Source of the DNA: Mesostigma viride
Taxonomy: Eukaryota; Streptophyta; Mesostigmatophyceae; Mesostigmatales; Mesostigmataceae
Assembly: GCA_009746045.1 (NCBI GenBank)
Contig: RPFO01000065.1
Span: 7,769,576-7,833,575, forward strand
Direction: 5' to 3'
DNA length: 64,000 nt
Under the pieces are notes generated by a model. That model saw nothing but the letters and a program-made list of their open reading frames with translations, was not told where the DNA came from and did no database searches. Made by a program: the position numbers and the translations under genes. This document shows positions 1 through 64,000 of this stretch, piece by piece. Numbering within the stretch: the stretch's first letter is position 1; the number at the start of each line of letters is the position of its first letter.

Positions 1-215
1 GCCGGAGCCATGCAGACGTATTGTCAGGGCTGAGCGCAGCCGCCAGGGCTGTGTTGCGCGGAGGTCGAGCGTTTGCTCGCCATAATATTGCGTGATTGCT
101 TCGGGAAAATATATCAGCGTGTGCGTCTTAGAAAGACGAAGCGATTGTGATATTCACGGCCGAATTTGGTGCCCAAACGTGAAAGTTATGAGCTCCGCCG
201 TCAGCCATGGCTACC
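1..215 (-). mobile_element. 5' end of an ORF1-only retroelement, cut by the window edge
   Basis: Read on the minus strand, bases 1-120 match the 5' UTR and ORF1 start of the copies at 1148-3068 and 26388-28265. The shared features include the small inverted repeat CGTCTT-AGA-AAGACG near 140. The ATG at about 80 is followed by the same Ser-Lys-Arg start, but a frameshift brings a stop after about 19 codons, so the copy is dead. Bases 155-215 match the sequence next to the 5' end of the 1148-3068 copy and a stand-alone repeat at 32398-32472. The rest of the element lies left of the window. Confidence 0.6.
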
Positions 216-296
216 TCGTGTTTGTTGCGGCATGATGGCCCGGTCCAGCGTCGTGTGAGGACATGGCGGGGTAGTGGACATGGCGGGGTAAAGCTG

Positions 297-565
297 TGTT
301 GAGTGCGCACAGAAGTGGCCGACGGCCTCATACAGTGTGCGGATGACGGTAATCAGGGGAGTGGGGACGCGAGCGCGAGCAAGGACAGCCCATAGAGCGG
401 CCCAGAGGACAGAATAAAAAGCCTTGATGAAGTCGACGAAGATCAGGATGGCGGGAAACTCACCAGGTTGCAGGAGCGCAATTTCCTCGAAGAGACGGCA
501 CGCGACGAAGATGGCCATGACGGTGTTGCGCCCAGGAATGCATGAATGACATGACTGAAAGTCGT
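297..565 (-). pseudogene. non-LTR retrotransposon reverse-transcriptase fragment
   Basis: The minus-strand frame reads through the fingers/palm part of a LINE-type RT. A PGRNT segment is followed by an acidic helix and then FVDFIKAFYSVLW, which is RT block A. The first catalytic Asp (in FVDF) is present. The residue normally Asp in the KAFD part is Tyr here. Homology stops on both sides, and the YxDD block is missing. This is a truncated relic, possibly from the autonomous partner of the ORF1-only elements around it; that link is inference. Confidence 0.7.
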
Positions 566-1147
566 CTCTACTAGGCATTATAACATGCATGCATGCATCG
601 TAATGCGCATTGATGAATATAGGTATCTCAGTGATGCAGTATACGTGCAGGATATGCAACTCTGTGACCAATATGACCTAGCTCCTTGATATGGCCTAGC
701 TGCCCTTTCTGTGTCGAGTGCATGAGAGTACTGGTACTGTGCTGGCCAGGAGCTGGTCTGGCATGCATCTTGACACAGCCGGGGCCGGCTGGCCGTCTTA
801 ATTCGATATGCATTGCATGTCTACGTATTAGCATTGATTTGGGGAGGGGGGACCTCACGGCAAGACTGCCCACTCCAAGTTTGGTCCGACGGGGCTCTGA
901 CAGACGTGAAGCGAGCTCGATCCAATTAAAACCGCATCGGCGCCAGAATTATTAAAATGGTGAGCAATTAAGGCTTTTTGAGGACGGCGCGAGGAAAATA
1001 GAACCCGGGAGTGCGCTCACCGTGAGTGGGAACTCGTGCAAACACACCCGGCGCCTGGTTTTCAGAAAAGGTGCGCGCTAGCCGTGAGACTACAGGAATT
1101 GGTCCGGCGCTTTCGCTTATACATCCTGGAGTGAGGTACTCGTGGAC

Positions 1148-3068
1148 GTAATTTAATTAATTTAATTGTAACATAACTCCGTTGGGAGTCTATGTAGCAC
1201 ATAGCCCTTGAGAGGGGGCATATGGCCTATCATACATCCTAAGCTACTTCCTGCAAGGGTGGGGATGTAAACAACACTTGCTCGAGGTGCACCAAGGCAC
1301 CTGCACCCTCATGATGTATCGCGCTATGCCCAGTTAAGGGGGAGCGTGGCATGTGGGGGAAGATCATCATGGCTATACAAGAGCTATGGCATGGCGTCTC
1401 AGCAGAGAGTTACTCCCTGCATGGGCACTGCATAATTAAATAAAGCTAGGCATCATCTGGAGGGTGGCTCATCATAGGCACACATGTACATGACTAAAAA
1501 GGCTAGGCCTAAGCTGGTATAGTGCCTGTAGTAGGCGGGCATGTACAAGGCCACTGTCTAACTATTCTACACTACTGCTGCTGTATTCCCCTAAGCTGGG
1601 GCTGGAGTTGCTGGGGCCGTGGCGGTCGAGGGGGTCGCTTGCCAGGGCTTGTGGCCGACGTAGATGGCCGCCCCCTTCCAGTACACCGGCTGGCCCGCCT
1701 TGGTCTGCCGGAGAGCTTGGAGGTAGGTCGGCCATAGCTCCCGTCGCCGTTGTTGCTGTGCCAGGGTCAAGTCGTCGTCCACGGTGAAGTGAGTCTTCTC
1801 GAGCCGCTTGCGGCGTCTGAGAAACGAAATATTGTCCGCTGGGCTATCAAAGATGAGAAGAAGCGGAGGCGCCCCTGCCTTACTGTACCCCGCGCGCGGG
1901 GGAGGCGGTGGGCGGTCAGCTTGATCTCACCAAGAAGGCCCATGCGTGCAAGGATTTTGCGCTCAAACGCACGTGCAAGCTTCTCGGAATTCTCACCTTC
2001 TTTCATGTCGAAGTTCTTGAGTATGGCGTTGAGGCTGCGCTTGGCGAGCTCGGCCTCCTCGCGGAGGTCAAGCGTCTGCCGCTGGAGCTGGGCTGCGACG
2101 GCGGAGGTGGTGGAGGCCGGTGGTATGTTGCTTAAGCATGTCCGCCCAGGTCGTGATGGGAGGAGCATCGCCGGCCAGGCCAGCCGGGGCTGGCTTGGCG
2201 GCAATGTCCTTCACTGCCTGGGCGGTGAGGCCGGCTGTGTTCTGCAAGACCTCGATAGCGATTGCATTATCCTTGAGGCGCTGGTCGATGTCGCGGAGCT
2301 GGGCGGTGATGGAGTCGGTGGAGGCGGAGGGGTGGGGGGGGTGGAGGCGAGGAGGGTGGCGGTGGCGGTGGGGATGGTGGGAAGCTCAGCAGCCAGCGTG
2401 CCGCCAATTGCCGCCACATCTGCGGCAAGAGGGGTCACGTGCTGCTCGAAAGCTTCCTTGAGGAGGGTGCGGATGGTGGCTTCGGTGGGGAAGGTGGGGG
2501 GGGGCGGTGGGGAAGCCCAGATCGCGGCTTCGGAGCGGCCAACAAGGGAGCAGAGGGCGAAGCGTTGGAGCTTGGGGCGACTCATGCGGTGAATGATTGG
2601 GAGAGCCTCGGCGGGGTCGACAAGCTGGCCATCACCAGGCCAGCGGCCACGGTTGTGGGACGTGAGGTGCACGCACAGGGCTAGAAGCGAGGCGTAATTG
2701 CCGTAAAGCAAGTCTTCCATGAACCAACCGGCGCTGCGTTGCCAGAAGCCGGGGCGGTTGATGTCAAAGGAGGTCTCTTCCCAGGGCGGCTCAGCAGAGC
2801 GACTGCGCTTAGGTTCAGGCGATGCAGATGGCGAGGCGAGCCCGGGAGGCTGGGCGAGCACCAGTGCACTACTAGTGTCACCGTTGCCATCTGGGCCGGT
2901 GGGCGAAGCTGCAGCCGAAGCTGCATGCGTATTTTCATTGCCGAGCGCAGCCGCCAGGCTGCGTTGCGTCGAGAGGCGTTTGCTCATCGTATATTGCGTA
3001 ATAGCTTTGGAAAATTATATCAGCATGTGCGTCGTAGAAAGACGCATTGATTGTGATATTCACGGCTG
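1148..3068 (-). mobile_element. ORF1-only LINE-like element, near full-length copy
   Basis: Sense is leftward. The order is: 5' UTR (about 2990-3068) with the CGTCTT/AAGACG inverted repeat, one broken ORF1 (2987-1591), a 3' UTR of about 420 nt, the terminal hairpin at 1176-1189, and an AATTTAATT-type tail at 1148-1170. It aligns along its length with 26388-28265. No reverse transcriptase fits between the ORF1 stop and the tail, so it is a non-autonomous ORF1-only element comparable in layout to mammalian HAL1. Boundaries are set by where copies stop matching. Confidence 0.7.
1591..2987 (-). pseudogene. L1-type ORF1 protein, frameshifted
   Basis: Starts MSKRLSTQ at 2987 and runs about 259 codons in one frame. 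The homology then continues in other frames (2204-1767 and 1782-1591), so at least two frameshifts are present. The N-terminal half is Ser/Pro/Ala-rich, followed by a helical segment. The C-terminal part has the basic LPRARG segment and the DDDLTLAQQQRRRELWPTYL block, ending near YWKGAAIYVGHKPW. That block resembles the RRM/C-terminal RNA-binding region of L1 ORF1p (Transposase_22). Family knowledge suggests RNA binding in retrotransposition; this copy cannot make the intact protein. Confidence 0.65.
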
Positions 3069-3125
3069 AATTCGGTGCTCAAACGTGAAAGTTATGAGCT
3101 CCGCCGTCAGCCATGGCTATCTCGT

Positions 3126-5004
3126 GCATAGCTGCGTCAGTAGGTCGTGGACGTACTCCTGCACATATACCTACTACGGCAATTATACGCTCATAATTTA
3201 TATAGTAGTAGTAAACTAGGAGTGATCTTGGTGGCGTCAGATACAAGTCCTGACTGTGCCGACTACCTCCCTAGCGTATAAATGCCGGCCACGTTTCACG
3301 CCTCCAACGTGCAGTCCGTTTCGCCCCGACCGACCCATTTTGGCAACGGTGTACGCTAAGCCATTTTTCACTTTGGCTGGTGACGGACGGCGCTGGACGG
3401 CGAAAAAGTGTGCAGGCTCAAGTAGGAAAATGGGGGGGTATGTCCCCCCTCCTTTGATTTGAACATTGCTCAGGACTCTTTCAATGGATTGATGTAAATG
3501 TGCGCAGTAGGCATGCGCAAATAAATAAACTGCTGCAGAGTAACGTACTTCTTTTGAACACAGTTCTAAGACGATGCGTACCCACATTCTGGTTCCCCTT
3601 CAAGGAAAAATACTACCAAGTAGTTATCAGGATCCTTCCGGACTGGATGCCCTAATTGCATGTTCGCGGAGCTGCACGTGTCTGGATCTCCAGCATGATC
3701 AAATGACTGGACTACTCAGATGGATACAGCTGGTGAGCCAGAAAACCCACCAGCCATTCCACAGTCATGCAAGGGCATTTACCAGCAGGAGCACGTGTGC
3801 ACGGCCCGGAAAGCCATGCATCTGGGCACCATGAAGGTTGTTGACCCAGAAATCTTCATGGTCACCCCACGTATATAACATAGTGCAAAGTTGCATGGCC
3901 CAGTGGCCATATGCTGCCCACTGATCAGCAATCGTGCAGGTGCACTTACATTAGTGCTCTGTGGAGCTCTAGCCACGAATGGGCTCCCGGTGCATATCCG
4001 GTCATGCACTCAAGCCATGGGCATGCCCCTCAAATAAACACACGTCGCACACGTGCCCGCCTCCTGAGCATGTGCGCAATGTCCCAGGCACATGACATGC
4101 ACGCGTGTGACGCACAGAGAGGGCTGCACAGTGCGGATGACAGATGCGAGTGAAAGGTGTGCACATAGATGTCTCACTTCATAATCCTGGCATGCCATCC
4201 CAAGAATGCTGTGGCCGGATCGAGCATACTCCATCCAGCTGCCACCTTGAACGGAGCAAATTCAACACTGAGGCACAAAGGTGAAATATAAACACCTGCC
4301 TCATGGGGTGGATGGCTTGGCAAGGCAAGCAGTCCTCAGGCAATCACTCTTCAGGTGCTCAGCTCGGTTCCAACTTGGGGTTCCCACAGGGCGTTCCCAC
4401 TAGGCTGCACGGGGCTGAGCCACAGAGGGAATTGAGGGGTTGGTTTGCCAAGTTCAAGAACCTTAAAGTGGATGGCAATGGGGGATTCGTCGAAGGAGGG
4501 CGGGTCACATGACCTCCCGTCTCCACCGCAAGCCTACGCTGTTGAAGAAGGTAAAAGGGCCACCCAATGGTTTGGTAGGAGCGCGTGGGATATCAAGGAA
4601 ACAAACCGCCATGAGACTTGCATGGACTACCCCACTGCCAAGGCACCCCGAAATGAGACAACCAGGACTGCCATCACGGGCTCTAGGGCATGCGGATGCC
4701 ATCACATAACCTGGAGTTGCATGGCCCCCTATATTGCCATGGGGTAAATTGCTCCCTGGCAGATTGGACAAAGCTGTCGAGATAGGCAGGTTGGAAGGAG
4801 AGACTGGTGATGCCACCATCCGCGACCATGCGCCACCAACCGCCACCATCCACCACCAACCCATCATAATGTGCGACCCATGAGTACACCCACTCTTGCT
4901 TTGCGAGGCACCCACCCATCCAATAATTGGACTCCCACACGTTGTGTGTGACAGCACCCACACGGATGCCGACGCGATGGGCCTCATCCCCCAGGAGCAT
5001 ACTT
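3126..5004. other. intergenic, no gene recognised
   Basis: Short open frames on both strands have no recognisable domain and no splice pattern that joins them. No structural RNA was seen. A few short Ala/Thr-poor frames near 3240-3600 and 4500-5000 look like chance. Confidence 0.4.
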
Positions 5005-5115
5005 CAGGAGTTTACCCCATGATTATACTCCATGATTATGCTCCAGGATTGTAGCCTAGGACTGTCCTCCAGGACTATACCACAGGATTATACTCAAGGA
5101 TTGTGCTACAAGATT
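5005..5115. repeat. degenerate tandem repeat of about 20 bp
   Basis: The sequence cycles through variants of an 'aggattatactcc' core (tccatgattatgctccagga, tcctccaggactata, cacaggattatactca). There are about five decayed units just downstream of the 3' end of the OSCA gene. Confidence 0.5.
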
Positions 5116-5154
5116 GCGCCCAAGGCATGCACACCCGGAACCATTCCCCCTATT

Positions 5155-5180
5155 CTAAACCCTAAACCTAAACCCTAAAA
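5155..5180 (+). repeat. interstitial plant-type telomeric repeat (CCCTAAA)
   Basis: About three and a half units of CTAAACCC, one of them missing a C. The reverse complement is TTTAGGG, the Arabidopsis-type telomere repeat found in most green plants. It lies about 180 bp beyond the OSCA stop codon. It may be a repair scar or a telo-box-like element. Confidence 0.65.
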
Positions 5181-5360
5181 CAGCTATTCTCCGGGATCAC
5201 CCCCCAGGCTGTGCTGGCGAGACGGACCCACGGACCGACCAACCACGCGAGAGCGAGAGGCCCACGCGTGCAACCCCTCCTGTGCGATGGGGACGACCCC
5301 GTGCCGGGTGCTTGGGTTCCTTCCAGCGTTGCTGCATGCGCCAAGTGTTGCTTGACCCGC

Positions 5361-16603
<11,243 letters not shown>

Positions 16604-17359
16604 TTTTCAAATTCAATCCGTCAAGCAGACCGCGGGCAGTAGCAGGAAGCGATTAAAAGCCCTAAGAAATGCCGCCTATTCTGGCTCGTGTTAACTAAAC
16701 AGGCTCTAGCCAAAATCTACAAGCCACGGATCCACAACGCCAGAGTAACTGCCCATTTCATGAGGCTCGGGTGAGCGTTACTCCGTAAAATTTAAGCTCC
16801 GGGGGTTCATGATCGGTTCATCTCCAGTACATGTATTAAGGGAGCAAGATTTGTCGCACGGTGCGCACAACGCTGGGACCACGCTGAATTTGACAGCTTG
16901 CGAGCAGTAGTGTCATTACCAACCATTCATGTCATGCTGGCAGTTGAGCTTGGAATTTTACGTGTACGTTGGTTTGCCCAGGGAGTGGCGGTGCCACTTG
17001 TTGCTCCGGCTTGGACGTGGCAGGAGGTGCCACGTGCTGAAATAGCTCGGGCGTTCTTGTTGTGCGCTAGCATCTGCACTTGAAATCCCATTCCGGGAAC
17101 TGGGAACTGGGAAGTGGGAACCTGCGTGGAAGGGAAATTACTCCGCTTCATCCACGTGGCAAGGAAGCCTGGAATTATTGAAAACTGCTTGCCTAACTTA
17201 AGCAATGTTGATGTCGAATGGCTGATGTGTCGAAGATGGCTGCTATGGACCACTGCTGCCTACAAATGGATGCCACTCTTCACGGCCATTAGGGTTCCGC
17301 TCGTGCGCATCTCCAGGTCATATGCGATATTCTAAGAGGTTGAGATAACAGAAATAAAT
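16604..17359. promoter_or_regulatory. divergent promoter region, OSCA / PGP-I
   Basis: The 756 bp between the two start codons (16603 minus, 17360 plus) must hold both 5' UTRs and both promoters if the start calls are right. No clear TATA box or named element was identified. Two CACGTG-like sites (CCACGTGC near 17030 and CCACGTGG near 17152) fit the G-box core, but this is only a pattern match. Confidence 0.4.
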
Positions 17360-20300
17360 ATGGCTCTGGAAGTGCATCTTACGGGATTTGGGGCTTTCAG
17401 AAACGTACCTATCAACCCGGTTGAGGTGAGAATCACAGGCATCATGACAATGACAGTCGCAAGTGCAAAGCTTTGATGATTACGCATCAAGCTCTTACCG
17501 GTTTTCTCTTTTGTGGGTCACTAAATTGCAGATTGTGGTCAAAGAAATTGAAGAAAATTTTGCACACGTTGTCGATAATTACCCGGTAAGCAACGCAACG
17601 CCTGCAATGAATTAATGGTGGACAACATCTTTTTTATAGTCATATAGCCCGCATGTTATTCGGTTGATACTTGAGCGTTAAGCCCTGGCATTTTCCCTCT
17701 TTTGTTTTCGTACCATTTTATTTTCTTGCTGCGGTTCCCAGCAACCGAAGCCGGTCAGATTGGCCTCGGTGACCGTCCTGAAGACAGCAGCCCGAGCAAG
17801 CAAGGAGAGTCTTTGTTCCGTTCTTGCCTCTCACGGTCTCTGCGTCTGTCGCAATTCAGCCTCGGCATACAAGGCAAACGAACTTCTCCCCTCGTCTTCA
17901 AGAGATGTGAGCGGCCAGTTTGCATTGCCCGCCCAACTTGCATATTCCGCCGTGGTTCAGGCCGGCACGACCAGGCATGGGACTCATTATCTACCACAAG
18001 CGCGCCCGGTACAGCATGTAATCCTGGTGAGTTTTCAGTCCAAAGTGCATTGTGCATTCTCAACAGTCAAGCTGGAAATCTATGGCTTGATGCTTGCTAC
18101 CTTCAACTTTGTTGCAATGCAGCACCAGCCAGTGTGCAGGAAGGCCCAGCTATCCCATTTGTTTCCCTAGCGTTGAGTGTGGCAAGTGGAAAAGCCCCTT
18201 CCATTTTCCAGCTCCTCCCGGACATTCATGCCCGTCCCTGTTACACTCCTTGTGGCATCAACCTTCGTTTTCCGATTCGTAATCCCAACAGTTTTGTGAA
18301 AGACACACGACCTTGTGTAGCTTTTGCTGCTGTGGATACGTGACTGCCGTTACGTGGTTTTTGAATAGTTGCATCAGTCAATTACCTATTTCCCCTCCCT
18401 TTGTGCGCTTGAGCGTGTGGCCTTCCACCTTGTTTCCCCATGTTTCATTGTCAAAGTGTTCCATACTAAGAAAACGTTTCACGGTGAAAAGGTTTCTTGA
18501 TTAGAATGTTTCGCAATCAAAAAGGTTATGATCCATGCTTCGTGACCAAAATATCTAGCAATCGAAATGTTTCCTAGTCACAACGCTTATTGGTCAAAAT
18601 GTTTCATGATCACAATGTTTTGTGATTCAGCAAAATATCTTTTGATCCACATGCCATCACGCCCTGCCATATTAATTTTGTCACCTTGCGGCTCGTGATG
18701 CGCATGTCTTCTTTTAGTTTGAGGTCTCTGCATGTCTGTTTACGAAATGTGATCTGCATGTCAATTTTTTATCCACGCGTGTATTACACCTCGTCATCCT
18801 CCTGCCCCCAGCTCCACCTGGGCGTGGACGCCAGCCGCGATTATTTCGCATTCGAGAAGCAGGCGTGGAATGACGCGTCCTTCCGCATACCGGACGAGGA
18901 GGGGTGGATGCCCAAGGTATTATACAGGATAAGTGGCCTGTTGGACAACCAAGTCATATAGAAGGCTTGTAGATAGCCAAGGTGACGTATAAGAGGGGGG
19001 GATGCCCAAGGTAGCAGAGTTGTGCCTGACGATATCATTTGCACATGGGGCCTGGGGGTGGCATTTCTACCGCAGGGCATTTGTGCATGCGATGCCATCG
19101 TCATTCCTGTACGGTCATGCGCTGTGCTGGACACTGGACCTTGTGTGGTGCCGCACACTGTCACCATGGCAGATGTAGCAACTTGCCTTTTGGCAAAGGG
19201 ACCCCAATTCCCCTGTGGGGGTAAATCCCGCGAAGTGTTGAGCATGGGGCCTTAAACAGAGATGCTGAGGACAGGGTGGGTCCTTTTTGAAAGGATATTT
19301 TTAGGTTCTTTGGGCTGTTTGTAAACTTGAAGTATGCAGCGAGTGATTTTGTTTGCTGCTGTGATCGATTTTGTGCATTGCCCGACAAGGACTCAAGGGG
19401 TGGCGGTGAGTCATGGCGTTCAGCTGCTGTTTGACGCACGGGCGGGGGTAAGGTACTGAGGCACTATGAATTTTTCAAGAGGTCGCTTGGTTGATCAAGC
19501 AGATTGTTTTGCACTGGAGGATGTGTCTGTATGTGTGTGTATGAAGGGGAGGATATGGGAGAGGGTATGCGTGAAGGGGAGGAAAAATCGCGGGCTGCAA
19601 GCCAGTGGGAAGGTGGCAGTGAATTGGGGGTGACTGGGGGAAGAAAGGCTGAGATTGCTGCAGTGGGAAGAAAATAGTGTCCATCGGTGAAAGATAGAAT
19701 GTCCATCGGTGGAACATTGTGTCCATCGGTGGAACATTGTGTCCATCGATGAAACGTAGAGAGGGCTTCGTTGGTCAAACACTAGGGTGCACAGCATTTT
19801 AGTGTTTTCCCCCCCTTTTTGAACGCGTTACGCCCAAGCTAGTCCCGGATGCTGCTCACTCTTGCGTGCCCTGGGTGTCATCCTAGACGATTGCCTCGGC
19901 ATAATCTTGTTTCTCAATCAGGGGCATGTTTAGGAAGGCCGCAGCTGGGGCTCGAGTGGCCCACTGGCTTAGGGCAGTAACATGGGTGTTGCCGTGTATG
20001 CAACGACGTTGGACAGGATATGTGGCAATGCTTTAACTGGGATCGATCCCTTGCATGAAAGGCATCGCTTGGTGCCAGGAACACCTCGTCTTGTGCATGT
20101 ATTAGTAGTTAAGCCTTTGTCTGTAGTTCCTTTGACCCTTGGATTGTGTGTCATTATACATACTACATAACATAGTAGGTAAGTAGTAACATAATAAGTA
20201 ACCAGTATCGTGTGTCATTATACATACTACATAACATAGTAGGTAAGTAGTAACATAATAAGTAACCAGTTTCTCTTGTACTGATGCAGTTCCACGGAAC

Positions 20301-22824
20301 AGTTAGTCAGTACTTCTTCTGGTACAGCCGTACTATGAAAGTGTACAGTGCGCTCATGCCAGCATCGGTAGCAGTGGCTTCATTAACACATGGCTTACTA
20401 GTATTTTTACTAAGCATCGCAGTAGCTTCATTGTGATTCCCAAGTCGGATTTTTGTAAGTAAATGCCGCATCCATGGTCGTGGCATCTTTCAAGTTGCAT
20501 AACCTGTCTGTTGTGCAGCGAGTACCTCTTAGCGACGCTGATATCAGGGCCGACTTGGCTCCCCAACCATGCCCCCAAGTATGCTCCCAGTTCTGCCCCC
20601 AACCATGCTCCTTTTTAATAGACAGGTCTTTTGACCCTCCACCCCCGCCATTCCATTGAGGTCGTATGCTCCTCCATAGGCTGTATGCAGTCCCGTGATT
20701 CAAGTGCCCCCAATTTCGCCCCCAACGCTGCCCCCAACTTCTCTCCCCCCCCATCCTGCTCCTTGCGCGCGGTTGGCAGGGCGTGAGGATTCGGGAAGAG
20801 GACGGGCCCGTGACCTGTACGCGGCAGGTGGGGCCGCCGTCCCCACGGTCTCTAATGGGATGGTAGTAGGGGATGTGGGGGAGGGAGAACTAGGTGATGT
20901 TGGGAGTAAGGGATGTCGGGGGGAGGGGGCATTAAGGGATGCCGAGGGTGAGAGTAGGGGTTATGGGGCGTAATGGATGTTTGGGTGGGGTGGGGTGGGG
21001 TGGGGTGGGGTGGGGTGGGGTGGGGTGGGGTGGGGTGGGGTGGGGTGGGTGGGGGGGGTGGGGTGGGGTGGGGTGGGTGGGGTGGGGTGGGTGGGGTGGG
21101 GTGGGGTGGGGTGGGTGGGGTGGGGTGGGGTGGGGTGGGGTGGGGTGGGGTGGGGTGGGGTGGGGTGGGTGGGGTGGGGTGGGGTGGGGTGGGGTGGGGT
21201 GGGGTGGGGTGGGGTGGAGTGGGGTGGGGTGGGGTGGGGTAGTGGTGATGAAGGGAATAGGGATGTTGGAGAGGAGGGGAAAGTAATGGATGCGAAATAA
21301 GGAAGGGAGGACACACGCAGCCAGCTGGTTCTGAAGCAATCTGTAGGATGCTTTCCCATTGGGACTTGTCTGAGCTCTCACGGCACGGGTGCGCTCGTGG
21401 CATGTGTGTAATTGTGGTTGAAATCTGAAAAGCACCGGCAGGGCTGCATCCCAAGTAGTCATTGTACAAAGTGTCCTTAGCCCGCGTGTCCTGTCTGCCT
21501 CCCCCTTTCTTCCTCTCCTTGGGTGGCCTGTCATGCTTCCCATTCCTTGGCCGAACTGTGATGCCGGGCCCAGGTCTCTCCTTGATTGCTTCCCCCTCCC
21601 CCCCCTTGCTTTTCCTCTCTTCCTCCCTCATTGGGTCGTGTTTTAGGGCTGCGGGGCGGTCTCGCATGGGGTGGTCTTTTTTGGCGGTTGCGTGGTTGCA
21701 GGCGTCGATGACCATCTCTCATAAAGGATAAACATGATCCCCGTTGGCGGAGATTTATTCATATGAACGAATGAGTGTCGCCAGGCCTAGTCTCATGAAT
21801 GCAGGAAAACGTCATGTTTGTGGGTGTAGACCTCATTCATGCATTCACATACATGCCTCTGTTTGTGGTGCATGCAGATGTTGCTGGACCCGTCATGAAT
21901 GAATAATTGTTTAAACAGTTATTTCATTTGTGCACGGGCGCAGACCTCATTAATTATAGACATTCGTGCGTTTGTTAATGTCCCTCTGTTTCACGGCGCC
22001 GCCGTGTGCAGACCCCTATGGACCTTCTCTTAACAAGGAATGCATGGCATGTGGCTGTGTGCAGACCTCAGTAATCAATCGTCATCATTTATTGACTGAT
22101 TACTCACTCATCCCTTTGCCGATGACCCTTTGTTTGACGGTGGCGCATGCAGACCTCGTTGGACCTAGACCGCCTCTCCCAGTTGCTGCGCGGCCGCGGG
22201 TACTGTGCCGCCGTGTCTCATGACCCGGGCCGGTTTGTGTGCAACTGGGTTTACTACCAGTCGCTGTGCCACGTGGGCGACTACGCGGCCCACATGGGTG
22301 ACACGCGCGCTGATGTCACGCACACTGATGATGGCATGCACGCTGATGTCACGCGCGCGCTTGCCGCCAGCCGGAGCCAGGGTGGCGTCGTGAGCGAGCA
22401 TGGGGATGTTGCATCTGTCTCAGCAAGCGGGCTAGTGGCCACCATGTCAAAAGAGGCCGGGAGTGGTGGCCAGGAACATTTTGCCGAGCGTGGGGAAGGT
22501 GCACCTAATGGGGGAGGTGTGGCCACGTTGGTTCACAAGGATGAATTCTCTAATTTTCCTGCCTGCACAGGTCCCGTTCATGATGGTAATGGCACCATAC
22601 GGGTGGAAGGCACGGGTCATGTCGGGGATCATGATGCCCACGTGCTCAATGATCCTCGCAAGGGTCATCACAGTTGCCGGTGCCGGGGGCATGCGTCGCC
22701 CGACGTGTGCGTGCGCATGGAGTCGCTGTTCGTGCACATGCCCCCGTTTGAATGCATCCCAAAGGCGAAGCAGGTGGAGTTTGTGGGCGCGCTCATGGAG
22801 GAGCTGGCTGGTGTCTTGGTATGA
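17360..22824 (+). CDS. pyroglutamyl-peptidase I (family C15), 6 exons
   Basis: Exons: 17360-17425, 17532-17585, 17742-18026, 18812-18916, 20780-20827 and 22153-22824, all in phase 0, giving 409 aa. The enzyme removes N-terminal pyroglutamate from peptides and is usually cytosolic. The N-terminus has VHLTGFGAF. Residues 136-170 hold LHLGVDASRDYFAFEKQAW with the catalytic Glu at 150. DPGRFVCN holds the nucleophile Cys at 216. LFVHMP holds the catalytic His at 381. The family is normally about 210-220 aa. The extra length is an insert of about 50 aa at residues 80-130 and one of about 135 aa between the Cys and His. In exon 3 the donor at 18027 was chosen over 17911 because it restores the usual hydrophobic strand before LHLGV. 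Confidence 0.85.
18440..18640. repeat. degenerate tandem repeat of about 20-24 bp in PGP-I intron 3
   Basis: Repeated variants of an AATGTTTC..GATCA.AA core (gtttcttgattagaatgtttc, aaaatgtttcatgatcac). The copies are heavily decayed. Confidence 0.45.
18990..19016 (+). repeat. second copy of the exon 4 end and donor, PGP-I intron 4
   Basis: The sequence gggggatgcccaag|gtagca repeats the end of exon 4 (ggggtggatgcccaag|gtatta, donor 18917) about 95 bp downstream, and keeps GT. Confidence 0.6.
19675..19756. repeat. short tandem repeat of about 22 bp
   Basis: Four units of gtgtccatcggtggaacatt with small changes, inside PGP-I intron 4. Confidence 0.8.
20147..20272. repeat. 64-bp direct duplication
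   Basis: Two nearly identical 64-bp units beginning tgtgtcattatacatactac, inside PGP-I intron 4. The lack of divergence points to a recent event. Confidence 0.85.
20984..21242 (+). repeat. (GGGGT)n array, PGP-I intron 5
   Basis: About 50 units of GGGGT with some GGGT units. It is G-rich in the sense of the gene and so could form quadruplexes in the transcript. Confidence 0.95.
21822..22152 (+). repeat. tandem copies of the exon 6 splice acceptor, PGP-I intron 5
   Basis: Five decayed copies of the segment CTCTGTTT..GTGTGCAG|ACCTC precede the real acceptor (AG ending at 22152). Their AG dinucleotides end at 21829, 21877, 21943, 22011 and 22064. Each is followed by a start resembling exon 6 (acctc, accc, atgttgctggacc). 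Confidence 0.8.
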
Positions 22825-23039
22825 TTGGGTGAGCCATTTCATGCATGCATGGGGAGGAATGAATATTTCCAATTGGGGAGCCGGCCCTCGGATTAATTGT
22901 TGTGAAGAAGCTTATGCTTATCTATGAGTGAAATGATGATTGCCTCACATTTAGTGGGCAGGTCGCCCATATTGGCACAATTCAGGCTATGGTGAGACGT
23001 GCCTTCCCTGCCAACGTGAGACGTGGCATATGCACATAT

Positions 23040-23240
23040 ATTTTTAAAAATTATAAAATTATAACACATGACTCCATTGGAAGATCATGTAGCACGTATT
23101 CCATGGCTGATGGGGGGGGGGGGGGGGCGGAGCCGCGACAAAATAACTGGAATCTAAGCTATATACAAAAATCGAGCTAGCTACTCAGCAAAGCGCCTAG
23201 CTCTTCCTCTTGGGGGGATCGGGGGGCTTGCCCACCATAA
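23040..23240 (-). mobile_element. 3' end of a retroelement with weak CAAT-loop hairpin
   Basis: Sense is leftward. A Lys/Pro-rich ORF tail relic (23240-23195) is homologous to 48710-48760. It is followed by a short 3' UTR, a G/C homopolymer near 23112-23128, the hairpin CTTC-CAAT-GGAG (23083-23072) and an AT-rich tail. Confidence 0.5.
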
Positions 23241-23241
23241 T

Positions 23242-23300
23242 TAATTAATTAATTAGACTCGTGCTCCCGTTGGGGAGTCACGGAGCATTAACCCCGATGG
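23242..23300 (-). mobile_element. solo retroelement 3' terminus with CAAC hairpin
   Basis: In sense orientation GTGACTCCC-CAAC-GGGAGCAC (stem at 23277-23264) followed by a TTAAT-rich tail. It is nearly the same terminus as the pair at 14229-14376. A short GGAT microsatellite (23303-23326) abuts it. Confidence 0.55.
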
Positions 23301-23432
23301 ATGGATGGATGGATGGATGGATGCAAACAGTCCTACCGGTCTAATCTATCTACATCGGCTACATACTACATCTATCTAACAGCATTCTAACTACAACATC
23401 TATCTAGGCAGCCGCACGCTGCCCTAGGGGAG

Positions 23433-23640
23433 CTATCTGGCGTGCCTCCCACGGGATTGCACACGCGGGCGCTTCCCCACTGGGGGGGGCTCGTTGTCCT
23501 CGATGAACTGGGCCCACTTGGCCTTGTCCATCATCTTCTTCCAAATCACAGAGAGGCCTAGGCCCCCCATGTCCTCTACTAGCTGTTCTTTGAAGGTGCG
23601 GGCCTTGCGGCGTCTAACATCACTGGGCCCACCATAGCTT
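23433..23640 (-). pseudogene. C-terminal tail of an unidentified transposon-like ORF
   Basis: The minus frame carries GLGLSVIWKKMMDKAKWAQF, then a Pro-rich basic end and a stop at 23433. The segment L-x-LSV-x-x-x-x-M-D-K-x-KWA is also found at 48490-48610, and a related basic tail at 48710-48900. I cannot name the family. Recurrence next to retroelement 3' ends suggests a mobile-element protein. Confidence 0.4.
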
Positions 23641-24056
23641 GAGCACCAGGTCAGTGCGCCTCATCTCACACTTCTAGCTCGATCATGCACTGGTACATAC
23701 TAGCACTTTTAGTTGTCTCATCTATGAGCACTGGTCACTCATCCGCAATTACATGAGAGATTTGATCCACACAGCTTTAGAACGAATCATGAACGAATTC
23801 TCGCCAACCGTTGTGAGACTTAATTTATTAGTAGTACTACTTAATTTACCTAGTTGTCTCACATGTAACTGCGTCACGTGAGAACCAACCAGTGTGAGAT
23901 ACTTTGTGTTTAGCAGGTTCATGAAATGGCTGCACATGATGCAGGGAAATATACTTAATTGATAACTTACATGTGCGCATGTAGGAGTAATCCTAACACT
24001 TGATCAAGAGGATGCTGCCACTAAAGGCCACGTGTTTCCAAAAATATTTCTGAGTC
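23641..24056. other. spacer, nothing recognised
   Basis: AT-rich sequence without a convincing frame or repeat. Confidence 0.4.
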
Positions 24057-24120
24057 TTAACCCGTGTTTTTTTAATTAGAACGTTCGCGATATATCGCGT
24101 TGTAAGCTTTTTATAGAACG
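24057..24120 (-). repeat. dispersed palindromic motif, copy 2
   Basis: Contains ttaacccgtgttttttt followed by a cgatatatcgcgttgt half-palindrome. It is the reverse complement of the better-preserved copy at 33033-33105. Confidence 0.6.
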
Positions 24121-24145
24121 CGTATAGCACCTAAGGAATTTTTTT

Positions 24146-24510
24146 TTCATGAATTGAATTGAATTGAATTGAATTGTAACATAACTCCGCTGGGAGTATA
24201 TGTAGCACATAGCCCAGAGAAGGGGCATATGGCCTATCATACATTCTAAGCTACTTCCTGCAAGGGTGGGAATGTAAACAACACTTGCTCTAGGTGCACT
24301 AGGGCACCTGCACCACCCAGAGTTTCAGGCAACACCCAGCTACGGGGAGCCTGTCATAGGTGGGGAAGATCAGCACAGCTATACAAAAGCTAGGGCATGG
24401 CTTCTCAGCAGGGAGTGACCCCCTGCATGGTGGGCACTGCATATAATTAAATAAAGCTAGGTATCATCTGGAGGGTGGCTCATCATAGGCACACATGTAC
24501 ATGACTAGAA
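24146..24510 (-). mobile_element. 5'-truncated LINE-like copy, 3' UTR only
   Basis: Matches the 3' UTR of the 1148-3068 copy. It has a (GAATT)n tail at 24149-24177 and the hairpin ACTCC-CAGC-GGAGT (24197-24184), a one-base loop variant of the usual CAAC. No ORF1 remains. Confidence 0.75.
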
Positions 24511-25004
24511 AAGTTTTTTCATGGTCATGTATATACTTTCCTGAAAGCCCATAAATCAAAGGATTTTTTGAGCTACTCAGACCTACAAAATGCTTATTCA
24601 TTAGAGAGATACACTGGTTTGAATACAGGGGGGTCTGACCATGACCGCGATTTCTTGACCATAGGTCACAAGTCATGTGCTTATTCACAAATGGTTCATG
24701 AAAAAAATCTGGCTTCTTGCATGAGCTATGGGCAACATATGCAGGCTCTGTGAAACAAAACTCAGGCCCATTGGGCCACTGGAGCTATTTTTCATTAGCA
24801 TCACAATTACAACGCAGTACAACGCAGTGGGAAACATGAGAGCCCTTGACAACATTACGCAACGACCCGAGCCCTGGCATAAACGGGGCCATAGTGAGCT
24901 TGGAGGGTCAAAACGTTGAAAATAGGTGTCGTATAAGTTATACTGCATCAAACATGCATCAAACATCATGACTGGATGACCTAATATGACTGAATCAGGC
25001 AGCC
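24511..25004. other. spacer, nothing recognised
   Basis: No domain, RNA or repeat seen. Confidence 0.35.
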
Positions 25005-25795
25005 ATAGCCAAATCCTTGATCGCATGGGCCTTACTGGTGAGATCGAGCTGGCCGCCCACCGCCTTCCCCGCGCGCGGGGTAAGGCAGGGCCGCCCCCGC
25101 TCCTTCTCACCTTTAAGACCCCGGCGGACAAGATTTCTTTTCTCAGACGCCGCAAGCGGCTCGAGAAGACTCTCTTCACCCTTGATGACGACCTGACCCT
25201 GGCGCAGCAACAACGGCGACGGGAGCTATGGCCGACCTACCTCCAGCTCCGGCAGACCAAGGCGGGGCAGCCGGTGTACTGGAAGGGGGCGGCCATCTAC
25301 GTCGGCCACAAGCCCTGGCAGGCGACCCCCGCAGCCCCAGCGACTCCAGGCGCCCCAGCTTAGGGGACTACAGCAGTAGTAGTGTAGAATAGATAGACCG
25401 TGGGCCATGTACATGTACGCCTCCTAGAGGCCCTATCCCAGCTAAGCCACGCGCTTTATTTCATCATGTACATGTGTGCCTATGATGAGCCACACTCCAG
25501 ACGATGCCTAGCCTTATTTAGTAATGTTGTGCCCATGCAGGGAGTCACTCCCTGCTGAGAAGCCATGCCATAGCTCTTGTATAGCCATGATGATCTTCCC
25601 CCTCACAGGCATGCTCCCCCCTTACCCGGGCATAGCGTGATAGACCATGAGGGTGCGGGTGCCCTGGTGCACCTAGAGCAAGTGTTGTTTACATTCCCAC
25701 CCTTGCAGGAAGTAGCTTAGAATGTATTATAGGCTCATATGCCCCTTCTCAGGGCTATGTGCTACATATACTCCCAACGGAGTTATGTTCCTAAT
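25005..25795 (+). mobile_element. 5'-truncated ORF1-only LINE-like copy
   Basis: Holds the C-terminal third of ORF1 (to the stop at 25361-25363), the complete 3' UTR and the hairpin ACTCC-CAAC-GGAGT (25770-25783), with a short CTAATTAAT end. It points opposite to its neighbours. The 5' truncation is typical of target-primed reverse transcription. Confidence 0.75.
25010..25363 (+). pseudogene. L1-type ORF1 C-terminal fragment
   Basis: The open frame includes LPRARGKAGPPPLLLTF, DKISFLRRRKRLEK, DDDLTLAQQQRRRELWPTYL and VYWKGAAIYVGHKPW. It is the best-preserved version of the RNA-binding C-terminus in the window, with no frameshift in this part. Confidence 0.7.
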
Positions 25796-26387
25796 TAATA
25801 GCCAAAGCATCATCCACTCTCACAACATGTTGAGCACATGCCTCGTGGAAATGGAGGTGCTGGGTTTTCATTCCATAACGCGTGCAATACTGAAAGAAAG
25901 AGGCACGTGTAATGCAATTAAGGCTTGGATAGGTTGAGTGATCCATGAGCTTACATGCAGGCAAAGATGACGCTGTCCAGAATGCATGCTAGCAAATGGT
26001 GGCAAGATGCTAACAACACATGATTATACACCATGATTATGGGCACCCAGCTGATCTTCTTGCACAATCAACGCAGTATAAACCATCAACATCCAATCCT
26101 CACGATATATGCACGGCTTGACGACGTATACAGCACCTAAATACTGCACAACTGCAACCAGGCTGCTATGGCTGACATGCAAGCAACGTCGAGTAGGATG
26201 GCGGTCTTAGAGAGGCTGGGCAGAGGTCGGTAGAAATAAGTGGAAAACTGGCAGAAACTAGGTAGAAACACGATATACTTACGCCTGCAAGCACTAGATT
26301 GAGCCGGTGGCAGAGGCCATTTCCAGGAAAATACAGCATACCGTAGCAATAGCCACGGTCACGCCTTACGCTATTTGCAGGCACCAT
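25796..26387. other. spacer, nothing recognised
   Basis: No domain, RNA or repeat seen. Confidence 0.35.
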
Positions 26388-28265
26388 CATTGAATTGAAT
26401 TGAATTGAATTGTAACATAACTCCGTTGGGAGTATATGTAGCACATAGCCCAGAGAAGGGGCATATGGCCTATCATACATTCTAGGCTACTTCATGCAAG
26501 GGTGGGAATGTAAGCTACCCCTGCTCTAGGTGCACCAGGGCACCTGCACCCTCATGGTCTATCACGCTATGCCCGGGTAAGGGGGGAGCATGCCTGTGAG
26601 GGAGGAAGATCATCATGGCTATACAAGAGCCAGGACATGGCTTCTCGACAGAGAGCATCTCTCTGCATGGCATAGCATGGCTCAATTCTTAATGCAACAT
26701 CCATGGGGGTCCCGTTATAGGCAGGGCTTGGCTAAATTCTGTAGACAACATCCATGGGGGCCATTATGGGCGCACATGCGCGTGGGCCACATGCTAGGCT
26801 AAGCCTGACTAATCTACACTACTGGTATGAATTCCCTAGTCTAGCTGGGGGCGCAGGAGGGGGCTGCCAGGGCTTGTGGTCAACGTGGATGACCGCCCCC
26901 CTCCAGTATACCGGCTTCCCCCCTGCGCTGTGCCGGAGCTGAAGGTAGGTCGGCCATAGCTCGCGTCGCCGCTGTTGCTGGGCCAGGGTCAAGTCGTCGT
27001 CCAGCGTGAAGCGAGTCCTCGAGAGCTTCTTGCGGCATTTAAGGAACGACAGCTTGTCCGTCATGTACTTAAAGGTGAGGAGCACGGGTGCCGGGCCAGC
27101 CTTCCCCCGCGCGCGGGGGAGGCGGACAGCCGACATGTCCAGCTCACCAGTAAGTAGCATGGGGGCAAGAATGTCGCGCTTAAATGCCTCAAGAAGGCTC
27201 GTGGAGGTCTCACCTGCCGGCTGGTCGAAGTGCTTGACGATGATGTCCATTGTGGCTGCGCCGGGCGATGTCGGTTTCCTCGCGAAGGTCGAGGGCTTGT
27301 TGCTTGAGTTGTGCCGAGATGGTGGAGGTGGTGGAGGTGGTGTGCTGCTTAAGCAAGTCCGCCCAGGTGGAGGGAACATCACTGGCCGGGCCAGCAGGTG
27401 CCGGCTGGGCAGCGATTTCCTGTACCGCTTGGGCGGTGAGGCCGGCGGTGTCATGCAAGCTCTCAAGGGCGGTGGCGGTGGCTTGAAGGCGTTGGTCGAG
27501 GTCGAGGAGCTGGGCTTTGATGTCGGCAGTGAAGGCGGAAACGGCGGTGGAGGTGGAGGCGGCGGCGGTGGAAATGTGAGGAAGTTCAGCAGTCAGCGTG
27601 CCGCCGATTGCTGAAATGTCGGCAGCAAGGGGGGTCACGTGCTGCTGAAAGGCTTCCGTGAGGATGGAACGGAGGGTGGAGGCGCAGATGGATGGAGCCC
27701 AGATCTCGCCGTCAGAGCGCTGGAGAAGGGAGTTGAGGACGGTGTGCTGGAGTTCGGGGCGGGTGCAGCCAAGCATGGCGCCGGAGGCTAGCCAGGGGCT
27801 GCCGTTGCTGCAGAGAAGGCGACCTTGGTCGGAGAGATGGAGGCACAGGTCGTAAAGCGAGGCGTAGTCCCCGAAGAAGATGCAGTCCATAGCATCCTCA
27901 GGAGACATGTTGTTCCAGTCGTGATCATCGACCTTGAAAGGGTGGAACCGAAAGCGCGGTTCCGAGGGGCGGGACCATCCTGTTTTGTCGGCTGGGCGGG
28001 TGCGTTTCGGGTCAGGCGATGCCGATGGCGAGGCTTTAAGCCCGGGAGGTTGCTGGGTGGCTACCAGTGCACGACTAGTGTCACCGCTGCCTGCCGGACC
28101 TGATGGCGAAGCTGCAGCCGCAGCTGCCGCATTTTCATGGGCGAGCGCATCCGCCAAACTGCGTTGCGTCAAAGGACGTTTGCTCGTCATATATTGCGTG
28201 TTAGATTCGGAAAATTATATCAGCATGTGCGTCTTAGAAAGACGAAGCGATAGTGATATTCACAG
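26388..28265 (-). mobile_element. ORF1-only LINE-like element, most complete copy
   Basis: Sense is leftward. The order is: 5' UTR with the CGTCTT/AAGACG inverted repeat (28195-28262), ORF1 (28190-26819, one frameshift), a 3' UTR of about 400 nt, the hairpin (26433-26420) and a (GAATT)n tail at 26390-26411. Both ends are near an ATCATT sequence (26386-26394 and about 28272-28280), a possible but unproven target-site duplication. Confidence 0.75.
26819..28190 (-). pseudogene. L1-type ORF1 protein with one frameshift
   Basis: Starts MTSKRPLTQRSLADAL at 28190. The first frame runs to about 27210. The homologous continuation (DIIVKHFDQPAGE onward) is in another frame from about 27250 to the stop at 26819. 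Residues in the middle are a likely coiled-coil/helical region rich in Gln, Leu and Ala. The C-terminal part has LPRARG and DDDLTLAQQQRRRELWPTYL. Without the frameshift the protein would be about 450 aa, within the size range of L1-type ORF1p. Confidence 0.7.
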
Positions 28266-28439
28266 CCACATCATTCCAAAAAGCCATTTTTCCACCCTGA
28301 AAATTATTCTAGGATAGGCTAATGATTAGTTTGGCCTCAAATTTGGCACCAAGGTGCCTAATCAGATATCTTATGGTGGCATGTGGTCAAATAATTTTTT
28401 GGGAGTCGGCAGCATGGTAACATGGTGACATTTGCTAGC

Positions 28440-29200
28440 ATAAAAATACCGAATTTTCAGCACTTTCTGGCATGTATGCGTATATAATGACATCAAATGA
28501 ACTCAGTTGGGCCTGGAACTTTGCACATGTTATAAACACATCCCATGCAGCATGCCCACAAAGTTTCAGGCTGGTTGGATCACAAAATGGTGACAGATGC
28601 TAGCATAAATACCCCCAAAATGCAGTTTTTCAGGGTTTTCCAAGGGTTTCATCACACATATGCATATATAATGACACCAAATGAACTCAGTTGGGCGTGG
28701 AACTTTGCATATGTTCTAAACACATCCCATGCAGCATGCCCACAAAGTTTCAGGCTGGTTGGATGACAAATTGGTGACAGATGCTAGCATAAACACCACA
28801 AAAATGCAGTTTTTCAGGGTTTTCCAAGGGTTTCATCACACATTTGCATATATAATGACATCAAATGAACTCAGTTGGACCTGGGACTTGGCACATGTTC
28901 GAAACACATCCCATGCAGCCTGCCCACAAAGCTTCAGGCTGGTTGGATGACAAACTGGTGACAAATGCTAGCATAAATACCACAAAAATGCAGTTTTTCA
29001 TGGTTTTCAAGGGTTTCATCACACATGTGCATATATAATGACATCAAATGAACTCAGTTGGACCTGGAACTTGGCACATGTTCGAAACACATCCCATGCA
29101 GCCTGCCCACAAAGCTTCAGGCTGGTTGGATAACAAATTGGTGACAGATGCTAGCATAAATACCACAGAAAAAGCAGCTTTCTATGTTCTTCCAAGGGTT
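28440..29200. repeat. 184-bp tandem repeat, about four units
   Basis: The segment catgcagcatgcccacaaag recurs at 28545, 28729, 28913 and 29097, exactly 184 bp apart, with a few point changes per unit. Flanking parts (atgacatcaaatgaactcag) repeat with the same period. No known satellite was recognised. Confidence 0.9.
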
Positions 29201-29340
29201 TCATGGCAATCATTCCACCTTGGTGTACAGAAGGTTCCAAACAACACATCATTACATTATGCATCATATTTACAATGCAGGAAGGCATACTTGGGGGCAC
29301 ATGCCTATAGTACAATGCATTAATAACACAGCTCTAGCCA

Positions 29341-29520
29341 GCTAGCTAGCTATATAGTGGCTAATGCCACACCCGGGGGCACGTTCTCACGGCCCTGCAT
29401 CCTTTTCCTTTTCTTCTTCTCTGCATCTGACAGGGGCCTGCCCCCCATCTTCTCATCCACCAGCCTGGTGAGCACCCTGACGTTGGTGACTTGCGTCAGC
29501 TACCCTACCCCCATGGCACG
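29341..29520 (-). pseudogene. basic ORF tail, possible mobile-element remnant
   Basis: The minus frame reads [20 protein letters not shown] and then ends at a TAG near 29355. It resembles in composition the Lys-rich tails at 23.4 and 48.7 kb. Identity unknown. Confidence 0.25.
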
Positions 29521-29619
29521 CTTGGCCTTACGCTTGGTGAAGGTGGAGGGGACCGTGGGTGCGACAGTTGGTCTGGGTTTTCATCACCCCCTTCCTCCAG
29601 TGCATGCGTGTGCTCCAAC

Positions 29620-29975
<356 letters not shown>

Positions 29976-29978
29976 CAT

Positions 29979-31391
29979 ACCCTCCCTCCCTCCCTCCCTC
30001 CCTCCCTCCCTCCCTCCCTCCCTCCCTCCTCCCTCCCTCCCTCCCTCCCTCCCTCCCTCCCTCCCTCCCTCCCTCCCTCCCTCCCTCCCTCCCTCCCTCC
30101 CTCCCTCCCTCCCTCCCTCCCTCCCTCCCTCCCTCCCTCCCTCCCTCCCTCCCTCCCTCCCTCCCTCCCTCCTCCCTCCCTCCCTCCCTCCCTCCCTCCC
30201 TCCCTCCCTCCCTCCCTCCTCCCTCCCTCCCTCCTCCCTCCCTCCCTCCCTCCCTCCCTCCCTCCCTCCCTCCCTCCTCCCTCCCTCCCTCCCTCCCTCC
30301 CTCCCTCCCTCCCTCCCTCCCTCCCTCCCTCCCTCCCTCCCTCCCTCCTCCCTCCCTCCCTCCCTCCCTCCCTCCCTCCCTCCTCCCTCCCTCCCTCCCT
30401 CCTCCCTCCCTCCCTCCCTCCCTCCCTCCCTCCCTCCCTCCCTCCCTCCCTCCCTCCCTCCCTCCCTCCCTCCTCCTCCCTCCTCCTCCCTCCCTCCCTC
30501 CCTCCCTCCCTCCTCCCTCCCTCCCTCCCTCCCTCCCTCCCTCCCTCCCTCCCTCCCTCCCTCCCTCCCTCCCTCCCTCCCTCCCTCCTCCCTCCCTCCC
30601 TCCTCCCTCCCTCCCTCCCTCCCTCCCTCCCTCCCTCCCTCCCTCCCTCCCTCCCTCCCTCCCTCCCTCCCTCCTCCCTCCCTCCCTCCCTCCCTCCCTC
30701 CCTCCCTCCCTCCCTCCCTCCCTCCTCCTCCCTCCCTCCCTCCCTCCCTCCCTCCCTCCCTCCCTCCCTCCCCTCCCTCCCTCCCTCCTCCCTCCCTCCC
30801 CCTCCCTCCCTCCCTCCCTCCTCCCTCCCTCCCTCCCTCCCTCCCTCCTCCCTCCCTCCCTCCCTCCCTCCCTCCCTCCCTCCCTCCCTCCCTCCCTCCC
30901 TCCCTCCCTCCTCCCTCCCTCCCTCCCTCCCTCCCTCCCTCCCTCCCTCCCTCCCTCCCTCCTCCCTCCCTCCCTCCCTCCCTCCCTCCCTCCCTCCCCC
31001 TCCCTCCCTCCCTCCTCCTCCCTCCCTCCCTCCCTCCCTCCTCCCTCCCCCTCCCTCCCTCCCTCCCTCCCTCCTCCCTCCCTCCCTCCCTCCCTCCCTC
31101 CCTCCCTCCCTCCCTCCCTCCCTCCTCCCTCCCTCCCTCCCCCTCCCTCCCTCCCTCCCTCCCTCCTCCCTCCCTCCCTCCCTCCCTCCCTCCTCCCTCC
31201 CTCCCTCCTCCTCCCTCCCTCCCTCCCTCCCTCCTCCCTCCCTCCCTCCCTCCCTCCCTCCCTCCCTCCTCCCTCCCTCCCTCCCTCCCTCCTCCCTCCC
31301 TCCCTCCCTCCCTCCCTCCCTCCCTCCCTCCCTCCCTCCCTCCCTCCTCTCCCTCCCTCCCTCCCTCCCTCCCTCCCTCCCTCCCTCCCTC
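29979..31391. repeat. (CCCT)n microsatellite, 1.4 kb
   Basis: CCCT/CCT units throughout, with scattered 3-base units that shift the frame. Long open frames on both strands are artefacts. Confidence 0.95.
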
Positions 31392-32397
31392 CCCCCTCCC
31401 TCATTCATACACCCGTTCATTCATGCATGCAGCCGCTCATCATTAACACGCCTCCGTTGGGAAACTCACGGGGTATGAACTATGAAACGGGCGGTAAGAA
31501 AGGAAGAAGGAGCCGCCTCCCCAACATGCCGCCCGGCAAAGGCAGCGATGGGCCGTCCAGGAGGGAAACACTGCGCTTTCCCTTGTACGCCGGGGTGCGC
31601 AGGCGACGTGCGGGCACTGTCGCGTGTAAATTTGCCTGCCCGCCCCAGTCCTTCTCGGAACGCCTCCCCAGAGCATGCCGTCATGGTAAGAGCTCTTTTC
31701 GCCCGTCGCCGGAAGCTTAAACAACAAGAATACGCCGGTTAATGACCAGAAAATGGGGGGTTGTCGACGTTATAAACCAGTAGCTGTGGTTTTTCCCGCA
31801 CCCCGAGCACACTCCGGACGGGGCCAGCAAGCCCCGCCCGCAGGATAAACACCGGGCGATGTTGCTGCGCCCAAGGTAAGTCATATAGCTGCAAGAAAAG
31901 ACGTAAAAGCGATTAAAAGCACGACATGCAGTGTTGCCCCTGTCAGCGCTCCTATAATTCTCACTTTTTCGCGGAAGGGGCGTAAAAATCGGAAACGCAA
32001 AATTAAGGGAAATCCATCGCTGGGTTTCTTTGAAATGATGTTAGGAACTGGTAGAATGTGTCCATAACCAACGAGAGCATGTTTTTCCTGTCTGTGTTTT
32101 ACCTTGCACACACACGGGTCGGGCCGGTTGGTGTGCAAAACGCCCGCCTGCTGCCCACGTGCCCTCGCTGCAGAAAAAAAAGAAACTGTTTTTCAGGTTT
32201 TTTAATGTACGATAATTTTCCTTATGTAATTGCCGTCCGAACAAGCGAAATAACGTCCAAAATGGTTGCGTAATCAGCTCGCAATAAATTTTCGCGTCAC
32301 CATAGCCGTGCACACCGAATTTCAGTCAACATTGCACGGCACACCGAATTTCGTCAAATTTCGCGCGGGAATTACCGGGGTGCGCAAGGCGCGGCGT
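31392..32397. other. intergenic with one retroelement-type hairpin
   Basis: Only a minus-sense TTCC-CAAC-GGAG hairpin at 31463-31452 stands out. The frames at 31480-31740 have no recognisable domain. Confidence 0.4.
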
Positions 32398-32472
32398 CGG
32401 ACTGATGTGGCTGAATTTGGGGCTCAAACGTGAAAGTTATGAGCTCCGCCGTCAGCCATGGCTACCTCGTGG
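32398..32472 (+). repeat. 75-bp dispersed repeat found next to retroelement 5' ends
   Basis: Matches 155-215 and 3065-3126 almost base for base (cgtgaaagttatgagctccg core), but here no ORF1 element adjoins it. Confidence 0.7.
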
Positions 32473-33032
32473 CTCGTGGCATAAAGTCAAATTTTTCACC
32501 ATCATGCCCGGAGCTAACCAATAAAAGTCTGCACAAATCTCGGCTTAGCCGAGAGTCCGGGCGTTCGGAATGAATAAACATGTGTTAAGAAGTCGAAACA
32601 CCATGGAAATACCAAGCATGGTGCCGCAGCAGACCCGAGTCTTGACGTAATAATATGGATGCCGGTTTCCAGGGTTTCCGCATGAAAGTTGGGTGAGAAA
32701 CTGGAAAAAACTACGTTTCCTTTGCCCCAGTACCTCAACAAACTCGTAGAAACCTAATTATCAACCTTTGAACGCATCATCATGGTCGTGCTACCCAACA
32801 GCCACTGAAATTCGCGCGAAAACTGGCGAGATCTACCTGCCGCCATCGCCGTCGTCTTCACCTTCGTCCCGCGAAAATGCCTGATTTCAGTGGTACATAT
32901 TTGTTTGCAGCTGTCACAAAAAAAATACCAAAAATACCAGGATTTTTTCTTGAATTCTATGAGATGTTTCTGACCTATTTTGAAAGTTTCAGACCAAAAA
33001 TCGCATGTTTAATAGGTTTGCCACGTGTCAGA
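32473..33032. other. intergenic, nothing recognised
   Basis: AT-rich, no convincing frame. Confidence 0.4.
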
Positions 33033-33105
33033 TTACAACGCGATACATCGCGTTCTAACCCTACAACGCGATGTATCGCGTTGTAAAAAAAACACGGGTT
33101 AATAT
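33033..33105 (+). repeat. pair of palindromes ACAACGCGAT-RY-ATCGCGTTGT
   Basis: Two 22-bp near-perfect palindromes sit 29 bp apart (33034-33055 and 33063-33084), followed by aaaaaaaacacgggttaa. A decayed reverse copy of the right half and the A/T run is at 24057-24120. This could be the end of a small transposon or a protein-binding site. Confidence 0.6.
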
Positions 33106-33527
33106 AATTACCATGGTAGAGATGACTACGTCTGGACTGCGGTTGTTCTCTCCTTCATATCTTACAGAATGGCCAGTAAATGCCACCAACATCTCTAAAA
33201 ATAGTTTACGTGTCTGCAGCCAACAAGTTTTGGCCCAGCACAATCTGCAAAATTGACAATGAATCAGTGGGCAAAGGGGCGCCAGGGGAAAGAACACACA
33301 GAAAACCCCACGCAAAACGTCAGCGCTGCCGTTGAAGAGCTACACGACGCACAACAGCAATTACTTGCACAACAAAACATGTTTCACGTGCTGTGGAGAT
33401 CTCATCTTGCAGTGCAACAACCTCGGCGAACTCACTTAAAAAAAAAACACAACCATTCCTCCTTTCGGCCAAACCCAGGTCACCTTGGAAAAGTCGCAGA
33501 TTGCCAAAATGGACACAAGCGTAAGAA

Positions 33528-40213
<6,686 letters not shown>

Positions 40214-41037
40214 GGCTGCCTAATTTATCGAACGCAAAACTTCTTCTGCAAAACTTCCGGCACTTCCTCAATGAACTGGTTTCCTCGTGCAGTTAGCTTC
40301 GAGAACTAGCTTACGTCATGGCTACTGCTCGGTGCCTCGGTCCTGGCATCGCACGTCGCGCGGTTTCCTGCACTTCGCAGTTAGGCTGCACAACTGCTGC
40401 ACATAGGAGTACACACTGGCGCCGCGACGCGGCGAATTTTGCACTAATTGTTACAGCGGCCAGCAGCAGTTGCGACGCTGACATTTACAGTTGTCAGTAA
40501 TCAGTACAGAAAGAGACTTTACGGTGCCGACGGCAGCAGCTAAACAAAAAATTTTCTTGCCTGCTGCCTGTCGGGGGGTCGTGAAAAGTGAAAACCCTAC
40601 CCTGATGGCAGATGGCCTGATCGAAACATGGAAACCAAAAGCCCGGCCTAAATTAATGGTGCAGAAAGTTGAAGCGAAAGGAATAGAGATGGAAGGTTGC
40701 CAATTGCCATGCTTAGGATCATTGACGGGGCACCTCCGTTCTTCACGAGCTTCTAGGCCTGCAGGCATCCTTATTGTATTTCCTATTGTATTTTCTCATC
40801 ATCTCAGCGTTATAAAGCGATGGAGTCTTACTCATTGACGATGGCTTGTCTTCTACTCGGCTTAGACATTACTATTAGGTTTTATTGGCTGAAAAGTGAA
40901 AGGATTCTTTGAACAAAGCTCGTAACTCCCAAACGTCTCCTTTGAACCCATTTACTCCCAAGGTAATGCTTTCGGCTATCAGTCTTTGGTACCCATATTG
41001 GAGTTCCTAGCTTGCACACCGACAGGTGCTATCAGCG
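40214..41037. promoter_or_regulatory. divergent promoter region, DRE2 / ANKRD39-like
   Basis: 824 bp between the two start codons must contain both promoters. No named element identified. Short frames here have no domain. Confidence 0.4.
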
Positions 41038-44000
41038 ATGGGCACGGAACATACGCACTCCCATCACTGCAATTGCAACGTGGCGCCCTCGGGGCTTGAG
41101 CAGAGCTTCGCGGAAGTGGGTACGTACTGTGTTTTCCTGTTTTTATCGCACCCTGGAATATTTCTCCTATTTTTATATTCTTTGGGCTAGCCTGCGTCAG
41201 CATTGTCGATAGTGCAAGTTAGGACCAGTGCTGCCGCACCAAGACCACGGCACGTTGTTGCGGCACGGTGGCTTATCAAACCTTCCCAAAGCTCCTTCAC
41301 ACCCCTCGGGGTTGGGCCAGAGTTCTCCAGGAGCCTGGGCGCGGCAGCTGTCGACGGGGACTTGGACAAGCTAAAGAGGAAAATCGCGGCCGGAGCCGAC
41401 GTGAACGAGCGGAGCGCCGGTGGCTACACGCCGCTCTTGTACGCGAGCCGCGGCGGGCACCTCCCCGCTGTTTCCCTTCTGCTGCAGGTAATCCTCCCGG
41501 TATGGACAGCATGGGTGGTGTCTCCACAGTTAGTCGAAGTCTCCCGCTGTCAGTAGCCTAAGTGGACACGTTTCAGTACCGCACGTACCCAATGGGGTAA
41601 TGGGACGGTACTGGTAGAGTAGACGTGGCATGTAAACGTGGCAGTACTCAGTATGTGATGAGCCGGTACCTCGGTACCGGGACTGTAGTTTTCATGTTAG
41701 GTCTGACCAGATCAGGTTGCACCTGATTGGTCAGTCCGTCTCAGATCAGTAAGTTAGTTAAGCTGACATAAACTCTGGCCAGCCATGGTTGACGGCTGGC
41801 CAGCAGTTCATATGCCAACCTATCCTAATGCCAACGAGTCTCGGCGTCATTCTCTGCAGTGCAGCCTAGCTTTGGCACCTAGCTTGCGCTCGAGTGCATC
41901 TGTCTGTCCATCATTCATAACTTGCATTAGAACCCCAAGAATGCACGTGTGCGTTCGTTGCAATATCGACAAGAAAGCAAAAACCCATGTTTCCATTTTC
42001 CACTTTATCTTTTTTCAGTCGTGGCCCCCAACAAGGGAAAGACAGTTTGGACTCGCCAGACGTCCTCCAGCTCTCCGGGTTTTGACTCCTCCGGGACGTG
42101 TGACTCCCAGGCTGCCTGGCAGCATTTTCATATTGCAAAGAACGCACACGTGCGTTCTTGGGGTTCTAATGCAAGTTATGAATGATGGACAGACAGATGC
42201 ACTCGAGTGCGAGCTAGGTGCCAAATGGCTGCACTGCAGAGAATGACGCCGAGACTCGTTGGCATTAGGATAGGTTGGCATATGAACTGCTGGCCAGCCG
42301 TCAACCATGGCTGGCCAGACTTTATGTCAGTTTAACTAAATTACTGATCTGAGACGGACTGACCAATCAGGTGCAACCTGATCTGGTCAGACCTAACATG
42401 AAAACTACAGTCCCGGTACCGAGGTACCGGCTCATCACATGCTGAGTACTGCCACGTTTACATGCCACGTCTACTCTACCAAGACCGTCCCATTACCCCA
42501 TTGGGCACGTGCGCAACTGACACGTGTCCACTTAGGCTACAGCGGGAGACTTCGACAAACTTCCACGGCTGGCGGAACATTTCCAGTTAGTTTGGCTGGT
42601 TCAGCCAAACACAGAAATGTTTGCTTTGATGGGCTTTTTTGCTCGGTGCTTTGCCAACATGGTGACACGTGGCACTAATGTAACTTGTGTGTTGCTGAAG
42701 GAGCCCATGGTTCCCATGCACCGCGTCTTCTCATTTCCCACCCGTCCTGCTTGTCAGTGGTTTGTCCCTGTGACAGGCCACGTGGCACTACGTAACATGC
42801 ACATAATATTACCAGGCGCGGTTGCCTACGGTGCTGCGTGGCGTAAAAAGTAGAAAGCAGGAAGTGAAGGACATGCCCAGTTGCGACGCCCCTGGCGCCC
42901 ATCTGTACAGAGTTTGAGATGAAGGAGATTTACATCCAAACTTGACCACCGTGCGTTCGATGGTTCTGCCTCACTTGGCCTGGCTTTGACATCAATGCTT
43001 TTAGGCTCATATGGGAGTTGTGCTTCCCATCTTTGCCACGGTCACGTCATGCACTGCCCTGCCCCCCCCCCCCCCCCACCCCACCCACCCACACACGCTA
43101 CTTACCACCAGCATGGGGCGGATGTCCACGCGTGCACCTCGGCGGGCCGATCCTCCGCGCTACATCGAGCGGCGGCGGCGGGCCATGTGGACGTGGTGCG
43201 GCGCCTCCTGCAGGCAGGCGCCAGTGATAGTGCACAGGACGCCGACGGCATGACGCCGCTGCACCGAGCTGGTGAGCAAGCAGTTTCATTGTGTCGATGT
43301 CGTCAAAGCAATTATATTATTATAGCTACTATTTATTATTATTATAGTTTTTTGATCATCATCACAGTGTATTTTTATTTGTTATTATATTGTTATTATT
43401 ATTATATTATTTACACTATTTTTATTTGTTAATATAGCTACTGTTTGATCATCTTACTATCCGTTGTGGTCACCATTCTTATCATCATCATTATTACTAT
43501 GCCGACTTGTGTTAGCCCAGCAGATGCGAAGAAGTTTGAGAGAGGAATAGGAACGGTCCATAAAAAGTTTGAGAGAGGAATAGGAACGGTCTATGAGCAC
43601 TTTGAGAGAGGAATAGTAACAGTCCATAAGCAGTTTGACAGAGGAGTAGGAACGGTCTATGAACAGTTTGAGAGAGGAATAGGAACAGTCCATAAACATT
43701 TTGATAGAGGAATAGGAACGGTCCATAAAAAGTTTGAGAGAGGAATAGGAACGGTCTATGAACAGTTTGAGAGAGGAATAGCAACAGTCCATAAACAGTT
43801 TGACCGAGGAATAGGAACGGTCTATGAACAGTTTGAGAGAGGAATAGAAATGGTCTATGAACAGTTTGAGAGAGGAATAGGAACGATCTCGTGACACAGC
43901 TATCGTGGTGGAGTAAATGAATAAACTGTCTTCTTGTCAGGTGCTTTGACAGTTGCTGAACCAAGCATGTGTAAGCCTTCATCTACTTGGGGGGGAAATG

Positions 44001-44104
44001 CGTCACGTATGTGATCAACTTTGTTGTTTTGTTTTGCACAATTTGCAAAGGTGGCAGTGCCAGCGTGACGGCCATGTGAAAGGTATCGTTTCATCTGTCT
44101 CTGT

Positions 44105-44143
<39 letters not shown>

Positions 44144-45512
44144 AGGGGGGGGGAGCCTAGCCGACCCCCTCCTCCTCACCTCATTCCCAATGTTGCCTTC
44201 TTGGTGCTCTCGCCTCCCTTTGGCCTCCAGTGGTTTCCAAAGGGGTTGGCTTGCAATTTAATGGTGGCTCGTTGTTTGTGCGCTGTTCCCTTCCCCCCGG
44301 ACGCCCTCTCCGCCGCTCCTTTGCTTACTCTCAGCGGCGGCCAACCAAGTGGAGTGCTTCAGGGCGCTCTGGGAGCAGGGGGGGGCGCAGGTGGCCTCGG
44401 CCAGGGATGACAAGGTAAGCGGTCCTTTAAAAACTATATATCTAAATCAATTAAAAAGTAAAATAAGTATTGTGTACAAACATCGTAGTTTCCGATCACA
44501 TCGTCGCCTTTTAGTCCCTTCCTTGTCCCAATTCCTCAACTCTCCTTTGCGCTTCCCCCACTGCCCTGCTCGCATTACCCTTCCCCGCTGTCCCTCCAGG
44601 CCTCCTCCTTTCCCTCAGTCCCTTCCCTGCCAGGCCCCGCCTCCCCTCCGCCCATCCTCAACGGTACCCGCCGCCCATCTGAGGAGGTCCTTGGACCAGG
44701 TTTCCCCTCCAATCCATTTTAAAATTGACATGGAGACGGCGATTAAGGGCTGAGGGAACTGAGGTGTTCCCTCCTTTCCCTCCTTTCGCCCCTTTCCCTC
44801 CTTTCCCTCCTTTCCCTCCTTTCCCTCCTTTCCCTCCTTTCCCTCCTTTCCCTCCTTTCCCTCCTTTCCCTCCTTTCCCTCCTTTCCCTCCTTTCCCTCC
44901 TTTCCCTCCTTTCCCTCCTTTCCCTCCTTTCCCTCCTTTCCCTCCTTTCCCTCCTTTCCCTCCTTTCCCTCCTTTCCCTCCTTTCCCTCCTTTCCCTCCT
45001 TTCCCTCCTTTCCCTCCTTTCCCTCCTTTCCCTCCTTTCCCTCCTTTCCCTCCTTTCCCTCCTTTCCCTCCTTTCCCTCCTTTCCCTCCTTTCCCTCCTT
45101 TCCCTCCTTTCCCTCCTTTCCCTCCTTTCCCTCCTTTCCCTCCTTTCCCTCCTTTCCCTCCTTTCCCTCCTTTCCCTCCTTTCCCTCCTTTCCCTCCTTT
45201 CCCTCCTTTCCCTCCTTTCCCTCCTTTCCCTCCTTTCCCTCCTTTCCCTCCTTTCCCTCCTTTCCCTCCTTTCCCTCCTTTCCCTCCTTTCCCTCCTTTC
45301 CCTCCTTTCCCTCCTTTCCCTTCTTTCCGTCCGCCCCTTGCCAATTAGCGTGCTTGGTTTACCCCGGCGTCGTTCGCTCTGCGTGCTAACTACACATCTT
45401 TTATCATATCCAACCGTTTTCTCCGTGTGGGTTGCCACGCCAGGGTCGCTTGGCACTCGAGCTTTTGCGGGAGGCGAACCCGGGGGCAGCGGACAGCATG
45501 CGGCCGCCTTGA
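41038..45512 (+). CDS. ANKRD39-like ankyrin-repeat protein, 5 exons
   Basis: Exons: 41038-41119, 41321-41487, 43112-43271, 44335-44414 and 45444-45512. Phases close to 185 aa, close to the 183 aa of human ANKRD39. Residues 1-28 are a His/Cys-rich N-terminus (HSHHCNCN). Four ankyrin units follow: FSRSLGAAAVDGDLDKLK, GGYTPLLYASRGGHLPAVSL, SSALHRAAAAGHVDVVRRLL and DGMTPLHRAAANQVECFRAL. The protein ends in DDKGRLALELL, matching the family's RLACDLL-type end. Orthology is inferred from length and from the whole repeat order. The molecular role of ANKRD39 is poorly known, so none is assigned. Confidence 0.85.
41533..42556. mobile_element. foldback element with arms of about 430 bp
   Basis: 41533-41975 is repeated inverted at about 42130-42556 with high identity, separated by a unique core of about 155 bp. 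The outer ends read GTCGAAGTCTCCCGCTGT on the left arm and its reverse complement on the right arm. Both arms contain the same unproductive frame. It sits in intron 2 of the ankyrin gene. No transposase is present. Confidence 0.8.
43528..43893 (+). repeat. 33-bp minisatellite encoding an 11-residue repeat
   Basis: About eleven units of 33 bp. The plus frame stays open and reads F-E/D-R-G-I-G-T-V-H/Y-K/E-x per unit, alternating VHK and VYE forms, with a TGA right after the array. It lies in intron 3 of the ankyrin gene. No splice sites clearly join it to the exons, so it is listed as a repeat. Confidence 0.8.
44107..44151 (+). repeat. poly-G tract
   Basis: A run of more than 40 G broken only by AA near 44143, in intron 3 of the ankyrin gene. 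The length may be unreliable in the assembly. Confidence 0.8.
44768..45330 (+). repeat. (CCTTTCCCT)n 9-bp minisatellite
   Basis: About 62 near-perfect units, the same 9-mer as 9990-10329 in the other orientation, in intron 4 of the ankyrin gene. It is pyrimidine-rich in the sense of the gene. Confidence 0.97.
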
Positions 45513-46001
45513 TGAGCCTTTAACATCTTGATAGGCAACGCCGAAATGTGTCAACAGGCGGCATCCCACTGCCCGCTATTTTGTCGAGACAAAGAAGGTT
45601 ACCTTAACTGTACATATCTCTAGTCTGTAAAAACGGCAGGAGCCAACCACCAATACGAGAGCTGCGACGGGTCGCTTTCACCACACAAACACTCGTAAAC
45701 TCTGCCTGACGGGGAGACATGAGACTGGCTGTGTGACCCAGCTGACTCAGAACAAGAGCTGCACAGAGCTGAGCTTGGACGAGGGCCAGATGGCGAGGAG
45801 GAGCCATACGTGCAGCCAGTCCGCAAAAACGAACCCGAAAGGGAGCCAGACACCCTCTCCATCTTCTAAAGTTCCCCATAAAGAAATCCTTCAATGGAGG
45901 GCATGTTGGGGAATGTTGTGGTGGGGCGCTGTTGTAGAGGGGCACCTCCAATCAAGGGCTGTCAATCGAGGGGAAAGCGGCAGAGCGTCACCACCCTGTC
46001 G

Positions 46002-46115
46002 GATTAGCTCCCCACTCGCTGAGGTAAAAAATGACACCGCGCCTGATTAGCTCCTTATTTGCTGAGGGGAAAATGGACACCACGCCTGATTAGCTCCCCA
46101 CTTGCTGAGATGGGC
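46002..46115. repeat. tandem repeat of about 50 bp, three units
   Basis: gattagctccccactcgctg and close variants recur at 46002, about 46045 and about 46088, with a shared aaaatg.acacc..gcct segment. Confidence 0.7.
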
Positions 46116-47555
46116 TGCAAGGATCTGGGCGGTGCGTACCATCCTCAATGTCCTTCCCGCATTATTTCTTTTCCGAAAGCAGTTTGCACCGTTGGGCTTT
46201 GTAGAGTTCCTTCCCTGCACCCCCCCTGCACCATAACGGCCTAGCACACCCTATGTAACCCCCATAACCCTGTGCACATGCACGTGCCTAGATACGAAAT
46301 ACACGATATGCCGAGGTTTGGCGTATTGCCGTATTGGCCGTATGAACTCACACTGATGCACGTGCCTCGATACGCCGGGTGCTTTGGAGCTTGTAACACC
46401 CGGCCACTTGGGCCGTGCGAGAACAAACTTGTCTTGAGGGGGGCGTCCGTGTCACTGCCTGGTGGGCGCTGCGTGTTGTTGTCTGCCACTGGAGCTGTCT
46501 GTGCTGGCAGCTCTGGTGACGGCGGCCGCATGGGCAATACCAGGCGGCGGCCACCCCCAGCAGGATGTCTAAGCTGTGGTACTGAGCACCGCCGCACGCG
46601 GTGTTGTGGCGCGTGTAGGAACTACCGCACATTTGTGCTATAGTCATCTCATCGGTATGTAGCCATTAGGTGACTGCATTCCAGTTTTATTCTGGCCATT
46701 TTCGTGGTGGCGTGATGTTTTTGCTTTTCCTGCATCTTGGGAAGCCCAGTTGGATCACAGTGATGATTTCTGAGGCATAGGTCGATTACGTCCTCCATGT
46801 ATAATTGTGTATTGTGGTGGGGGGCGGAAGGGCAGTTTTGGGGATCATGCCTTGTATATACAACAATAAACAATACAACGATACAGTAATAAACATATTT
46901 CCAACAATACAACAGTACAACATGTGCAGATGTTGCATATACTACAGTGGTGTCCTTCACGTGAGGGGTTGACATGCAATGTCCGGCATTCAATGTGTCA
47001 CGATGGTACTGAATCTTGCTTTGGATGGTTGCACCAATGACTAAGTAGAATCTGCCTGTCTGCTGCATGTGGCGTGACGCAGCTAGATGGTCCAATGCTC
47101 CAGGAGCGTGCTGGAGCACATGCTGGTTTTCCACAAGAACCTAACTGCCCCCGTTGGCGATATCAAGGAGACAACCAGCGCAGGCCAGAAATCGGGAGAA
47201 TTCGGACCATCGTTGGCGATATAGTAGATGACTCACTTCATATAGTAGATGACAGCGCGGATGAGGACTTCACCTCCTACTGTAGCGCAGGATTGTCCAG
47301 AGCACTAGTAAACCCTAGTATGATCCCGGCAGAAGAAGAGGGTCACCCTAGGTTTCAGTACCATCATACAGATGCAGCTGGTAATCAGTTTATGTTTAGA
47401 TTGACAATATAGCTCGGCATTGTACTTTGTGGCACGTGCGCCTTTGGGCGAGCATGCATGCGTGCATGCATGGAGACTTCCTTGCCTAAGTCACACGCAT
47501 TCACAAAAGAAGATTTCTTTGGAAATAGAAAAACTAGTACATGTTCAATCCTAGC
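46116..47555. other. intergenic, no gene recognised
   Basis: Several short frames, including a plus frame at 47074-47412, lack domain similarity and clear splice partners. Confidence 0.35.
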
Positions 47556-47645
47556 AATGAGGGGAGCTCTGGCTGACCTACCTCCAGCTCCGGCAAGCAG
47601 CAGGGAAGAAGCTGGTTTACTGGAGGGGGGGCTCCATCGCTCCAG
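47556..47645 (+). pseudogene. L1-type ORF1 fragment
   Basis: The frame reads LTYLQLRQAAGKKLVYWRGG, matching the WPTYLQLRQ..VYWKGA part of ORF1 in the copies at 25.3 and 26.9 kb. Only about 30 codons survive. Confidence 0.6.
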
Positions 47646-48003
47646 TTTTCTACTGTAGGCTGACATGAACCGACGGGGGTTCCTGGATTGAGACACGTTC
47701 TATTCTCCATGCACAGCTGAAAAAACCTGCGCCGAGGTGCCGCGGCCGCCCCGCGTTGGGGGGCTGCCGCCCCCCAACGTACCCCCCCGCATCCGCATCC
47801 CGCTCTCCACCCCGCGCTTCCCGTTCCGTTGTTTTACGCACCTCCCCATATGCCTCCTAGTCACGACGTCGATCGCACGTCCCGGGCGCGGGACGCGATG
47901 CCTAGTGGCGCCCCTGCGCCGCGTCGGTCCTTACACATCGCGGCGCAACTGCAGGAGATCAGGCGACCTGGATGACGGCGGTCGTGGGGCCCCTGTGCCC
48001 CTC

Positions 48004-48120
48004 TCGCTTGTGTGCGAGGTCTGCCATGACAGTGGTGAGGATGCCCCCCGTCTCCTAGTGTGTGATTCGTGCCAATGTGGCTGGCACACACGAGCGCTGC
48101 TTGGTCCCGCCCCTCTTCCG
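48004..48120 (+). pseudogene. truncated PHD-finger fragment
   Basis: The frame has CEVCHDSGEDAPRLLVCDSC followed by GWH: four Cys and one His of the C4HC3 zinc-finger order. The final Cys pair is missing and the frame soon stops, next to a CAAC hairpin (48140-48129). PHD fingers occur in some LINE proteins, so a mobile-element origin is plausible but not shown. Confidence 0.5.
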
Positions 48121-48489
48121 GCTGGGTCCTCCGTTGGGAGATCATATGGCACATATTCCTTGCTGGATGGGTAAGTAAGTTAGTAAGTACTTGCGTGTCA
48201 TGCGCAAAGGCATGCCACGGAGTATTATGCTAATCTCATGTTAGAAAAATAATTACACAAAATTTTGAACAAATATCGTCTGCATCATCCCCCAACCGTT
48301 AGGCACTAGATGGGGATGTAATCCTCATCCGAGCTGTCCTCTACTGTAATGGCATGCAGACGAGGCGGTAGTGTAGCGGCTATCCTCAGGATCAATAACC
48401 TCCACCTGCGGACTTCTACCCTGGCTAGCAACGGGCCGCGGGGCCCGTGGGGAGAAAACAGGAGCATACCCCTCAGGAGTTAAGGTGCT

Positions 48490-48610
48490 TATCGCAGATG
48501 GCAGCCCATTTCTCCTTGTCAATCATGCGGGCGCGGAGTACGGATAGTCCCAGAAGCCCTGCATCTTCAAGCAGTTGTGTCACATCGGTCCGGGTCGCGC
48601 CGTCCTGGAT
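48490..48610 (-). pseudogene. transposon-like ORF C-terminal tail
   Basis: The minus frame GLLGLSVLRARMIDKEKWAA shares the LSV...M-D-K-x-KWA core with 23433-23640 and ends at a stop near 48476. Confidence 0.4.
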
Positions 48611-48699
48611 GGGTGGTGGGCGAAGCCGCGTAATCGAACTAAACTAACTCTAAGCTAGCTATCTAGTCTATATAGAAAATCCGAACTACAGTGCTACTT

Positions 48700-48900
48700 A
48701 GCAAAGCGCCCCTTCCGCTTGGGGGGAGGGGGCTTGCCCACAGGGGCTGGCGTGTGAGCCTGGACAATCTTCTGCCACCTCTTCTTGTTCTGCATAGCAG
48801 TCCAAAGAAGAGAGAGGGAGTGAATGCGGTGTTCAAACTGAGCTGGGACCACTAGGTCGGCCAGCAACATCTGAAGTGAGACAACTACATCTGGATGTAG
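48700..48900 (-). pseudogene. transposon-like ORF C-terminal tail, second
   Basis: The minus frame has NKKRWQKIVQAHTPAPVGK and ends PKRKGRFAK-stop at about 48702. The relic at 23195-23240 is homologous to its end. Confidence 0.4.
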
Positions 48901-48944
48901 TTCATGGCAGGTTTACCGAGCTTTCTAGGAATGTCCTTGGGGCC

Positions 48945-48974
48945 AGGCCAGGCCAGGCCAGGCCAGGCCAGGCC
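48945..48974. repeat. (GGCCA)n short tandem repeat
   Basis: Six units of GCCAG. Confidence 0.9.
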
Positions 48975-48984
48975 GAATATGTAT

Positions 48985-49404
48985 AATAAAGCAAATATGT
49001 ATAATAATATATATGGCGGGACCTCCGCCTTCTTCAAGGAGTGTTGCCGGCTCCGGGAGGACCGGCTGGACCTGGAGGGCCAGCGGGCCCCATGGTCGGC
49101 GCGGACCTGGACGTCATATTGGCGTCAGCGCTTGTCGGTGGCGCTGACTCGGGCCATGGCTGACATCATGCTCCGCCGTACGCGGGCTGATTTTGCGGTG
49201 CAGCAGGGCTATTAGGTTCCTCCCGTTAGGCGTTTCCATTGGTCTTATCGTAGTATAGAGCTTTGACATGGCTCTGTATATAGGTTTATAGCTGGGCGTT
49301 TGCTTTGGTTTGAGTGATTTCACTCTGCTGTAAGTAATTATATTTTTAATATATATATATGGCGGGATACAGATGGTAACAAACCAAAAAGGCTTATAGA
49401 AAAA

Positions 49405-49489
<85 letters not shown>

Positions 49490-49625
49490 CCAAACCAAAC
49501 CAAACTAGGAAGGAAAAAAGTACACACATACATTAAGGGGTTAAAAGAAAAAGTAAGAAAGTATACATTAAAAGGGAAAAAGGAACAAAAAACAACAACA
49601 ACGGAGTCATCTCCCAACGGAGTCA
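48985..49625 (+). mobile_element. retroelement 3' end with CAAC hairpin
   Basis: The plus frame 49020-49215 (LREDRLDLEGQRAPW, ALTRAMADIMLRRTRADF, then stop) is followed by a 3' region that ends in TCTCC-CAAC-GGAG (49611-49622) and an ATTTCATTT-type tail. A (CA)n of about 75 bp (49413-49488) lies in the 3' region. The ORF family is not identified. Confidence 0.45.
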
Positions 49626-49629
49626 TGTC

Positions 49630-51217
49630 ATAATTTCATTTAATATGATTTCATGGATCAGTGAGATCGACGCAGATGTCATGCATGTAGGCTAGCTCCC
49701 GCAGTCGATTGACGTCTAAAGTTCCTCATCTCAGACCACCCTAGCGATCCTTCGACCACGACGTTGGATCGCCATGCAATGTCCAGGAATAGTTATCTCA
49801 CTTAACAGTTGATCACACATGTGCATGTGCCTGCATGAAAAAAAAATATGCAGGCATATGTACTGAATTTGCATGCTCGTGAACCGTGTTCATGCAAGGC
49901 ACGTGCATGCATGCGCATGCAAATGTACTCCTGCAAAAGGCAGAAGCCATGGCATATACTAAAGGGAATCGACACGCACGCCATGGATCTAGAACTTTGC
50001 AAACTCTTTGTTGCAGGTGACCTTGTTATCAAAATATATAATCATAAATCAAGCCAGAGGACATGAGGCTGGGCTCCTCAAGCTATCACAAAAGGCAACA
50101 CTGCAACTACCTACCAGCAGATGTGGGGGGCCTCCTGTCATCTGGCCACAGTAAAATAGCCCCTGTGCATCACATGCACAACCCACATTGCTCTAATAAC
50201 CGCTATCACCAGCAGGGCCTATAACACGTGGATCCGCCCATGCTTCAACACTGTACACAATTACGTAATAACTAACCAGACAACATGCCAGACCCGTACA
50301 GGGCTGGCTAGCTTGCGGCAGAGAGAGAGCGAGACAGTAAGGAGCGCAGCAAGAGAAATAAAGAGAATACTATACTACACTGGTATAAGACCACTCTACA
50401 CGTATATACACTGTACACTCTCGGGGTGCAGCTACGTGGCTGCAACAAGGGTATAAAATACCCCTGTGGCTCCCCAGGCTGGTACTCGATTCCTCTGCAG
50501 GACCTTGCGCCACGTGAGCAGCGTTTCGGCCTTGCAAATAGCAGCAGCCAGGAGAAAAAACTCCGCCTTTACCCCGCCGACACCGACGACTCGGTTTAAC
50601 ACTTTTTGAGCAGCCTCTGCCACTCAACCGCAAAATGGCACCAACTCGTACAACTTCAGGCACTGGCCCCGCAATAATGGGCCAGACCGGTCAAATCAAA
50701 ACTGTAATCACCGCACGGCCGCTGAACCCTCCCTCAACATGCCGTGCGCCTGCCCAAGGCTTCCCCCGGCCTGCTGGGCGGTAATGGTCGACCATCCTTA
50801 AAATATATCACATGGAATGATGGTAATTTTGGGCTGCCCCCAGATGCCCGGGGCCGCCCTGGAGGCCACGGTCCCCTGGAGTCACCCTCCACTTGCCATG
50901 ATTCTGTGTGGCGCCCACCCCCCATGACTGCGACCAGCATATGCGCTCCCCACGGGCCTACCTATGACGAGAAGTACCCAAAGTCTGCTGGTGGGTGGGC
51001 GCACCCACTCACCCGCAAACTGCCACACGCGCCGCGCATTGCAATGTCTGAGCCACACCTGCTTCACCCACTGGGCCCGGACAACCAACTTTACTTCCTT
51101 CCCACATCCGCTTTACTCCGTTGCCCAGGAGAAACATCTCTGTCACACAAGTTTCGACAACACCTCACTTCTTCCAGGGGACTCAATTTTTTCCACTGCA
51201 CTTGTCAACATATCCTA
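49630..51217. other. intergenic, 3' flank of the WRC gene
   Basis: No domain or RNA recognised. Frames near 50370-50660 and 50744-51290 are not supported by splice signals. Confidence 0.35.
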
Positions 51218-54200
51218 CTACCCACTACACCCACTCACCTTCCAACCGCTAACCCGGCAACGCCCTCGCCCACCCATACCCGTGCTCCGTAATCTCCCCC
51301 CCCCCCCCCCCCCGCCCCCCCTACTCGAGCTCCTCCTGGCACAACAGCGGCGCACGGCATGAGAGCTGGCCCCCCAGGGAGTCCCCCAGATCCCCCCCCT
51401 CAGAAACCTTGGCATGACCAGATCAGGCGTATGCCCGGCACCCGCGTGCCGTGCCGAGTGATGATGGTGGTGGTGATGGTGGCGCAGGTGGCGCGCCAGC
51501 TCATCCTCCTCCACGCTCCCCTCACTCCCCTCACTGCTGGCCTCAAGGCTCCCGCTCCCACTCCCGCTCGCGCACGCGCGCCAGATGGCCGAGTCGTCCC
51601 CGCTCCCTTCCGTGCCACTGCTCAGCGCAGCCCCGCCCCCGCTGTGGTTGAGCTCCGCCTGAAGCAGCATCGCCGCGCGCAGCTGCTCCTCCTGCACAAA
51701 CGCCGACAGGCCTGCGGCCACCTCCTGAGGCGGTGGTGGCAGGGCTGAAGCTGGTGCTGGCAGAGGCTCCCTCTTGGGCATGCCAGGCCCCTCCGCCCCC
51801 TGCGCCGCTGCTGCTGTCGCAGATGGTACCACGGCAACGTCAGGAGCGGCAGCAGAAACTTGCGCCGTGGCGGCAGCCGGCGCAGCCACCTCACCGTCGC
51901 CAGATACCGCGGCCGACTTGACAGGGGAGCGTTCACGCGCCACAAGTTTGGGGGGGTCAGAACCCATGCCCTTGTCTGCCGCAGGCACCCCTTTCAACGC
52001 AGGCTCTGAATGTAGGCCTTCAATGGGACTGCCCCTCTCACCGGCAGCCTCTCCCCCCTTGCGGCGGTCACTCGAGGCCTCGCTGTGGGAGACGCCGCCC
52101 CGCATGACCATGCTGCTGCTGCTGCCGTCGTCACTCGCGCTCGAACCCGCAGGTGTCGGTGCACTGCCGCCGCCACCGGCACCATGACCTTTCCCGTACA
52201 GCGTGAACCCGACCGAGTTGTTACCGGCGTCCGCCCCGCTGCCGCAGTGCGAATGATGGTGATGCGCCACCCAGTGGGTATGAGCTTCCGCGCTGACACC
52301 TGTCACGACATTGGTCTCGTGCCCCTGGGACGACACTTGCACCGGGCTGGGTGTGTCCTCCACTTCTCCTCCATCCTCCATTTCCTGACCTACGTGCCCT
52401 GAATCCCTCTCCTCCTCATCATCATCATCATCCTCCTCACCCTCCCCGAACTCCTCTTCCTCCTCGGGGACGGTCGCCATAGCGTAACCGTGCCGGGGTG
52501 CCGGCCTGGGCCTATCCCTGTCTAAGGCCCCCTGTGCTGACGCCCCTGGTGCGTCCGCGCCATTCCCCCCGCCGACCCCTCCCTTGTCATCCCCTGGGCC
52601 AGGTGGCCCCCCCATGCGTCGCCTCTTCACCACGTGGCCCCCCTTGGCTGGCTCCAACCCCTGGCGGTGGCCGAGGCGGTTTCCGCCGCCACCCCCTGGC
52701 CCGTCGTGGTCGACCGCGTACGCCAGCATGTCCAACAGGGTGGCCGCGCGCGAGGCCTCGCCCTCCACCCCCTTGACCCCCCTGGCGACCGGCTTGACGA
52801 TCCCCCCCTCGGCCAGGCCCCCGTTGGACGAGCCACCTCCCTTCACCGCGGATGCGCCAGCACGGCCGGCCACTGGCTCCGCGTCGCCCGAGTGCTGGGG
52901 CGTCCCCGCTGGGGTGGACACGGCAGCCTGGTGGCTAGCAACACCACCGCTGGCGGCGCCGGGCCCCCGCTTGCGAGGCCGCGCCGAGAAGCGCTGCATT
53001 AGGTGGTGCGCGCAGTACATCTTGTCGCCCTGTGTAGGGCGCGAGCAACGCCAACGCTTGCCGTCCATGCGCTGGCACCTGCCAACCCCGCCGTTGCCGC
53101 CATCCCTCGCAGGGCCGCCACCAGGGTGATTCGCCGCCGCGGCGCCACCACTGGCCACCGCCGCGTCCATGCCGAACTCATGGCCTGGCCGGCCCGAGGG
53201 ACCCGTAACGCCAGGGTGCGCCTGCCTCGACTCATGGCTCCCTGTGGATGCCCTGCCAGGGTGCGAGGACATGCCGTCACGGCCCCGCGGCACGCGTAGC
53301 TGCTGCCCCGAACTCTGGCGGTCGCCGTCCCCATCTTCGTACTCCTCCTCCCCCTCCTCCTCCTCATCATCACTGCCATCCACCGGGCTGTCCCGGTCGC
53401 CACGTCGCCTTCCATCGCCACCATACCCGTGTCGGCCAAAAGTGCCCCGCGGGCGGCCCCTCCCGCGCTTGGCCGCGCGGTAGCCCACCCCCGGCTCCTC
53501 CGTCTGCTCCTCCTCCCCCACCTCGGCATCATCCTCACTCTCGTGGTTGCCCACACGCCGGTCCTCCTGGATGCCCGCGCGACCACCGGACCACTCGCCC
53601 CCGCTTGCCCGGCCACGATAACCCCCCCTCGAGGTACTCACCCCACCCCTGGCCGGCACGTGCCGCACCGATGGCGCCATCGCCTCCCGCGCACGCTTGC
53701 TCGGGCCATACATGCTCACGGGGGCCTCCCCGCCGCCCGAGCCTTGCCCCCAAGGGAGCGGGGTCGGGCACGCCGACCGACGGCGCGCCAGCAAATGATG
53801 CTCGCAGTAGTGCTTGCCGGGCATGGCCGCGTGGCGACAGCGCCACTGCTTCCCGTTGGTGCGGTGGCAGCGGGACGACTCCTCGTCGCCCTCGCCTTCG
53901 GCCGCCACGTCATCGTCCTCCTCCTCTTCCTCTTCCTCCTCCTCGTCCTCCTCATGCTCATCCACGGGAGGGTGAGCCAGGCGTCCTGACCCAGGCCGCG
54001 CCTTGCCACCGCCTCCTGCCACGGGCGACCGCGGCGCTGCCCCGGGGGGAGAGACCGGCCTCCCAGACTCCCTATCCCTGCCCCGCGCGTGGCCCTGGCC
54101 ATAGCTCCCAACCGCCTTGGCACCAGCGCCGCTTCCGTAGTTACCATGGTAAGGGCCGCCCTTGCCCCCGATCTGCAGCAGCAGGTGCAGAAGCGTCAGG

Positions 54201-57200
54201 TCGCGGCGCAGCATGATCACACCCTCCTCATGACCGCCCTCGCCCGCGCGCATCGGACGCGCCTGCTTGCGACGGCACGTGTGGGCACCCCCCACCGCCA
54301 CCGCCGATGACCCCAGCCCGCCCGCATGGTGCCCTTTCCCGCCCACCAGGACGCCGATTCCGCCACCTGGCGCCCAGCCAGAGCTCATGCCCCGCTTGAC
54401 GGGCTGACCGGGAACGCCTTGCTTCGCGCCGGTCGACCCGTGCCCATTGATCCTGCGTTGATCGTCCTCATGATACCCCGGTGCAATCGCCCGTCTCAGC
54501 CCCAGGGGGGTCGCCTCACGACTGGGCCTCCCCCCACCATCATCCCATCCCACGGGCTTGCCATCACCGCTGCCATCCACACCCTGACCAGCCTTGCGGG
54601 GGTGGCCACTCCGTTCCCTGCTATCAGACCCCCCCGGGCCGTCCTCTTCATCCTCGTTACCACCATCAACTACGTGCGGCTCCTCCCCGTCACCCTCCGA
54701 CTCCTGGCTTGCCCTCGCCGGCCGCCGCGGCGCATCCCAGGGGCCCCTCCGCCCCCTCCCAGTCTTGGCCACCTCTCCCTGGCCCGCATCCTCCTCCAAT
54801 GAATGCGGCTCTGCGGGCCCCAACTGAGGGGACGAGCCTCTTCTCGCAATGTTCCCACCGCCATCCTCCCCTCCCCCGGCATGGTCCCCTGACGGCCGTG
54901 CCTTGGCGCTCGGCCCCCGCCCGTGCTTACCGTGCTTGCCCGCCTGCTTGCGCGTGGGTGGCAGGTGGTGCGGGCAGTACTTCTTGTCGGGCGCCGCCAG
55001 CTTCTTGCAGCGCCAGCCCTTGGAGTCGCTCTTGCTGCACTGCACGTTCCAGGGGTGAGGCGCTCCCCCCACAGGGACAGGTGGTGCGCTCGCGTGAGAA
55101 AGGCCCTGCGGCTCCTCCCGCGCGCACTGCGGATGCACCTCCACGCCTGCGTACCGAACCTGGCTTCTCTCCGGCCCGTCTACCCAACCCTGGTCGCCAC
55201 CACTACCAGCCGCCACTACCCTCTGGTCCCCAGCACCCTGGAACCCCCCCTCGGAACTCTCCTCCTCGCTGTCACCCTCGCGATCCTCCTCGCGCTCCTC
55301 ACGGTCCCCCTCGGAGCAGTCCGCCGCACTGGGGCCGATACGGGACAGATGCTCGAGCTCAAGCCGACTCCACGTGGTGGCCACGCGGGAGCGGCCGGGG
55401 TAGCTCGGGCCCACCGTGGTGCCGACACCTGTCCACGCAGAGCGCTTGCGACGGCACGCCGCCGCGGCCGCGAGCATCATAGGGATGAACGTGTCGATGT
55501 AGGTCTGCGGGAGCAGCGGGGCATACGCGTTGTCATTCTTGTCCCCTTCTTCTGAGTCGCTCCCTGCCCTATCGGCATCATCCATGTCCACATCTGACCC
55601 CGTCTCCATCTCCTCGTCGTGCTCGTCCACATACCGCCCACGCTTGCCGTTAGCGACATAGTCACCGGCATCCTCCTCATTATCATCGCCGTTGTCGTCG
55701 CTGACCTCATCATCGTTGGCCTTGTTAGGGTCCAACCGCGGCCGCGGCGGCGGTGCCACACGGGCAACACCGGCGGTGCCGAACTGACCCCACGCCTCGG
55801 CCTTGATTAGGGTCGCGGTGTGAGTGGGCGCGTGGAAGGGGCCGTCGGACAGGCGCGGCATTGCCGCTGCGGCCGGGAACACGACCTGTGAGTGCATGTA
55901 GCAGGGGAGTGTCAGGTTGGCGGGGTACGAGCTGGCGCCAGGGGCGGCCGGGCGGGAGGCCGTCGACGCCACTGGGCGGAAGACGGCGCGCGAGGCGAGG
56001 GGCTGTTGTGGCTGCTGTTCACGATGGTGGTGATGACGGTGATGACAATGACGACGGTGATAACGGTGGTGGTGGGGTGATGGTAATTTTTGGAGTGTCA
56101 GGAATTGAACAAGGAAGACACACACAGACAGACAGTGCGATGGAGGAGGGATTATGGATGAGGTTCACATGCCTCTGTTGGGATGCGCCGGAGCACCCTT
56201 GAGAATGCTTTCGGGACCTTAAGGACGTGGCAATACTGGTCATTGACAAGAGGAAGGTCAGAACAATGTGTGCATAGTATAGAAGAGCATAGTATAGAAG
56301 AGGCATTATTACAATAAGCCTTCACCAATGTCGTATAGACAGGACCTTTGAGGCTATTGGCATAATCAGCTCCGAAGATTCCTGCCATGTAGCCCTCAGC
56401 AGTTGTTTCCTTTCTTAATCTCCTTCCTCCTGAGTAAAATTAAAAAGAATGCTGAAAGGCCACCAACACAAGCAGCGGGCAAGATAGACTCTTTGTTGCA
56501 CAATGTGGTGCCTAGGATATTGCAAACAGCATCTAATAGCACAGCTTGGCCCACAAACACGCTCACAGCACGGCTTGACCCACAGAGTGATTTGGTTGGA
56601 GGATGTACAGCATCCTCCAACCAAACCACTTAAGCCTGATGCACATAGCAAAACATCCGTAAATGCACAAAAGTTCCAAAACACTTGGAGGAATTGAAAT
56701 GGATGATGTAATAGAAAAGGGAAACATGGTAATCTGGAGAGCTGCAGACTATCCACTGATAAAAGTTCAGAAACAAGAAATAAGTTTGGTAGAATTCCAT
56801 GTGGGAGAGTTCCCATACCAGAAACATCGCAGGTGATTGAGAAAAAAAAGCCGAATGTGCCTGCTTTCTGCTGAATGGAATACAAAAAAAAAAAAAAATC
56901 TAAAGCCACCTCAAATGAAATTACCCAACCCGCACACAACATTTCATGCCTCAGATCAGACGGAACCGGTGAACTCTCATTAAAAATGGACTTATATCAT
57001 CCAAACTCACCGCTGGGTCCCTCACCATGTTAACTGCAGCTCCCTTTTGCTTGCTCTCCTGGGATGTCGCGTACTGCTGTTCCATGGCCGGCGGAAAAGC
57101 TGTAAATAAGGCTGGAATCTCTGCATTCAAGGTTGTACCTACAGTTGCTGTTTTCAGAGCACCTAAATGGCCCTCGCCACTTGCAACTGCACCCTTTAGC

Positions 57201-57244
57201 TGGCATGCTTCGTTGGGCATTGCACACGGTTCGATTGGCTCCAT
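51218..57244 (-). CDS. large protein with three WRC domains and an AT-hook
   Basis: The large exon runs from an acceptor near 56014 to the stop at 51218 (about 1598 codons). A plausible first exon is 57011-57244 (start MEPIEPCAMP), with a phase-0 donor GCG|GTGAGT that fits. WRC is a plant C3H zinc motif (C-X9-C-X10-C-X2-H) known in growth-regulating factors for DNA binding and nuclear entry. Copies lie at 54965-55039 (CSKSDSKGWRC), 53795-53869 (CHRTNGKQWRC) and about 53004-53078 (CQRMDGKRWRC). No QLQ domain, the usual GRF partner, was found. Between copies 2 and 3 (about 53440-53475) is KRGRGRPRG, an AT-hook core. The rest is low-complexity, Gly/Ser-rich and acidic. A nuclear role is inferred. 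First exon confidence is low. Confidence 0.75.
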
Positions 57245-60200
57245 GGGGCTCCCTGCTGCTATTAGACTGCAAACTAGAGATCGCTAGACCACCTCAGCCC
57301 CGCCCTTCTCACTGTACAGCGCTTCACCGGATACCTTGCTGGTCGCGAAATAAGGCCCACGTCCTGCAAAGTTGTCAAGGACATTTGTGTGCACAGACAG
57401 AGCGGTTAAGTTGAGCTTCAAAAAAGACCATAAACGGCACAAGTAAGGAAGAGACCACAAATGCAATCATAGAGCTTCAAGTGTTGAATCTATTGCAAGT
57501 ATCCTCAATGATTGCCTTGTTTCAAAATACTTTTTCGACATGTGCCTGGAATCTTCCTGTGATTAACATTTAAGGTGGCACACTGCACCTATACATGTCA
57601 CACATGAACATCACCAGCAAGCTATATGCAGTATCCTCATTGATTGCTCCCCGACGGAGACATGAGAATAATAAATTAATAATTCATTATAATACGCAGC
57701 TCTATTCTCATTGATCGCCTTATTTTAGAAAACTTTTTCAGTGTTCATGCCTCGCATTTTGCTGTGATTACGCCTTTAAGGTGGCCACAATAAACTGATC
57801 CATGTCACACATCAACATACATGCAACCCATACGCGTCAAAGCTGTTTTTGAAATGCAATACAAGGCACTTGTTGTCAGTATCTGCTTCGGATTGCTTTA
57901 ATGGCGAAGTCCAGGAGATCCTCCAAAACTTGGTAGTACCCAGAGCCTCTAGCTGAATGCAAGCGGAGACGTTGCGATTTCAAAAAACGACCGCTTGACC
58001 GATAGGAGGCTTTCAAAATTTAAGAGATTGGTTCTGAACAAAGGTAGTGGACACTGCAAATTCTGAATAAATGACGGCGGCGCTCCTCTTCCATGTTTCG
58101 CCGCGCAAATGCTAATTCAGGAAATCGGAAAGCTTTCAGGCAGCACGAGGCCGCCTGAATGCCAGACCGGGGGCGCCTGTAGGCGCACTTGCCCGAAAAG
58201 GCACGATCCATGATCGAGTTCGACATGCGAACAACAAATTACGAAGAATTTCGGTTTACGCGGCGCTGCAGAGGGCTTGGGAATCATGGGATTCGACGAT
58301 CCACGAGGAATACTGAAGCGAACGCGGTCGCACAGCAGCAAATTCCTCATCAACGACATACCTGGCTGTCATTCGACACAACGGTTTGTGAATTAACCTC
58401 TAGACCTGCTCGGCGATTCTCCTGGACTTCGCAGACTTCGATTATAAGAAATGGCTGGATGGACGGCATGTCCAATTATGGACCAAAACTTCCACCTCCA
58501 CGGCGCCTTTCGACGGGAATCCAAGTATCCATCGATTTAAGGCCTGAAAATTAACAATCAACTTCCAAATTCCACACAACTGCCCTAATCCGCCCACTCC
58601 CACCCAGGCCGACCGCTTTGCGCACTTACGCGTCGACTTCGCGCGCACACTGGAAATCACTCGTGCAGGGCTCCATTCCACGGGCAGTCGTTGGCAGACG
58701 TTCTGCCGATCCGGAATTGCCGGGGTCCCATAGCAATTGGCCTGTGTAGACGACAGGCACGCAACCTACATTTGAATGGTCTAGGCAGCCATAGCTTGAT
58801 TATTGCCGAAAGTCAAAATGTCCTGGCCTTGTGCACGGCTTTGGACCAGTACTTGATTTCGGGGTTGGGGAGGGGTACAGGGGCAAGAATTTGGGGCTGA
58901 AATTGGGGGTCTGATGCACAGTAAACTTTTCGAGGTCGGAACTCGGAAGCCACTCGCGCGTTTTTTAGCCGTCCTGGACGGCTTGCTGACGCGCATCTCG
59001 GCAGACGCATCTCGGCATCCAAATCATTACCAAATCTTAACGATCACGCCGTGCCCAATCGCGTTGCCTGTGGACACGCCCCTGCTACTTGGCGGCCGGG
59101 CGTTGCTAAGTATGAATCGCTACAAACGTTGCACAGGATGCAGCCGTTTGCGCTCCGATGTGCGCGCGCAAAGTCGAGGTGGAAAGTTGTGGCTCAGCCA
59201 GATTGCCGTACGGCGACGCAACCCCGTGACAAAGCAACATTAATGACAACCCTGGGAGGCGCGGCGCCGGGCCAGCGTAGGATTGGAACAGCCACGCTGG
59301 CGCCTGGGAGGTTGCAAGCTTTGGCGGGAGGAGTTCAAGAGCTGGAAGTGCTGATTCTCTGGGTTCGTTCTTCCCAGCTTTCAACCAGTATCTCCCCGGC
59401 CGTAAATAATCCCCCCGTCACGAAAGCGGGGCCCGTCGCGAATCTTCGCAGGACTTTTGGATTCCACGTGCTGCATACAGAGCGTCGGGTGTCGGGAAAA
59501 CCGCAATGATGTTTACAGTTGCACGAAGGACACATTTCTCTGCGTATAGGAGAGAGATATTACGGAGGCCATGGCCATGCTTAGTTGATTGGTCGCACGC
59601 GTATGCAGCTTAAAGAGCATGGCATAATGGTCAGCTTTCCATCTGTGCATGCAAGGCGGCTCTTTGGGGGCGCGCTAGTAGATCGCATGCAAGATCGTGA
59701 TTTTCACGGGCCGTTAGGCGCTACGTTTTGATTGACGTGCCTGTCTTATCATCTGGTGCTTTCGCGCCAGTACGCCGACCCGAGGCTTGCCGGCGCCACA
59801 GTCACATTATCCTCGTGCGGGATAACGACCGCGGTCATGCGATGACAGCATTCTTTTCATGGTAGGAGTCGCGTTGCATATGGCAACCTGCAACCGCCAG
59901 GGGTTTACGTGCCAGAGCTGAGGTTCATAGGCTGAATTGGAAGTTTTACCCAGCTGTGTGGAAGTTATGGTTGGTAGCGCTTGGTCGTAGGGGGGAGCAG
60001 ATGGCAACCTTGGGCAAGTTTCCGGAAAAGGAGACGGCCCATGGGACGTCCAATGGCGATGCACCTGCGGCTTCCGCGTGCGGAAGTTCTGAAGTAAGCA
60101 GGGATCAGCCATGCATGCCGTCTCCGGACAATCACCGGGTGCCTCTTAGCGTATAGACGGCTGTCCATGTCTGTTCTGGGGTAGCTCGAAGGGTTTCGTG

Positions 60201-60905
60201 GGTAGTGGAATGCAGGTAGCGTGCGCATATGCTGCTCGCGTGGCTTTATCCGACTCTCTATGGCCATGGCTTCATGTTTGAATCGTTTTCCTGTATTCGA
60301 GAGTCTGTAGAGAAATTTTACAGTCGTTGCCAGCTCGTAGTGGCTGCTTCCGTTCTGGGAGTGGGTAGTGGCGTGCTCTGCCATCTACAGGGCCATGGAA
60401 GGACGGGGTCAGTGGCAATGTGTGCAAGATTTTGGTGGATTCTTGGTTGCCTACTGCTTTGGTAGCCCCTTGGGCAGCCTGCCTCTCGTTGTTAGTGTGC
60501 TGCTTACTCTGCCCATGTCTTCTCCCCTCTCCCGGTGTGGCTGGTGCCTTTGTCTGGTCTCTGTTGGGACGTAGCTCTTGAGGCCCGAGTGGGGTATATT
60601 AGTTTGCATCTAGGCTGGGATGAGCTCCCAGTAATTGTTACTAATAGGCAGGTGCAGCAGGTTTCGTTTATGGAGGACTGGGCATGCTCCCTGGCGGCTG
60701 GGGTGCTATGCGCTGCATTTGCTGCCATGCCCTTGCCACCTGCCGATGCATTGGCCACCTTCCCTTTTTTGCCATTGGTCGGTCTTTACCCTTTCAAGCC
60801 ATCTCCAAAAACATGAATAAGAGAAATTTTGGTAATCATTTCAATACAACGAGCATTCATCGAGCATAGCAGGTGATCAGCATCAACATCGATCAGGTTG
60901 GGCGC
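57245..60905. other. intergenic, upstream of the WRC gene
   Basis: Holds a retroelement-type hairpin CTCC-CCGAC-GGAG with AT tail (57647-57690) and many short frames without domains. The minus frame at 57284-57466 has a possible 29-base exon (acceptor ...TTTGCAG, donor AAG|GTATCC), too short to assign. Confidence 0.35.
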
Positions 60906-61184
60906 TGGTTGTCTCCTTGATAGATCAGGTTCATAGACGCTGGTTGTCTCCTTGATAGATCAGGTTCATAGACGCTGGTTGTCTCCTTGATAGATCAGGT
61001 TCATAGACGCTGGTTGTCTCCTTGATAGATCAGGTTCATAGACGCTGGTTGTCTCCTTGATAGATCAGGTTCATAGACGCTGGTTGTCTCCTTGATAGAT
61101 CAGGTTCATAGACGCTGGTTGTCTCCTTGATAGATCAGGTTCATAGACGCTGGTTGTCTCCTTGATAGATCAGGTTCATAGACG
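60906..61184. repeat. 35-bp minisatellite, eight near-identical units
   Basis: The unit starts gctggttgtctccttgatag and is repeated head to tail with no spacer and almost no variation. Confidence 0.95.
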
Positions 61185-62309
61185 ACTAAGAATTGTCCGT
61201 GGCTGGAAACCCAGGAGATGCTAGTAGAAGCAACCCGTCCAGGGGAAAGGATGGGATGGATAGGCGGTGGGGATGTTTGTGAGGTGTGGGGTGTGGGGTT
61301 GGGTGGCGGGGGGGAGTTGGAGGCGGGGGGCAGGTAGGGGTGATTGTTGTGGTGGCGGCGGGGGCCAGTGGGGGCATGCAGTGTGTAGGCACCCAGGGCG
61401 AATGGCGCGTCTGGCATGGGAAAGGTTGGTGCGATGGTCATGGTGCCGTGAATGGATCGGTGGCATGGGGATTGATGGGGCTCGTGTCGTGGTACCAAGG
61501 GGCCTTGATGGTGGCGAGGTGTTCCAAGAAGTGCTGGTGATGGTGGTGGGGTGTTACAAGAGGTGAAGGATGGGGGGGATGCTTCAGGTGCTGCTGGCAA
61601 GGTTGATGTGATTCAATTCGTGTGAGGTCCGTTTGGATTTCGGCATAACGCCGTTGATTTTCCGTTGAGAATGAACCACCATTCTCATGATGGATGGGTC
61701 CATACGCCAGCCACAAGGTGCTATCGTCTCCTCTTTTAGCGCGTCTGATAATCCGAAACCTGTCACAGCTTTCAACCCTGAACGCTGCTGCGGTTACCAA
61801 AGCGTGCGCTGGCGGCGGTTGCACCTGATGCTGTGTGATCGAAATGCTTCACGGGTCGGTGACGTACCCCAGGCATCTAGGTGAATGTTCATCTCTATAG
61901 TATATATGGACCTTAATAATCCTTCGGGATATCGATTGTGGTTTGTCGACGGGCGGCGCCTCGCTGCCCGAGTCGTCATGGGCGGCCTTGTCCCTTAAAA
62001 CACTTAATTCGCAAGCATGCACACGGTGTGGTCTCGTATACGTACCCCCCCTCCCCCCACACATGTTGTGTGTTTGGCCCCCAAAAACTACAGCGTGCCT
62101 CTTGCACAATGACTCAGCTAGTTCACGAATTCAGCAAGCTTAAACTTAACATTCGCTCGCATGCTGTGACTGTATGGCCCCTTCCGAGCCCTGTGCTTCC
62201 ATGTGCCCCCACCACCACCACCACCCCCACCCCCGCCCCGCAACCGCCCATACCACGTGCTCACCATTGGTGGCACGTGGGCGTGTGCCGGATTCGTGCC
62301 ATCCCTCAG
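61185..62309. other. spacer before the right-edge exon
   Basis: GT-rich then mixed sequence. The minus Pro/His-rich frame at 61200-61600 is low complexity. No gene supported. Confidence 0.35.
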
Positions 62310-62744
62310 GGCGGGGATCTGACCGACGGCGTCTCCAAGGGGTGGGCGCGCCGCTCTTTTCAAAGGGACAACGCGGACGGCGAGCCCATCAACCTTCACG
62401 ACCTCGAGACCGCGAATGAGCCGCCCCGCGTCTCCTTTGACATGTTCCTCGAGGGCCACCCCGTGCGTGTGTCCGCGACCTCTTGCTGGCTGCTGTGGGC
62501 GGCACGCGACCCGGGGCAGAAGGCGGACCCAGGGGCCGCGCCCGCGGGGCATAACTTCCAACACCTGCAACCGCTCACGGACGAGCCGTGCCACGCGGGG
62601 GCCAACATCCCCATGAGCGAGATTCTCAAGGTGGAGAAGCTTAAGGGCACGATCGTGCGGCCGACGCCGAAGCCAGGCAGCATCCTGCGGTGGTGCTCGG
62701 GCGTGTGCCCGCCGGTGGACTGCGGGAGGAGTGACCCGATCGAG
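62310..62744 (+). CDS. probable internal exon of an unidentified gene running off the right edge
   Basis: 145 codons, phase 0 at both ends, between CCATCCCTCAG and GAG|GTGAGA. GC-rich with no stop. Visible segments include WARRSFQRDNADGEP, SFDMFLEGHPVRVSA, SCWLLWAARDPG and ANIPMSEILKVEKLKG, and a Cys-containing RWCSGVCPPVDCG. I do not recognise the family. Coding may begin further upstream, since the frame is open from 61938. The following intron is filled by simple repeats. Confidence 0.5.
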
Positions 62745-62764
62745 GTGAGAGGGGGTTAAGGGCC

Positions 62765-63205
62765 GGGGGGTGGGGAGGGGGTGGGGAGGGGGTGGGGAGG
62801 GGGTGGGGAGGGGGTGGGGAGGGGGTGGGGAGGGGGTGGGGAGGGGGGGGAGGGGTGGGGAGGGGGTGGGGGGGGGTGGGGAGGGGGTGGGGAGGGGGTG
62901 GGGAGGGGGTGGGGAGGGGGTGGGAGGGGGTGGGGAGGGGGTGGGGAGGGGTGGGGAGGGGGTGGGGAGGGGGTGGGGAGGGGGTGGGGAGGGGGTGGGG
63001 AGGGGTGGGAGGGGTGGGGAGGGGGTGGGAGGGGGTGGGGAGGGGGTGGGGAGGGGGTGGGGGAGGGGTGGGAGGGGGTGGGAGGGGGTGGGGAGGGGTG
63101 GGGAGGTGGGGAGGGGTGGGGAGGGGGTGGGGAGGGTGGGAGGGGTGGGGAGGGGGTGAGGAGGGGGTGGCGAGGGGGTGGGGAGGGGGTGGGGGAGGGG
63201 GTGGG
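62765..63205 (+). repeat. (GGGGTGGGGAG)n array
   Basis: About 40 units of 9-11 bp (GGGAGGGGGTG variants), G-rich in the sense of the preceding exon. Confidence 0.95.
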
Positions 63206-63219
63206 GGTAAGGGGGGTTG

Positions 63220-63296
63220 AGTGAGTGAGTGTGAGTGTGAGTGTGTGTGTGTGTGTGTTTGTGCGTGCGTGTTTGTGTGTGCGTGTGTGTGAGGGG
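63220..63296 (+). repeat. (GT)n-rich tract
   Basis: GAGTGT/GT/GTGC units directly after the G-rich array. Confidence 0.85.
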
Positions 63297-63597
63297 GCTG
63301 TACAGGGATGGTGGGGTTGGGACATGGCGATCGGGAGATTGGGGTTTGGGGTGTGGATGTGGGTGGGGTGAGTTGGGCTGTTCGGAGAGAAGTAGAGGCG
63401 ATGAGGATGGGGTGAAGGGAGCACATTTGCTGTAGGTAGTCTTTTGAAGAGTGTGTGTTTTTGTGGGTATCTTGGAGCTATCTGCGAGTCTGTCATTGTT
63501 GTTGCTGTGGCCGCCCCTGCCCTTTGTCAATAGATTCCGTGGACACGGGCTCTCTAATTCCCGTGCTGTCAAGAGACTCCGTCTTCACATATGTGCA

Positions 63598-64000
<403 letters not shown>

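Follow-up and report, generated by a model that had tools for sequence, protein, structure and literature searches.

The window analysed here, a stretch of 64,000 nucleotides from Mesostigma viride, contains hairpin-bearing ends and coding fragments of several retrotransposon families (Table 1). The 3' unit begins with a GTGCT box and continues with a lower stem of 4-7 bp, one bulged base on the 5' side and an upper stem of 4-6 bp, which is topped by a CAAC loop (variants: CAGC, CAAT, CCAC and CTAC); an AT-rich repeat tail lies beyond the hairpin. The sequence-only reading had announced eleven sites with a small CAAC-loop stem while giving twelve coordinates. All twelve do have such a stem, its loop being CAAC or closely similar, and eight (1176, 14265, 14339, 23072, 23264, 24184, 25770 and 26420) carry the full bulged two-part stem followed by an AT-rich tail. 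The hairpins are real, but the simple stem described is part of a larger, two-part one with a single 5' bulge. Partial or atypical structures are found at the other four sites (48129, 49611, 57647 and 31452), and the tail claimed for every site is present at the eight full ones and at 49611, but is missing at 48129 and not clear at 31452. We infer that the copy at 49611 was 5'-truncated inside the hairpin, and the one at 57647 is likewise read as a 5'-truncated copy, the repeats around it being tentatively taken, by eye, for a target-site duplication. The hairpin at 31452 may be unrelated to the CAAC group. No tRNA gene was found in the window by ARAGORN.

Table 1. Hairpin units and coding fragments in the window (loop in parentheses, bulged base in lower case)
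Feature	Position	Strand	Remark
Family A box and hairpin ACATA.g.ACTCC(CAAC)GGAGT.TATGT	1171..1200	-	3' end of ORF1-only copy, element about 1150-3126 (-)
LINE family E box and hairpin CGTG.g.TCCCC(CAAC)GGGGA.CACG	14255..14284	+	3' end duplicated in tandem (74 bp), first copy
LINE family E box and hairpin	14329..14358	+	Second tandem 3' end
Family I type box and hairpin TACATGA.t.CTTC(CAAT)GGAG.TCATGTG	23065..23095	-	Tail TTATAATTTT
LINE family F box (ATGCT) and hairpin CGTG.a.CTCCC(CAAC)GGGAG.CACG	23259..23288	-	Tail (TTAA)n
LINE family F ORF2 C-terminal fragment	23433..23660	-	Directly upstream of its own 3'UTR and hairpin
Family A box and hairpin, loop CAGC, tail (ATTCA)n	24179..24208	-	Element copy about 24153-24513
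Family A L1-ORF1p-like protein, C-terminal part	25010..25360	+	
Family A box and hairpin ACATA.t.ACTCC(CAAC)GGAGT.TATGT	25759..25788	+	Followed by TCCTAATTAAT
Family A box and hairpin, tail (ATTCA)n	26415..26444	-	Element about 26389-28267 (-); ORF1 matched in two frames
Atypical hairpin	31447..31470	-	Bulge of 2 nt; contains G-U pairs; tail not clear
Family I type box and 5' arm	48113..48152	-	3' lower stem and AT tail lost; 5/10 pairs
LINE family I ORF2 C-terminal fragment	48697..48912	-	
Upper-stem-only copy	49611..49639	+	AT-rich tail present
Short truncated 3' end, upper stem only	57647..57700	+	Between imperfect repeats CTCATTGATYG

The twelve examples that were folded each formed 9-10 bp, a single bulge on the 5' side and a loop of 4 nt; two of them were only weakly better than shuffled sequences (z about -1.6). 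The bulge lies 4-6 bp from the loop and the structure is maintained by compensatory change, the outermost pair being mostly unpaired in families E and F. The tails are non-poly(A) tandem repeats (TTAA-, TTTAA- or ATTCA-like) that differ among copies in length and repeat unit. A further family, K, has a similar tail with a different, bulgeless hairpin, CACGTGA(CGCAG)TCACGTG. Rfam searches at the gathering score matched no family in the whole 64-kb window, and at E values up to 10 in positions 23000-26500 they returned only an unrelated microRNA family, with no match to the UnaL2 RNA family. No prior description of this hairpin was found in searches of an open-access library.

The abundance of the motif was compared with chance by counting, on both strands, bulged hairpins with a lower stem of at least 4 bp, a 1-nt 5' bulge, an upper stem of 4-6 bp and no fewer than 9 bp overall. 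CAAC was the commonest loop among them (6 of 48, two of the six belonging to one tandem duplication), and these six compare with a mean of 0.05 and a maximum of 1 in 40 dinucleotide shuffles. In a cruder count of stems of at least 5 bp without the bulge, CAAC (9 cases) was not outstanding among the loops.

In the Mesostigma viride genome, three LINE families (E, F and I) terminate in this unit. Copies of F and I were picked by the ORF2 C-terminus alone (19 and 20, respectively, of 150 scored hits each), and the hairpin was found at the 3' end of 19/19 F copies, each with at least 9/10 pairs, and of 17/20 I copies (9 pairs or more in 13), which confirms that the motif sits at retroelement 3' ends. 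Copies of E and A were retrieved with hairpin-containing queries and are no test of its presence; among three E copies with ORF2, two have it (L117 with 9 pairs, L118 with 8 pairs and an altered box) and L119 shows none within the approximately 320 nt fetched past the ORF2 match. The search for a full-length LINE with the same 3' end was successful. F copy L069 encodes an ORF2 with Exo_endo_phos and RVT_1 domains (APE-endonuclease/RT), and in F copy L070 the ORF2 is preceded by an ORF1 frame of 489 aa, which is also present in broken form in L072 and L074. A bipartite LINE, in which ORF1 and ORF2 would never occur on the same element, is ruled out for F by L070. ORF2p of family I is 50% identical to that of F, and ORF2p of E shows 44-52% identity to F over its C-terminal portion and 74% within a single stretch of the RT. 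PDB matches of ORF2 include an RT-like protein, L1 ORF2p and R2; the best protein match is 28-29% identical. The first RT matches retrieved (L009-L028) included one bulged hairpin (L019) and one damaged one (L020), neither of which is the 3' end of their LTR-type RT. An open frame of 2,164 aa at C2:2655058 crosses a run of N, as does part of L096.

The hairpin unit also ends two families coding for an L1-ORF1p-like protein, namely A, which has full-length copies without ORF2, and F', represented by one truncated copy. The ORF1p of family A, with a coiled coil, an RRM and a CTD fold, corresponds to that of a HAL1-like ORF1-only element according to a fold search with a low-confidence model; ORF1 was recognised by this search only, Pfam and PDB sequence searches giving no recognition. 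VIA rows, which ranked above L1 ORF1p in the fold search, reflect generic long helices. ORF1 of A is 28-31% identical to that of LINE F, the ORF1 of E and I was not recovered, and no LINE was pinpointed as supplying the enzyme to family A.

The five element types (LINEs E, F and I, together with A and F') are alike over about 40 nt only, the likeness beginning at the GTGCT box and the upstream sequence being at random level. The 5'-truncated F' copy carried by L019 is flanked by an exact 13-bp target-site duplication, up to which its tail reaches, and other copies of its host element have empty sites.

Whether stem changes preserve pairing was assessed on an alignment (A5) of 100 rows, 49 of them distinct. 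It excludes rows with two mismatches (2-6 pairs), three rows with a single mismatch (3-5 pairs; two from L018, one at window 56196 on the minus strand), a minus-strand row of L085 (4 pairs, internal insertion), L024, L118 (fetched later), L041 and L044 (hairpin intact but two extra bases after the box), and window sites 31452, 49611 and 57647; the L020 row was added by eye, and its MAFFT gap is placed differently in alignments A3 and A5. In A5, 88.7% of cells are paired and 76 are double-changed, as compared to 24.2 (sd 7.8) in shuffled and at most 30 in slid alignments, and a single stem pair occurs as UA, CG, UG, AU and GC. Moreover, when the 3' arms were swapped among nine hand-picked representatives, the observed pairing was reached in 6 of 20,000 trials. 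The claim that stems change while pairing is kept is thus upheld by three of five measures (percentage paired, double-changed cells and covariation score), which exceed both the shuffle and slide controls, but not by the counts of doubly changed pairs and of further pair types, which in none of the three tests rose above shuffles; a slide by +1 likewise yields 6 pairs with a double change. Most copies within a family are identical and hence uninformative on covariation, and the shuffle counts overstate independence because the stem changes come mostly from few between-family events.

These results suggest that several types of Mesostigma viride retrotransposons share the hairpin as a handle for copying enzymes. 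It is probable that the unit is a 3' recognition hairpin of the stringent type, belonging to APE-type LINEs and exploited by ORF1-coding partners. On the element RNA, ORF2p would bind the CAAC loop together with the single bulged base, and target-primed reverse transcription would start in the AT-rich repeat tail just downstream, leaving the stem bases free to drift provided that pairing persists. Other elements, above all those coding only for an L1-ORF1p-like protein, would be mobilised in trans through the same terminal hairpin. The original proposal of one hairpin and one enzyme for several element types holds for the roughly 40 nt common to the five types, but a single enzyme is not shown because the unit is shared by no fewer than three LINE families whose ORF2p differ clearly; a set of related enzymes is likelier. 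An extension of this reading, possible but doubtful, is a two-component community in which several LINE families would give ORF2p and ORF1-only elements extra ORF1p, any member enzyme copying any member RNA through one exchangeable 3' hairpin with loop and bulge as the shared code.

Hairpins are also used for 3'-end formation or stability, as in histone mRNAs, and the unit could be such a signal, needed by all elements for the same host processing rather than for reverse transcription. Its position ahead of a non-poly(A) tail would suit this role, and a host factor would also account for sharing between LINEs and ORF1-coding elements. Yet the variable tail length and repeat unit, as well as the L019 tail meeting the target-site duplication, are expected from slippage during target-primed reverse transcription, and the single-bulge design fits the RT-recognised tails described in two studies (PMC4176376; PMC5135761), so that we regard a processing signal as unlikely. 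Common descent, in which the terminal 40 nt would stem from a single ancestral LINE or have been exchanged through template switching, with little or no selection on pairing, would explain the similar box, loop and tail, the resemblance of stems between E and F and between A and I, and the two covariation measures that do not exceed shuffles. It appears very unlikely given that these 40 nt remain alignable next to upstream sequence at random level, and that paired stem differences lie far above the controls in the three other measures. Finally, Helitrons characteristically have a short hairpin close to the 3' end, and the motif might be read as a DNA-level feature, either a Helitron-like terminal hairpin or a cruciform for a DNA transposase; this is hardly credible for elements that code for LINE ORF1 and ORF2, carry repeat tails after the hairpin and, in one 5'-truncated copy, show a target-site duplication.

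As proposed by Ohshima, recognition of a specific 3' end was a property of the ancestral green-plant L1 and was relaxed later in land plants (PMC3747384). The presence of covarying 3' hairpins in LINEs of a basal streptophyte may be relevant to this question. The natural series of stems with near-constant loop and bulge also constitutes a ready mutational series for RNA reading by ORF2p, and, as non-autonomous partners, elements that code for ORF1 and ride on the hairpin would be unusual.

Mammalian HAL1 (half-L1) is an L1-type element with ORF1 but no ORF2, which goes with relaxed, poly(A)-type L1; family A resembles it in having ORF1 without ORF2 and differs in ending in a specific hairpin. 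The suggested likeness to the UnaL2/ZfL2 type probably holds for function, presumably recognition by RT, but not for the UnaL2 sequence family, as indicated by the different loop and the missing Rfam match. The loop of ZfL2 is read by ORF2p and UnaL2 needs a bulged base (PMC4176376); typical stems are described as having 8-10 bp and a bulge that lies 4-6 bp from the loop (PMC5135761). UnaL2/UnaSINE1 and ZfL2-1/ZfL2-2 (L2 clade) similarly end in a 3' stem-loop that has a specific loop and is interrupted by a bulge or internal loop; in UnaL2 the tail is a tandem repeat and the partner a SINE (PMC4176376; PMC5135761). UnaL2 has the loop GGAUA and the tail (TGTAA)n, in contrast to CAAC and TTAA-, TTTAA- or ATTCA-like tails in Mesostigma viride, where the partners include ORF1-coding elements. 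Among green algae, Chlamydomonas has LINEs and non-autonomous elements with common 3' ends, L1-1_CR/SINEX-3_CR and RandI/SINEX, the RandI pairs bearing AT-rich 3' repeats; L1-1_CR and SINEX-3_CR are set apart by about 80 nt in common, a poly(A) end and SINE partners (PMC3747384). Monocot L1 and ZmSINE2/3 share with our elements a 3' hairpin with compensatory stem changes and a conserved loop, which is UCU with a 3' CGAG, whereas in Mesostigma viride it is CAAC, with a 5' bulge (PMC3747384).

Small stems with a CAAC-type loop, listed at 12 window coordinates by the sequence-only reading, are present at all of them. Eight have a two-part stem, with a lower part of 4-7 bp, a single bulged 5' base, an upper part of 4-6 bp and a 4-base loop; the remaining four are truncated, damaged or atypical. 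The window holds six bulged CAAC hairpins, against an average of 0.05 over 40 dinucleotide shuffles. No other loop is as frequent as CAAC among its bulged hairpins (6/48); when window hairpins were counted more crudely, ignoring the bulge, CAAC was not prominent.

The proposal that several element types have a common hairpin was borne out by comparing three LINE families (E, F and I), family A, which codes for an L1-ORF1p-like protein and lacks ORF2, and F', which also codes for such a protein and is known from one truncated copy, in 10-nt bins anchored on the GTGCT box preceding the stem. Between types, agreement is 0-6/10, mostly 1-4, 5' of the box and 4-10/10 from the box onward. When up to 200 nt of upstream sequence were compared by blastn, only subfamily pairs, the LINE E tandem repeat and one 15-nt CATC repeat emerged. 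The stem of F' is that of F, and the stem nearest to that of A is that of I. Of 69 proteins resembling ORF1, 68 carry the name Mesostigma viride (Mesvir1) and one is nameless.

The genome searched comprised 439,911,974 bases in 2,243 contigs. One of them, C2011 (1.49 Mb; loci L009 and L010), carries bacterial-looking genes, with frames that we take to be lpxC-like, comF-like, conjugation-like and group II intron RT-like, and is probably endosymbiont sequence within the assembly.

Features of the window and of fetched genomic loci (L-numbers)
Feature	Location	Strand	Remark
LINE E 3' ends	window 14255, 14329		
Exact 74-bp tandem duplication of LINE E 3' end	window 14231-14369		
LINE F ORF2 fragment, 75 aa	window 23433-23660	minus	adjoins 23264 hairpin
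184-bp unit, four tandem copies	window 28475-29204		
CCCT array, 1.4 kb	window 29980-31402		
Pure GATA array, 2 kb	window 35824-37836		
LINE I ORF2 fragment	window 48697-48912	minus	query for LINE I search
1,647-aa frame, three WRC stretches	window 51218-56164	minus	candidate host gene
Hairpin-plus-tail insertion	L049 7150-7220		second copy
Family K hairpins	L055 228, L075 585, L030 3087, L090 237		
Family K hairpins	L034 83, L011 4926	minus	

A LINE with the same 3' end, sought on the suggestion of that reading, was found in LINE F, which combines ORF1 with an endonuclease/RT ORF2. Its fragment search gave 12,336 first-look candidates, which are not copy counts; among the 150 scored, open frames run from 69 aa upward, like a 5' truncation series. 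All 19 pieces sampled from these, including the longest and most divergent, have the hairpin with at least 9/10 pairs downstream of the ORF; in L055 another element sits in between. In copy L069 a single frame of 1,182 aa contains Exo_endo_phos (6.7e-07) and RVT_1 (1.4e-25) domains; it starts inside another repeat, and similarity to other copies begins at 1549. In the PDB, ORF2 matched an RT-like protein, another RT, L1 ORF2p and R2. The region 5' of ORF2 is 93-97% alike in L070, L072 and L074, and holds a 489-aa ORF1 frame in L070 that is broken in the other two.

The LINE I search gave 13,534 candidates, of which 150 were scored and 20 pieces, chiefly more divergent matches, sampled. Seventeen have their own hairpin (at least 9/10 pairs in 13); nested elements break up L080 and L091, and L081 is cut within the loop. 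An alignment of ORF2p from LINEs F and I shows 50% identity across 594 columns. Family E is a third LINE: L117, L118 and L119 show 44-52% identity to LINE F ORF2p (74% in one RT stretch). The hairpin lies about 105 nt past the frame in L117 (9 pairs), has 8 pairs and an altered box in L118, and was not found within the roughly 320 nt fetched beyond the ORF2 match in L119. Further LINE E pieces have it in 20/20 cases (8-9 pairs), but the query itself contained the hairpin. The duplicated LINE E 3' end could reflect either template jumping or tandem duplication.

The claim that pairing is kept through stem changes is supported by three of five measures. Because the rows are related, covariation, swap and fold figures are not probabilities: in alignments of the window (8 distinct rows), 80 rows (35 distinct) and 100 rows (49 distinct), respectively, 95.0, 89.9 and 88.7% of cells are paired, and cells with both bases altered but pairing kept number 15, 44 and 76 vs. 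5.8, 11.0 and 24.2 when shuffled and at most 4, 15 and 30 when slid. These two measures, like the covariation score, exceed the controls and favor the claim. Pairs with a double change (109, 167 and 105 of 500 shuffles reach the observed value) and further pair types (490, 479 and 98 of 500) do not exceed shuffles in any of the three sets; a +1 slide also yields six pairs with double change in the 80- and 100-row sets. In a set of nine representatives chosen by hand, of which five belong to family I, 86/90 cells are paired, a level matched by 6 of 20,000 random arm swaps. The bulged hairpin appeared in 12/12 folded examples, with z of -2.3 to -3.9 in ten and about -1.6 in two (E and a window I copy). 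In LINE I the pair adjoining the bulge is U-G, U-A or C-G depending on the copy; where U-U would stand there, the bulge has moved one base, so that ten pairs are retained.

Insertion marks were read at three places. The F' copy in L019 is lodged in an LTR element, whose other copies give the empty site, and has a 13-bp target-site duplication, TTCTCAGACCACA. The L049 insertion, barely longer than hairpin and tail, lies by eye between two GGCTTCTC and is perhaps a minimal mobile unit. Flanks of window site 57647, tentatively read by eye, are CTCATTGATTG and CTCATTGATCG. Some elements with such tails lack the bulged CAAC hairpin, as seen from family K, whose hairpin in six fetched loci is CACGTGA(CGCAG)TCACGTG, without bulge and with a similar TTAAT tail; in L055 a family K element is nested in the LINE F 3'UTR.

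According to two papers, loop and stem of ZfL2 are read by the ORF2 protein and the bulge of UnaL2 is required (PMC4176376, PMC5135761). Since the Mesostigma hairpin shares their design, we infer that it is the recognition element of LINEs E, F and I, which the ORF1-coding elements would also use. The Mesostigma hairpin has about 10 bp, with the bulge set 4-5 bp away from a near-fixed loop, and a repeat tail.
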